Positions 1 to 64,000 of a DNA stretch of 64,000 bases are shown piece by piece (the stretch's first letter is position 1; each line of letters starts with the position of its first letter). A model generated the notes under the pieces. The model saw only the letters and a program-made list of their open reading frames with translations, made no database searches and had not been told where the DNA came from. A program made the position numbers and the translations under genes. The stretch comes from Misgurnus anguillicaudatus (lineage: Eukaryota > Chordata > Actinopteri > Cypriniformes > Cobitidae), in the NCBI RefSeq assembly GCF_027580225.2, contig NC_073337.2, forward strand, positions 10,241,001 to 10,305,000, given 5' to 3'.

Positions 1-468
1 GTCTTGGATGTCTCTAGATGCTACATACCAAAGGACATGCAAATCGGACAAACGGTCTAGGAGGAGTTCGAAAAAGTAGGTTTTACGAAAAATTCAAAAT
101 GGCGGAAAGATGTGCATGACACAAATGACATCAATGTGTGCATTTGAATCATCATGAGCCAAGGATTCAGAGGAAACAAGAATTTAGTTTCTAGGACTCA
201 CGGGTCAGAAGTTATGAGCATGAACATAAGTGGATTTTTGGACTGTTGGTGGCGCTAGAGGGTTTGAGTCAGACACACCAATGTTGCTATAGTAACTTCT
301 GAGACTGTCCTCTACATGTGTGCCAAATTTCATAACTTTCCTATGTACGGTTCTATGGGCTGCCATTGACTTTCGGCGGAAGAACGAGGAAGATAAATAA
401 TAATAATAATAATAAGAAAACTAACAATAACAATAGGGTTCTACGCCCCTTCGGGGCTTGACCCCTAA
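1..468 (+). repeat. 3' part of a type A array unit (left-truncated by window)
   Basis: This is the tail of a repeat unit that starts outside the window. It matches the end of the next unit (2,275-2,680) almost base for base, through the shared segment around the TTGGTGGCGCTAGAG motif near 250. It ends in an (AAT)n tract, the GCCCCTTCGGGGC hairpin and GGCTTGACCCCTAA at 455-468. The short minus-strand open frame over its end reads through the AAT tract and hairpin and is not a gene. Confidence 0.85.
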
Positions 469-2680
469 ATATAGCTGCAAGCAGCGATACCGGGGTCAAG
501 CCAAACATGGCAAAAAATGATTCATACGTGATGACTGTCATGATTTAAGATCTAAGTTTGCATTAGTTTTATGAAAAAAAGAGCAATTTTTTGTATCTTG
601 AGACCACTAGGTGGCGCGGTGCAGAAACAATAGATGGTGCCTCAGGTCATGACTGTGATGACACATACCAAATTTAGTGTAAATACGATAAAGCAATACA
701 GAGATATAGCCTTAAATGACTTGACCACTAGGGGGCACTAACCAAACAATAAATTGTGACTCAGGTCTTGATTGTGATGACACCCACCAAATTTGGTGTA
801 AATACAATAAAGAGATGCAGAGATATAGCCTTAAATGACTTGACCACTAGGGGGCACTAACCAAACAATAAATTGTGACTCAGGTCTTGATTGTGATGAC
901 ACCCACCAAATTTGGTGTAAATACAATAAAGAGATGCAGAGATATAGCCTTAAATGACTTGACCACTAGGGGGCACTGACCAAAAAATAAATTGTGACTC
1001 AGGTCTTGATTGTGATGACACCCACCAAATTTGGTGTAAATACGATAAAGAGATGCAGAGATATAGCTTCAAATCTCTTGACCACTAGGGGGCACCGAAA
1101 AGTTTACAAGTCCTCCCAGAACATGTAGGTAATGAACCATACCAAGTTTCATAACAATACACAGTTGCGTTTCTGAAATACTTGAACTTAAAGAAAAATT
1201 CAAAATGGCCGACACACAAAATGGCCGACCAAAAACCATTTGGTATCGTTTGACTCGCCATGCCTCACGAAATCTAACAAGACCAGTCTCATAATTTTAC
1301 ATTCAAATTTGCAGTAGTTATAAGCAAAAATAGACATTTTTTATATCTCGTGACCAGTAGGGGGCAGTGTGACGAAATGGTGCATGCACCCTCAGGGCAT
1401 CACTGTTATGACATATACCAAGTCTCATATTAATACGCAAAAGTTTTGCGAAGATACAGGCTCAAACACATTTTGGCGTGCTCGCCCTCGCATTCTTTGA
1501 TGCGTTATACGACAACGGATAGGTCTACCGAAAATCTTTTGATAACTTTTTGTCTAGAGTGTCTCTAGATGATGCATACCAAAAATCAAGCCAATCACAC
1601 GAGCGCTCTAGGAGGAGTTCGAAAAAGTAGGTGTTCAATATAATTCAAAATGGCCGACAGGAAGTAGGTTTGACTCAGACATATTTGATACCGTCGGACT
1701 CAGCATGACCCAAGGAATCAATTGAGTGAAGTCTTATGTCATAGTGGCAATTTAATCAAATGATATAAAGATTTTAAACAATTTATTTACATATCCTGAC
1801 CACTAGGTGGCGCCGTCCTAAAGATTTATAGGTGCGCTCAGAACATGTCACCGATGAACCATGCCAAATTTAGTAGCGATACGCCATTTGGTTTGTGAAA
1901 TACTGAACTTAATGAGAAAATTCAAAATGGCCGACACCCAAAATGGCCGACCGAAAACGGTTTGGTATCGTTTGACTCGCCATGCCTCAAGGAATCTAAC
2001 AAGACCTCCTTCATGATTTTAGACTCAAGTTTGAAGTAGTTATAAGCGAAAATAGGCATTTTTCGAATCTCGTGACCACTAGGTGGCGCTGTGACGAAAC
2101 GTTGCAGGCACCCTCAGGTCATGACTGTTATGACATATACCAAGTTTCGTGTCGATACACAAAAGTTTTGCGAAGATACGGCCTCACGTCCGTTTTGGCG
2201 TGCTCGCCGCCATATATGTTGTCAGTTTATATGAGAACGCATTGGTCTATCAAAAACCTTTTGATAACTTTTTGTCTTGGGTGTCTCTAGATGCTACATA
2301 CCAAAGGACATGCAAATCGGACAAACGGTCTAGGAGGAGTTCGAAAAACTATGTTTTACGAAAAATTCAAAATGGCGGAAAGATGTGCATGACACAAATG
2401 ACATCAATGTGTGCAATTGAATCATCATGAGCCAAGGATTCAGAGGAAACAAGAATTTAGTTTCTAGGTCTCACGGGTCAGAAGTTGTGAGCATGAACAT
2501 TAGTGGATTTTTGGACTGTTGGTGGCGCTAGAGGGTTTGAGTCAGACACACCAATGTAGCTATAGTAACTTCTGAGACTGTCCTCTACATGTGTGCCAAA
2601 TTTCATAACTTTCCTATGTACGGTTCTATGGGCTGTCATTGACTTCAATGGCGGAAGAGGAAGAATAATAATAATAATAA
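469..2680 (+). repeat. Type A array unit 1
   Basis: A head-to-tail repeat unit of about 2.2 kb. It opens with ATATAGCTGCAAGCAGC, a perfect 5-bp-stem hairpin, followed by CCGGGGTCAAGCC. Inside are four 119-121 bp blocks (motif positions 604, 725, 844, 963) followed by a duplicated module of about 720 bp (motif pairs 1,082/1,800 and 1,354/2,076). It ends in the segment shared by all units and a short AAT tract. The GCCCCTTCGGGGC terminus is absent, and the AAT tract runs straight into the next unit. Open frames inside (for example 2,072-2,290) are repeated with indels and stops between copies, so I do not read them as genes. Confidence 0.85.
604..1081 (+). repeat. 119-bp minisatellite in type A unit 1
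   Basis: The CCACTAG motif recurs at 604, 725, 844, 963 and 1,082, spaced 121, 119, 119 and 119 bp. The last three intervals are near-identical. Each block runs from the motif through CAGGTCTTGATTGTGATGAC and ACCAAATTTGGTGTAAATAC to GAGATATAGCCTTAAA. Confidence 0.9.
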
Positions 2681-4995
2681 ATATAGCTGCAAGCAGCGAT
2701 ACCGGGGTCAAGCCGAACATGGCAAAAAATGATTCATACGTGATGACTGCCATGATTTAACATCTAAGTTTGCATTAGTTTTATGAAAAAAAAGCATTTT
2801 TTTCCTATCTTGAGACCACTAGGTGGCACTGTGCCAAAAGAACAGATGGTGCCTCAGGTCATAACTGTGATGACACATACCAAATTTAGTGTAAATACAA
2901 TAAGGCGATACGGAGATATAGCCTTAAATGACTTGACCACTAGGGGGCACTGACCAAAAAATAAATTGTGACTCAGGTCTTGATTGTGATGACACCCACC
3001 AAATTTGGTGTAAATACAATAAAGAGATGCAGAGATATAGCCTTAAATAACTTGACCACTAGGGGGCACTGACCAAAAAATTAATTGTGACTCAGGTCTT
3101 GATTGTGATGACACCCACCAAATTTGGTGTAAATACAATAAAGAGATGCAGAGATATAGCCTTAAATGACTTGACCACTAGGGGGCACTGACCAAAAAAT
3201 AAATTGTGACTCAGGTCTTGATTGTGATGACACCCACCAAATTTGGTGTAAATACAATAAAGAGATGCAGAGATATAGCCTTAAATAACTTGACCACTAG
3301 GGGGCACTGACCAAAAAATAAATTGTGACTCAAGTCTTGATTGTGATGACACCCACTAAATTTGGTGTAAATACGATAAAGAGATGCAGAGATATAGCTT
3401 CAAATCTCTTGACCACTAGGGGGCACCGGAAAGTTTACAAGTCCTCCCAGAACATGTTGCTGATGAACCATACCAAGTTTCATAACAATACGCAATTGCG
3501 TTTCTGAAATACTTGAACTTAAAGAAAAATTCAAAATGGCCGACACACAAAATGGCCGACCAAAAACCATTTGGTATCGTTTGACTCGGCATGCCTCACG
3601 AAATCTAACAAGACCACTCTCATAATTTTACATTCAAGTTTGCAGTAGTTATAAGCAAAAATAGACATTTTTTATATCTCGTGACCAGTAGGGGGCAGTG
3701 TGACGAAATGGTGCATGCACCCTCAGGTCATCACTGTTATGACATATACCAAGTCTCATATCAATACACAAAAGTTTTGCGAAGATACAGGCTCAAACAC
3801 ATTTTGGCGTGCTCGCCCTCGCATTCTTTGATGCGTTATACGACAACAAATAGGTCTACCGAAAAGCTTTTGATAACTTTTTGTCTAGAGTGTCTCTAGA
3901 TGATGCATACCAAAAATCAAGCCAATCACACGAGCGCTCTAGGAGGAGTTCGAAAAAGTAGGTGTTCAATATAATTCAAAATGGCCGACAGGAAGTAGGT
4001 TTGACTCAGACATATTTGGTACAGTCGGACTCAGCATGAGCCAAGGAATCAATAGAGTGAAGTCTTATGTCATAGTGGCAATTTAATCAAATGATATAAA
4101 CATTTTAAACAATTTATTTACATATCCTGACCACTAGGTGGCGCTGTCCTAAAGATTTATAAGTGCGCTCAGAACATGTCACTGATGAACCATGCCAAAT
4201 TTCGTAGCGATACGCCATTCTGTTTGTGAAAAACTGAACTTAATGAGAAAATTCAAAATGGCCGACACCCAAAATGGCCGACCGAAAACCGTTTGGTATC
4301 GTTTGACTCGGCATGCCTCAAGGAATCTAACAAGACCACCTTCGTGATTTTAGGCTCAAGTTTGAAGTAGTTATATGCGAGAATATGCATTTTTCGAATC
4401 TCGTGACCACTAGGTGGCGCTGTGACGAAACGTTGCAGGCACCCTCAGGTCATGACTGTAATGACATATACCAAGTTTCGTGTCGATACAATAAAGTTTT
4501 GCGAAGATACGGCTTCACGTCCGTTTTGGCGTGCTCGCCGCCATATATGTTGTCAATTTATACGAGAACGCATTGGTCTATCAAAAAGCTTTTGATAACT
4601 TTTTGTCTGGGGTGTCTCTAGATGCTACATACCAAAGGACATGCAAATCGGACGGACGGTCTAGGAGGAGTTCGAAAAAGTAGGTTTTACGGAAAATTCA
4701 AAATGGCGGAAAGATGTGCATGACACAAATGACATCAACATGTGCAATTGAATCATCATGAGCCAAGGATTCAGAGGAAACAAGAATTTATTTTCTAGGA
4801 CTCACGGGTCAGAAGTTGTGAGCATGAACATAAGTGGATTTTTGGACTGTTGGTGGCGCTAGAGGGTTTGAGTCAGACACACCAAATTTGCTATAGTAAC
4901 TTCTGAGACTGTCCTCTACATGTGTGCCAAATTTCATAACTTTCCTACGTACGGTTCTATGGGCTGCCATTGACTTCAATGGCGGAAGAGGAAAC

Positions 4996-5026
<31 letters not shown>

Positions 5027-5138
5027 GAAAACTAACAATAACAATAGGGTTCTACGCCCCTTCGGGGCTTGACCCCTAATAATAAGAAAACTAACAATAA
5101 CAATAGGGTTCTACGCCCCTTCGGGGCTTGACCCCTAA
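2681..5138 (+). repeat. Type A array unit 2
   Basis: Same architecture as the previous unit, but with one extra 119-bp block (motif positions 2,816, 2,937, 3,056, 3,175, 3,294, 3,413) and a complete 3' end. That end is doubled: two successive copies of the AAGAAAACTAACAATAACAA segment with GCCCCTTCGGGGC and CTTGACCCCTAA lie at about 5,025-5,083 and 5,084-5,138. The gain of one block relative to unit 1 shows that the inner minisatellite varies independently of the larger array. Confidence 0.85.
2816..3412 (+). repeat. 119-bp minisatellite in type A unit 2
   Basis: The same 119-bp block, with motif starts at 2,816, 2,937, 3,056, 3,175, 3,294 and 3,413. There is one block more than in unit 1. 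Differences between blocks are single substitutions. Confidence 0.9.
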
Positions 5139-6831
5139 ATATAGCTGCAAGCAGCAATGCCGGGGTCAAGCCGAAAAGGGCACAAAAGGATGTAAAATTG
5201 AGATTGGATAAGCAGATTGAAGAACCTAGGTAAACCTAATAATTTTAGATGAAAAAACAAAAAAGTTATCAACAAAATTAATCTAAGTTCTTGTCTACTG
5301 CAATCGTCCTTCTGTTATTGACAATCATGGAACATTAGAACACTGAAGGACATGTGAGTGGTGTTTGCAGTGGTCACATCATGTTACAACAAGTTTAATT
5401 AGTCAAAAGAGACCATCCCCATGTCTCTACGATGTTCTGATGCAGAGATATAGCTTTTGCAAAAACGGTTGATAAGGTATTCTCAATGGTTGCTAGGGAG
5501 TAAATTGGCAACCACCAGTGATTATAGTCAAAGCCATGAAAGGAATAATCCATGATGACTCATGGTTTTAGATGTGTTGTTGCAGTAGTTTTTAGGCAAA
5601 AATACCATATTCTATCTCAAAACCAGTGGGTGGCGCAATGAAAAAATTGTGCATGCAACATCAGGTCATGATTGTGTTACATCTAGCTAGTTTTATGACA
5701 ATACACTTTAGTTTAGTTAAGAAACAGTTGTATGACCATAGGGCTGGCTTGTTATCAAAGGTTTGTTCAATTATGAGGCCATCTAGTGGTGAAAGCATAC
5801 AATTTTTTTTGTGTAGCCTCAGAATGTGCTCATGCATCAGCGTATCAAATCTGGTGAAAAAATATATTTTCGTTACGAAGTTACAACCATTTATGTGTAA
5901 AAAACACAAAATTTGAATGTAATTTTTCGTTTTTTGCAATTTTCGGCCATTTCTGATGAAAATTTTAATATAACGCCAATAGAACTTTTTGTTCAGAAGG
6001 TAAGGTTAGTTTCTTCCTATGGTGTTTTCGAGTCGATCGGAAAAACGTTCGCGGAGATATTTACGCGTGTTTCTTAAGTGCTATTTTGCTGCGCAGGGTT
6101 AACCGTAAGGCGAATTCGGGTATGTTTGGTATCGTTGGACTCGGCAACTATTTAGAACTCAAAGGAAACAAGTCCTGTGAAAATATGTCAATCGGAGCCA
6201 AAGTTATAGGCATGTAAAACATAAGTCTGACCACTAGGTGGCGCTGTGACGAAACTCTGCATGCACCCTTAGTTCCTGACTGGCATCACAAATACAAAGT
6301 ATCGTGTCAATAGGCTTAAGTTTGGCGAAGATACAGCCTCAAATCCGTTTTTTTGAGCTCTACGTAAAATTTGTTGACGCGCTATACGACAACGGATTGG
6401 TTTATCAAAATTCTTTTAATAACTTTTTGCCTTGAGTGTCTCTAGATGGTGCATACCGATTTTCAAGGCAATCCGGCAAAAGCTCTAGGACGAGTTCGCA
6501 AAAGTAGGTTTTATGAATATTTAAAAATGGCGGGAAAATTTTCATGACGGAAAATGACGTCATAGGGTCCAATCGAATCGTCTTGAGCCAAGGAATCAGA
6601 GGAAACAAGAATTTAATTTCTAGGATGTACGGGTCAGAAGTTATAGGCAAAAACATAAGTGCAATTTTGGACTGTTGGTGGCGCTAGTGGGTTAGATATA
6701 GAGACTCCAAATTTGCTGTGGGGACACATTGGACTGTCGTTTATCAGTGTGCCAAATTTCATAACTTTCCTACGTACGGTTCTATGGGCTGCCATAGACC
6801 GCAATGGCGGAAGAAGAATAACTAATAATAA
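5139..6831 (+). repeat. Type B array unit 1
   Basis: A shorter unit of about 1.7 kb that shares the first 36 bp and last roughly 450 bp with type A but has a different interior. Motif-bearing blocks start near 5,623 (CCAGTGGGTGGCGC), 5,779 (CCATCTAGTGGTG), 6,231 (CCACTAGGTGGCGCT) and 6,672 (TTGGTGGCGCTAG). The open frames at 5,626-5,916 (+) and 5,661-5,939 (-) overlap on opposite strands and recur in each type B unit. They look like chance frames in AT-rich repeat DNA. The unit ends at an AAT tract without the CCCCTTCGGGG terminus. Confidence 0.85.
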
Positions 6832-8609
6832 ATATAGCTGCAAGCAGCAATGCCGGGGTCAAGCCGAAAAGGGCAAAAAAGGATGTAAAATTGAGATTGG
6901 ATAAGCAGATTGAAGAACCTAGGTAAACCTAATAATTTTAGATGAAAAAACAAAAAAGTTATCAACAAAAATAATCTAAGTTCTTGTCTACTGCAATCGT
7001 CCTTCTGTCATTGACAATCATGGAACATTAGAGCACTGAAGGACATGTGAGTGGTGTTTGCAGTGGCAAAACATGGGTCACATCATGTTACAAGAAAGTT
7101 TAATTAGTCAAAAGAGACCATCCCCGTCTCTCTACGATGTTCTGATGCAGAGATATAGCTCTTGCAAAAATGGTTGATAAGGTATTCTCAATGGTTCCTA
7201 GGGAGTAAATTGGCAACCACCAGTGATTGTAGTCAAAGCCATGAAAAGAAAAATCCATGATGACTCATGGTTTTAGATGTGTTGTTGCAGTAGTTTTTAG
7301 GCAAAAATACCATATTCTATCTCAAAACCAGTAGGTGGCGCAATGAAAAAATTGTGCATGCAACATCAGGTCATGATTGTGTTACATCTAGCTAGTTTTA
7401 TGACTATACACTTTAGTTTAGTTAAGAAACAGTTGTATGACCATAAGGCTGGCTTGTTATCAAAGGTTTGTTCAATTATGAGGCCATCTAGTGGTGAAAG
7501 CATACAATTTTTTTTGTGTAGCCTCAGAATGTGCTCATGCATCAGCGTATCAAATCTGGTGAAAAAATATATTTTCGTTACGAAGTTACAACCATTTATG
7601 TGTAAAAAACACAAAATTTGAATGTAATTTTTCGTTTTTTGCAATTTTCGGCCATTTCTGATGAAAATTTTAATATAACGCTAATAGAACTTTTTGTTCA
7701 GAAGGTAAGGTTAGTTTCTTCCTATGGTGTTTTTGAGTCGATCGGAAAAACGCTCGCGGAGATATTCACGCGTGTTTTTTAAGCGCTATTTTACTGTGCA
7801 GGGTTAACCGTAAGGCGAATTCTGGCATGTTTGGTATCGTTGGACTCGGCAACTATTCAGAACTCCAAAGAAATAAGTCCCGTGAAAAAACGTCGATCGG
7901 AGCCAAAGTTATAGGCATGTAAAGCATAAGTCTGACCACTAGGTGGCGCTGCGACGAAACTCTGCATGCACCCTTAGTTCCTGACTGGCATCACAAGTAC
8001 CAAGTGTCATGTCAATAGGCCTAAGTTTGACGAAAATACAGCCTAAAATCTGTTTTTTTGCGCTCTACATAAAATTCGTTAAGGCGGTTTACGAGAACGG
8101 ATTGATGTATCGAAATTCTTTTGATAACTTTTTGCCATGAGTGTCTCAAGATGATACATACCAATTTTCGTGGCAATCGGACAAAAGCTCTAGGACGAGT
8201 TCGAAAAAGTAGTTTTTTTTATTAATTCAAAATGGCGGGAAAATTTACATGACGGAAAATAACATCATAGGGTCCAATCGAATCGTCTTGAGCCAAGGAA
8301 TCAGAGGAAACAAGAATTTCGTTTCTAGGACTTACGGATCAGAAGTTATAAACAAAAACATAAGTGCAACTTTGGACTGTTGGTGGCGCTAGCGGGTTAG
8401 ACATAGAGACTCCAAATTTGCTGTGGGGACACATTGGAGTGTCCTTTATCAGTGTGCCAAATTTCATAACTTTCCTACGTACGGTTCTATGGGCTGCCAT
8501 AGACCGCAATGGCGGAAGAAGAATAACTAATAATAATAATTATTATAAAAAGAAAACTAACAAATACAATAGGGTTCTACGCCCCTTCGGGGCTTGACCC
8601 CTAATAATA
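6832..8609 (+). repeat. Type B array unit 2
   Basis: Near-identical to type B unit 1 over its length, with scattered substitutions and short indels. The CTCF-like motif recurs at about 7,329, 7,487, 7,937 and 8,381. It carries the full 3' end, with GCCCCTTCGGGGC followed by TTGACCCCTAAT (8,581-8,603), then an AAT step into the next ATATAGCTGCAAGCAGC. Confidence 0.85.
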
Positions 8610-10324
8610 ATATAGCTGCAAGCAGCAATGCCGGGGTCAAGCCGAAAAGGGCACAAAAGGATGTAAAATTGAGATTGGATAAGCAGATTGAAGAACCTAG
8701 GTAAACCTAATAATTTTAGATGAAAAAACAAAAAAGTAATCAACAAAAATAATTTAAGTTCTTGACTACTGCAATCGTCCTTCTGTTATTGACAATCATG
8801 GAACATTAGAGCACTGAAGGGCATGTGAGTGGTGTTTGCAGTTGCAAAACATGGGTCACATCATGTTACAACAAGTTTAGCTAATCAAACGAGACCATCC
8901 CCGTGTCTCTACGATGTTCTGATGCAAAGATATAGCTTTTGCAAAAACGGTTGATAAGGTATTCTCAATGGTTGCTGGGGAGTGAATTGGCAAACACCAG
9001 TGATTATAGTCAAAGCCATGAAAGGAATAATCCATGATGACTAGTGGTTTTAGATGTGTTGTTGCAATAGTTTTAGGCAAAAATACCATATTCTATCTCA
9101 AAACCAGTAGGTCGCGCAATGACAAAACTGTGCATGCAACATCAGGTCATGATTGTTTTACATCTAGCTAGTTTTATGTCTATACACTTTAGTTTAGTGA
9201 AGAAACAGTTGTATGACCATAGGGCTGGCTTGTTATCAAAGGTTTTGTTCAATTATAAGGCCATCTAGTGGTGCAAGCATACAATTTTTTTTGTGTAGCC
9301 TCAGAATGTGCTCATGCATCAGCGTATCAAATCTGGTGAAAAAATCTCTTTTCGTTACGAAGTTACAACCATTTATGTGTAAAAAACACAAAATTTGAAG
9401 GTAATTTTTCGTTTTTTGCAATTTTCGGCCATTTCTGATGAAAATTTTAATATAACACCAATAGAACTTTTTGTTCAGAAGGTAAGGTTAGTTTCTTCCT
9501 ATGGTGTTTTCGAGTCGATCGGAAAAACGTTCGCGGAGATATTCACGCGTGTTTTTTAAGTGCTATTTTGCTGCGCAGGGTTAATCGTAAGGCGAATTCT
9601 GGCATGTTTGGTATCGTTTGACTCGGCAACTATTCAGAACTCCAAAGAAGCAAGTCCCATGAAAATACGTCAATCGGAGCCAAAGTTATAGGTGTATAAA
9701 ACATTTCTCTGGCCACTAGGTGGCGCTGCAACAAAACTATGCATGCACCCTCGGTTCCTGACTGGCATCTCAAGTACCAAGTGTCGTGTCAATAGGCCTA
9801 AGTTTGACGAAGATACAGCCTAAAATCTGTTTTTTTGCGCTCTACATAAAATTTGTTAAGGCGGTATACGACAACGGATTGGTGTATCGAAATTCTTTTG
9901 ATAACTTTTTGCCTTAAGTGTCTCAAGATGATACATACCAATTTTCGTGGCAATTGGACAAAAGCTCTAGGACGAGTTCGAAAAAGTAGGTTTTACGAAT
10001 AATTCAAAATGGCGGAAAATTTTTATGTCGAAAAAAGACGCCATAGGGTCCAATCGAATCGTCTTGAGCCAATGAATAAGAGAAAGCAATAATTTTGTTT
10101 CTAGGGCTTACGGATCAGAAGTTATAAGCAAAAACATAAGTGCAACTTTGGACTGTTGGTGGCGCTAGCGGGTTAGACATAGAGACTCCAAATTTGCTGT
10201 GGGGACACATTGGACTGTCCTCTATCAGTGTGCCAAATTTCATAACTTTCCTACGTACGGTTCTATGGGCTGCCATAGACCGCAATGGCGGAAGAAGAAG
10301 AAGAAGAATAACTAATAATAATAA
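8610..10324 (+). repeat. Type B array unit 3
   Basis: Another type B copy. The AAG expansion before its end (10,294-10,309) is private to this copy. It lacks the CCCCTTCGGGG terminus and joins the next unit through AATAATAAAT. Where the other copies have GGTGGCGCAATG, this one reads GGTCGCGCAATG at about 9,110, an example of motif decay. Confidence 0.85.
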
Positions 10325-12100
10325 ATATAGCTGCAAGCAGCAATGCCGGGGTCAAGCCAAAAAGGGCACAGAAGAAAGTAAAGTTGAATTGGATAAGCAG
10401 ATTGAAGAACCTAGATAAACCTAATAATTTTAGATAAAAAAAACAAAAAAGTTATAAACAAAAATAATTTAAGTTCTTGTCTACTGCAATCGTTCTTCTG
10501 TTATTGACAATCATGGAACATTAGAGCACTGAAGGACATGTGAGTGGTGTTTGCAGTGGCAAAACATGGGTCACATCATGTTACAACAAGTTTAATAACT
10601 CAAAAGAGACCATCCCCGTGTCTCTACGATGTTTTGATGCTGAGATATAGCTTTTGCAAAAACGGTCGATAAGGTATTCTCAATGGTTGCTAGGGAGTAA
10701 CTTGGCAACCACCAGTGATTATAGTCAAAGCCATGAAAGGAATAATCCATGATGACTCATGGTTTTAGATGTGTTGTTGCAGTAGTTTTAGGCAAAAATA
10801 CTATATTCTATCTCAAAACCAGTAGGTGGCGCAATGAAAAAATTGTGCATGCAACATCAGGTCATGATTGTGTTACATCTAGCTAGTTTTATGACAATAC
10901 ACTTTAGTTTAGTTAAGAAACAGTTGTATGACCATAAGGCTGGCTTGTTATCAAAGGTTTTGTTCAATTATAAGGCCATCTAGTGGTGCAAGCACACAAT
11001 TTTTTTTTGTGTTGCCTCAGAATGTGCTCATGCATCAGCGTAGCAAATCTGGTGAAAAAATATATTTTCGTTACGAAGTTACAACCATTTATGTGTAAAA
11101 AACACAAAATTTGAATGTAATTTTTCGTTTTTTGCAATTTTCGGCAATTTCTGATGAAAATTTTAATATAACGCCAATAGAACTTTTTGTTCAGAAGGTA
11201 AGGTTAGTTTCTTCCTATGGTGTTTTCGAGACGATCGGAATAACGCTCGCGGAGATATTCACGCGTGTTTTTTAAGCGCTATTTTGCTGCCCAGGGTTAA
11301 CCGTAAGGCGAAATCTGGCATGTTTGGTATCGTTGGACTCGGCAACTATTCAGAACTCCAAAGAAACAAGTCCTGTGAAAATACGTCAATCGGAGCCAAA
11401 GTTATAGGTGTATAAAACATTTCTCTGGCCACTAGGTGGCGCTGCAACGAAACTGTGCATGCACCCTCGGTTCCTGACTGGCATCAGAAGTACCAAGTGT
11501 CGTGTCAATAGGCCTAAGTTTGACGAAGATACAGCCTAAAATCAGTTTTTTTGCGCTCTACGTAAAATTTGTTAAGGCGGTATACGACAACGGATTGCTG
11601 TATCGAAATTCTTTTGATAACTTTTTGCCATGAGTGTCTCAAGATGATACATACCAATTTTCGTGGCAATCGGAGAAAAGCCCTAGGACGAGTTCGAAAA
11701 AGTAGGTTTTACGAATAATTCAAAATGGCGGAACAATTTTTATGACGGAAAATAACGACATAGGGTCCAATCGAATCGTCTTGAGCCAAGAAATCAGAGG
11801 AAGTAAGAATTTTGTTTCTAGGGCTTACGGATCAGAAGTTATAAGCAAAAACATAAGTGCAACTTTGGACTGTTGGTGGCGCTAGTGGGTTAGACATAGA
11901 GACTCCAAATTTGCTGTGGGGACACATTGGACTGTCCTTTATCAGTGTGCCAAATTTCATAACTTTCCTACGTACGGTTCTATGGGCTGCCATAGACCGC
12001 AATGGCGGAAGAAGAATAACTAATAATAATAATAATTATTATAAAAAGAAAACTAACAAATACAATAGGGTTCTACGCCCCTTCGGGGCTTGACCCCTAA
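10325..12100 (+). repeat. Type B array unit 4
   Basis: Type B copy with a complete 3' end (GGCTTGACCCC at 12,087-12,097). The interior follows the same order of blocks as the other type B units, with CCACTAGGTGGCGCT near 11,431. Confidence 0.85.
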
Positions 12101-13858
12101 ATATAGCTGCAAGCAACAATGCCGGGGTCAAGCCGAAAAGGGCAAAAAAGGATGTAAAATTGAGATTGGATAAGCAGATTGAAGAACCTAGGTAGACCTA
12201 ATAATTTTAGATGAAAAAACAAATAAGTTATCAACAAAAATAATCAAAGTTCTTGTCTACTGCATTCGTCCTTCTGTTATTGACAATCGTGGAACATTAG
12301 AGCACTGAAGGACATGTGAGTGGTGTTTGCAGTGGGTCACATCATGTTATAACACGTTTAATTAGTCAAAAGAGACCATCCCCGTGTCTCTACCATGTTC
12401 TGATGCAGAGATATAGCTTTTGCAAAAACGGTTAATAAGGTATTCTCAATGGTTGCTAGGGAGTGAATTGGCAACCACCAGTGATCATAGTCAAAGCCAT
12501 GAAAGGAATAATCCATGATGACTCATGGTTTTAGATATGTTATTGCAGTAGTTTTAAGCAAAAATACCATATTTCTATCTCAAAACCACTAGGTGGCGCA
12601 ATGACAAAATTGTGCATGCAACATCAGGTCATGATTGTGTTACATCTAGCTAGTTTTATGTCTATACACTTTAGTTTAGTGAAGAAACAGTTGTAAGACC
12701 ATAGGGATGGCTTGTTATCAAAGGTTTTGTTCAATTATAAGGCCATCTAGTGGTGCAAGCATAAAATTGTTTTTGTGTAGCCTCAGAATATGCTCATGCA
12801 TCAGTGTATCAAATCTGGTGAAAAAATATATTTTCGTTACGAAGTTACAACCATTTATGTGTAATAAACACAAATTTTGAAGGAAATTTTTCGTTTTTTG
12901 CAATTTTCGGCCATTTCTGATAAAAATTTTAATATAACGTCAATAGAACTTTTTGTTCAGCAGGTAAGGTTAGTTTCTTCCTATGGTGTTTTCGAGTCGA
13001 TCGGAAAAAAGTTCGCGGAGATATTCAAGCGTGTTTCTTAAGCGCTATTTTGCTGCGCAGGGTTAACCGTAAGGCGGATTCTGGCATGTTTGGTATCGTT
13101 GGACTCGACAACCATTCAGAACTCCAAAGCAACAAGTCCCGTGAAAATACGTCAATCTGAGCCAAAGTTATAGGTGTATAAAACATTTCTCTGGCCACTA
13201 GGTGGCGCTGCGACGAAACTGTGCATGCACCCTCAGTTCCTGACTGGCATCACAAGTACCAAGTGTCGTGTCAATAGGCCAAAGTTTGACGAAGATACAG
13301 CCTAAAATCCGTTTTTTTTAGCTCTACGTAAAATTCGTTAAGGCGGTATATGACAACGGATTGCTGTATCAAAATTCTTTTGATAACTTTTTGCCATGAA
13401 TGTCTCAAGATGATACATACCAATTTTCGTGGAAATCGGACAAAAGCTCTAGGACGAGTTCGAAAAAGTAGGTTTTTTAAACAATTCAAAATGGCGGAAA
13501 AATTTAATATCGGAAAATTACGTCATAGGGTCCAATCGAATTGTCTTGAGCCAAGGAATCAGAGGAACCAAGAATTTTGTTTCTGGGACTCACGGATCAG
13601 AAGTTATAACCAAAAACATAAGTGCAACTTTGGACTGTTGGTGGCGCTAGCGGGTTAGAGATAGAGACTCCAAATTTGCTGTGGGGACACATTGGACTGT
13701 CCTCTATCAGTGTGCCAAATTTCATAACTTTCCTATGTACGGTTCTATGGGCTGCCATAGACCGCAATGGCGGAAGAAGAACCAGAATAATAATTATTAT
13801 AATAGGAAAACTAACAAATACAATAGGGGTCTTCGCCCCTTCGGGGCTTGACCCCTAA
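12101..13858 (+). repeat. Type B array unit 5 (last full unit)
   Basis: Last full copy of the array. Its 5' hairpin is mutated (GCTGCAAGCAAC), breaking one stem pair. Unlike its neighbours it reads CCACTAGGTGGCGCAATG at 12,588-12,605, closer to the CTCF-like consensus. It ends with GGCTTGACCCCTAA and is followed by further 3' ends rather than another 5' end. Confidence 0.85.
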
Positions 13859-13860
13859 TA

Positions 13861-14125
13861 AGAAAACTAACAAATACAATAGGGTTCTACGCCCCTTCGG
13901 GGCTTGACCCCTAAAAATTAAGAAAACTAACAAATACAATAGGGTTCTACGCCCCTTCGGGGCTTGACCCCTAATAATATATAATAATAATAATAATAAG
14001 AAAACTAACAATAACAATAGGGTTCTACGCCCCTTCGGGGCTTGACCCCTAATAATAATAATAATAATAATAAGAAAACTAACAATCCCAATAGGGGTCT
14101 CGCCCATTCTGGGCTTGACCCCTAA
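13861..14125 (+). repeat. Four extra tandem copies of the array's 3' terminus
   Basis: Four further copies of the terminal segment of about 54 bp (AGAAAACTAACAAATACAAT, then the GCCCCTTCGGGGC hairpin, then CTTGACCCCTAA) lie at about 13,861-13,915, 13,921-13,973, 14,000-14,052 and 14,074-14,124. They are separated by TAA/AAT runs. The last is degenerate (GCCCATTCTGGGC), and the array stops there. A minus-strand frame of 145 codons over this stretch arises from the repeated terminus and is not a gene. Confidence 0.85.
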
Positions 14126-14730
14126 ATACTCATGGCCTTCTGTATTGCATTCGTTTTGTACATTTACAGGTTCATAAATACTGTCGAATTTTAATTTCTT
14201 TAAGACAGAGCTGTGTTCTGTATTTACTGATGCACTGTAAATTTGCACTTTAAAAACCTTCTTGTTAAGAAATTGTTCTTCAATTTATTTTAGTTTTTTC
14301 AAATAATATATTTATATAACAGAATAGTTTGTTAATCTTTCTCATAAGGGAAACGAATTATTATAATATTTCGTAATTACTTATTACATTTATTATTACT
14401 TAAAATTAGTAAAACATGTGAATGTCGTGGAAACAATTTGTTAATTTTAATTATATCCGGAGCTCCGTATCAGTTAAACTATAATAGCCAACACACAACT
14501 GTACATAACTGCGATTTATCAGCTAATACTTTAATTAAATGCAATTATCCAAGAAAACAATTAGGCTTACTAAAAAAAATTATATCGGAGCGGGATCTGA
14601 GCGGGAATTGGTTTATTTGCGAGCCTGAGCGGAAAGTTAACGGAGCGCTTGCTTAGGCGGTGAGCGCTTGAACAGTAGAGCGGAATATTTAGCGGAGCGT
14701 CACACCGCTCTGCTTCACTCACATGCACTG
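14126..14730. other. AT-rich stretch with no recognised gene
   Basis: A+T-rich DNA just past the array. I see no coding or repeat structure until about 14,600, where a short stretch with repeated GAGCGG/GCGGAG words precedes a hAT-like end (ACAGCCCTAA near 14,743-14,748). Confidence 0.5.
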
Positions 14731-14818
14731 ATGGTGACAGCCCTAAATCCAATGTAGAGATATATGCAGTATAGTCCACGCATTTAAAGTGTTTTTAGCA
14801 TGTAGAACTTGTCGGCTA
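14731..14818 (+). repeat. Direct repeat copy 1 (about 87 bp)
   Basis: The segment from ATGGTGACAGCCCTAAAT to CTTGTCGGCT recurs at 15,189-15,276 with a few differences. It contains ACAGCCCTAA, which resembles a hAT right terminus. The two copies, about 460 bp apart, suggest a segmental duplication or two related transposon ends. Confidence 0.6.
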
Positions 14819-15188
14819 AAAGTCTGGACACCACTGTCTTAGAGTAATTGTGAAACACAAAGTCTTTTTGAGTTGCTGTGCTTTTCTTCTCAAATGTGTT
14901 TTTATAAATCTTATGCCTGCCCGCTGCAGCTTAGTCGTGTAAACTTCCAAAATTTACCAGGATCCAATCGCATTCTTTCCTTCATGCAGCTGATGCACGC
15001 GCCCGGTGTGTGTACGCGCGCCCGAGCGAACGAGGGAGGAAGAGAGAGAGAGAGAGAGCTGCAGCATTGTGCTGATTTATATGCTTCTGATACTATTGTC
15101 ATTTTCTTTCTAGTTTGTTTTACTAAACCGTATCTCCGCTATTTTATACAGTACTCGACATGAACTCAACTTCTCAAAAAAATAGAGT

Positions 15189-15276
15189 AATGGTGACAGC
15201 CCTAAATCTAATGTAGAGATATATGCAGTATAGTCCACGCATTTAAAGTGTTTTTTTAGCATGTAGATCTTGTCGG
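15189..15276 (+). repeat. Direct repeat copy 2 (about 87 bp)
   Basis: Second copy of the segment at 14,731-14,818. It differs by a few substitutions and a T-run length change before TAGCATGTAGA. Confidence 0.6.
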
Positions 15277-15335
15277 CTTTATCATCTTAAAAGTAGATCA
15301 CCACACAAAAAAGTCTGGACACCCCTGCTGCTGTA

Positions 15336-15449
15336 TGCAATGAGAGTGAGGGCCGGGTGATACGAGGGGGAGTTCGGGACAAATTGTTCAACACAACCAA
15401 TTTGATCACCCACTTAAAAAATAAGCATCCCGAAGCTTACAAAGAATAA
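15336..15449 (+). pseudogene. BED-type zinc finger relic of a hAT transposase
   Basis: Thirty-seven codons ending at a TAA read like the second half of a BED finger. An isolated Cys is followed by a basic linker and then FNTTNLITHLKNKHPEAYKE, which carries the His-x4-His pair typical of hAT transposases and ZBED proteins. The first Cys pair is incomplete and no catalytic region follows, so this is a fragment. The family call rests on the FNTTNL..HL...H pattern. Confidence 0.6.
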
Positions 15450-15600
15450 GCTTACATATCAATCAGCTAATTGATGACATTTTGCACATGGGTAAAGGTG
15501 CCCAATCAGTCATTTCTGGGAATAAATTACAAAAGTAAAAAAAAATGTTTTGGAAAATAGCTCTTTATTTGATTATCATTAAAATGTGTTTTTTATACAG

Positions 15601-15696
15601 AGATATCGGCATCGGCAAATATCGGTATCGGCCATAACAGACAAGGGTCATATCGGTTATCGGCATCGGCCAAAATTTTCACATCGGTGCATCACT
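15601..15696 (+). mobile_element. Right end of a hAT element (TATCGGCATCGG type)
   Basis: Repeated TATCGG/ATCGGCC words end in CATCGGTGCATCACTA. The reverse complement starts TAGTGATGCACCGATG, close to the intact hAT at 41,053-41,446. No matching left end was found, so the element is truncated. The BED relic at 15,336-15,449 may belong to it. Confidence 0.6.
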
Positions 15697-15775
15697 AACT
15701 TTAATGATTGCAATTTTCATACTGTAATAGTTAACATGCATGAACAGATCATTAAATCTACAATATGTCTAATTT

Positions 15776-15914
15776 GATCCTGTGTAGTTCAGTGGTAGAG
15801 TTGAGAAGTTTGAACCCAGGGAACATACATGATAATAAAAAGATGTATACCTTTTAATGCACTATACTGTATATCGCTTTGAATGAAAGCATCTGCCAAA
15901 TGCGTAAATGTAAA
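15776..15914 (+). mobile_element. tRNA-derived SINE copy
   Basis: An A-box-like TAGTTCAGTGGTAGAG and a degenerate B-box-like TTTGAACCC, about 30 bp apart, are followed by a tail with ATCGCTTTGAATGAAAGCAT and CTGCCAAATGCGTAAATGTA. That layout is the pattern of tRNA-derived SINEs common in cyprinid genomes. The copy is old, with a shortened head. Confidence 0.65.
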
Positions 15915-16648
15915 ATTTTATTAAAAAGATTTATGTTGACACCCTGTAAGCGTAATATGTTGATGTAAAATGTATCATAAAACTGAATTATTCTCAGCCA
16001 TTAATGTGTGTGATGTCTGGAGGGCAGATGAAATAAAATGACTGCATTCAACCATAGAGCAACAAAAACATAAAGATTCCATTTCGAACTTGAAACCTGT
16101 TTTAAGCTCTTGAAAATCATTGTTGACGTGAGTAATGCAAGTGAATATGTGTTTATTGTGAATCTGTTAGTTATATTCAGCTAAAATATTCAGAAGGTGT
16201 CCTGTATGATATCTTAACAAAGATGAGAATCAAATTTCACTTCATCGTTCACAAAGGGCCTCTGACAGTAGACCGATCGGTTTAATGTAAATAACAAAGG
16301 GCCTATATGTGACGTTGACCTCTTGTGCCTTGAGGGTTTCCTCTGAAAGATAAAATCAGAAATTAACATGGAGAAAGATGAAGAGGGCAGGCCAATAGAG
16401 GGATGGAGGTTATTATTCATGAGCAGGAAATAAGCAGAGGAAATCGCAGGTGTTGAGAACTTTACTGTCCCTCACTGGATTTATTATTATTATTTTATTT
16501 TCATTTCAACTGATTGTCTCTTAATACTGTACATTGTGTTTGTGAATTTTCTTGCTCATCTAAGATAAAATCTCCAGCTGGCTCGATGGCTTTATTGCAC
16601 TTTTAAAAATAAAGGCGCATAAAAGCTTTTTCACGCTGATGACTATAC
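15915..16648. other. No gene seen
   Basis: AT-rich sequence with only short chance frames and a small ATT tract near 16,482. I see no element ends. Confidence 0.5.
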
Positions 16649-17567
16649 GGGTGATTCTCACGAAAACTTGGTTTTAAAAATGTCAAGCATGAAAATGTAA
16701 AAATTGCTTAAATTTACTTTTTTTCCCACCAGACATTGAAAAACAAAGTCTGGAGTAAATGGGAACATTAATTTAAAAACTTTTACTTATCATTTAACAC
16801 TTTTTGTAACATAATTTAAAAAATTAGTCCTAAAAAATCTCATTACCGCAGCAGTCAGAAAACATCAACACTGACATATTTTCAAAACGACATGACAAAC
16901 CTGAAAGAACATAATTTGGAGATTCTGCACATGCTTTTAAAATCAAAGTATTATGCTTCTATTAATTAAATTAACATTTAATAAGCATCTGTTGCGGTAA
17001 TGATAATCAAAATGTCGTGTAAGCATTCTGACAAGACAATATTTCAAATTAACTGTAAAAAAATGATCTTACCTGGTAGCCATCTTGAAGTAACTAGTCC
17101 ATGTGCTTGGTCACTCAAAATCAAACTTTATTCAAATTCTGTATGTGTGCTTAAACTGTTCTCAAAAAGTGTTGCGGAGGATGAGAACATCAAGCATGGA
17201 CACATCATTTTCCTAATTTTTCTTCATTATTATTATACATGAATATTCAGTAAATATTTTTTCTGTCATCTAAAGTAGTCTAGCAAAACATCCATTTATT
17301 TTTTTTTCTCAATATTTTTGTGTTAATTTGATTAAATTACAACATAACGCATGTTCAAACACAGCCGGACACATTGCGGTAATGAGAATTTCAGCAGAAA
17401 ATGAGATAAAATTTACAATTATAAATTCTTATGTTGAAATCACACATTGTGCAAGGTAGAACACAGTATTGTGTTAATTCTGATGTTTTTTAATGTTACT
17501 ATATTACACATTTTAAAGCTAAAATCATTAGTGCCGTGGTGTTTCAATGGTTTTATGAGAATTACCC
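16649..17567. mobile_element. Non-autonomous DNA element (GGGTRATTCTCA ends)
   Basis: The left end GGGTGATTCTCACGAAAAC and the reverse complement of the right end, GGGTAATTCTCATAAAACC, form a terminal inverted repeat. ATAC flanks both sides and may be the target duplication. The interior is AT-rich, with recurrent ATTACCGCA/TTGCGGTAATGA words and no coding capacity. Confidence 0.6.
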
Positions 17568-17589
17568 ATACAGTCATTCATTTCTTTTA

Positions 17590-17735
17590 TTCTTTTAATC
17601 TAAAGAACCTTTATGTACTACATTAAACCTTTTTTGAAACATAAAGGTTCTTCAGATGTTCTTCATATAGAACCATTCAGCCAAAAATGGTTCTTCTATG
17701 GCATCGTGAAGCACCTTTAATTTTAAGAGAGCGTC
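17590..17735. repeat. Imperfect hairpin repeat (AAAGAACCTTTAT words)
   Basis: A short palindromic stretch in which AAGAACCTTTATGT and ACATAAAGGTTCTT face each other, followed by AGAACCATT/AATGGTTCT. It resembles a small MITE, but I could not fix the ends. Confidence 0.45.
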
Positions 17736-17964
17736 AAGTGTAAGAGTCTACTCTGATCATGTCTTTTAGATGTTTGAAAATGTGATGTAAAAAAAATTCT
17801 GTATGGTCAGAGTTTTGAGTCTAATGGAGGAGGTGTTGGTGACAAGTAATGATTAAATACATGTCCAGAAGTCTTTCACACACCACTGGTTTCTGCCCAC
17901 AGTCAATGTGTGTGTTATAGTTTTTCTCTGTTCATGTTATTTGTGTGAGACACACACTACACAG

Positions 17965-17967
<3 letters not shown>

Positions 17968-18002
<35 letters not shown>
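17968..18002. repeat. (GT)n microsatellite
   Basis: An uninterrupted GT run of about 35 bp. The minus-strand open frame with a Thr-His run here is an artefact of the repeat. Confidence 0.9.
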
Positions 18003-18003
<1 letters not shown>

Positions 18004-18831
18004 ATTTGTGCATGCATGCGTGCCTGTGTGGCGTAAAACTCTTTCTGGACATGACAGTTCAGAGCTGCAGGGCTGTCACAGACTGTTGTGTATGTGAGGA
18101 CAGTAATAATGGAGCAGGACATTGATTTCTTTTGCTTTCAACCGGTCAAAACAAGAGACGGCCTGGAGTACTCGGGCGTGACCACAATTGTTAATCATCA
18201 TGAAAACAATCATCGAATGACTTTAATTTCACACTTTCCAACATATCAGATTTTTCACTATTACTTTGACTGTAAAATGTGTGCATTCATTCATTTTACA
18301 CTAGACTATACAGTAAAATAGCTTGCTCTTGGGATCTGTAAATATACAGTACTCTACAACTGGTTTTTGAATGTTTTTCATGTGGCTGTTTGTTGTTCAG
18401 GGTCAATAAGAATTGATTTATTTGCACCACAGTAAGCTGATTGTCAGTATTTATCCTGCACACAGCATGTTGCCAAGAAAAACACGCATTAGACCAGACA
18501 ATCTTCTTAGCACACTGCAATCTCTTCTCAGTCACAGATACAGTCAAAGAGTCTTGCCAAAAGAAACTATACATTACACTGTGATGCTTGACTCAGTTCA
18601 AGGTTATGTTTGCAGTATGGATCTTATAACCTCACATTACGACTGACTCACATTTCTATATAAATTATTAAAGCACCGTATAACTAAAGGGAAACTTCAA
18701 CAAATAAACCAATGAGATGATATTTCAAGCACCAGACAGAAAATATAGATTGTTCTCTTTCATTGTTCCCACCTGTCTGTCTCTTTCTGTTCCCGTCTGT
18801 CTCTCATCTGTCCCTACACCTCTCCTTCTCT
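18003..18831. other. No gene seen
   Basis: Non-repetitive-looking sequence. Frames of up to 92 codons occur on both strands but lack recognisable domains or splice context. A CT-rich stretch lies near 18,756-18,835. Confidence 0.45.
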
Positions 18832-19030
18832 CAGGGTTCCCACAGTGATGGAATGTCTGGAATATCATGGAATTTTTAAATGTCTATTCCAGACTTCTAT
18901 ATTTTCTTGTCTAAGTCATGAAATATCAGGGATTTTTCTTTGTCATTTTAAATTTTTCTTGCCAAAAAGCCTATTCATTTTTCCAATAGGCTTTCTGGAT
19001 TATCGCAAAGATCTATGTTTAACAAAAGTT
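18832..19030. mobile_element. hAT end relic (AGGGTTCCCACAG type)
   Basis: CAGGGTTCCCACAGTGATGG followed by repeated GGAATTT/TGGAAT words resembles one end of a common fish hAT family. No opposite end was found. Confidence 0.35.
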
Positions 19031-19139
19031 TGACACTTACACGTTTTGTCCAACAAGATCATCTTCATAGATTAATTTTGAAGTCTATGCATTTACTAGA
19101 AATGAAAAGCTAACCGTAGGCTACAAGTGAACTACACCA

Positions 19140-19433
19140 CACTCTAAAAACAAACGGTGCTATATAGCACCAAAAGTGGTTCTTTGCTCGTAATCATAGA
19201 AGAACCATTTTTAGTGCCATATAGCACCGGTGAAGCACCTGTGTAGAACCATACAGTGCCACGTAGAACCAAATGTGGTGCTATAGTGGTGCTACATGGC
19301 ACCTATATGGTTCTACACAGGTGCTTCACCGGTGCCTCACCGGTGCCACATGGCACCAAAAACGGCTCTTCCACGACCACGATTCAAATCAACAGCCTTG
19401 GTTCTATATAGCACCGCTTGCTTTTTTAGAGTG
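19140..19433. mobile_element. MITE with CACTCTAAAAA ends
   Basis: The left end CACTCTAAAAACAAACGGTG and the reverse complement of the right end (CACTCTAAAAAAGCAAGCGG) are near-perfect inverted repeats, and the pairing continues inward through GTGCTATATAG. The interior is a patchwork of AGAACC and GGTGC/GCACC palindromes. A forward frame of 82 codons through it is not a gene. Confidence 0.75.
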
Positions 19434-19589
19434 CATGGTTTCTTGACATCAACGTTATCGCCACCAAGCTTCCGACAGCTCTTTCAAACTTTATTAAACA
19501 CATTTAAAAACATGTTCGCTGATAAGGAAATACTTTGTGGATAAATGTTTGTTGGGAATTGTGCCCATGTTGCAATGTTTTTAAGATCT

Positions 19590-19935
19590 TCATTCAAAAT
19601 GTTGATGTTTTTCTGTGTTCAGTCGAGAAGAAATCATGTTTTTTGAGGAAAACATTCCAGGATTTTCTCATTTTAATGGACTTTAATGGACCCCAACACT
19701 TAACAGCTTCAATGCAGTCCAAAATTGCAGTTTCAACGCAGTTTCAAAGGACTCCAAACGATCCCAAACGAGGCACAAGGGTCCCATCCAGCGAAACGAT
19801 TGTCATTCTTGGCAAGAAAAACAAAAAATATGCACTTTTAAACCACAACTTCTTATCTTCCGTATGCGAAACTACGCCCCAGTGTTTACAAGTGTGGAGA
19901 AAGAGGATCGTTCCTACGTTTTTGTATATCGAATG
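19590..19935 (+). repeat. Dispersed repeat family D, copy 1
   Basis: This copy shares the CAGTCGAGAAGAAAT, TTTGAGGAAAAC and CCACAACTTCT landmarks with copies at 21,650-22,244 (-), 28,340-28,870 (+) and 30,560-30,900 (-). The four copies share order and spacing but are diverged. The 133-codon frame here is not conserved between copies. Confidence 0.65.
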
Positions 19936-19946
19936 ATACTAATTAA

Positions 19947-20405
19947 AGGTGACATAGAATGATTGAACGGAGTATTTATCCTTGTTCTGTTATGTGACAT
20001 GTAGACAAAATTTTTTTTGTTTGGGTCTGTAATGCCTTAGATGCTTCCTAAAAACCTCTCTAAGAAAGCTCTATTAGGGTGGGGGATTTTAAACAAGTGG
20101 TTTTGCACCTATTTGGCTCCCCCTACTGGCTTAACTTGCAATCTCATTACTGATTGGCTGACGTTGCTGCCACTCAAAAAATGTAGCCAATTATTTTAAA
20201 GTGGAAGGGCAGTTAGATGCCTGTCATGTCATAAGCATCAGTTTTTCAGATTGGGCTGTTTTCTGGCTGACATTTCTAAAAGAGGAATTTCTATGAGACT
20301 GAGATGTTTAGCATGTTTAGCACTTTTTGTATGTTTGTGAATGTGGGTAGACTACCATTATTCAACAAAGACAAGGTAAAAATGGTTTTTCATTTTCTGT
20401 CCCCT
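19947..20405. mobile_element. TTAA-flanked MITE (AGGTGACATAG ends)
   Basis: AGGTGACATAGAATG at the left pairs with CATTTTCTGTCCCCT at the right, and TTAA lies immediately outside both ends (19,943-19,946 and 20,406-20,409). TTAA duplications are typical of Kolobok and piggyBac elements. No coding sequence is seen. Confidence 0.65.
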
Positions 20406-20427
20406 TTAATGTCTTTGTGTCAGTTTG

Positions 20428-21623
20428 AAGGAGTCATATTATAGGGCTAAAAAGCGCATTACTTTGTGTATTTGGTGTAATACAATGTGTTCGTGTGGTT
20501 TATGGTTAAAAAATCATTCTTTTCCACATACCATACATTTTTTAGCACCTCTAAGTCCCGCCCATCTGAAACAGGTCGTTTGATACAAAGCTCATCATTG
20601 TAAGAAAGCGCGGTGTCAACGGGTGTGAACTTATTGGCCAGCTATCCAGTGCGTTGTGATTGGCCGATACCTCAGTAACGTAATCGGAAATATGACGCTC
20701 CTTGCCAAGTTTTGGAAGATGAGCTCCCAAAACAATAGTGAAAGCCACGACATACTATCGTATTTACTACTACCTTATCAACATGAGCCTGAATCTGAGC
20801 CAGAAAACACGGATGGCTAAGCTAATCGATCAACTTTACCAGTGCGATGTGAGAAGAACGTAACAGATGGTAAAGGTAAGGATACTAAAACATAAACCAT
20901 GTTTGCATTTGTGAACGTAGAAACAACAAACAAGCACTAATCTGCACTTCTCAAATCTCGCGTTTGGATCATCATTAGGAAATTCATTACATGAAAACAC
21001 AGGCGCGTCTCTGCTCAAAACTAGTCTTTGAAACGTCAGTGAGGAAATTTATTAAATATGAAAAAAAACATTGGCTACTTACAGGATGTCAGTGTAGTTG
21101 CAAAGTTACAATTGCTCCACTTTTTAGACAAAGCCTTTGTGTACATCAAGGGGTTGTACTCCGCGATGTTTAGAAAGTAATCCCCCTTAAAATGTGCAGC
21201 ACACAATTGAACATTTGGGCTGTACTGTTCTGACACAGTGTTGTAAATAAAACCTAACCACTGCTTTCTTAATGTTTACTCTGTTGGAATGCCAACCAAA
21301 GTAGTTTTGAAACGAAACACAGCGTCTGCTCGACATGGTGGATACAACAATACTACAGTGTGATTGAAAGTTACACCCTCTATCTTTGCGTATATATGAG
21401 GGCGGTGTTATGAAAATGTTCAAACCAGTATGACGTCAAACTGCATGGGCGTGTTAAACGAGCCGTTTTAGGTGGGCGTGGATGAGGCTTTATGTTTAAA
21501 AAGAATATCTCTTTGGATTTGAAACTTTAATTTTTGTAACTTTACAGATCTTTTATGTGCACAGACATCATTTAACACTCTAAAAACAAAGGAAAACATG
21601 CAGTCTGACAATATGACTCCTTT
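20428..21623. mobile_element. Non-autonomous element with AAGGAGTCATAT ends
   Basis: AAGGAGTCATATTAT at the left and ATATGACTCCTT at the right form the inverted repeat of a roughly 1.2-kb element. The interior carries CCAAT-like and GC-rich words (GATTGGCC, TGGGCGTG) but no coherent frame. I could not settle a target duplication. Confidence 0.6.
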
Positions 21624-21649
21624 AAAATGGTCCGCAAATGTGCGTTTCA

Positions 21650-22244
21650 TTACACAATTAGGTGAGGTCACGCTGGCGCGCCACACAGCTAAAGGAAGAT
21701 GAGAAGTTGTGGTTTAAAAGTGCATATTTTTTATTTCTTTATAGTTTCGCTACACTGTAAAAAATACTTTGCTGCCTTAAATTTTTTTTGTTGAATCAAC
21801 TCGGATTTACAAGTCATTTCAACTTATTATTATTTATCTTGACAAGAGATGAGTTGTTTTAACTACAGGTGAGTTGTTATAACTTATAAAATATAGTTGA
21901 GAAAAGTCAACTCAATTTTATAAGTTGTGACAACTCATCTCTGTTGACATGACTTGTAAATCTAAGTTGATTTAACAAAAAAATTAAGACAGCAAAGTAT
22001 TTTTTACAGTGTAGATAAGACCCTTATGACTCGTTTGGGATCGTTTAGAGCTGCAACTTTAAACTGCATTAAAACTGTTTAGTGTTGGTGTCCATTAATG
22101 TCCATTAAAATGAGAAAAATCCTGGAATATTTTCCTCAAAAAACATAATTTCTTCTCGACTGAACAAAGAAGGGTATCAACATTTTGGATGACATGGTGG
22201 TGAGTAAATTATCTGGATTTTTTTTAAGAAAATGGACTAATCCT
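21650..22244 (-). repeat. Dispersed repeat family D, copy 2 (interrupted)
   Basis: Reverse-oriented copy of the family at 19,590. It carries AGAAGTTGTGGTTTAAAAGT and ATTTCTTCTCGACTGAAC and ends ACTAATCCT next to TTAA (22,245-22,248). A TA-flanked palindrome (21,753-22,011) has inserted into it. Confidence 0.65.
21753..22011. mobile_element. TA-flanked palindromic MITE
   Basis: CACTGTAAAAAATACTTTGC at the left and GCAAAGTATTTTTTACAGTG at the right are perfect inverted repeats. Pairing continues inward for about 60 bp. TA flanks both sides, as for Tc1/mariner-type elements. It interrupts repeat D copy 2, so it is the younger insertion. Confidence 0.8.
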
Positions 22245-22698
22245 TTAAAGTCCCTGAAAAAATCTGTATTTTTATAGCAACTTGTTAGCTTTAAGAGACA
22301 CTTTAAAGCTTTTAAAAGTCACAAGGCAGGTATTATGGTAGGTTTTGTTGTAGAATAAAGCGTGAAAATATCTTGGGATTATGTTATAAATCTTATTTAA
22401 GGAGTTTAACCAAAACCCCATTTAATAATCCCATTGACTTGGACAATGTAACCAGAAATGCTAAGATGCTAACTCGCTTCTGGGTTTTGCCTAGAAATAC
22501 ATCATCCCTGCAGCACATTATGGTTAGGCTATTTTCAGCGCTATTTTATTCCCTTAAATTCATTCAGTAAACACAAAACAATAAATTGAACCCCTTTAAC
22601 AAAAAAAATCTTTGTTCAAGTTACTTAATTATCTTTGTTGGGAGAACAAGTTATATTTTTTTACTGTGTTGTTAACTAAGGCAAACATGCCAGGAAAT
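22245..22698. other. No gene seen
   Basis: AT-rich sequence. A 65-codon frame at 22,373-22,570 shows no recognisable domain. Confidence 0.4.
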
Positions 22699-22827
22699 AC
22701 AGATTCAAACTTCTTACTAAAAGTGGCTAAAAAGGACCACTTTAAAGACTGGGTGATAAAAGTAGACACACGAAAAGCTTAATGTAAAGTTTGTAAAACT
22801 ACTATCAAGCTATCAAATATGGGAAAG
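22699..22827 (+). pseudogene. Transposase-like zinc finger relic
   Basis: In one frame with one internal stop, this reads KDHFKDWVIKVDTRKA, stop, CKVCKTTIKLSNMGK. A Trp-containing N-terminus followed by CxxC and SNMG resembles the N-terminal zinc finger of transposase-derived fish proteins. The frame ends at a TAA that is also the flank of the MITE starting at 22,831, so the insertion cut it off. The exact superfamily is uncertain. Confidence 0.45.
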
Positions 22828-22830
22828 TAA

Positions 22831-23182
22831 TGGCATATTCACATGGGGTGTTGGTGTTGTTAGTTGGCAGAGGGTGTGTTTAAAGCATGGCCCTGACGCG
22901 ATCGTCATAGTGACAACAGCGAATCACAGTGAACCGCAACACATGCTCCTATGTTCTCCTGTCTTCCATAAACATAATTGGCTAGCGTATGCACTAGGTC
23001 ATTTACATAGGACGATCGGATTGATGACGCCTGCGTTGGTGCTTGAAAAGTTGAGAAATGTTTAACTTTTGCTACAAGTAATGCCAGTGCTGCAACGCAG
23101 ACGGATCCACAATTCAGTTCGGCAAAGCATTACATCACACATTCAAGGAACTTTAACGTTGATGCCCCATGTGAATGTACCG
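22831..23182. mobile_element. MITE with CATTCACATGGGG ends
   Basis: TGGCATATTCACATGGGG at the left pairs with CCCCATGTGAATGTACCG at the right. TAA flanks both sides, which fits a 3-bp TWA duplication of the PIF/Harbinger kind. It interrupts the zinc-finger relic. No coding sequence is seen. Confidence 0.6.
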
Positions 23183-23406
23183 TAAGAAGAATGTACCAAC
23201 AAAAGTATCATCAAGTGATACTGCTCTACTACAGCCTCCCCATATACAGTAGTTCCAAGAGAACAGCAGTCATCTAATGAACCACGTCCAGCAGTGATAT
23301 ACATTTATTGCTCCCTCAAACAGTCTAAGATGGTCTACAAAAATGTGAAGAAATAAAAAGACTGAATGATGAACTTGATGACAAACAGGAAATCCTCCAG
23401 AGTGTT

Positions 23407-23514
23407 TAAAGAAATAGTTCAGCCAAAAATGACATTAAACCCATGATTTACTCATTTTCAACTATTTTAGAAAATGCCCTAGATCTTTCAGTTTATAAAT
23501 TATAAAGATAGAAA
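23407..23514 (+). mobile_element. Arm of a TTAA-type foldback element, interrupted
   Basis: TTAAAGAAATAGTTCAGCC through AGATCTTTCAG matches the left arm of the element at 32,368-33,972. The match resumes at 25,601 (TATGGGGTCTAC; compare 32,518-32,530). The 2.1 kb between is a later insertion. Confidence 0.6.
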
Positions 23515-23690
23515 GGTTTCCTGCAGGCCGGGGGCGGGACAATTAAAGGGGCGGGGTGCACGTGTCATGAAGAAAATTAAATGAAAATATTTTTATTTAA
23601 AACACAAATTTAATTTTGATGAATCTATGACAGAAAATGAACACATACTAAATTATTAATTAATTAAATGTTTTAAGATACCTCTTACGG

Positions 23691-24891
23691 CAGGGCTAGT
23701 CAACTGGCGGCCCGCGGGCCAAGTGCGGCCCGCCAATCATCTTTATCCGGCCCGCCGGTCACCTTTGGCCGTTTCTCAATCGGAAGGCTGCAGCCTCCGG
23801 AGGTCGCATATGCAGACTGCATTCGTCATCAAGTTTAAGTTAACTGAGCATTACATTCACAAATCATAAGCATATTACAACAATTTACGATTAACTAATA
23901 ATAATAGTCAACTTTATAATTGTTAAAATTCTGAAATAAGCCTTAATGACGTATGCAGCCTGGAAATGCGACCTCCGGAGGCTGCAGCCTTATTGAGAAA
24001 CGACCATAGTCTGATTTAAATTCAGCGTGGTTACTTTTACCTTTCCACTGTACATGACAACACAGAAAGTGGCTGTGTGGGGTGCCAACCATCTGCGGGT
24101 GCGTAATTATCTGATCCAATTCGAGCTTTGGATGCATTAAAGAAAATAAACTTATGCGACTACACCGCATGTGACGCGGCGACCGGAAGTGATGTATTTC
24201 AGTGTTCCAATCAAAACTGTGTGCAAAGTAAAAATTATTAATTATTTTTTGTTTTACTTTATCAGTAACACTTGAATGCTTTAATTACGGGTAAGTAAAT
24301 TATTAACTATACATATATTCGTAGATTAAATGTTCTCTCCCATGACAGATTTACGATTAAACTACATTTTCATGCCACTAGGGGGCGAACTCCCGACAGT
24401 TATATCTGTATGTAATGGACAATGGAAAGGCTGTTTAGCCCATATATCTATAAAATATTAAAAAAGAAAACATGTAGTGCAATTTTAGTCATTAGGAGAA
24501 GACTGGCTATATGTTGTGAATACTTGACATGTAACAATTAATGAAAGTTAAACAGTTATAAACAAAATATGTTTAGGAGTGTTGATCTTTTACACTTTTA
24601 CTATTAACATTTGGCTCTTACATGTTAAACTGCAATTGTTTTAAATATTAATAAAGAATTTCAGTAATTAAAAGGCTTTTAAATTTCAATTTTTTTGAAA
24701 ATGCATGTTTTAATATGTTTTTTCCCCAAATATACTACAACAAAAGTAACAAAAACGACAACAACACACACACATATATATGGTAAAAGTAAAAAATATA
24801 TCAAAAGTAAAAATAGGGGTAAAAGTTTGGCCCGCATCATATTTACAATTTTAAAATCTGGCCCCCGAAGAAAAGTAGTTGAAGACCCCTG
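23691..24891. mobile_element. hAT element with perfect 8-bp target duplication
   Basis: TCTTACGG lies immediately outside both ends (23,683-23,690 and 24,892-24,899). The ends are CAGGGCTAGTCAACT and, in reverse complement, CAGGGGTCTTCAACT. Subterminal GGCCCGC words occur at both ends. There is no transposase frame, so it is non-autonomous. A CTCF-like CCACTAGGGGGCGAAC lies at about 24,376, and a smaller MITE sits at 23,767-24,005. Confidence 0.85.
23767..24005. mobile_element. MITE with GGYCGTTTCTCAAT ends
   Basis: GGCCGTTTCTCAAT at the left and ATTGAGAAACGACC at the right are inverted repeats. Each end also carries the palindrome GGCTGCAGCC with CTCCGGAGG next to it. It lies inside the hAT element at 23,691-24,891. 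Confidence 0.7.
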
Positions 24892-25244
24892 TCTTACGGG
24901 AATAGCTACGTGATAAAATGAAACTAAAGGGTTAATAAACACAAACTGAAGCAGATGTTGTAGAACGTCTGGCGAACGATGATAGTGCGAAGATTGTAAA
25001 AACGGATTATTTTCCACTATTAATTACATTATCTTAAAGGAGTGCTGTAGCATGTAAATAATGCACATAAATAACGTGAACAAGAGCGCTCAACAATTAT
25101 ATCGAATCAACAGGCACGTGCAACCTAGCTAGCAGGTTGCTCAAACAAAAAAATCACTTTAAAATTGCAAGAACTATACTAATACAATAACAGGCTTAAA
25201 TAAACCCAAAACATAAGTCCACTTACAGTTCTCATGGACACGCG

Positions 25245-25477
25245 TTTTATCAACTGGCTGTCCTCCAGACATGACGGACCACGTCTTTATCTCATTTCGG
25301 ACGTGTGGCGCGCGTGCACGCTCACGGTGTGAAACGCGTCCACGCTATTCTCCGAGATGTTTTATCAACTGGCTAGTTATCCTCCAGACTGTGACGGTCC
25401 GGACAACATCTTTCTCATTTCGGCCGTGTGGCACGCGTGCCCGCTCATGGTGTGAAGCGCGTCCGCGCTATTCTCTT
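25245..25477 (+). repeat. 115-bp tandem duplication
   Basis: Two copies, at about 25,245-25,359 and 25,360-25,477, each starting TTTTATCAACTGGCT and carrying CTCATTTCGG, CGTGTGGC and GCGCGTCC words. The CpG-rich content contrasts with the AT-rich surroundings. Confidence 0.7.
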
Positions 25478-25630
25478 GACGGCCTTTTGTGCAGCACATT
25501 TTTTGTATTTTTAATTTTTCTTTGGACAACCTAGTTAAGGCGGTAGGGTTTCCCAGCTTAGGTGGGCCGCCTGAACTACAAAGTGCTTTGGGAAACCCTG
25601 GATATGGGGTCTACTCATGTAACAGTCTTT

Positions 25631-26118
25631 AAATAGGGAAAACATGGTAGTGTTTGGTGGTTTCTAAATTCATCCCTGTTTGGATCCTAAGGAGTAAATG
25701 GGGCTAGGCTATATGCTAGGCTAAACACAGTCACAACGCGCTGTACAAAGATGAAGTGCACGCATTGAAAATAGATAGGTATGTGTTAATTTGTCTAAGT
25801 TGATGTAAAAACATAGTAAAATATTCAAAAACTGTGGTGTAATGACATCTGTGAACAAGTAAGTAAAGCTTGCAAATGGATGGATTTAAATCCTGTCTGG
25901 GGCTGGTGTTTGTCTGTTCAGTGCTCAGCACAACAGCGGCCTATTTTCCCATTCATTATAGTTCATGGAAAATCAGCTTTTCAGTCCGTGAAAGTCTCTT
26001 TCTCTCTCATTGTACCCATCTGTATCTCTCTCATCCCTTAAATGACCTTGTATTAATGAGTGAGTGATCATGAGTCAGTTGGGCTTTCAGTGCGCCTCAC
26101 AGCAAATACACAAACAAT
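25631..26118. other. No gene seen
   Basis: Chance frames on both strands without domains. No element ends recognised. Confidence 0.4.
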
Positions 26119-26131
26119 CCCTCCCTCCCTC

Positions 26132-26170
<39 letters not shown>
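26119..26170. repeat. (CCCT)n and (CA)n microsatellites
   Basis: CCCT repeats of about 16 bp run directly into a CA run of about 36 bp. Confidence 0.9.
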
Positions 26171-26175
<5 letters not shown>

Positions 26176-26247
26176 GCATTCAGTCGGTCGCTCTCACAGA
26201 CACTATTAGCACAGCTCTGGTGAAATAGGAAGCTAAAGTAAGAGAGT

Positions 26248-26321
26248 TATAAAAGAAGTAAATCAGGTGGAATTCAGACGACCTCCAGAAGAGAAACGCC
26301 AAACTTTTTCTCAGACTAAAG
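26248..26321 (+). promoter_or_regulatory. Candidate TATA box and short 5' noncoding exon
   Basis: TATAAAAG at 26,248-26,255 is followed, some 65 bp on, by a strong donor (AAAG then GTAGGT; GT at 26,322). A noncoding first exon of about 40-50 bp ending at 26,321 could fit here. Pleiotrophin genes have upstream noncoding exons, and the first coding exon begins one base before its ATG, so at least one upstream exon must exist. Linking this site to that gene, 28 kb away, is speculative. Confidence 0.2.
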
Positions 26322-26329
26322 GTAGGTAA

Positions 26330-27467
26330 CTTTAAATCTCTGTCAAGAAGCTGAAAGCAGCCGTTACTCTGAATTTATTACGCTAAGCTTGTTTGAGCAA
26401 AACAAGAGATTTGATTTCTAAGAGAATCTTCACACTTGAGCAAATGTCTTAAAAAAGCCACCCAATCCGTCGCTCAGATCTTTCTGTAAAGGATTGTCTT
26501 GTGGTCTTGTTATATCTCAAGTACGCCGGAGGATGAATTGCAGAGATAACTGCGTTTTGTCTGTGGTTCGGGATCTTGAGGCCTTTCTGCTCTCAGCGGC
26601 TGGCCGGTGACAGGTTGACTTAACCGTGTCCCTCTTCTGTCAGGGTTTAGATTGGGCGAAATCTCCTCGTGCGTCAGGGAATACTAAATTACATTGATAT
26701 TTATGGACTTCATACTTTTAAGAGCATCACCTAATCTCAGACGCATTTAAACAACAAATAATTGGATTTAGAGAAAATTGTAATTGGTCACTTTATAACA
26801 CCACAGCTGTGTGTGTGACAATTTTTGTTAACATAAATTACATTGTAATGTAGGACAGTGTATAAACATCAAAGCGTTTCCTTAATAAAGCATTAAAATG
26901 GTTTTTTTGTGGTTCACCTTTTATCTATCTGCCCTTTGCACGTTCGTGTCAGTACGTCCCCTCCAGACGCGAGCGAGAGATAAATCCTGCTAAAGGAAAA
27001 GAGTTTTACCTTCCTCAACATACACATCAGGCTTCTCTCATCTTTGGCTCTCTCTTCTCACCGTGACAGGTAAAAGCCCCGCTGAAAATCTCTGCGGCTC
27101 ACGTCTGCTGTTTTGTGTTGCTTTCTTTTGAAAGCACGTTGTGTTTGGGGGTGTAGTCGACATATTCACTGTTCTTCTACATATAGAGCGTGTGTGTGTG
27201 TGTTCGTTGAAGGGACGTTTTTCCCAGGGTGGTGTGTGAAGTGGGTCGTTCCTGACTGGAATGAGAATCAGCGGGGTGCTTACGACCCCATAAGCTCCGA
27301 GCATCGGGCCTCAACGCCACTGCTGTTGCCATAGTTATCAGTTAACCTATCAACAGGGCTCCTGCTCGACTGAAGAACCACCAGCCGGTCGTTTTTCTCT
27401 CGCTCGGGTCTGGGCTTAAAGAAATGTTCTGGGTTCAATATAACTTAAACTCTATCAACAGAGTCAG
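26330..27467. other. Non-repetitive-looking stretch, no gene seen
   Basis: Mixed composition without transposon ends. GTGACAGGTAAAAG near 27,062 could be a splice donor but has no supported exon. Short GT runs lie near 27,190. This is one of the few stretches of over 1 kb here without obvious repeats. Confidence 0.35.
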
Positions 27468-27796
27468 TAGGGCTGGGTATTGGCAAGGGCCTCTCGATAC
27501 GATACATATCACGATACATGTGTCATGATACAATGTATCATGATATAATACAGTACGTTGCATGTTGCGATACATTGCAATACTTTTTTGCTTTTTTATG
27601 TAAAAAAAAAAAGCTGCAGGTGTTTTTACATTTTCTGCCATTTTCTCACTCCCTCTAACTTCTGAGACATTGGCCGAATGGTTGTATACGGCAGATAACT
27701 GGATAGTGACAACTACAGCAGTGGCAGAGGAGGTCGTTTGACGCACACAGAGGGATTTGATGGTTTTTAAAATATCGATAGTAGAGATCGAAATTA
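27468..27796. mobile_element. hAT element, right end missing
   Basis: TAGGGCTGGGTATTGGCAAG at the left and shared interior words (TTTTCTGCCATTTTCTCACT, GAGACATTGGCCGAATGG) match the intact copy at 45,509-45,862. The match stops within AAATATCGATA, just before a different hAT-like end at about 27,797. Confidence 0.7.
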
Positions 27797-27870
27797 GGGA
27801 TGTTCACCTTGACCGCTTAACCGTTAACCGAAGGTAAGAGTTTATGACCGATTAACATTATCAGTTAAAA
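27797..27870. mobile_element. hAT-like left end (TAGGGATGTTCACC)
   Basis: TTAGGGATGTTCACC followed by CGCTTAACCGTTAACCG and GATTAAC words resembles a hAT terminus. I could not find a right end. It abuts the truncated element before it and may have caused the truncation. Confidence 0.35.
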
Positions 27871-28339
27871 GAAAAAAATATTTGTTAACACAAGGTGCGT
27901 GTCTTCATGAGCCGTCAGACATTTCGCCACTTTTCTATCTTTAATTTGTGAATGTCATGTAAATTACACAAATTATTGCTGTCCTGACGGTCTGATAAAG
28001 TAATCATTTGAATGAGAAATAATTTGTGTGCGTGTTTGGAAGCTGAACGGAGCGTGTTTCCGCGCAAGATGACGCGGTCCGTCTCCGTCTCGCGCACATC
28101 CGGACAGACCTTCGCTGGTCCTGACCATAAACATCTCTCTTTTTTTGCACAAACGGAGAAAGACGCCTCAGGCCATTCAGAAATAGGGGTTTGTTGGCAG
28201 GAACTTCAATTTTTTAGCAAAGCCCTTTTAGTGCACGGAAGATGAATTGAATGACGACGGCGGCCGTACATCATGGTAACAGACTTTACTTGGTTTACCA
28301 AATATAAGGATTTTGACTGAATTTTTGAGCCTATACCTT

Positions 28340-28870
28340 AAAACATTACTCCACTTTCATAAAAAAATCCTTATAATTTACTCACCCCCATGTCATTCAA
28401 GATGTTTATGTCTTTCTTTGTTTAGTCGAGAAGAAATTTTGTTTTTGAGGAAAACTTTCCATGGTTTTTCTCCATAGTGGGCTTTAGTGGACCTCAACAG
28501 TTTACGGTTTCAACGCAGCTTCAAAGGGCTCTACAAACAATCCCAACCGAGGCATAAGGGTCTTATCTAGCAAAACTATTGTCATTTTCACAAAAAAAGT
28601 ACTTTTAAACCACAACTTCTCATCTTGCACTAGCCGTGTAATGCGCCAGCATATGTTTCATAATCCCGTTAAAAGGTCATGCGTTACATATGTGATGTGC
28701 TTTTTTTTGTGGACCATTTTAAACAATAAACTGACACAAAGACATAAAGTAATATCATTACACAGACAACAACGTCTGAACAGTCCTCGTTCTCCACACT
28801 TGTAAACACTGGAGCTATAGTTTCGCATACGTCATGCTGGCGCATCACAAGGCCAGTGCAAGACGAAAAG
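28340..28870 (+). repeat. Dispersed repeat family D, copy 3
   Basis: This copy carries TTAGTCGAGAAGAAAT, TTTGAGGAAAAC, GCATAAGGGTC and CCACAACTTCTCATC in the same order as the other three. It appears the most complete, extending through GTGGACCATTTTAAAC near 28,710. Confidence 0.65.
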
Positions 28871-28879
28871 TTGTCGTTT

Positions 28880-29349
28880 AAAGGGCACCTATTAGACCCA
28901 TTTTTTTCAAGATGTAAAGTGTGGCCAAAATGTTTTGTTGAAGTTTCAGCTTTTTTCAAGGGCGCACAATGCAAAGTTTGTCACAACATGTATGTAGCCC
29001 ATCATGTGTGTGTGGTTCGTAATTTCAAAATAAGTGCCTGCTTCAAATGCGTCTAAAGGGTTTATGATAAAAGAGACACTCGCGTTTGCCTTGCCAGATA
29101 CTTACATAATCTCATGTGTAATCAGAGTTTACTGTTAAGGGAGTGTCTTGCGTGTATTTTGTGAACAGTTTTTATCATAAACGGTTTTGATGCGTGTGCA
29201 GCGGGCACTTATTTTGGCAAGACACGTGATGCACATGGTTCACATGACGCAACAAACACATATTTTGAAAACACGAGTGACATACATGACACTCCAAACA
29301 CACATTTTGAATTTGTTCCCCTCGGAAGAGCAGTCACGAGCCACCACTG
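28880..29349. mobile_element. hAT MITE relative, left end eroded
   Basis: It ends AGTCACGAGCCACCACTG and shares GCACTTATTTT, AAGACACGTGATGCACAT and CCATCATGTGTGTG words with the intact element at 40,658-40,969. The left terminus cannot be placed confidently. Confidence 0.5.
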
Positions 29350-29443
29350 CCCACAGATCATTTATTATTGCTTGACCAAAATGCGCTGTTTTCGTGCCTG
29401 TACCTTTAAATGCAAATGAGCTACAGCTCCTCACTCCCACAAT

Positions 29444-30409
29444 GGCTGTGTCCGAAATTGCATACTGTTACAGTAGGTACTGAATTAGATGACTCCTTGA
29501 CCGTTAAAACAGTAGGTACCCTATAGAATGAATATGGATGGTGTGAATGAATTCGGATGTACAGTACATCCGCCATGTTGATTGATCACATGACCTAAGT
29601 CTTTTAACAAGTTAGTCGTTAACTTGAATGACATTAAACAATGCAATTTAAACACAAGGGACAGCTGTTTAATATATGCATTTGAATAGAGCCACGTTAC
29701 CGCTTCCGGGCATTTTTTTATAAAACAAGTTTTATCATTAATTGTATGCAGTTTATTCAGGTTTGGCATATGATGTTGGCATTGTTTAAGCATTGTTTAA
29801 GTTTCTCCCAATGACAGTTTTTCTCATTTTATTACTAAAAACACCTGCATTGTGTTAAGTGAATGGCAAGCCATGGAAAGACAGTTCAGATTAAATGGTT
29901 AAGTTCATTTCAGCTCTTTAGTGTTAGTTCACTTTAATTTGCTTATAGACAATGATAAATTCCCACATATCTGCAATGCCTTTGATTATTTTATCAACTT
30001 CTCTGATGACACACACACACACACACAGACAAGAGGTGCCTAATCATTTGCGTATTTCACATTTTATCATAAATGTTTTAATGCAGTGATTTGCACTGGT
30101 CTTGGTCTTGACTTGGTCTCGGCCTGTCTTGGTCTTGACTCGGTCTTGACCCTTTAAAGTCTTGTCTCGGTCTCGGCCTGTCTTGGTCATGACTTGGTCT
30201 CGGTTAAGGTGGTCTTGACTACACAACTAATAACTCCTATCCTGGGGGCTCACGGGATAGCAAAGTGTCTATTGTATGAACACTTCGGGAACTTGCCAGA
30301 AGTAGTAGGTCATTTGGGTACTTTTCGCCTACTGTTTTTCAAATACTATGAATTCAGACATACTAGTCGCCTACTATATAGTATAAAATAGGCGGTTTCA
30401 GACGCAGCC
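29444..30409. mobile_element. MITE with GGCTGYGTCYGAAA ends
   Basis: GGCTGTGTCCGAAA at the left and the reverse complement of TTTCAGACGCAGCC at the right match at 12 of 14 positions. TACTGTTACAGTAGGTAC and CCTACTGTTTTTCAAATACT give further pairing. Another repeat (30,083-30,225) lies inside. Confidence 0.6.
30083..30225 (+). repeat. GGTCTTG/GGTCTCGG tandem repeat
   Basis: Irregular repeats of GGTCTTGACTCGGTCTCGG-like units. A minus-strand frame of 60 codons with a repeated DxVKTKTGRD-like pattern is an artefact of the repeat. It may be the core of a small hAT element. Confidence 0.6.
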
Positions 30410-30559
30410 AGGGAATGCTTTCAGTGGCTGTGGGCGGGGCTTTATCAGTGTGACATCACATTAACAAGAGATTCAAAATGGCATGTCTAATGATACTGCT
30501 TTGCTTTAATGGGATTAAAAAAATGACGATCGGGTAGGTTTTTTTCATTGTAGGTTGGT

Positions 30560-30900
30560 TGTGTTCACATACTGCCAACATCCAGACACCTTATAAAAGT
30601 GTATATTGCATAATTGGTGCCCTTTAAAAGTATATGTATTTTTGTTGGTGAAAAGATGATCGTTTTGCTGGACCTTTATGCCTCGATCGGGATCGTTTGG
30701 ATCCCTTTGAGGCTGCATTGAAACTGTAAACTGTAGAGGTCCACTAAAGTCCATGAAGAAAAATCTTGGAATGTTTTTTTCAAAAAGCTTGATATCATCT
30801 CGACTGAACAAAGACAGATAAACATCTTGGAAGACATGGGGGTGAGTAAATGAACAGAATTGTGAAATATTCCTTGCACAATACTTTAAGAAGTGGAGAA
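30560..30900 (-). repeat. Dispersed repeat family D, copy 4
   Basis: Reverse-oriented copy with GGATCGTTTGGATCCCTTTG, CATCTCGACTGAACAAAGA and GACATGGGGGTGAGTAAAT. The minus-strand frames of 120 and 67 codons overlap in different phases and are not conserved in the other copies. Confidence 0.65.
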
Positions 30901-32363
30901 GGGGCATTTCTGTTACTGACTAATAACCTTTTCATTGCCATTAAAGTGAAATGACTAAACATAAGAGCCTGATAAAAAATTCTTAACTTTGAATCCGTGC
31001 AAAGTTACATTCAGTATATCCAATGTTTATTTCCAGCTTCTGTTTTCTAAAGTTTTGTCCGATTTTGTTTTTTACCGGACATTTTCTCTGGTCATCAACA
31101 TTTTACCACAAATGTGTTCAACGGAGCTTAAGCCATACTGAACCCAGAACTATCCATTAAGAATTCACTCAACCGTGAGTTTCCTTATACATAGAAGAGG
31201 CTCTAATGAGAAAATACCAGGAACGAGACGGAAACTGCTCTGAGATCTGTCGGATGCTGGCCGCTTCATCAGTGAAGTTTAATCTCCCATGGGCTTGCCT
31301 GTCTGTGTGGGAACCGGTGGTTATATACACATCCACAGACAAAAGCATACTGGGTAGAGATGGAGGGGGCTGTTGAATTTCTTTCTGTTCTGTTTGATTC
31401 CGTCTTTCACTCGAGCTGTTTGAATCCGTTTTCTCATACGTCGGGTCAGAAAGGTGCGTGAGGCTGACAGAGAGAAACACAAGTGGGTTTGTGTGTGAAG
31501 AACACACAGCGGTCAGATTCTCAGAAGGATGTGCCATGGAAACTCATGCTCGCTTTTTTGCACCAAACTGCTCCTTGAGTGGGAATTTCTGGAAATGTAT
31601 TTCTATACTGAATTCAGAGACTTTAATGTATTTATGTTACTACAGAACACAGCCTGCTCACATATAAACAGTACTTGTTTAGTTGTTTTCGAAAAGCATT
31701 TTTTTTAAACTGAAAGGAGGGTTCAGCGGTACAAATTCTGATTCTGGTCTGGTGTCATTTAGATCAAACTATCTGCTGTGATTGTTAAGTGATATTGTTT
31801 AAAGTCATGAGATTGAGAACTCCCTGAATGTTTGTTTTTCCTCCCCAGACTGAGAGAGATAAAATGACTCCCTTTGAAATAATGAACAATTAATCCATGA
31901 AACCGCTTTTCCCAGCATGCATCTCGCTTGCTCCACTGTGATTGGCTAACCTATTTACAAAGTACAGGTTGTTGCGAGGAGACCAAGTGCAAACGGTCTT
32001 AAATATTGATCCTTCAGAATGTGCCATACGTTACGATGAACCCAGCATGTTAGTAAGCACCCAAGACTCACTTGGTTCTCTCTCTCTCTCTCTTTTTCTC
32101 TCTCTTTCTTTCTCTCTCTCTTTCTTTCTGTTTGTCTGTACCCTTGTCCCTGCGGGAGTGCTGGGTTGTTTGTGTTTGTCTAATGAAGTGAGATGATTGT
32201 CTCTCAGTATGAAGTCACCAGAGACGGAAAGCCAAGCAGCAGTAAGGTAACAGAGTGATTGACAGATGGAGGGAGTGAATGAATACGCACAAGTTCTGTA
32301 AAAAAACACACTAGGCAAGAAGCATCAGTAAAAACTTAAAATCTGCTTAGTTTTTAGCATCAT
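30901..32363. other. No gene seen; CT-rich low complexity at about 32,078-32,130
   Basis: Mostly non-repetitive. A minus-strand frame of 122 codons (31,169-31,537) has no recognisable domain and no supporting splice or promoter signals. The CTCTCT/TTTCTTTC run inside is a microsatellite. Confidence 0.4.
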
Positions 32364-32367
32364 TTAA

Positions 32368-33972
32368 AGGGATAGTTCGGCCAGAAATGATATAAAACGC
32401 ATGATTTACTCACCCCTAAGCTGTCCGAGATGCATATGTCCATCGTTTTTCAAACAAACACATTTTCAGTTATTTTAGAAAACGTTTTAGATCTTTCAGT
32501 TAATTAAATGTAAAGTTATGGGGTCTACGACCTTCAAGTCCAAAAAATGTGCATCCATTCTTCACAAAATAAATCCAAACGGCTCCAGGATGATAAATAA
32601 AGGTCTTTTGAGGGTAATCCGCGCGGTGCTGTTTGTAGAAATATCCATATTTAAAACTTTATAAACCAAAATAACTACCTTCCGGTATAACTACCTTGCC
32701 GTCATCTTATGCTGAGTTTACACCAACCACGTTTTGGGCGTCAAAATCGCGTCTACCGCGCCTAGTTTGCCGCTTGAACACTTTGAATGCATTTGCGCGT
32801 ATAGAGCGGAGTAGACGCGTGGAAAAAGCAAGCATTTGACGCGCGTCAGAGGCAAACTCCGCTTTTTGTTGGAGGGGCAAGTGCTATGCGGTTGTCTGTT
32901 TGCAAGATGACTGATGTTGATTGTGCATTTATCGAGAGAGTAACTAGTTTGTATGTGGTAACCTTACTATAGGGGGAAATAAACAGCGCGAGTCGATAAA
33001 AGTCACGTGACTCAAAAGTGAAATGTGTATTACAGGTTACCAGGTTGCCCGATGTCCTCACTGACACTCTTTCAAGCGAGGTCCTTTTTATTCCTGTCTC
33101 ATCTATAGAAATAAGAACTTGTGTCGTATAGCTCCGGCTTATGGACAATAACAAGCGTTGGTTGAATGAGTGACTCCGGGCGTGCTGCCACCACAGCAGC
33201 AAGCAGGATCCTGATTGGTTAACGCGGCGCGAAATTCCGCCAAAGTTCAAATTTTTCAACTTGGGCGTTAGCCGCAAATTCGCGTGAACCGCAAAATGCA
33301 CAAAAATCACATTCGCGCGTACCGCACACAACGCTCAATTTGCGCCTTTCGCGCGAGCTTCACACGCGAAAGAGGCGGAAACGCGTCTTCCGCGCCGAAC
33401 GCCTCTTCCGCGCCGCGGGACCTCCTGACGCGCGTCAACGCGCCTTCACATTGACTTAACATTGAAATCACTCACGCTTCACGCCTCTACCGCGGTTGGT
33501 GTAAATGCAGCATTAGACTCCTCTGTATTCAGGAGAGAGTATTAGCGTAGTGTACGCACTTTTCTTAGTGACGTATGACAAATTCAGAGGGCTGGGGCTC
33601 AGAGCAGCAGCAGAGTAAAGCTCTGATCTTGAATGCGGATGCGACTAAGATGCCGGCATTACCGGATGCGAGTTATTTTGGTTTATAAAGTTTTAAATGT
33701 GGATATTTCTACAACGAAACTGCACGGATTACCCTCAGAAGACCTTTATTTATCATTGTGGAGCCGTTTGGATTTATTTTGTGAAGGATGGATGCACGCT
33801 TTTTGGACTTCGTGGACCCCATAACTTCACATTTGATTAACTGAAAGATCTAAAACATTTTCTAAAATAACTGAAAATGTCATCATTTGAAAAAAGATGG
33901 ACGTATGCATCTCGGACGGCTTCGGGGTGAGTAAATCATGGGGTTAATATCATTTTTGGCCGAACTATACCT
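32368..33972. mobile_element. TTAA-flanked foldback element with long arms
   Basis: TTAA lies outside both ends (32,364-32,367 and 33,973-33,976). The ends are AGGGATAGTTCGGCCAGAAA and, in reverse complement, AGGTATAGTTCGGCCAAAAA. The arms pair for some 300 bp: TAGATCTTTCAGTTAAT faces ATTAACTGAAAGATCTA, and TATGGGGTCTACG faces CGTGGACCCCATA. The loop holds a separate TTA-flanked insertion. TTAA duplication fits the Kolobok or piggyBac groups. Confidence 0.8.
32710..33512. mobile_element. TTA-flanked CpG-rich MITE
   Basis: TGCTGAGTTTACACCAACC at the left pairs with GGTTGGTGTAAATGCAGCA at the right. TTA flanks both ends (32,707-32,709 and 33,513-33,515), as for PIF/Harbinger elements. The interior is unusually CpG-rich, with runs of CGCG, GCGTC and CGCCTCT. 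The 161-codon minus-strand frame is most likely a by-product of this composition. Confidence 0.75.
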
Positions 33973-33976
33973 TTAA

Positions 33977-34457
33977 AATTTGACTCACATGAGTTTTTGT
34001 TGTTGTTGTTGGTTTGTTTGCTCTTGATATAATCGCATCTCATGTGCACGTAGAGAATCTCACAGGTTGCTCTTTCAAAGTTCAGGAGATTTTAACCCTT
34101 AAGGTTGTTGAGGCCATTTTTTTTTATGTCTTAATTTGGCCACAACTTTCTCTGTGTTTCATCAAATGGAATAATTTTTGGTGACACATCTTATATTTAC
34201 ACATATTTTGAGAAAATGCTTTGAAATTTTTCAAAAACTCAACAATATACCGTGGGCAAATTAACTACCCTTTCGGGTTGTTCGTGTACCAAAAATAAAA
34301 TGGGTGTAAAAATGTATCGGATGAATATTTTTTCAATTTTTTCATAAATCTGTTAATCACCCTCAAAACTGATCAAAACCACCAAATGCTTAAAACATTT
34401 CCATGATTTTAACTCTTTAATTGCCAAGTTCATAAGTGGTGTCACCACTGTTTTGTT
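33977..34457. other. AT-rich sequence, no gene seen
   Basis: A GTT tract lies near 34,000. No element ends or coding features recognised. Confidence 0.4.
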
Positions 34458-34633
34458 GACAGTACCATTTCAAAAAGGTACACCTTTGTACCCAAAAAGT
34501 GCATATTAGTACTTCAAAGAAACATATTGGCAGTTCAAATATATATATTTGTACCTAAATGGTACATATTAGGACCTTTTTCAAAGGGTATTGCCCCAGT
34601 GACAGCTTTGTACCTTTTATTTTTGACACTGTA
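34458..34633. mobile_element. Small MITE (ACAGT ends, GGTAC palindromes)
   Basis: GACAGTACCATTT at the left and GACACTGTAG at the right, with internal AAAGGTACACC, GTACCTAAATGGTAC and GGGTATTGCCCCAGTGACAG. This arrangement is familiar from a common fish MITE. The ends are approximate. Confidence 0.5.
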
Positions 34634-35399
34634 GGTTTTCAAAAGTAAGCTGGGTCGAGTCTCAGAAATTAGCTTAAACTTTTTTGTGAATGAAACAATT
34701 GTTGACTTACAGTGAGAGTATATAGAGCAATAACATGATTGTGTCAAAAAGCACACATTGAATGAGCAGACTTTGAGTTCTTATCAAAATCCCTGTATTT
34801 GTTTATAGACTCTGAAACCTTAGGCTGTTTAAAGATGTTGTCACTCTTGAGTAGATGCATGTGTGTTTTTCTTTTGTGCTGCAGGAGGCTAAAGCAAAAG
34901 TTTCCATTTGCATCTCATTGCTTTCTAAGAGAAACAATTAAGATTTTAAAGTGATTTTTGATTTAGAGCACTTTTAAAATGATAAATGAAAATGGCTTTA
35001 CCATCAGCTAGGAGAAAAACCGCACTTAAAACTCTTAAGCTTCTTTAGATCCATTGTGAGTGTTTGTGTAACAGTAAGATCATTACACACGTGCCTGGTT
35101 ACACTTTATTGTAAATTGAATTATTAAAGATGATGTAATGTTGTTGAAGTGATGATAATGAAAAGGGTCATTAATGTTACTCAGGAACAACCAAAGCCAG
35201 TGAGATAAGCAAAAAGCGCTATTGATTTGTGTCGATGTCAATAAAAGACCATTTTAATATGTCACAATTAATTAACAGTTAAATGCAACATTATTATAAT
35301 GCACATAATTATTATATAACACTTTTAAATACTTAATTCTATTTACCCAATCACCACATTTCAATGACAGTTATTTTCCCGATAATGACCACTCGAAAC
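34634..35399. other. No gene seen
   Basis: AT-rich, low in repeats. No element ends recognised. Confidence 0.4.
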
Positions 35400-35743
35400 T
35401 AGATATGGACCGATTTTAAATTTTGTCACAGATAGACCATTATTTAAATGATAGTTTGCTGTATATTAACTTGCATTATTTTTAAGATACATTTTTGTGA
35501 ATGTTATTCATTCATATAATGACCACTAATATTAAACATTAAACAAGTAATGTTTCTTTTTATATTTTCTATACTCGGAGTCGGAGCTCAAATTCATTGC
35601 ATTTTCCTATTCTTTTTTAATTATGAGAATCCACCGACCATGACTACTGACTGTTTTTAAAATATTGGCCAATAGGCGATAGTGAGAAAAATTGCTTTTA
35701 TCATCCGATACTGATCATTAGCCAATATATTGGTGCATCTCTA
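35400..35743. mobile_element. hAT element with imperfect 8-bp duplication
   Basis: It starts TAGATATGGACCGATTTT. The reverse complement of the right end is TAGAGATGCACCAATATA. The flanks CTCGAAAC and CTTAAAAC agree at six of eight positions. There is no coding sequence. Confidence 0.55.
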
Positions 35744-35949
35744 CTTAAAACTAATAATTTACGGTTATCTGGGTACTGCAAGTTATGTTTATGGGTTCAC
35801 ATAAATTCAATATAAATATGCATAATTTATAACATTGATGAGATTTTACTTACAAACGATTACACCAAATGCATGTTTGTCTTGTTTGGCTTAAAGTTGT
35901 TAGAAAAAGTGTTTTCCTCGCAGAAGGTTTGCATTTTTAATAAATGAGC

Positions 35950-35962
35950 TAATATATATATG

Positions 35963-36031
<69 letters not shown>
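35950..36031. repeat. (AT)n microsatellite
   Basis: A long AT run, broken once near 35,961, directly left of a hAT element. Confidence 0.9.
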
Positions 36032-36035
<4 letters not shown>

Positions 36036-37231
36036 AGGGGTGGAACGGTACACAGAAGTCCCGGTTCGGTTCGTACCTCGGTTCAGGCGCCACGGTTCGA
36101 TTCACTTTTCGGTACAATGGAGGGAAAAGCAAAACAAAAATGAGGAAGGCATTTTTTTAGTACTTAAGCTAATCTTAAAAACGTAGGTGTCCTTATCAGT
36201 GTTATTTTGAGATGTCATGAATATGAACTGAAATGCATTTAACATACTATCTCGTATTTCAAAAATGTATACCACTTGAAGTAATCTTGTACTCATCTTT
36301 CATACAAATATGGGTTCAAATGTATTAGAAGTATTACCTAAATACATTTTAAAATTAATTTTTATTTCATATCAATGTACTAAAGAACAAAAACATAGGC
36401 TTGTAGGATGAATTAATAGGTGTGTACGACTTCACGAGGCGCTGCAAGAAACGACAAGTGGATGACGTCAGATTAACGCGAGAGCGATTTGAAATCAGCC
36501 TCCTCCGCAAGATTTCTCGAGGTACTCTAACGCTGATGGCGCTGCGTAAAGTTGAGCACGCTTAAAATGAAAGCAGCTGAACTCGACAGAACTGCCCTGC
36601 GTATGCCTGTTGTATATAGCAGGACAATTTATCTCCTACTTCTCAGCGTGAGAAATACAAAGTGTGGCGTTTGAACTGACTGAAATGCGTGTGTGTCAAG
36701 GTGAATGTGTGAGACTTGAGAGCCCTGATTAGATGTATTTCCACTCACATACCTAACAACTGCTGAACAACGCCGACGCACTGTCCTCGTCTTTTCCACC
36801 AATCTCTCGCCTGTACTATTGTAACTGACTGGAAAACTGAAGTTTTGCCAAACTTGCGATCTTAAAGAGGCTGGCGGAGCGTCTAACTCTTGCCATCCTC
36901 GCTATCGCTGCTCACTAACTGACTGGACCGGCGTCGACATGACAAAAAAAATGCAGAGTGCCAAAGAATGTAGACGGGCTCTGATAGAGCGCATACATAG
37001 GCGGAGCTCGGATGCATCGGCGCCAATCAGAGCTTCAGAGCTAAAGCGGGGCAACAGATTAGCTGTCCATAAAGAACCCGCGTATCTAACAGTAGTTCCG
37101 CATTACATTAATTATTTTGCATGCAAGTTATTTTATTTTCATACCGTGTATTCTCCGTTTAAAATCATGCACCGAACCATGACCCCCGTACCGATTTGGT
37201 TCGAAACGAATACATGTATTGTTCCACCCCT
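36036..37231. mobile_element. hAT element (AGGGGTGGAAC ends)
   Basis: AGGGGTGGAACGGTACAC at the left and the reverse complement of the right end, AGGGGTGGAACAATACAT, form the inverted repeat. Subterminal CGGTTCGGTTCG and GGTTCGAAAC words fit the same family. AT-rich flanks make the duplication ambiguous. The 113-codon frame across the right end is not a gene. Confidence 0.7.
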
Positions 37232-37927
37232 TTATATATATATAAATGAGTGTCTAAATATTTACTTTTGTGGTAAATAGCCTTGTAATAATAAGGGAGA
37301 TTATGTACAGAAGCCGGGATGCTACCTCAAATAAATTCCTTTTAAAGTGATCCAAGACCCTTTGCTTTATGTTGGGGATTTATACTGCGATAACAACCGG
37401 TTGCCGTATACATTGTCCCTCACATTTTCTTATATGTGGTTTCTATTGCTCATTTATAAAGCGACTCAAGGCTGTGCTATATGCAGGGCTTTAATCCAGA
37501 TTTTTTTTCCCATTCCGAACAGAAACAGTATTTTAATGTTTCCAGTTTTCAGTTAAACTCTAAAATTGACGTTTCTGAACCGGTTAGAACAAAAAAATAA
37601 AGTTCCCTAACTGGTTAATAACGTTTCATGGCAGCTGTGGGAAATACAAATAAGTAGGCTGATCATTAGGACATTAAACTTAAATTATTAGTCTACATAA
37701 TTTTCCTTAAGTCTCTATCTGGTCATCAAACATTAAAAAAGGCTACATTATGCAAAAATTCTGCCTCGAAGCCTCGTTAAATTCCTATGACGCGAACTAC
37801 ACGCGCCGAGATCTGATTCACACGGATCGTTGTTCAATGTTCAGGAAGCACATCATAGCGCGTGGTACATTTTGAATTTAGTTGGCGCGATGGCGGAGCG
37901 AATATGTCCATAAACGGCAGAGAGAGA

Positions 37928-38009
37928 ATGTCTAAAGTTTGGGATCGTTACATTCAGCATCTGAACCGAAAATATCCACTGCTGTTTCACCAAGCGTCGA
38001 TGAAACAAG
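37928..38009 (+). other. Exon-like stretch inside the hAT element
   Basis: From an ATG at 37,928 the frame reads MSKVWDRYIQHLNRKYPLLF and on to a donor-like AAG|GTAACG at 38,009/38,010. It could be a short first exon of a transposase: the Ser-x-Val-Trp start is common in hAT proteins. No zinc-binding residues are visible in this stretch and no second exon was found, so the function is unknown. Confidence 0.25.
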
Positions 38010-38744
38010 GTAACGTAGCTTCCGCTGATTTTAATCCCATTCTGTATTTGTAGCGATGTCGTTATGCGGTTTGACTAGATATGATGTTTAGCTTTGATGT
38101 TTTTAAGTAGTAAACGTATTCACGTTCAATTGCAGGAGAGTATAGCTTAAAAAAGAACCCCTTCACACACACGCATGCACTTAACAGGTGTGTGTACCAA
38201 AAAACGGCACCACAGTGCAATCATATATGGGCAACTTGTAATCTGACATATTTTGTTCAATAATAATAATCTTTGTCTTATTGGAGTTTAGCATAAGTTA
38301 TTCTCTCTCACACGAGTCAGACCGATCGCGCAATGCATCACATATGCTTAAACTTTTATGTAGCGACGCAACAATAATTTCAGCTGCATGCATTCACTGT
38401 ATACAACGGGACGTGATGATGTGATTTTTCGAACGGATTCTTAACCTAAAATGCACCGCAATGCAAGTGATGCAAACCAAATGCAGCGTTCTATTGAAAA
38501 GGAATGTATTTATTTCTGCCGTACCAAAATGCAATGAAGCAACTGAACGTCTGACTGGGGTGTCACTCTTCCTCACGCACAGAATGCGTTAACACATGTG
38601 TAAAAATTGAAATAAATAGGCTTATTTTTTGGAGCCAAATACCTCTGTTTTTTAAGAAATAAAAGCCAAATGCTTGAACATTTTACAGCCACGTCATTTT
38701 CGTTATGCATTATTTGTTTTGGTTGTTTAAAAACACATAAAAAA

Positions 38745-38826
38745 TTTTTATCCGATTACTCGATTAATCGATCGATTTAGTGCTAGATTAATCGATTACA
38801 AAAAGAATCGATAGCTGCAGCCCTAA
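38745..38826. mobile_element. Right end of a second hAT element (CGATTAATCG type)
   Basis: CGATTAATCGATCG words end in GATAGCTGCAGCCCTAA. The reverse complement starts TTAGGGCTGCAGCTATCG, a familiar fish hAT terminus. The left end was not found. It lies inside the hAT at 37,484-39,520. Confidence 0.55.
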
Positions 38827-39528
38827 TTTTAATGGACTACAGTATGAGACACAGTAGCACAACTCTCTCTCAAGTTTATACATCAACTGATCTTTGAAGG
38901 GCATAGGGATAATCACGTTTGATTGGAGTCGGACCAGCCACATTCAACTGCATGTGTGTCTGTGCCTAAAGAAAATTGCTCACTTTAGCGCCTTTTTGCG
39001 GTTAAATTGTTTAAAATCACTTAAGTGTTAACATTTGTAAGCCTTTGAAACACGTGCAAACGATCAACTTTCAACCTATTTAAATTTGCGTATTAATCCG
39101 CGAAACGCATAAGAGCCAAACCGTGGGTCGTGATCTGTACGATCAACGATCAACTGCAATCAGTTACACCACTAATTAGTATTAAAAAAACATCTTGAGA
39201 TACTTGGCAGGCTACAATATTTACCTCTTATGATTGAGCATTAGAGACTTGGGCTTGAGTAGGCTATTTGCTGGTGGCAAGCTTCTCATTTCTCCGATGA
39301 GTCAACTACGACCGGAAATAAACTTCACCGAGTCATTTTGCACAAAAATCTTGTCGAAGAACGAAAAAAATTACGGTATTAACAGGTTACCATTATTTTA
39401 AATAAACAATTCTGTTCCTGAACATATTTTTTGAAAGTTTCTGGTTTTGTTTCTGTTCCCTGCAAAACATCAAAAGTTTCTGGATTTCGTTTTCTTTCCG
39501 TAAACCGGTTCAAAGCCTTGGCTATATG

Positions 39529-40657
39529 TGAATGTCACATAACGACAAAGCTTTTCATAACAAAAGTTATGAAACAAGTTTTCACACATTTCTGTCACTT
39601 ATTTTTGAATTAAGTTTTTCTTGTAATAAAATGCAATCATTTATGTTTTCAAAGGATTTATGCATTCAGTTTTATGCATGGTACAAAGTTTTCAAGATAG
39701 AAAAACTGTCACTTTTAATAGAACCAGCTCCAGAGACATCAGATGCCACAGGGACTGTGTATGTGTACATCAGATCATTATATAGAGGGAATTGTGACCA
39801 TACGGTGAGGTGGACAGCAGTGATGTGTCCGCTGTCTGTAATCTCACTGCTAATAGGCTGATGTCCACTAATAGCCGATGCAGTGGAGCAGAATAAGTGT
39901 TTAATAGGGGTGTTGTAGGCTGACTGACTCATACAGTACATGCTCACCCTGGGCTTTAGAGCTCATCGGGTGGGAACATAATGCACATCTAATCTTAAGA
40001 GCCTCTACAGCGTATACAGACAATAATAGAGACCTCGCTCGAACGTTACGGCCCGCATTGATTTTTTATTGTCTCTCTCTTTTAACACAAAACCTCTCTC
40101 AGGCCCCAGAGTCATTACAGCTGTCAGCATCACACACCCAATTAAAGAGCCGGACCGTATGAGATAACAGACCACCCACCTCTGGGGAAATTATGGATTA
40201 TATCCAATCAGTTTGGGTGTTTATATCATCAATACCTGGAGCACATAAATACTTTATGATCATTTATGGTTAAAGGGGAAATCTGGCGTTGTTTACGTAC
40301 TCTCAAGTGATATGCAAATGATTACACTAAACTGCAATGCTCTTGGGTCTCCAAAACTACAAAACCACCAAAGTGGCATTTAAAGTAGGGGTTTAATGGT
40401 ATTTTATGCATTCTGACTTATTAACACAGTTTAAGAGTTGATTTTCTTATGATAAACATAGGCAAAGTGTCAAAAAAGCAGTTGGATGTGTGACAGAGTA
40501 TTTCTGTGCCTAATGCAACCTTATGCATCATTTCTTTTATGGGCACTTCCTCCAGAAAAGCACACCCACACGTCAATCAGCGGGAGAGTAAGAACCGAGG
40601 ACGCTAGAACAGTGCTTCCCAAACTGTGGGCCGCGGCCTCCCAGTGGGAGCTTTAAC
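39529..40657. other. Mostly non-repetitive; no gene seen
   Basis: Frames on both strands (for example 39,532-39,861) lack domains. The stretch 40,020-40,200 is of balanced composition and free of obvious repeats. CAGTGCTTCCCAAACTGTGG near 40,611 looks like a hAT end fragment. Confidence 0.35.
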
Positions 40658-40969
40658 CAGTGGCGGCTCGTGACTGCTCATTCGAGGGACGCTAAATCAA
40701 AATAAGTGTGTTGCTTGCGTTTTTAAAATATGTGTTTGTTGCGTCATGTAAACCATGCGCATCACCTGATTTGTCAAAATAAGTCCCTGATGCATACGCG
40801 TCAAAACAGGCACTTATTTTAACAAGACACGTGATGCACATAGGTTCACTCGACGCGCTGAACACATATTTTGAAAAAAAAAGGAACCACACACATGATG
40901 GGCTACATATATGTTGTGACGAACTTCGCATTGAGCACCCTTGAAAAAAGAAGTCACCGGCCACCACTG
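40658..40969. mobile_element. hAT MITE (CAGTGGYGGCYSGTGACT ends)
   Basis: CAGTGGCGGCTCGTGACTGC at the left and the reverse complement of the right end, CAGTGGTGGCCGGTGACTTC, agree at 16 of 20 positions. The flanks GCTTTAAC and GTAATAAC agree at five of eight. A related, more eroded copy ends at 29,349. Confidence 0.7.
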
Positions 40970-41052
40970 GTAATAACACTCATTCAGAGCAGTCATGCAC
41001 TTGTCTTCTGTGGTCATGTGATGGCATTGTTTAAGCAACAGACTGAAAATTG

Positions 41053-41446
41053 TAGGGATGCACGATATATCGGCCGACATATCGTTATCGGCCGATAACT
41101 GCTTATTTTTAATATTATCGGTTATCGGTCTGATAGCAAAATTAGGCCGATAAATGACAGCCGATAAATGATGGATTATTTTGGTTTGTTGAACCACTTC
41201 ACTTGCTCATTGCTGGCCATGTGGAGTTTTGATTGGTGCTTTCTGTGACATAGCACGAAGATGACACATGTTGCGGGCTTAAGAAGAGTATGCTAGTCTA
41301 GCGCAAAGACAAGATGTCCGCAGTCTGGGAGATTTTCATTGTGAAATTAATATGAATATTTATCGGCCTCTATATATTGGTTATCGCCCCCCCAAATATA
41401 AAGAGTTATCGGTATCGGCCAAAATTTCCATATCGGTGCATCCCTA
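41053..41446 (+). mobile_element. hAT element with perfect 8-bp duplication
   Basis: GAAAATTG lies outside both ends (41,045-41,052 and 41,447-41,454). The left end is TAGGGATGCACGATATATCG and the right end ATATCGGTGCATCCCTA. An internal ATGTCCGCAGTCTGGGAG reads MSAVWEIF, probably the residue of a transposase start. It is an internally deleted copy. Confidence 0.85.
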
Positions 41447-41454
41447 GAAAATTG

Positions 41455-43183
41455 TTATCCATCAGATGTAATTCTCAGCCGTCGTATGAATCATCCTTTC
41501 CCTCGACCAGACAACAGGGCTTAGGCATATGCAACAAACTATGTGAAACTACTGTATATTGTTTTATAGAGCTTATGCATCCTTTAACTTTTTAGATTTT
41601 CAAAGTGTTAATGTCCTGTACAATTCCTTCTTATTTTCTGCTCCACGGATGTCAAAAAAGGTGTTTGGAAAGATGAGAGTGATAAATTCTTTATTTTTGG
41701 GCAAACTATTCCTTCAAATCTGACCCTCCTTCAGAGATTAGATGTTAGAAATAGCATCATATTTTTTTCTTTAGTTTGAAGTGAAAAGATGCACAGTGAC
41801 TCTAATCTCAGATTATGAGATCTCATCCTGTAATCTGGATTAAAGCAGAGCTGTGTTGGTTGATATCTCTTCAAACAGATGGCATGTGAGGAAGAGGAGG
41901 GTTTTAGAAACCTTCAGAGTTAATTACAGACACTACAGAAACACCACTACAGTTATTTACAGACAAACACGGAGCCGTAAATAAAGCTTCTCCAGCGCAC
42001 CAGATAAATGACTGTGGTCATGAGTTTGGGTCAGAACCGCCTCCCACCGCTACGCCCGCTTTCTCTTCACTTCACACCTATCTCTGTTTTAAGAGTTCTG
42101 ATGTAGAGCTGAAGTTAGAAGAACCTGCTGTTGGATTCGAACAATGACCTCATATTCTGTGTGTGTGTGTGTGTGTTACTGATCTGAGATCTGAGCCGTT
42201 TCAAAGCCTGTTGCCCCACAGAGATGGATGTTCTTTAAAGAACCCACCCACTCTCTCTCTTTCTTCTTCTTCTTCTTCACATTCTCCAAGTGCAGAGCAA
42301 AAATAACACAACTCCTCCATTAATGTCCACCCTCCTAAATACAGAATACAGAAACTAACAAAGCAAGTACCAAAAGAGTACCACAGCAATACTATGCTTG
42401 TTTGGAGAGGTGTCAGGATAACACTGTGCCTTTGGAAATCTTTAATGGTAGTAGCACGGAAAACCGTTTTGTCTATTTCCATATGCAGTTAAAGGCTATT
42501 GAATGTTTGATAGCACCCTGTGTTGAGATGAATAGTAGTGCTAACAGGTCCTGATAGCTCTCTTCTATGCATTCAGATATGCATTTGTGTGGTTAAAGCT
42601 AAATATAAATGTAATGGCAAAATAACATCTGTGAGGTTTGTGTGTGAATTCGCTGCAGTAGACCAGTGTTTCTGTTCACTAGATCTGTTCGCTATGCAAT
42701 AAAAAATAATGCAGGTGAGCCAACAAACAGTCTGACAAGCTCAATAAACATTAATATGGGCTGAATTTCTCTTCTTTATCTCAGCTATTTCTGGATTTCA
42801 TTGCTATTACTCTCAATGCCATTACTTTGTTCTTCATTGATTCTGGAGGCTTTCTGATGAAAATTGGCCTCAAGCCGACTGTTTCTGCTTGCTTTAAGAA
42901 AACTGTCTGAGGCCTCTATGATGATCCTTAAAGTCATCTCTTAAAGTGTTGCTATAGATAGGTTATAGGATGTTAAACACAGAGACTTTAGAAACAGATG
43001 ATGACTGTAGAAAGCAATGATACAAATTCACTGAATGCCAAAGTAGCCAAAGTAAACAATGAACGCTTGCTGTATAAACTCTGTTACTTATCTAGCATCT
43101 GTGTTAATATAAATTTATTACACGGCACTCTAAAATGCTTGATTCTGATTGGCCAGTCGCGACATTCCAAGGTACAGTATGTT
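41455..43183. other. No gene seen
   Basis: Non-repetitive or unrecognised. A CTT/GAA-rich tract near 42,258-42,280 gives an acidic minus-strand frame that is low-complexity. A GT run lies near 42,162. Confidence 0.35.
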
Positions 43184-44219
43184 TTCAGGTAAACAAGTTA
43201 CAGCTGGTTCAAAACGCCGCCGCAAGAGTGCTTACTCGATCTAAAATGTATGACCACATAAGTCAAATTCTGGCATCTTTACACTGGCTACCAGTTAAAT
43301 ATCGCATACAATTTAAAATATTACTAATCACCTACTAAGCCTTAAATGGCCTAGCACACTTGTATATTAAAAAATGACTATCAGAATACAATCCATCACG
43401 TACACTGCGATCACAAAATTCTGGCCACTTTATTATCCCTAGCGTATCAAAAGTGTCTAAAGGTGGTAGATCCTTTTCCTACTTAGCCCTTAAGTTCTGG
43501 AATGATTTACCAAATAATGATCGAGTATCAGACACAGTCGATCAATTTAAATCTAAACTTAAGACATTCTTCTTTAACAAAGCATTCACATAAAATGTCC
43601 AGGAAATGTACTTATCCCGCAATAGTTTGTCTAAAACATCACATAACTCAACTGGGTAATATACTTATGCCGCAATAGTTAGCCTGTCTGGAACCGAGCT
43701 GATTTAAACCACAATACTGTATGACACTTGCATTACATGTGAATGGCCCCTGTGCTAATAGGATTCTGTTTCTCTCTCCTTGTCTCGTTCTTGACCCCGA
43801 GGACAATGAGAGAAACAGACCCAGTTCCTGCTGCTGTAAAGGTCATCACACCACTGATCTACTGACGTCCTTCAACGTGATGCCTAGTCGATGCCTGAAC
43901 ACTGGCGGATCCAGTTTAATTCGCTTACCCGTTCACATACCCTGATAGTATTTTATATATATAAATATACATGTATCTCTCTCAGGGGTTTTTCTCCTCT
44001 TAGGAGTTTTCCCCCTGGACTAGCCAGAAGGGTTTTTCTCCTAGGTTTTTTTTTCATCCCCTGGAGAGTTCGCCATCTTTGGCTTAACTTACTACTTTAT
44101 TGTATACGTTATATTACTATTACGCTCACTAATTATGCTTTTCCTACATCTATTAATGTAAAGCTGCTTTGAAACAATTAACTCTTATGAAAGCGCTATA
44201 TAAATAAAATTGAATTGAA
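43184..44219 (+). mobile_element. 3' end of an L2-like LINE (5'-truncated)
   Basis: A 5'-truncated copy with a degraded reverse-transcriptase C-terminus, followed by about 600 bp of 3' UTR. It ends in AAAGCGCTATATAAATAAAA and TTGAATTGAA, the tail typical of fish L2 elements. The truncation and tail orientation fit target-primed reverse transcription on the + strand. Confidence 0.8.
43190..43593 (+). pseudogene. LINE ORF2 C-terminus relic
   Basis: One frame reads LVQNAAARVLTRSKMYDHIS, then LHWLPV, YRIQFKILL, LNGLA, PSRTLRSQN, GRSFSYLALKFWNDLP and FKSKLKTFFF, ending in TAA at 43,591-43,593. These are the hallmarks of the C-terminal part of L2/CR1-type reverse transcriptases. In-frame stops at 43,336 and near 43,375 show it is dead. 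Only the region after the catalytic YxDD motif remains. Confidence 0.8.
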
Positions 44220-45187
44220 GTGAATTTAATTTTTCCAAGATAACAACCGCCTGAAACTAATAACACACTAGTAACCTGGATGCTGCAAATCATTTTGACA
44301 GGTACAGTTGAATATTACACAAAAATTAAATATGAATGTATTTTAATAGCCTATATTTAACATTATATTTACAAATGATTAAACTACATAATGTATTCGT
44401 GACATTTGAACATCTTTTCTTATCTTAAAAGCGAAATTAAACGTGTTTTTCTTGCAGAAGGTCTGCATTTATTAAAAATTAACAAATAAAATATTTCAAA
44501 TCAATATTTAATATGTAATAAGTAGGATAATGTGATAATGCATTAAGCATGAAAGCAGGTGTAATCATTCGTCTAAAACGTATGCTTACTTACCTAACAT
44601 TGATGTAATTAACACAGATGTCGTATAGAAGTAGCTCAGTTTCTCAGCTCAACTTTGCGCGTTGAAAGTTTGTTTCATACGGACCTTCATTTTCGCTAAT
44701 TAACCCTCTTGGAATGAGACAGGAAGAGGATGAAAGCCTTAAATGTCACCCTGTTTTAGATATGGAGAGGTGAGTATGTGTGGGTGGGGCTGCTAACGAT
44801 AGAGTCATTGGTCTATTTTGGATGTAATTGCTTTGTTCATGCACCTGCTTCCAACTGCACCATCTGTCATCCGCCCGAGAAAAACTCACAAGACAATCTC
44901 AACACAGTATATCTAAATTATGATGCTGAGAATCATGATCTGAACTACAGACGTGACAAGAACGTCCCTGCATTCAATAAGAATAGATGTATCTATTAAT
45001 AGAGCCAATAACTGTCGGACTGGTTCATTGAGTAGGTGTCTGAATGGAATGCTTTCCTGGTGCCCAATGTGGACTATACACTGTGTACTCTGTACTAATC
45101 CATATTTAAAATATGCCGTTGACTGTAAACTGTTTATATGCAGGTATCAAACAAAGAACGATACATTGTTGTCACACGATGTCAATA
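44220..45187. other. No gene seen
   Basis: AT-rich sequence with short frames only. No element ends recognised. Confidence 0.4.
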
Positions 45188-46145
45188 GCTGGGTTTTCAT
45201 CCAAACGTGAAGCGAATCTTTTTGAAATACGCAAAAAAGAAAAAAACAAATGCGAATTAGCTACATTTCCATCAAGTTGTTTGAGCGAATGGCGGTGGTA
45301 TTGGGTAACCTGTTAACCAACAGTAAACAAAACAAGGTACGCATGAAAAATAGAGACAGGGCTGCATGTAGTCACAATGGGGCAAGTTATTAATGTATTT
45401 GCGTGCAGCTTGTAATTGCCAAACTGAATGCTAGGCATAGAAGAAGGAATGCAGACTTTTTATGAAGGCAGTAGCAGCAAGGGAACTGCGATTACGTCGA
45501 GCCCCATACAGGGCTGGGTATTGGCAAGGGCCTCACGATAGGATACAATACATTTTTTTTTAACTTTTATTTTAAAGGCAAAGTGCTTCCACAACACGTC
45601 GGCTTTGAAAGCTGCAGGTGTTTTTTAATTTTCTGCCATTTTCTCACTCCCACTAACTTCTGAGACATTGGCCGAATGGCCGTATATGATAGACAACTGG
45701 ACAGCGACAACTACAGCAGGGGCGGAGGAGGTCGTTTGACGCACACAGAGGGATTTTATGTTTTTTTTTTTTAAATCGATAATAGAGATTGAAATATTGA
45801 TACGATATAGTGGGAAAATTTATCACGATGGTTAGCTGTATCGATATTTTTGCACAGCCCTAGCCCCATTTATGGTAAAGACAACTCCAGCTGAAATAGC
45901 CATACGATCAGTCCCGTGGGTTTAATGTTCACTACGTCAGAATGAATTCGGCAAATGCATTTCCATCTCCCATTTTTCGCATTTACTCTTTTTCGCATAA
46001 ATCAAAAACCACCTCAAGCGAGCGTAAAAACTTTTTTTGCAAATCAAGGGATTTTTAATCGAAATTTGGTGTTTCCATCACTTGTTTTCGATGTGATACT
46101 TCAAAATGCACATAAAATCATGGTGATGGAAACATGTCAAGAAGT
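45188..46145. mobile_element. Putative MITE split by a hAT insertion
   Basis: GGGTTTTCATCCAAACG with CGAAT/CGCAAAAA words at the left, and CGCATTTACTCTTTTTCGCA through GTGATGGAAACATG at the right, look like two ends of one element. A 354-bp hAT at 45,509-45,862 lies inside. The terminal match is only about eight of ten bases, so the borders are uncertain. Confidence 0.35.
45509..45862. mobile_element. hAT MITE with near-perfect 8-bp duplication
   Basis: The flanks GCCCCATA (45,501-45,508) and GCCCCATT (45,863-45,870) agree at seven of eight positions. It starts CAGGGCTGGGTATTGG and ends TTTTTGCACAGCCCTA. A truncated copy of the same element lies at 27,468-27,796. No transposase frame. Confidence 0.8.
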
Positions 46146-46202
46146 GGAAGTCAAGTCCATTGCATATGTTGGTTATCCAGGTTTTCCATGATTGTGTCCG
46201 AA

Positions 46203-46390
46203 ACATAGACTGTAAAAAAATAAGGACGTAGCGTTCGTGACGTCACTCATAGCTTTGTAAAGAGCATTTTTGAAACCCAAAGTTGGCGGAGCCGCTTTGG
46301 CAGTGCATCATCATGCTTCACTCACAGATAACAGAGAATGGGCAGAGAGGTGGGATGTGGGTGAAGCTGAGGTGACTGGTTGCTGAGTTA
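46203..46390 (+). repeat. Dispersed repeat family E, copy 1 (partial)
   Basis: GACTGTAAAAAAATAAGGAC and CGTGACGTCACTCATAG through GGGATGTGGGTGAAG parallels the stretch at 49,575-49,705. It is cut at its right by the TTA-flanked insertion that follows. Confidence 0.5.
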
Positions 46391-46742
46391 CTGTGCGTTC
46401 ACACCAGACGAAGAAGAGGCGGCAAAAACGCGTTATTCTCGCGTAGCTGGGCGATAGAACCTTTTGAGTTTACTCACTTCATTCGCACGTGAAATTCTAG
46501 TCATTCGAGACATTCACGCGTAAATTCGCATCATGAGAGGGGCTTATATACTGTAGCTCAAATTAAGTAAACTATCCAGATTTCAACTCGCGCGGATCAC
46601 GTGGCAATGCTCAATTTGTGCGAAAAGCCATCCACCATTCACGCTTAGCGCGCTGCAGGATGCCTATTTGCGTCTTTGCGTTGACTTAACATGTAAATCA
46701 CTCACGCTTGCCGCCTCTTCAGTGTCTGTTGTGAATGCACCA
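46391..46742. mobile_element. TTA-flanked MITE related to that at 32,710
   Basis: CTGTGCGTTCACACCAGACG at the left and, in reverse complement, TGGTGCATTCACAACAGACA at the right. TTA flanks both sides (46,388-46,390 and 46,743-46,745). The interior has CGCG-rich words like those of the element at 32,710-33,512, which suggests one superfamily (PIF/Harbinger-like). Confidence 0.7.
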
Positions 46743-46745
46743 TTA

Positions 46746-49574
46746 CATGAATGAGTTCTAAAAAATTCATGAAGGGCAAAATTAGCTATATACTGTAGAT
46801 CAAAAACTCTTTTTTTACCAGGCTGTAAACAAATTTATTTACTACATAAAGTTGTAGTTCACTGACAATCAGGGCAATTTCGCATTAATTATCGCGGACG
46901 TATCGCCTGCAATATGTATGCGATATGGCCCAGCTTGTCAGGGAACTACGGCTTTGTGTATTTAATGCTGCTCCATCTGAAAGCAGGTGATGGCAGGTGA
47001 TGTTCCAGACACTTTCTGGGCGCCATTTAATTTTTTCGAACTCGACCAGGCTTAACCAATCAGATTCCCCATGCACAGTGAAACATTGAAGGCAGCAAGG
47101 AGGATACATCAATGCTGCCTCGATAAATCTAATTGATGAAGGTATCTCAGGAGACGAGAAGTAAAGCAAACATTGGATTTGGATGTGATGTCTAGATGCC
47201 TATGAAGGCAGCATTTTAGAGCTTTTGGACGCAGCTCATGTATAAAGACTATGCACACTACACGTTGCTAAAATTAGTATGTCATTAAGTCAGTACTATG
47301 CTAGAGTACTGTTTAGCACATAGTCTTTAGTATTGTGTGTAGCATTTGGTTAAGGCAGATTTTCTGGTGAATGTTGTGCTTTCTTCGGGGGGCTGAACGT
47401 TTCTCTGGAGCGAAATTCATGGAAAGACACAAATGTCAAAAAGTCGATTTGCAACTCCCATCCCATTTATTTTCTATTTGCAGGGGCTTTGCTGTCTATG
47501 AGCTGCATGTGTACAAATGTGCGTGTGTGTATAAATATGTGTGAAAGTGATTTGGGATTACAGGTGCCTGGCAGCTGTATCAGACCCGGGGCAGTTTCAT
47601 CTGTCTGAGAATGTGTACGTCTCGGGTTTTAGTGTCAGTCTTTCTGTGTTTTCTGTAGAGAGACACTCATGAATATTATTGTCTGATTTGTGTCCCGTGA
47701 CTCATGCTGAGATCAGACTCCTCTGAAACAGACAGTGACCTGAAGAGTTAACACCAACATAAGAATATCATCATACATTATGTAATTATATGTGGTATTT
47801 GCTAAGGCTTTAGACTTTAAATATTAAAGAAGGTCCAACGACATATGTGCTGTAAGCATGAATAATGTCACTAGTTGAGATTTCTTTTACTTTTATGAAG
47901 TAATTTTCACATAATGGTCATGCAATATCATGCATACTTAATCTTCCTTTTATTTTTAATATTTGTGTATGTATATGTGTGCTGCTGCACAGCCCTGTAT
48001 GTGTATTAATAAGCAGTGTACGCACCTTGTGCACTCACCTATAGGTGCATATAACTAATGCACCCTTTAAATAAATTTTAAAAATACTGCAGCATTGACT
48101 TTTAGGTTTTAGACTCAAAATAGGGTGTATGATATGGTCCCTGGTCTTTACTGGTCTACCGCAGCATTTTTTGGTAAAAGGTTTATAAAGCAGCCAACCA
48201 GTTTCTTCTCTAGCTGTGCTTCATTTGCATTAACAGATTTGGCAGATGCTTTTATCCAAAGCGACTTACAAATGAGAAACAACCCAAGCAATTCATCATA
48301 GAAGAGATGGCACTATTCATAGCATCCAATGAAAATCATCAGTAAACTATCACAGAATCACAGAATGCAGGTTTTATGTCTCCACTTTTATTACCTCAAT
48401 AATGGTGATTATCTACAATCAGTCAGGCATTATAACAAAGGTATCTCTTTGCGGTATTTCTTCTTAAACATCTTTGGTTGTTGATTTCTTTTCTCTGCAT
48501 TTTATCAAGTTTCTATTCTCCAAACTCCGCTCCCTGATCTGTGAAACAAACAGACAGAACTCAGCTGATCCGGGTTTGGGTCTGAGTCAGAATAGCTGGA
48601 TCAAGCACAAAGCTTTCCTCTCAAACCCAGACTCAGTGCGGATAAAAGCGTGTCAATCACAGCCCACAAGAAAACAGGCAGTCTTTTACATCAAGAGTGC
48701 TGCTGGACACTCCTAATATCCTGTGGAGTTTAGCTGGAACGCTGATCAGATACCTGAAGCAGCAGATCTATCAGCTCTTCTCTACAGGACTATAGATCTC
48801 CAGCAACACAACTGAACACCAATGCTTTGCCCAACACGTGTAATCCACTGAGTCATACTGAAATCATTCATGATGCTTTTTTCTGTAGGGTTAAAGTGAA
48901 TGTGGACAGTTGCTTTCCAGTTTAAAAAAAAGGACGAAAAGAACTGGACTCTCTGCACATTCACTCCTAACCTAATGACTTACTGCAAAATCCATAACCC
49001 ATTTAAAGTTCCTCTTTGTGCTTTTGGAGTTTACAATCATTGGTTAGTTTATATGTTCATTTTACAGTGAAATAATTCACGTTGTGTTTTAACAGATATA
49101 AATAAAATCAGGAGCATTTTAAGCATCATGAGGGAGGGAACATTTTTGGGTGAACTGTTTCTTAAAAATCCAATGCACCACTGTTCCAGAAATCTGTCAG
49201 TCACAAACAATGAATTCAGCTTTCTTCTGGCAATAAACATGAGTGTGTGTGATTGAGTCTGATGGATCACGTTGACACTCTATCCCTGCTGCTTCCACAC
49301 TGATCAATGAGCTAATGGAGTGTTAGAGTGGGTAACTGCTTTACCCCACTGCACACACACACACACAAACTGACTGCCCCAAGTCTTCATTCAGTGGGGT
49401 TTTTGGGGGGGGGTGAGCACAGGTAATTTTTCATGTGAGGCTACTGATCTTACTTTAGGGTCTGTTGGTTGATCTGCAGAACTTAAACATAAATATATTC
49501 GTGATGGCTTTCTGCACTGGGCAAAAAAATCAAATCAAAAAATTCCTCTCCCTTTTTAGATTTGTTGGAATCAC
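46746..49574. other. Mostly unrecognised; SINE-tail fragment near 48,235
   Basis: The longest stretch of the interval with few transposon ends. GGCAGATGCTTTTATCCAAA with GCGACTTACAAATGAG at 48,240-48,277 is a reverse-oriented fragment of the conserved 3' tail found in many fish SINEs. The remaining frames have no domains. A short CA run and a G run lie near 49,350 and 49,405. Confidence 0.4.
48237..48280 (-). mobile_element. SINE/LINE tail fragment
   Basis: The sequence GCAGATGCTTTTATCCAAAG followed by CGACTTACAAATGAG is, in reverse complement, close to the tail of the SINE at 15,776-15,914 (GCTTTGAATGAAAGCATCTG). Confidence 0.6.
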
Positions 49575-50222
49575 AGAGTGTAAAAAATGGATGTAGTGTC
49601 CGTGACGTCACCTGTAGGTTTCTGAAGAGCCGTTGCCATCTTTGCAGCGCGTCACTCGCGGATAACCGAAAAAAGGTGGAATGTGGGTGGTGCCTGGTTG
49701 CTGAAACCATGCCCGCCCACTTAGCTCAATTGTAGTGACAGAAGCGGAAATTCATCTGCCACTCAAGTGGCCACGCCCTTAATTATTCCGAACTTTAAGG
49801 CTTAATATAGATCCCTGCAAGGTTTGTAAACATTGAATGACTATCGGGTGCACGCGCAGCATGGGGTCAAACTGTTCATACCATTTAGGCTTTCTAGTTC
49901 AATCTAACAGGGCTGAAAAATTATGACTTACTTGAAATGTAGGGAGCACTATAAACACAAGCCTCTTTGATATTTGCATTGTCCCAGTCTGCACGTTTAA
50001 TTGCTTGCAGCCACAGATGTTGTATTTTTTGTTTTTGAGATTCTGCAGGAATCCCGAAAAACTTAACGGCAGACCTGGTGTGATTTTCAAAGCCCACGAT
50101 GTAAGTATCATTTTGACGATACCGAATAATACGCGACTCAATCTGCTGTAATTACATTTTTGACCCCGACATGCGCAGTGGGAACCGCCTGTGACGTGAA
50201 CCGTGAAGGGGTCTATTGTTTA
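49575..50222. repeat. Dispersed repeat family E, copy 2
   Basis: TGTAAAAAATGGATGTAGTG with GTCCGTGACGTCACCTGTAG matches the partial copy at 46,203. It carries TGACGTCA and TGACGTGA words. Frames on the minus strand (49,483-49,710 and 49,899-50,141) have no domains. Confidence 0.5.
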
Positions 50223-50239
50223 GAATGTAAGTTTAAACA

Positions 50240-50562
50240 GAATTAACCACACCCACTGAAATGTGACTTTGAATGTAAATGACCACGCCCATTAAAATGT
50301 GAGTTTGAATATAATTGACCACTCCCACTAGAATGTGAGATTAAATGTAACTGACAACTCTCACTAGAATGTAGGTTTGACTAGAATTAACCACGCCCAG
50401 TGGAATGTGAGTTTAAATGTAATTAACCACGCCCAGTGGAATGTGAGTTTAAATGTAATTGACCACGCCCACTGGAATGTGAGATTTAATAAAATTGACC
50501 ACTCCCACTAGAATGTGAGTTTGAATAGAATTGACCACACCCACTAGAATGTGAGTTTTAAT
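50240..50562 (+). repeat. 36-bp minisatellite, left half
   Basis: About nine copies of a 36-bp unit (ATTGACCACGCCCACTGGAA then TGTGAGTTTGAATGTA) with substitutions. The array is split by a hAT element and resumes at 52,260. Confidence 0.85.
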
Positions 50563-50671
50563 CAATTTGATAGGGTTGGGTACCGTTCACATTTTTACCG
50601 GTACCGATACCGGTACCTGGAATTCGATACCGGTACCCAGCGGTACCTTTTTCGGTACTTTACTCTGACTT

Positions 50672-51054
50672 AAAGGTGCAGTGTGTACATTTTAGCGGCA
50701 TCTAGTGGTGAGGTTGCGAACTGCAACCAACGGCTTAGTCCATGTCTCACCCCTCGCTTTTGAAACACATAAAAAAGCTACGGTAGCCGCCACCGGACAA
50801 ACATTTCATTGTTGGAGACAACTTAGTAAAAGAAATTGTCCTTTAAGGGCTTCTGTAGAAAACTGGCAGCACAAAATGGTGACTTTCATGTAAGGGGACC
50901 CTCAGAATATGTAGATAAAAAGCTCTCGTTTTAAGGTAATAAACACATAACGGTTCATTATGTAAGGTCTTTATACACCCCTGATTATATAGTTTTGTAA
51001 ATTATTTTGCATTTCTGTCAAAAGATCCTTCTAAAAATTACACATTGCAACTTT
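50672..51054. mobile_element. MITE (AAAGKTGCARTGTGTA ends)
   Basis: AAAGGTGCAGTGTGTACATTTT-like left end and the reverse complement of the right end (AAAGTTGCAATGTGTAATTT) are inverted repeats. The interior carries CATCTAGTGGTGAGG, GCTACGGTAGCCGCCACCGG and AACATTTCATTGTTGGAGAC, a combination familiar from a very common cyprinid repeat. TTAA sits at the left edge; the right edge is altered. Confidence 0.7.
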
Positions 51055-51836
51055 CGGTGGACATAATAAGCCCTGCCCAAACCTCTCATTTTCAACATTT
51101 TGTTATTTATTTCAAAATGTTTAATAACACACACAATCTTTACAAAAAAAATCCCTAAAACATCCAGGGCACATGTCTTAAATAAATAAATAAATAAAAT
51201 ATATAAGTAAGACAAATGATCAATGAACATAAACATCATAAAAGCAACATAAAAGTAAACTTTTATGTAGAAAACAATATAGAGCGAGTGTTCTCTACAG
51301 CAAGGGACACAGTGAGGATGTAGAAGAGGACTGGACACAGATACTTTTTTGCCAAGCTGGCCAGCATTGGCATTTGGTCCGCATGTGGTTTTGTGTTCGA
51401 ACAGCCACACGGACCGCCTTCTCTCCGTCCATTTATCTAATATGAGGTATTGGGCACAAAGTTTTACGTCATTTCTGACTTTTAGCGTGAACACACAGTC
51501 TTTAGGCTTTCATTGATAAAACTAAAAGCGGCTGATCTCCGCAGTTTCATTTTGCGAGCGCATGAAAGTTGCGCAATCTTATTTCATTAATTGCGCTGAA
51601 AAATCCAAGAAAGCGCCAACATATTCATGTACAAAACACTGTGCAGCATGTTTACTTAAAACACAAGCAGCGCCATATTAGTTCGCATCCATTTAAACAG
51701 TCAGCTCCAGCTCGCGTTAAAACGAAAGCAGAGGGACTTCCCCGCAGTCTCCACGGACCACCACTCAAAGTAATCAGGACAGAAGCGGTCGAAAGTGGGA
51801 AAAAAAGACGGACTGGTGTTAATAAATACCAGGTGT

Positions 51837-52058
51837 TTACAGAATTTGTCTCTCTCGTCCACTTGTGATCTGATCGACGAAAACGCATCTTAATAAGCCC
51901 TCTTGTGCTTTTAAATACACATTGTGTAAGTGCTTCCTCAGGTTGGATGTATTACCACTGCCTGCCTTGCACTTACTGTTACAAATATTGCAGGTAGCTT
52001 TGTCTGCATCATACTTTGTGAAATTTAACCACACGTTAGATCGCTTTTTGTTAGCCAT
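51837..52058 (-). pseudogene. BED zinc finger relic of the hAT transposase
   Basis: From Met the frame reads MANKKRSNVWLNFTKYDADK, then CNICNSKCK, then NTSNLRKHLHNVYLKAQ. This is a BED finger: aromatic start (VWLNF), CxxC, and His with a second ligand four residues on. The second ligand is Tyr instead of His (HLHNVY), so zinc binding is probably lost. No RNase H-like or C-terminal dimerisation region remains. Confidence 0.7.
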
Positions 52059-52259
52059 TAAGCAAGTTGCAAAGGGGTGTCATCAAGTTCCCACATGGTC
52101 TCTCTCTCTCTCGCGCGCGCGTACCAGACGCGGCGCGCTGACATGTTCTCTCAGGTACCGAAATTGAGCACCGATTGATTTTATGTGAATCGATACTGGG
52201 TAGTACCGACGCAATTCGGTCGGTGCCTATAAAAGTACCGAGTTCGGTGCCCATTCCTA

Positions 52260-52516
52260 CAAATTGACCACTCCCACTAGAATGTAAGATTGAATAGAAT
52301 TGACCACTCCCATTAGAATGTGAGATTAAATGTAACTGACAACTCCCACTAGAATGTGAGTTTGAATAGAATTGACCACTCCCACTAGAATGTGAGTTTG
52401 AATAGAATTGACCACTCCCACTAGAATGTGAGATTAAATGTAATTGACCACGCCCACTGAAATGTAAAATTGAATGTAATTGACCACGCCCACAGGAATG
52501 TAAATTTGTGTGTGAT
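52260..52516 (+). repeat. 36-bp minisatellite, right half
   Basis: About seven more copies of the 36-bp unit seen at 50,240-50,562. A further degenerate copy or two lies at 53,350-53,425 beyond the inverted-repeat element. Confidence 0.85.
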
Positions 52517-52658
52517 TGACCATAGAGACAGAGCGCAGCGCGTCATAACCTGAAAACCACGCCCACCAGGGGGGAAAGCAATCCAACGGTCCCCATTGAC
52601 TTTGTATTGCAAGAGGCCGCCTCCTTGTCATTTCTGGCTTATAACAAAAAACTGAATA

Positions 52659-52811
52659 ATGCATAAAAGCTGCTTTGTGACAATATGTACAGCTAACAAG
52701 CCAAAGAAACCAGAAATAAGATTTTACAAGCTGTCGAGCCGCAAAACCCAGTCTCCAAGGAGAACAAAGTGGATCGCCGACCACGTTTCCCCCTGTTTTA
52801 CCAATAGGAGC
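52659..52811 (+). pseudogene. THAP-domain N-terminus relic, left arm
   Basis: From ATG at 52,659 the frame reads MHKSCFVTICTANKPKKPEI, then RFYKLSSRKTQ, then RRTKWIAD. Met-x-x-Ser-Cys-x4-Cys, the F[YH]K motif and the invariant Trp are the first half of a THAP zinc finger (C2CH type). The distal Cys-x2-His pair is missing, because the frame leaves homology after HVSPC. It is probably a captured first exon of a THAP transposase or host gene. Confidence 0.65.
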
Positions 52812-53074
52812 ACTACGAAAAGTTGCCCGCCTCCACCTCCGTGTCCAAACGCTCGCTCCTTGAAGTCGACAGCCCATAAAAACGTATTTTTTTTTTTTTT
52901 GGGCGTGTTAGATGTACACCTTGTCACACAGCGGCTTTTACGTATTATTTGTTTTTAAGTTTAATCTGTAAATAAGTTCTTATAAGCTGTCAACCCCAAA
53001 AAACGAGCGTTTAAAGACACAAAAATGGATACAGGCAACTTTTCATAGTAATACTATTAGTAAAACTGCGTCCA

Positions 53075-53212
53075 CTAGGGGGAAACGTAGTCGGCGATCC
53101 ACTTTATTCTCCTTAAAGACTGGGTTTTACGGCTCGACAGCTTATAAAAACTTATTTCTGGGTTCTTTGGCTTGTTGGCTGTGCGTGTTGTCGCACAGCG
53201 GCTTTTGGGCAT
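53075..53212 (-). pseudogene. THAP-domain N-terminus relic, right arm
   Basis: Inverted copy of the left-arm relic: 45 codons, reading MPKSRCATTRTANKPKNPEI, then SFYKLSSRKTQ and RRIKWIADYVSP, then stop. Both zinc-binding cysteines of the first pair are displaced or lost (SRC...TTR), so this arm is more decayed than the left one. Confidence 0.65.
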
Positions 53213-53429
53213 TGTTCAGTTTTTTGTTATAAGCCAGAAATGAAAAGGAGGCGGCTTCTCGCAATACAAAGTCAATGGAGACGGTTGAATTGCTTTCCCC
53301 CCCAGTGGGCGTGGTTTTCAAATTTGCATAACTGCGCTCTGTCTCTATGCCCACTGGAATGTGAGTTTGAAGAGAATTGGCCACGCCCACTGGAATGTGC
53401 ATTTGAATTGACTATACCCACATGAGCTT

Positions 53430-54888
53430 GGATTTCAATTGATAGAAAGAAAAATTGACTAATCTGTCATTTTAAAAGTTCAATCAAAAGGGTAAGAACA
53501 GATTGTTTGAGGTTTCCTCTTGCTGTTTTTAGTCTTACAAACAGGCTTCATGTACCTTGGCAACATTTTGAAGACTATGAGATAAATGAGATCATTCTGG
53601 TAATAGTTTCTATTCATTTACACAATAGATGCTTATTTCCAAAGCAAGTATACATGTACTGTATACAACGCATGAATTCCCTCTAAGTCAAACTCATGAC
53701 CTTGCTGTTATGAGTGCAGTGATCTTCATTTAAGTGGAAATAAAACATGCCTTCACCACGCTCCATCAAACATAGCATTATAAATATAATGACCTAGCGA
53801 TATAAATGAAATGCAGATTTCTATTGCTGTCATTACAAATTTGAATTGCAATTGAAACACAAATCTAGTCTTTAAACCTCTCTTTTCATTCACAAAGCTT
53901 ATGAATGAGGTAATATGGAAGGTTAAGGTTGTAACTGGAACGTGGAACAGAGTTTAATTTATTAGGGCATTCCCTTAGTGGAATGAATTTGACTGACGGC
54001 CCTTTGGCAAGTGAACAGACATATGTGCGCTAAATTAGAAAAAAAGTGTGTTGGTCCAATATCATTAATCTTAAAAAGTGGGTGGGTCAATGGTTCAGAC
54101 GCCCATGATGCTGATGGAACAGCGCAGATGTACTCTCAAACACACCGGGTTACCGTATCAGTAAAATTGTCCATTGTAATCATTGCAACCACATTTAATA
54201 AAAGGTGCACATTTCTCCCCCAAATCAATATAGGTAATATCAGTAAAATACTGTATATAAAAAGTAGCCTGTACCAAAATCTAAAGAACTGCCTGAAGAA
54301 ATTAATAGTGAGTCTTCTGTGAACTTCACATGTGAAGGGATATTTGATGTGCTTGCCCACTTTATGTAGAGCATCTCACAATACTTGGTGGTTTGATCTG
54401 TGCTACAGTGTCTCTGAAAAGCCACTCTGTGTGGATGGGTTTGAAACAGAGCTGTCATATTTGCAAAATATAATCACTTATTGTTTTATGTTCTTGAGAT
54501 TTAGTGTGATTCACATTCAATAAGAGGACGTCTTTAACTCAAGGCAGCGCAGAGTTCTTATGGGCACAGCACAGTGGAAATCATCCGAGCAGAAAGAGGA
54601 GGAGAAAAGGGGGTGTAGGGAAAGAGTTTAGGCGGCAGTAGGGAGGCTCATAAGTAATTGAAATGGAGGTGATGTCGCCGCTGGCCTGGACCGTTACTGT
54701 AACTGAAGTGCAGCCGAGCGTTTGGGATAAAATTGCTTTCTAATTATTCAATCCACCTTTACTTTTCCCCCTGAGAGTGAAGGAGAATAAAGGGAAGGTC
54801 TTCTTGATGAAGCTTTGACAGTTTGATGTTTGTACTCTGTTTTGTTGGATTATGAGCCATGGTATTAATGTGGATTTGTTTTTCCCAG
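53430..54888. other. Upstream flank/intron of pleiotrophin; no repeat recognised
   Basis: Mostly low in repeats. The stretch from 54,540 to 54,830 is of balanced composition and without transposon ends. A polypyrimidine tract and acceptor (TTTTTCCCAG) precede the first coding exon at 54,889. Confidence 0.4.
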
Positions 54889-54889
54889 C

Positions 54890-54980
54890 ATGCAGCAGCA
54901 GCAGTGTATGTGTGTGGCTTTATTAGCCCTCCTGGTCATCACAGTCACAACGGCAGATGGTGGTAAAACAGAGAAACAAG
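54890..54980 (+). CDS. ptn: Pleiotrophin, first coding exon (signal peptide)
   Basis: The first coding exon begins one base after an acceptor (TTTCCCAG at 54,881-54,888) with ATG at 54,890 and ends in phase 1 at 54,980 before GTAGGG. It encodes MQQQQCMCVALLALLVITVT followed by TADGGKTEKQ: a short polar start, a hydrophobic core of about 13 residues and a likely cleavage site after TTA. That is a secretory signal peptide. The acceptor directly before the ATG implies an upstream noncoding exon. The next exon at 56,747 continues the frame into the pleiotrophin heparin-binding domains, which is what identifies it. Pleiotrophin is a secreted, heparin-binding growth factor for neurite outgrowth and tissue remodelling. 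Confidence 0.85.
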
Positions 54981-55230
54981 GTAGGGTCATCGAATATTAC
55001 CACTTATTGCTGTCTATTAACCCATACTGTTGTATTTAACAACACAATGTTCTGTAATAACAATTACTTTGTGACCCTGTGTGTCAAATCCAGACTAAAG
55101 TCTCATAATGTAATGATGAGATCAATAGAATAAGTTTGATTTCACATTTATCTCAATCTTTGACATGCCCTCAGTAAATATTTAACATATCATGGTTATA
55201 TTTTCAAAGAATGTTCTTTATATTATGTAG

Positions 55231-56695
55231 GATTCATACACCATCAGTGTTTTACATCACCATCACCCCTTTACATCACCATCACCACTTTACATCACCA
55301 TCACTGCTCCATATCACCATCAGTGTTTTACATCATCATCACTGCTTCACATTACCTCTTCATACACCATCACCGCTTTACATCACCATCAACGCTTCAC
55401 ATCACCATCAACGCTTCACATCACCATCACTGCTTCACATCACCATCAGTGTTTTACATCACCATCAGTGTTTTACATCACCATCAGTGTTTTACATCAC
55501 CATCAGTGTTTTACATCACCATCACTGCTTCACATCACCAACGGTGTTTTACATCACCATCACTGCTTCACATCACCATCAGGGCTTCACAGCACCATCA
55601 CTGATTTACATCACCATTAGTGTTTTCCATCATCATCACCACTTCACATCACCATCACTGATTCACATCACCATCACTGATTTACATCACCGTCAGTGTT
55701 TTACATCACCATCACTGCTTCACATCACCAACGGTGTTTTACATCACCATCAGTGTTTTACATCACCATCACCGCTTTACATCACCATCAACGCTTCACA
55801 TCACCATCACCGCTTTACATCACCATCACTGCTTCACATCACCGCTTCACATCACCATCAGTGTTTTACATCACCATCACTGTTTTACATCACCATCACT
55901 GATTAACATCACCGCTTCACATCCCCATCAGTGTTTTACATCACCATCAGTGTTTTACATCATCATCACCGCTTCACATCACCATCACCGCTTCATACAC
56001 CATCAATGCTTAGCATCACCATCACCGCTTTACATCACCATCACTGCTTCACATCACCATCATAGCTTCACATCACCCATCACCACTTTACATCACCATC
56101 ACTGCTCCATATCACCATCAGTGTTTTACATCATCATCACTGCTTCACATCACCATCACCGCTTAACATCACCATCACTGCTTCACATCACCATCACTGC
56201 TTTACATCACCGTTTCACATCACCATCACTGCTTCACATCACCATCAGGGTTTTACATCACCAACATTGTTTTACATCACCATCAGTGTTTTACATCACC
56301 ATCACTGCTTCACATCACCATCACCGCTTCACATCACCCTCACTGCTTCACATCACCAACAGTGTTTTACATCACCATCACTGCTTCACATCACCATCAC
56401 TGCTTCACATCACCATCACTGCTTTACATCACCGCTTCACATCACCATCAGTGTTTTACATCACCAACAGTGTTTTACATCACCATCAGGGCTTCACATC
56501 ACCATCACCGCTTTACATCACCATTAGTGTTTTACATCACCATCACCACTTTACATCACCATCAGTGTTTTACATCATCATCACCGCTTCACAGCACCAT
56601 TACTGATTTACATCACCATCAGTCCTCCTGATCATCATCACTTTTCTATCACATCACTGCTTCATATCACCATCAGTGTTCCATATCATCAATAC
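55231..56695 (+). repeat. 19-bp minisatellite in the pleiotrophin intron
   Basis: About 75 tandem copies of a 19-bp unit (TTTACATCACCATCAGTGT and variants such as CTTCACATCACCATCACTG). It fills most of the 1.77-kb intron between the first two coding exons. Because 19 is one more than a multiple of three, the array reads through all three forward frames as the same His/Ser/Thr-rich 19-residue repeat, giving frames of 231 and 290 codons. They have no start context or splice support and lie inside an intron. Confidence 0.92.
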
Positions 56696-56746
56696 TGCAG
56701 CGATGTGAAACTCAGCATGTGAATATATGTGTGGATGCTCTGACAG

Positions 56747-56920
56747 GTAAAAAGGAACGTAAATCAGATTGTGGTGAGTGGCAATGGAGTGTCTGTGTGG
56801 CTAATGAGGGTGACTGCGGTCTGGGCACGAGAGAAGGCACACGCACCGGCAACGACTGCAAACAGACCATCAAAACCCAGCGCTGCAAAATTCCCTGCAA
56901 CTGGAAAAAACAGTTTGGAG
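56747..56920 (+). CDS. ptn: Pleiotrophin, N-terminal heparin-binding domain exon
   Basis: A 174-bp exon between a TGACAG acceptor and a GTGAGA donor, phase 1 at both ends. It encodes [18 protein letters not shown], then [20 protein letters not shown], then [16 protein letters not shown]. Six cysteines match the three disulfides of the N-terminal thrombospondin-like fold. The Trp residues and the basic C-terminal strand (CKIPCNWKK) are hallmarks of the family. GEWQWSVCV and GTREGTRTG point to pleiotrophin rather than midkine. It binds glycosaminoglycans and receptors such as PTPRZ outside the cell. It is well conserved with no stops. Confidence 0.95.
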
Positions 56921-57863
56921 GTGAGAATCCGCTCACACACACAGGTTATACATACACACATTACACACAAACACACACACGTCTCGGTTCATCATGAGGA
57001 AGAAACTCACAGATTTATGTCCTCCAGAAATGACACGTCTGCTCTGAGAGCCAGAAACAAGCTGGCAGAATGAGTGTGTGTGTGTGTATGAGAAAGCATA
57101 TGCCACAGTCCCTTGAGATTTGTAGGTATGCACATAAACTATCAACAAACATTGGAACTGTAAGGTGTTTCTCATCAGAACTTTCTCTCTCCCCTGAAAA
57201 ATCTAACATCCCCTACAGAACATCAGGCTTCACATCATAAATAAAACATGATCAGACTAAATGCTTTTTCACTGAGGATTCCTCTCGTGTAGTTCAGACT
57301 CGGCGGTAGAGCAAGTGTAGTTCAGTGTTAAAACTCTACTGTCTTGTCTCTGTATATTTCACACTGGACTCCATTCAGGACAGCGGCTATTTTACCAGAG
57401 GGCCACCGGATGTAATTATGTTCTCTCTGGCTTTAAATATGTCATTAGAGACAATTTTGTGCTTGAATGAAGCGGTTTAAACCGCATCCACCCCAGCTGA
57501 AAGCAAGAGCTCAGAGAAGTTTAAAGAATGAGTTTGAAGAGAAATAAATCAGAGCCGTGCAGAATAATGCCTTAAGTGTGTTACATCTTCGCATTAGTTT
57601 CAGATAAATAAATTCTGTGTATTTATTTTATTTTTAATGAAAAAACGATTTTGAGAATAAAATGATTCAGATCTCTGTCTAGGAAAATAATGTCTTAATA
57701 GTCAATCAAGTTTATTATGTTACTAACTGTGACTGCAACACAATTTATTTGTATTGCACTGAAACCAATGCAGCAATGCTGTTTTTTACTTTTTACTTTA
57801 AGTTTTGCACATTTTTTGCATTTATTAACAGTTTTTGATGTGGTGCATGCCTTTGTCTTGGAG
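56921..57863 (+). other. Pleiotrophin intron between the two heparin-binding exons
   Basis: A 943-bp intron with GT (56,921) and AG (57,862-57,863) borders. CA-rich sequence near 56,935-56,985 and a short GT run near 57,072 give several overlapping frames that are not genes. No transposon ends recognised. Confidence 0.7.
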
Positions 57864-58022
57864 GTGAATGTAAATATGAGTTTCAGGCATGGGGTGAGTG
57901 TGACTCCAGCACAGGAATGAAGACACGCATCGGTACGCTAAAGCGAGCGCTGATGGACGCCAACTGCCCGAACACCGTCAATGCTACTAAACCCTGCGCA
58001 AAACCCAAGAGCAAACCGCAAG
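57864..58022 (+). CDS. ptn: Pleiotrophin, C-terminal heparin-binding domain exon
   Basis: A 159-bp exon after a TTGGAG acceptor, ending in phase 1 before GTGCCT. It encodes [40 protein letters not shown] and [12 protein letters not shown]. The four cysteines match the two disulfides of the C-terminal domain, and the [11 protein letters not shown] segment is the main heparin-binding face. The final exon with the lysine-rich tail was not found in the 6 kb that follow, so the gene most likely continues beyond the window. A forward frame of 67 codons that overlaps this exon (57,717-57,920) is in another phase and is not the product. Confidence 0.93.
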
Positions 58023-58257
58023 GTGCCTACACACGCAAACAGCTCTCCTTTCTGATCTAACACTTTTGTAAAAAAATTGCTTTAGATGGTGTGACCTTAT
58101 GTTGAATCTCTCGAGAACATGAGCTGTCTTCAGAATAACACAATTCTATACCATATCCCATAATGCATTGCTATCAACTTAAACTTTAATTCCCAGTCTG
58201 GCAAAATGTAAAATGTTTTTCACAGGATTGTAAATGCAACACTTTAGTGGTGTCTAT
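58023..58257 (+). other. Start of a downstream pleiotrophin intron
   Basis: It begins with the donor GTGCCT. No acceptor followed by a lysine-rich exon was recognised in this stretch. The intron probably extends to the window end or beyond. Confidence 0.6.
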
Positions 58258-58261
58258 TTAA

Positions 58262-59189
58262 AGGGACAGTAAGTAGTCCTCGTTGGTGTCAAATGACCTC
58301 TGCCAGTGATCTGACTTATCTTTGTAAGCTTAGAATTTCTTCTCTTTATTTACATTGAACGGATAAGTCCAAGGAGGCGTCCATATCTTTCTTCCATACT
58401 GATAAACTATAATAGCAGAGAGGGACTACCAACGCGTTTCCACAACACGTTTTCATTCAGAATCAGCTGCAATGGACAAGGAGATCAGTGAGAACATAAG
58501 GGCTACCGTAGTTGCAACACGCATTTGGAAAGGCGAGGCGCTAGAGAGCACTGTTCGTTTGAACACAAAATACAATTTCACCACTAGATGGGGTAAATCC
58601 TGAGCCTGGTCCAACCAGGTCGTACATTCATTTAATTGACATTCGAACATACAGAGAGTCTGGCTATGCTCCATTGCAAAGCATTACTTCCGTTAAGGAG
58701 GGTCCTCTCTGTTGAAGTTTAAAACTATTGGATCTGCCCAGAGTCACCCTGAATCTGCCATAACCAATCCCTAACGTTTGGTCGTGACGTATGTCATGCA
58801 CATAGGCTTAGCAACGTTAGCGTTAGCCATCTCTTTCACCACTAACGGAGCGAGCTGGAAAATCAAACTTTTCCCGAACCCCGTGGGGAGGAGGGCCATA
58901 ACGTCATGGCCACCAACAAAACTTAGCAAAGCTTGTTCTTGCTCCGGCTGTAAATTTTGGATATTCGGCAGCGTTGCCACAACGGACCTAATAGCATTGC
59001 TCGCATCTTTTCCCGCAGCCATTACTGAACTACAACTCAGTCTGGCGCACGACCTCAACGTCATCGTTCTTAGCGACCCCCCTCTGTTCGCTGATTAGAC
59101 CTGCAGATTTTTGCCGGAGAAAACGAAACTCTACACAGCAGTCCCAGACGTTGTACTGAAGCGAAATGAAAATTAATTTTATTGTCCCT
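58262..59189 (-). mobile_element. TTAA-flanked element with helicase segment
   Basis: TTAA lies outside both ends (58,258-58,261 and 59,190-59,193). The ends are AGGGACAGTAAGTAG and, in reverse complement, AGGGACAATAAAATT. About one third of the interior is the minus-strand helicase relic. This looks like an internally deleted derivative of a larger element that encoded a helicase. Some Academ elements carry superfamily-2 helicases, while TTAA duplications suggest Kolobok or piggyBac, so classification is open. Confidence 0.65.
58771..59064 (-). pseudogene. RecQ-like helicase N-terminal fragment
   Basis: The frame reads NAIRSVVATLPNIQNLQPEQ, EQALLSFVGGHDVMALLPTG and FGKSLIFQLAPLVVKEM. Gly-Phe-Gly-Lys-Ser is the Walker A (motif I) of RecQ-type superfamily-2 helicases, and LQPEQEQAL is the upstream Q-motif-like segment. 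Homology ends after VKEM, before motif Ia and the DEAH box, so it cannot be an active helicase. It is most likely one exon kept inside the TTAA-flanked element around it, not a host gene. Confidence 0.65.
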
Positions 59190-59393
59190 TTAAAAGTGCA
59201 GTTAACTAAAGTTTATAAGAGTGATTCTCATCCTCAGTGCCATGTGTAGTAAAGTGTGTGCTTCACGAAACTGGCTTTTGTCCCTGGTTCGAATCCACCT
59301 TTTGCTGACCTCGCTTGTCTTCTGTTTCTTATCACATATCACATCAAAAAGGCATTTATTTTCACTAAAAATTGCTTACCCTACAGTCACATT

Positions 59394-59835
59394 AGCTACA
59401 AAAGTGAGCGACACCGAGCAACACGCACTCGCTTGATGAGCGTTCCTTGGCTAGTATCTAAAAGTGGTATCAAAAGTCACTTTAGAGGTATTGTTAAGTT
59501 AAGAAGAACGGTGTTTTTGGATTTAAATAAAAGTAACAAAATTTATGATATAAAATGCCAAACTTATAAGATATATACAGATATAACGCATTTTCCGCCA
59601 TCTTGAATTATTTTCTCCTACTCGGCCACAGACCTACGTCACACGCTGCCCCTTCACTCCGATTGGCAGTCGCTTTGTTGCATCGCTCAACATTTACATA
59701 AAATAGCCTGCTTGTCTATTTTGGTCCCACCTTGCTCGCGCAGCGGCGAGCTCGTCGCTTGTCGCTGGCAAACGGCCACTCCCATTGAAAATGAAGGGTA
59801 GCCTGTCGCTCTGTCTCTTGTAGCTAATGTGACTG
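59394..59835. mobile_element. MITE with CAGTCACATTAGCTACAA ends
   Basis: CAGTCACATTAGCTACAAAA at the left and the reverse complement of the right end (CAGTCACATTAGCTACAAGA) are nearly perfect. Subterminal GAGCGACA and TGTCGCTC words extend the pairing. It has no coding capacity, and the target duplication is unclear. Confidence 0.75.
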
Positions 59836-61525
59836 GGGGGTTAGATTGTAGTGGAAATAAAGGGCCTAAAGAGTTTAAATATTTAAGTATTTATTGGGTA
59901 AGGCCAGGGTTTGGTTTAGGGATGGCTTTAATTCTCCCAATAATTCAGCATCCATTTAATAATTTTAATATATAATCATTTACACTCACTGGTATTATTG
60001 CATCCTGTTAATGTACAAAAATATTGAGGTGCAAATGAAGAGTTTGGTTCGAAAACACGATAAATGCCTTTATTTTTTAAACAAAATGAATTACTGCCAA
60101 AATCAGTATTTTATTAGTTTCGGTATTTAAAAAAAACAATTTCTAAATTTTATGCAAAATACAATATCCGCCGTGTTATTCTGTCATAATTTCTCAATTT
60201 TTTCCCAAAATGCAATAAACGCCACTCCTCTTTTTCTGCAGAATGCAATAATTCTGCTGAACAAATCACAGCGCACCATTCTACGCTTTGTAAACGAACA
60301 ATGGTGGCGCATTGAATACACACAGAATCCTAGTTTTCCTCATCTTGTACTTTGTGATCAACAAACAAACAAAAACAAAATAATACTTTAATGGCATTAA
60401 TAAACCTGTGGTGTTTTTTTGTGATGGGAAAGAAACGTAAGCCATCAACATCTAATAATTTACGCGAGAGGGAGCCGGTTGCTTGTTCTCCCGACAGCAT
60501 CAAGCTTCTGTCATGCTAACACATTGACCCCAGAGGATCTTATGAAAACGTAACATTATTTTACGCAAAGCCAACGAAAATCGAGCAGGACCAAAACATT
60601 TTACATCTGATCGCTGTGAAAAATGTTAAGTGACGACGTCCCAAGTATAAACGCAGCAATGACAGTGTTATTAATATGACAAAGTAAGTGTTTTGGTTAA
60701 TGCCATTAATGTTTATTTTTTAGTCATTGGATACCACTAGTCAACTAAATGAATATAGGATTTAGAAAAAAATTCATGGATTTATTGCTTTTTGGGGAAA
60801 AAATATTTGTTTTTATAATAAATCTTTGAAAATCAAGTTATGGATTTGAATTGTTTATGTTTTTATAACCTAAAGATGCTATGTGAAAGTTTGTAACAGA
60901 AAATAGTGGTTTTCATCTTGTCAATTTCTTGGTATAGAAAACACGTTTTTACCGAAATTAGTCCAGATGGATTTATTGTGTTTTGGAACCAAACTCTTCA
61001 AATAGTATCTTGTGACAAATGTAGTATATTCATGTTTAAAATCATTGCATACTGGAAACTATATAATCACATCATGTTTATTAATGTAATATGTACCTGT
61101 ATAGCACAGTAAACCAGTATTCCATTTTAAACAAGTTATAGAAATAAATACAATCTCTATAGTTATCCATTGTGATCTATGGTCTCGGATTTAAAGAAAA
61201 CACTGTTGTTGTAAAGAATGCATTTCATCTTTGTGACAAAGTAGATTTATGTGTTTTTAGCTACAGTTGAACTGTAGAAGTGATGAGATTAAAAGGTTAA
61301 ACTGAAATATTGATCCACACACACTTTTCTTCCTGTCAGAAGATTAAATGTTCATGAATTTGTGTTTGTGGTAATAGCTGAAGGCGGTTTTGTCTGGTCA
61401 GTGTGTAGTGTAGTATAAATGTGGTTACAGTGTTGAATTTCACACTATCCGCTTGTTAAGTATGACCTCCGGGTCCAATCGATCTCAAATGCCATAGGGA
61501 TAAACCAAAAAAACATAATGCAAAC
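59836..61525. other. AT-rich sequence, no gene seen
   Basis: Frames of up to 79 codons without domains. No element ends recognised. Confidence 0.4.
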
Positions 61526-61600
61526 CAGGGGCGTTGCTAGATATAAAGCTTTACTGGGGCACAGGCCCCCTATTTTTGCTGACTTTTTTTGAAAGCCTGC
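61526..61600. mobile_element. hAT-like left end (CAGGGGCGTTGCTAGA)
   Basis: CAGGGGCGTTGCTAGATATA followed by TACTGGGGCACAGGCCCC resembles the terminus of a known type of hAT element. An echo (TACTGGGGCATACTAGTG) lies near 62,500, but I could not confirm a right end. Confidence 0.4.
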
Positions 61601-62732
61601 TGTGTGCAAGAAGTGTGCAACACTTCTATATGCAACACTTCTATACAATGTCCTTTGCTTAACCCACTATTCTACGTTTATAAGTATAATCTTCATCATA
61701 CCTAACATTATTAACATGTTTGGAGGCATAAATGGCATAAAATGTTTGGAAATAATGACAGCAGCGAAATATTTTCTACATTATACAATGATAGCATAAC
61801 TTGATAATTAATAAATTATTTTTACAAGAATATTTTTACAAGAAACCAGTCATGTTATGACTGCTATACTAAAATAATCTCAGTCATAGTTACTGCTAAC
61901 TGTTATGTAAGTTAGTGTCCTAGAGTTAAATATTAGTGAACTAAATATTAATTCCATATCTGAAAATACAGAACAGTATAGCACATACATGTGTTGATTT
62001 TCTCAGCAACAATGCAATTCTATAGACTTGACAAAATGCTTTCCTGAGATTTTTCCTCTAATGTCTGATACCTGACAGGGTGAGGATGTAGTTTGTCTTA
62101 CCTCCCTTAAACTCATCATCTCTCCTTTCTTCTTCCCTTTCCCTGCTTTGCACAAAACATTTCTGATGTACACCTACAGAAGCCAATAATGATCGAGTCA
62201 AAATAAGATTAGCATTATTATTTTGAAACGCACTTTAGTTTCGTCATGTTTTCTTAAGCTAAGTCAATCGCGTGGCGTCACCTGGACTTTTGAATGCTGT
62301 TGTACGTGGATGAACGCAAAGACGCGCGCAGACATGAATTTGTGCGTGTACATGTCAGGGCGACTGCTGCATCATTTTTAAAAGCGTAAATTGGGTAATT
62401 ACAAAGCATATAGATCCGTTTTTGACGCTATTATTTTTGTCAAGGAATACACTAGTTAAAATGGCTAAAATTTAAACTTGAGATTTACACCAGGATTTAT
62501 ACTGGGGCATACTAGTGCTTATAAACATTTGTTTAATAATATAAATGGAGGTTTGGACCTGAAAACAGTATTCCTTACGTCATGACTTAACAAGCGGATA
62601 TCTGTATGTTACGGTCTCCTTAAAATAAATTTTCAATGCCTTTGTATTTTGCACTTGTGCGTCATAACAAACATCAGTTTTCAGTCTAAAAGTTACCCAT
62701 TTATTTTTAGCCACAGTTTCCAACACACACAT

Positions 62733-62734
<2 letters not shown>
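61601..62734. other. No gene seen
   Basis: AT-rich sequence with a pyrimidine-rich stretch near 62,100-62,160. It may be the body of the hAT-like element that starts at 61,526. Confidence 0.35.

Positions 62735-62826
<92 letters not shown>
62735..62826. repeat. (CA)n microsatellite, about 46 units
   Basis: A long, nearly uninterrupted CA run. The Cys-Val and Thr-His frames across it are artefacts. Confidence 0.95.
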
Positions 62827-62831
<5 letters not shown>

Positions 62832-64000
62832 CACACTTTAGTAGTAAAGGTTTCTGAATGAATTAAAGCGATGTGATTGGAGTTTGTTTGGATGATGTGG
62901 ACAGCAGACAGCAGGTGTCAGTGAGTCATGACATCCACAAGCTGTTCTATTACCATAATGTGACAGATTTCTGAATAAAACCCTACATTTTGAGATCCAT
63001 CAGGAAGGTGAAACGTATAGGACGTGTGTGTGTGAAGGCTAAAGAAGAAGAGGCTTGTTTTAGGAGAGAGAGTTATTACATTTTGGTGAAAGATTACAAA
63101 GACAAAATGTAGTTTATGTAAAATAACTAGCACTAATGAATGAATCATCCATTATATGATCCGAAAGCTGAAAGCTAAAGACAGAGAATGAGGTTACAGA
63201 CGGGAGATAGATTTGGCTCTGTAGTGAATCTGATGGGTCTTGTGCGTTAGTCATATTTATTAGGATTTTAAGCTCAAATGTTCCTGTCACCCTGTAAAGT
63301 GAGTTTAAAGAGACCAATTCATCATTAAACATCTGAAGGACTAAAGAAATGAAGTGAGACCTATGGAGAATATAAGAAAAAACACAAATGAGATCTGTAT
63401 AATATCACAATCAACATTAAATGGAGAGATTTTTTTTCAGATTTTTTATTTGAAGAGATCTCAATAGATTCAACAGCCTGTTGACACATTTCAAAAGAAA
63501 CTCAAACATTTCTCATCAAATTTGCCCAAGACCAAATGATCTGGAACTACATGCAAAGTCTCCTGAGTTATAAAAGAGCAGTCTGTGAGCTAGAGCGTTT
63601 GTGACGGTGTGTTTATGTGTGATATCGCAGGGGTAACACAGGTGCGTTTGTGTCCTTTTCAGCGTGCCAGCAAACAGGGGACAGGGGTGATTAGAAACTC
63701 TATTCCTTATGGATAAACCGGAAACACACAAACGTCAGGGTGAGATGGGTGTTGTCACCCGGGTCTGTTTGAGGTGATAAGAGAAAAGGCAGAGGGGATT
63801 GTGGTGGTGCCACTGTTACAGACGGATGAGCAGAGAGATGGAGAACAGCTAAAGGCTATCTCACCTCGCGCGTCTCTCGGTGCGGCAGGCCAAGGGAACA
63901 TCACATCACCCGCGCTCATATTCACAATGAGACAATACATTGCTGAGCAGGGGGATTTTCTTAAGCTTTGATTGGCTGGATTCGGAGACAAAGACTCGAA
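62827..64000. other. Non-repetitive-looking, no gene seen
   Basis: Chance frames on both strands. TTTTCAG followed by CGTGCCAGCAAACAGGGGAC at about 63,655-63,680 has an acceptor-like form but does not encode the expected lysine-rich pleiotrophin tail. No transposon ends recognised. Confidence 0.35.

Follow-up and report, generated by a model that had tools for sequence, protein, structure and literature searches.

Structure of the array

Near the left end of the window (the whole stretch of 64,000 nucleotides of Misgurnus anguillicaudatus DNA that was analysed) lies a 13-kb array in which a CTCF-like motif recurs many times. This raises the question of what the repeated unit is, how the array grew and what kept the motif. 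The array consists of head-to-tail units, two of type A followed by five of type B, and is preceded by the tail of another unit (Table 1). The two type A units that follow this tail are 96.0% identical, and pairwise identity among the five type B units (5139-13858) is 92.6-95.0%.

Table 1. Features of the array (window coordinates; bits are matrix scores unless stated otherwise).
Feature	Unit	Position	Strand	Remarks
Partial type A unit	A0	1..468	-	clipped by window edge; end module 414-468
Type A unit	A1	469..2680	-	without adjoining end module
Type A unit	A2	2681..5138	-	two end modules
Type B unit	B1	5139..6831	-	without adjoining end module
Type B unit	B2	6832..8610	-	with end module
Type B unit	B3	8611..10324	-	without adjoining end module
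Type B unit	B4	10325..12101	-	with end module
Type B unit	B5	12102..13858	-	with end module
119-bp minisatellite	A1	625..1095	+	TRF 4.0 copies
119-bp minisatellite	A2	2814..3426	+	TRF 5.1 copies
~720-bp-offset duplication, copy one	A1	1073..1660	+	80%
~720-bp-offset duplication, copy two	A1	1791..2382	+	
5' end module, A-type	A0	414..468	-	
5' end module, A-type	A2	5025..5079	-	
5' end module, A-type, detached		5084..5138	-	probable bracket partner A1
5' end module, B-type	B2	8547..8604	-	
5' end module, B-type	B4	12043..12100	-	
5' end module, B-type	B5	13807..13858	-	
5' end module, B-type, detached		13860..13914	-	probable bracket partner B3
5' end module, B-type, detached		13920..13974	-	probable bracket partner B1
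5' end module, A-type		13998..14052	-	partnerless in window
5' end module, third type (C)		14072..14125	-	partnerless in window
Five CTCF-like block motifs	A1	601..1097	+	19-mers at 601, 722, 841, 960, 1079; 22.0-26.6 bits
CTCF-like block motif	A1	1351..1369	+	25.0 bits
CTCF-like block motif	A1	1797..1815	+	26.5 bits
CTCF-like block motif	A1	2073..2091	+	26.1 bits
Six CTCF-like block motifs	A2	2813..3428	+	19-mers at 2813, 2934, 3053, 3172, 3291, 3410; 22.7-26.6 bits
CTCF-like block motif	A2	3682..3700	+	25.0 bits
CTCF-like block motif	A2	4128..4146	+	26.1 bits
CTCF-like block motif	A2	4404..4422	+	26.1 bits
CTCF-like motif, first B block	B1	5620..5638	+	15.2 bits
CTCF-like motif, second B block	B1	6228..6246	+	26.1 bits
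CTCF-like block motif	B2	7325..7343	+	19.3 bits
CTCF-like block motif	B2	7933..7951	+	26.1 bits
Block motif with G-to-C change	B3	9104..9117	+	misses p 1e-4 in matrix scan
CTCF-like block motif	B3	9710..9728	+	27.5 bits
CTCF-like block motif	B4	10816..10834	+	19.3 bits
CTCF-like block motif	B4	11426..11444	+	27.5 bits
CTCF-like block motif	B5	12583..12601	+	20.0 bits
CTCF-like block motif	B5	13192..13210	+	27.5 bits
Eight weak motifs, form TGGACTGTTGGTGGCGCTA		239..13649	+	19-mers at 239, 2512, 4843, 6668, 8373, 10149, 11866, 13631; 13.7 bits each
Five minus-strand motifs, one per B unit	B1-B5	5774..12756	-	5774, 7479, 9256, 10971, 12738; 11.6-13.9 bits, p<1e-4
Partial type A profile matches, no preceding motif		8137, 9927, 11630, 13395		16.0-17.4 bits (profile)

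The recurrent motif and its blocks

The initial annotation had described the motif as CTCF-like, with more than 30 same-strand copies that head blocks of one inner order in both unit types and are preserved within them, and had proposed a matrix scan compared with shuffled sequence. In the region 1-14130 the 16-mer CCASYAGRKGGCRSYV has 21 exact occurrences on the plus strand but none on the minus strand; no exact match arose in Markov shuffles of this region (orders 1-3, 300 per order). Scanning with a 19-column CTCF matrix gave 34 plus-strand matches at p<1e-5, 22 of them at p<1e-7. Shuffled sequence (orders 1-3, 200 each) yielded a mean of at most 0.42 matches and a maximum of 4, and none of 500 column-permuted matrices attained the observed totals. 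These two controls rule out a chance origin of the motif. The matches are nevertheless not independent because the copies are related. The count of more than 30 is borne out, but eight of the 34 represent one weak form and 26 are block motifs, and each type B unit adds one match on the minus strand. With weak and minus-strand matches included, there are nine in A1, ten in A2 and three to four per type B unit. Being strong matrix matches, and agreeing with the core consensus CCASYAGRKGGCRS (PMC6746451), the array motifs can be regarded as candidate CTCF sites.

A profile of the downstream flanks of 12 type A blocks, from which the motif had been left out, recovered all ten type B blocks with 23.3-50.7 bits, the best score in 50 shuffles being 8.5 bits. 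By this sequence comparison the blocks led by the motif are homologous between the two unit types, and the common inner order is confirmed. In the window the profile gave 61 matches at E<=10, of which the 27 with more than 20 bits and nearly full length were counted; all 27 full-length blocks, found by flank alone, sit directly behind a motif, so that its retention is not an artefact of chosen examples. Four partial profile matches in type B units (13.9-17.4 bits, both profiles) also exceed the shuffles and have no motif ahead. Weak matches (4.2-5.9 bits, inside the shuffle range) adjoin the minus-strand motif in every type B unit. The weak end motif was considered as the head of an extra block. 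It was unconvincing against the block at 1800 (z 2.5 and 1.6, under the shuffle maxima); the blocks at 6231 and 2076 gave z values of 9.0 and 4.8, respectively. Comparisons of Ba and b2076 with Bmid are invalid and were left out because Bmid partly overlaps the Ba block.

Over the eight block lineages, identity amounts to 87.5% in the motif and 57.7% in the flanks of the same blocks, and ten of the 14 motif columns are invariant, as against 25 among 133 in the flanks (Fisher p=9e-5). The motif has thus diverged less than its flanks. All four variable motif columns are degenerate positions of the CTCF site and use only the two bases favoured there. A McDonald-Kreitman-like comparison (4/174 vs 4/87, p=0.45) gave no significant sign of such selection in active copies, and the motif/flank variability ratio was 0.38 within and 0.30 between lineages, i.e. 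the motif is less variable in recent copies too; for these two reasons selection on active copies is not demonstrated.

These data bear on the view that the motifs match CTCF without serving it and were kept alike by descent, conversion, another protein or the transposition machinery. Relatedness of the copies, the McDonald-Kreitman-like table and the low motif variability even within lineages all fit this view, and one of the variable columns (G/A, position 13) could reflect CpG decay. On the other hand, the motif has stayed largely intact in blocks whose flanks have diverged, and variation is confined to permitted bases at CTCF-degenerate columns, which conversion would not predict. We regard an absence of CTCF function as rather doubtful, although it is the strongest of the competing views.

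Periodicity and growth

It had further been suggested that the whole family grew by repeated duplication of one ~120-bp block, which low-stringency self-comparison should reveal as an excess of such offsets outside the minisatellites. This proposal stands for the 119-bp minisatellite of type A units and falls for the other parts. Nine of the 26 steps between successive full blocks measure 119-121 bp, every one inside a type A minisatellite, and the other 17 measure 272-1216 bp (unit-to-unit steps counted). Beyond the minisatellites, blocks are spaced by 272, 446 and 276 bp in type A and by ~608 bp in type B. Ungapped matches at offsets of 100-139 numbered three in the type B consensus (40 shuffles reached at most 6) and zero in A1 1191-2680; simple repetition of a ~120-bp block fails because neither shows an excess. 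When three minisatellite copies were removed from A1, 14 matches appeared at these offsets (shuffle maximum 4), all touching the minisatellite edge: 12 pair 647-664 with 1121-1138 and two are the motif pair at the join. Outside the minisatellite, a unit-wide period of ~120 bp was hence rejected. In the type B consensus the offset bands 160-179, 420-439 and 600-619 rose above all 40 shuffles, the last matching the 608-bp step.

Type A units contain, in addition, the ~720-bp internal duplication, of which 593 bp align at 80%. Growth is visible in at least three layers, namely the 119-bp minisatellite and the ~720-bp duplication, both in type A, and whole elements that were apparently inserted into one another.

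Bracket-like pairing of end modules

The ten end modules and eight unit bodies can be paired as nested brackets in last-in-first-out order, with the same type on both sides in 8 of 8 pairings. Only three of these are informative because only those three are non-adjacent; the probability of the pairing by chance is ~0.00085 with random placement and shuffled types and 0.00155 with types alone shuffled. AT-rich remnants adjoining the two outer B modules match the B tract poorly. The bracket pattern suggests serial self-insertion of the element beside its own (TTA)n tract.

Alternatively, one or two insertions of the element might have been followed by expansion into a higher-order satellite, through unequal exchange or slippage during replication, with slippage in (TTA)n accounting for both missing and surplus modules. 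Growth of the slippage type is evidently present, given the head-to-tail order of similar units, the minisatellites and the internal duplications, and local duplication would account for the surplus modules next to A2 and B5, which are of the neighbour's type. However, the type B units are nearly equidistant, neighbours not being clearly nearest to each other, the A-type and C-type modules to the right of B5 are no copies of their neighbours, and the bracket order is consistent in type throughout. We thus consider a satellite origin unlikely.

Ends of the element and its class

Read on the minus strand, a complete copy consists of a hairpin-bearing 5' module, a (TTA)n tract, the body and a palindromic 3' end. 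Its termini are TTAGGGGTCAAGCC...GCTGCTTGCAGCTATAT, i.e. it runs from TTAGGGG to TATAT. At the 5' end, GGGGTCAAGCC lies 3 nt from the terminus within a predicted hairpin that pairs the subterminal repeat (-17.9 kcal/mol with RNA parameters, without shuffle control) and is followed by (TTA)n. At the 3' end, GGCTTGACCCC lies 23 nt from the terminus, followed by the palindrome GCTGCTTGCAGC and TATAT. Elements of the HINE/Helentron kind use T-rich targets and make no target-site duplication; the junctions seen here fall either within (TAA)n or where a module ends. Central tandem repeats are represented by the 119-bp minisatellite, in type A only. Among the frames of at least 110 codons, one of 114 codons lies inside units and one of 157 codons spans end modules. 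Pfam gave no matches for ten of the 22 listed frames (the 114- and 157-codon frames not among them), and Rfam gave none at gathering scores over the whole window. No autonomous partner was seen in the window, as judged from the same ten frames.

Passages of PMC4067079 describe HINEs, such as HINE-Mo of mites and DINE-1 of Drosophila, as having subterminal inverted repeats, a 3' palindrome and no proteins, and parts of PMC7492417 attribute a microsatellite and central repeats to the oyster Cg_HINE. The units share with HINEs so described the subterminal inverted repeats, a 5' inverted repeat accompanied by a pairing repeat and a microsatellite, and the 3' palindrome. The likeness may extend to the central tandem repeats, seen in type A, and to the lack of proteins, as judged from the ten frames compared with Pfam. 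They differ in that their repeats carry the CTCF core motif, in that copies are stacked, apparently by self-insertion, and in the 3' spacing of 23 nt, which is below the 38-60 given for mite HINEs in sections of PMC4067079. This spacing falls within the 20-30 bp that Bao and Jurka (2013; excerpts of PMC3627910) give for Helitron2, where the 3' partner repeat directly precedes the hairpin and the 5' inverted repeat lies in a hairpin 0-2 nt from the end. The array element likewise has its 5' repeat in a near-terminal hairpin and the 3' partner just before a hairpin; unlike Helitron2 as described there, its 5' repeat is 3 nt away from the terminus and no RepHel protein was seen. The termini of the units are thus those of a non-autonomous Helentron/Helitron2 element (HINE), which probably lies on the minus strand.

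The orientation is uncertain because the plus-strand right end also fits the 3' end of canonical Helitrons, which passages of PMC4067079 describe as CTRR with a hairpin ~11 bp inward and a palindrome of 16-20. It is very unlikely that the units are such Helitron1-like plus-strand elements, to which the CTCF motifs would be sense: the right end is CTAA with GCCCCTTCGGGGC ending 11 nt inward, and T follows five of the ten modules, but A follows the other five, the palindrome GCCCCTTCGGGGC has only 13 nt, the opposite end reads (A)TATAGC instead of TC at 7 of 7 junctions and has a palindrome of its own, and a matching inverted repeat is present at either end, a feature that canonical Helitrons lack.

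Related systems

Multiplication of a single host factor's site by a rolling-circle element is described in parts of PMC6927752 for Caenorhabditis Helitrons that carry heat-shock elements; some copies have over 100 such sites, and binding there has ChIP-seq support. The array resembles them in this respect, but its factor would be CTCF and its sites are predicted ones. DXZ4 and similar macrosatellites are described as tandem multi-kb units bound by CTCF, and the orientation of Dxz4 is reported to control contacts. The array, too, is made of tandem multi-kb units with putative CTCF motifs; unlike DXZ4, its unit is transposon-like with several motifs each, and the visible array is 14 kb long. In zebrafish, according to sections of PMC9341505, the transposons SINE3-1a and HATN9_DR are sources of CTCF-bound sites. 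These are fish transposons like the array element, of families that differ by name; the word 'Helitron' is absent from the main text of that paper. Other CTCF-bound transposons include SINE B2, HERV and MER20. A literature search found no paper on Helentron together with CTCF, and passages of PMC7786948 and PMC8896005, from the literature on Helitron and 'CTCF binding', contained no CTCF sites in a Helitron. Exact patterns searched in contig collections (three in viral contigs, one in genome contigs) gave no matches, which says little because these collections comprise viruses, bacteria and archaea.

Proposed origin of the array

Taken together, we consider it probable that the array arose from rolling-circle (HINE) copies stacked by self-insertion, whose CTCF-motif blocks selection would have kept and which would act as a one-sided cohesin barrier. 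The stack would comprise eight copies, one clipped by the window, of a Helentron/Helitron2-type family without recognised genes, with subfamilies A and B and most likely on the minus strand. The array would have grown mainly as new copies landed at the 5' end of older ones, or within or next to their (TTA)n tract. Each such insertion would separate the 5' module of the older copy from its body, leaving the module detached, and a single orientation would persist throughout. The body is a series of diverged blocks, each headed by the CTCF core motif. Most likely this motif has persisted because active copies were selected to bind CTCF, which would, for example, hold the element in open, cohesin-associated chromatin. 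The 26 strong motifs pointing in the same direction within 14 kb would be expected to form the barrier. More tentatively, and with considerable doubt, the family may be an animal rolling-circle lineage that evolved around CTCF, its interior being largely CTCF-site blocks under selection and its insertion beside its own (TTA)n building same-direction clusters; in that case ready-made, mobile barriers of the DXZ4 kind could form repeatedly within one genome.

The bracket pattern offers a simple account of why rolling-circle elements in tandem may lack ends or have extra ones. If the proposed origin is correct, a self-stacking rolling-circle element with 3-10 CTCF-matrix matches per complete copy would be a natural route to directional CTCF clusters, and natural variation in the size and direction of the clusters would allow their effect on chromosome folding to be examined.

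Array layout and block homology

The window opens inside an array of related units, whose boundaries were set by the recurring start (A)TATAGCTGCAAGCAGC (see table). The two complete type A units (A1 and A2) were 96.0% identical, and the five type B units (B1 to B5) showed pairwise identities of 92.6–95.0%. A1 and B1 had 53 bp at the start (87%) and approximately 600 bp at the opposite end (79%) in common; their interiors contained stretches at 69–76% together with a few stretches of 18–23 bp at 91–100%. Comparison of the units with the remainder of the window yielded a single 23-bp match (E≤1e-3) and no other.

Coordinates of array features (window positions)
Feature	Position	Location	Basis
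Unit boundaries	469, 2681, 5139, 6832, 8611, 10325, 12102	array	recurring start
Block text like GTGTCTCAAGATGATACATACCAATTTTC, not preceded by CTCF motif	8137, 9927, 11630, 13395	four B units	above shuffle scores
Minus-strand motif CCACTAGATGGC	5774, 7479, 9256, 10971, 12738	one in each B unit	matrix scan
Third end-module type (C)	14072–14125	right edge of array	

Blocks, i.e. the stretches that recur downstream of a CTCF-like motif, were located with a profile built from the downstream flanks of 12 type A motifs (+16 to +111, the motif itself being left out). The profile recovered 17 type A blocks, including the 12 from which it was built, and the full set of ten type B blocks, none of which had gone into it. 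The common inner order of both types proposed in the initial annotation is therefore real. These 27 matches scored at least 23.3 bits (best of 50 shuffles, 8.5 bits) and each was immediately preceded by the motif, whose presence is thus not due to the choice of examples. Four partial matches in B units (16.0–17.4 bits) exceeded the shuffles and lacked a preceding motif, so part of the block text exists apart from it.

The accompanying claim of a spacing of about 120 bp throughout did not hold. Full blocks were separated by 26 steps, of which only nine measured 119–121 bp, all in the type A minisatellites; the other 17 spanned 272–1216 bp, unit-to-unit steps counted in. Outside the minisatellite, the B consensus had three matches at offsets of 100–139 (at most 6 in shuffles) and A1 1191–2680 had none; type A instead contains an internal repeat at an offset of about 720 bp (593 bp, 80%).

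Other repeats were seen elsewhere in the window: a 19-bp minisatellite at 55239–56675 (about 77 copies, 79% matches), crossed by several long open frames, and two 36-bp minisatellites roughly 2 kb apart (50221–50562 and 52262–52522) with similar TAGAATGTGAGTTTGAATATAATTGACCACGCCCAC-like units. Frames 19526–19936 (+) and 30545–30919 (−) had short text in common (MDF, GP, NDP-RG) and no match in Pfam; judged by this text, they are perhaps copies of another repeat.

CTCF-like motifs and their conservation

The exact sequence CCASYAGRKGGCRSYV occurred 21 times on the plus strand of positions 1–14130 and never on the minus strand, and none was found in the remainder of the window. The published CTCF consensus is CCASYAGRKGGCRS (PMC6746451). 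Scanning with a CTCF matrix gave 34, 34, 25 and 22 plus-strand matches in the array at p<1e-4, 1e-5, 1e-6 and 1e-7, and 5, 2, 0 and 0 on the minus strand; these are non-independent because the units are related. In array shuffles (200 per order), plus-strand means were at most 3.1, 0.42, 0.08 and 0.01 and maxima 8, 4, 2 and 1. None of 500 column-permuted matrices attained the observed totals. The remainder of the window gave 16, 4, 2 and 0 and 11, 2, 2 and 1 matches at the same cut-offs. The 34 plus-strand matches comprised 26 block motifs (15.2–27.5 bits) and eight copies of the weak form TGGACTGTTGGTGGCGCTA (13.7 bits); a G-to-C change put the block motif at 9104 below the cut-off. Outside the array, two single-mismatch CTCF-like 16-mers were present at 20114 (−) and 50693 (−). 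The minus-strand motifs of the B units lie near the expected motif place of weak plus-strand block matches, which scored within the shuffle range; each may mark a decayed block.

Consensus sequences of eight block lineages (m1, minisatellite, m5, 1354, 1800, 2076 and two of type B) were compared. Mean pairwise identity was 0.875 in motif columns and 0.577 in flanks, and the motif was the more alike in 27 of 28 lineage pairs; among 106 fourteen-column windows lying outside the motif, the highest identity was 0.727. Ten of 14 motif columns were invariant vs 25 of 133 flank columns (Fisher p=9e-5). The variable columns, positions 4 (C/G), 9 (G/T), 13 (G/A) and 14 (C/G), are each degenerate in the CTCF consensus and carry the matrix's two favoured bases (chance of all four landing within six degenerate columns, 0.015), and column diversity fell with increasing matrix information (rho −0.60, one-sided permutation p 0.012). 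For the G/A column, CpG decay is another possible cause. Over 27 individual copies, departures from the consensus amounted to two cells. A McDonald-Kreitman-like test setting fixed against segregating changes was not significant (p=0.45), the motif/flank variability ratio being 0.38 within and 0.30 between lineages; this result and the low within-lineage variability of the motif count against a reading as constraint.

Element ends and array growth

Complete units read along the minus strand start with TTAGGGGTCAAGCCCCGAAGGGGC (predicted hairpin, −17.9 kcal/mol with RNA parameters), continue with (TTA)n and the body, and end with GGCTTGACCCC, six bases, the palindrome GCTGCTTGCAGC and TATAT. 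In Helitron2 as described by Bao and Jurka, a 5′ hairpin contains a short inverted repeat, 0–2 bp from that end, and the matching copy sits some 20–30 bp from the 3′ end, ahead of a hairpin (PMC3627910); the distances here are 3 and 23. For mite HINEs (non-autonomous Helentron/Helitron2-type rolling-circle transposons), Thomas and colleagues report repeats 2–4 nt from the 5′ and 38–60 bp from the 3′ end, along with a 3′ palindrome (PMC4067079). Oyster HINEs are described with the order found here: subterminal repeat, inverted repeat, microsatellite, central satellite-like repeats, subterminal repeat, palindrome (PMC7492417). A canonical Helitron on the plus strand was kept as a rival for orientation, given the end CTAA with a hairpin 11 nt inward, but the opposite end is not TC. 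No autonomous partner of the minus-strand HINE-like units was found within the window, where 10 of the 22 listed open frames were compared with Pfam.

The array holds ten 5′ modules (hairpin ends) vs eight bodies. A1, B1 and B3 have no adjoining module; the surplus modules lie beside A2 (one) and to the right of B5 (four). Each new copy may have inserted between module and body of an older one, a course of growth that would require modules and bodies to match up as nested brackets do. From right to left, with bodies in brackets and A0 the partial first unit, the array reads C, A, B, B, B, [B5], B, [B4], [B3], B, [B2], [B1], A, A, [A2], [A1], A, [A0]. Each of the eight bodies found a partner module of matching type, and one C and one A module stayed unpaired. 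Pairing of all eight arose in 0.00085 of trials with random placement and shuffled types and in 0.00155 with types alone shuffled. This order is moderate evidence for serial insertion, since only the pairings of A1, B1 and B3 are non-adjacent. Of the short remnants next to the outer modules, the one at the A module agrees with the A tract, and those at the two outer B modules agree poorly with the B tract. The C-type module implies a third subfamily with its body outside the window, and nesting predicts that the sequence left of the window holds an A body followed by a C body.

Possible function

CTCF probably binds at least the strongest motif copies, and such binding may have benefited active elements, perhaps through open chromatin. 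Among the papers cited here, the closest precedent for the principle is that of Caenorhabditis Helitrons, which spread heat-shock elements, with ChIP support (PMC6927752); a second is that of D. miranda DINE-1-like elements, which supply binding sites for the male-specific lethal complex (PMC4067079). In zebrafish, the CTCF-bound transposon families SINE3-1a and HATN9_DR have been described (PMC9341505). A literature search for Helentron together with CTCF found no paper. At Dxz4, contacts are reported to be controlled by orientation (PMC5899087); by analogy, stacked copies would form a same-direction motif cluster that would halt cohesin from one side.
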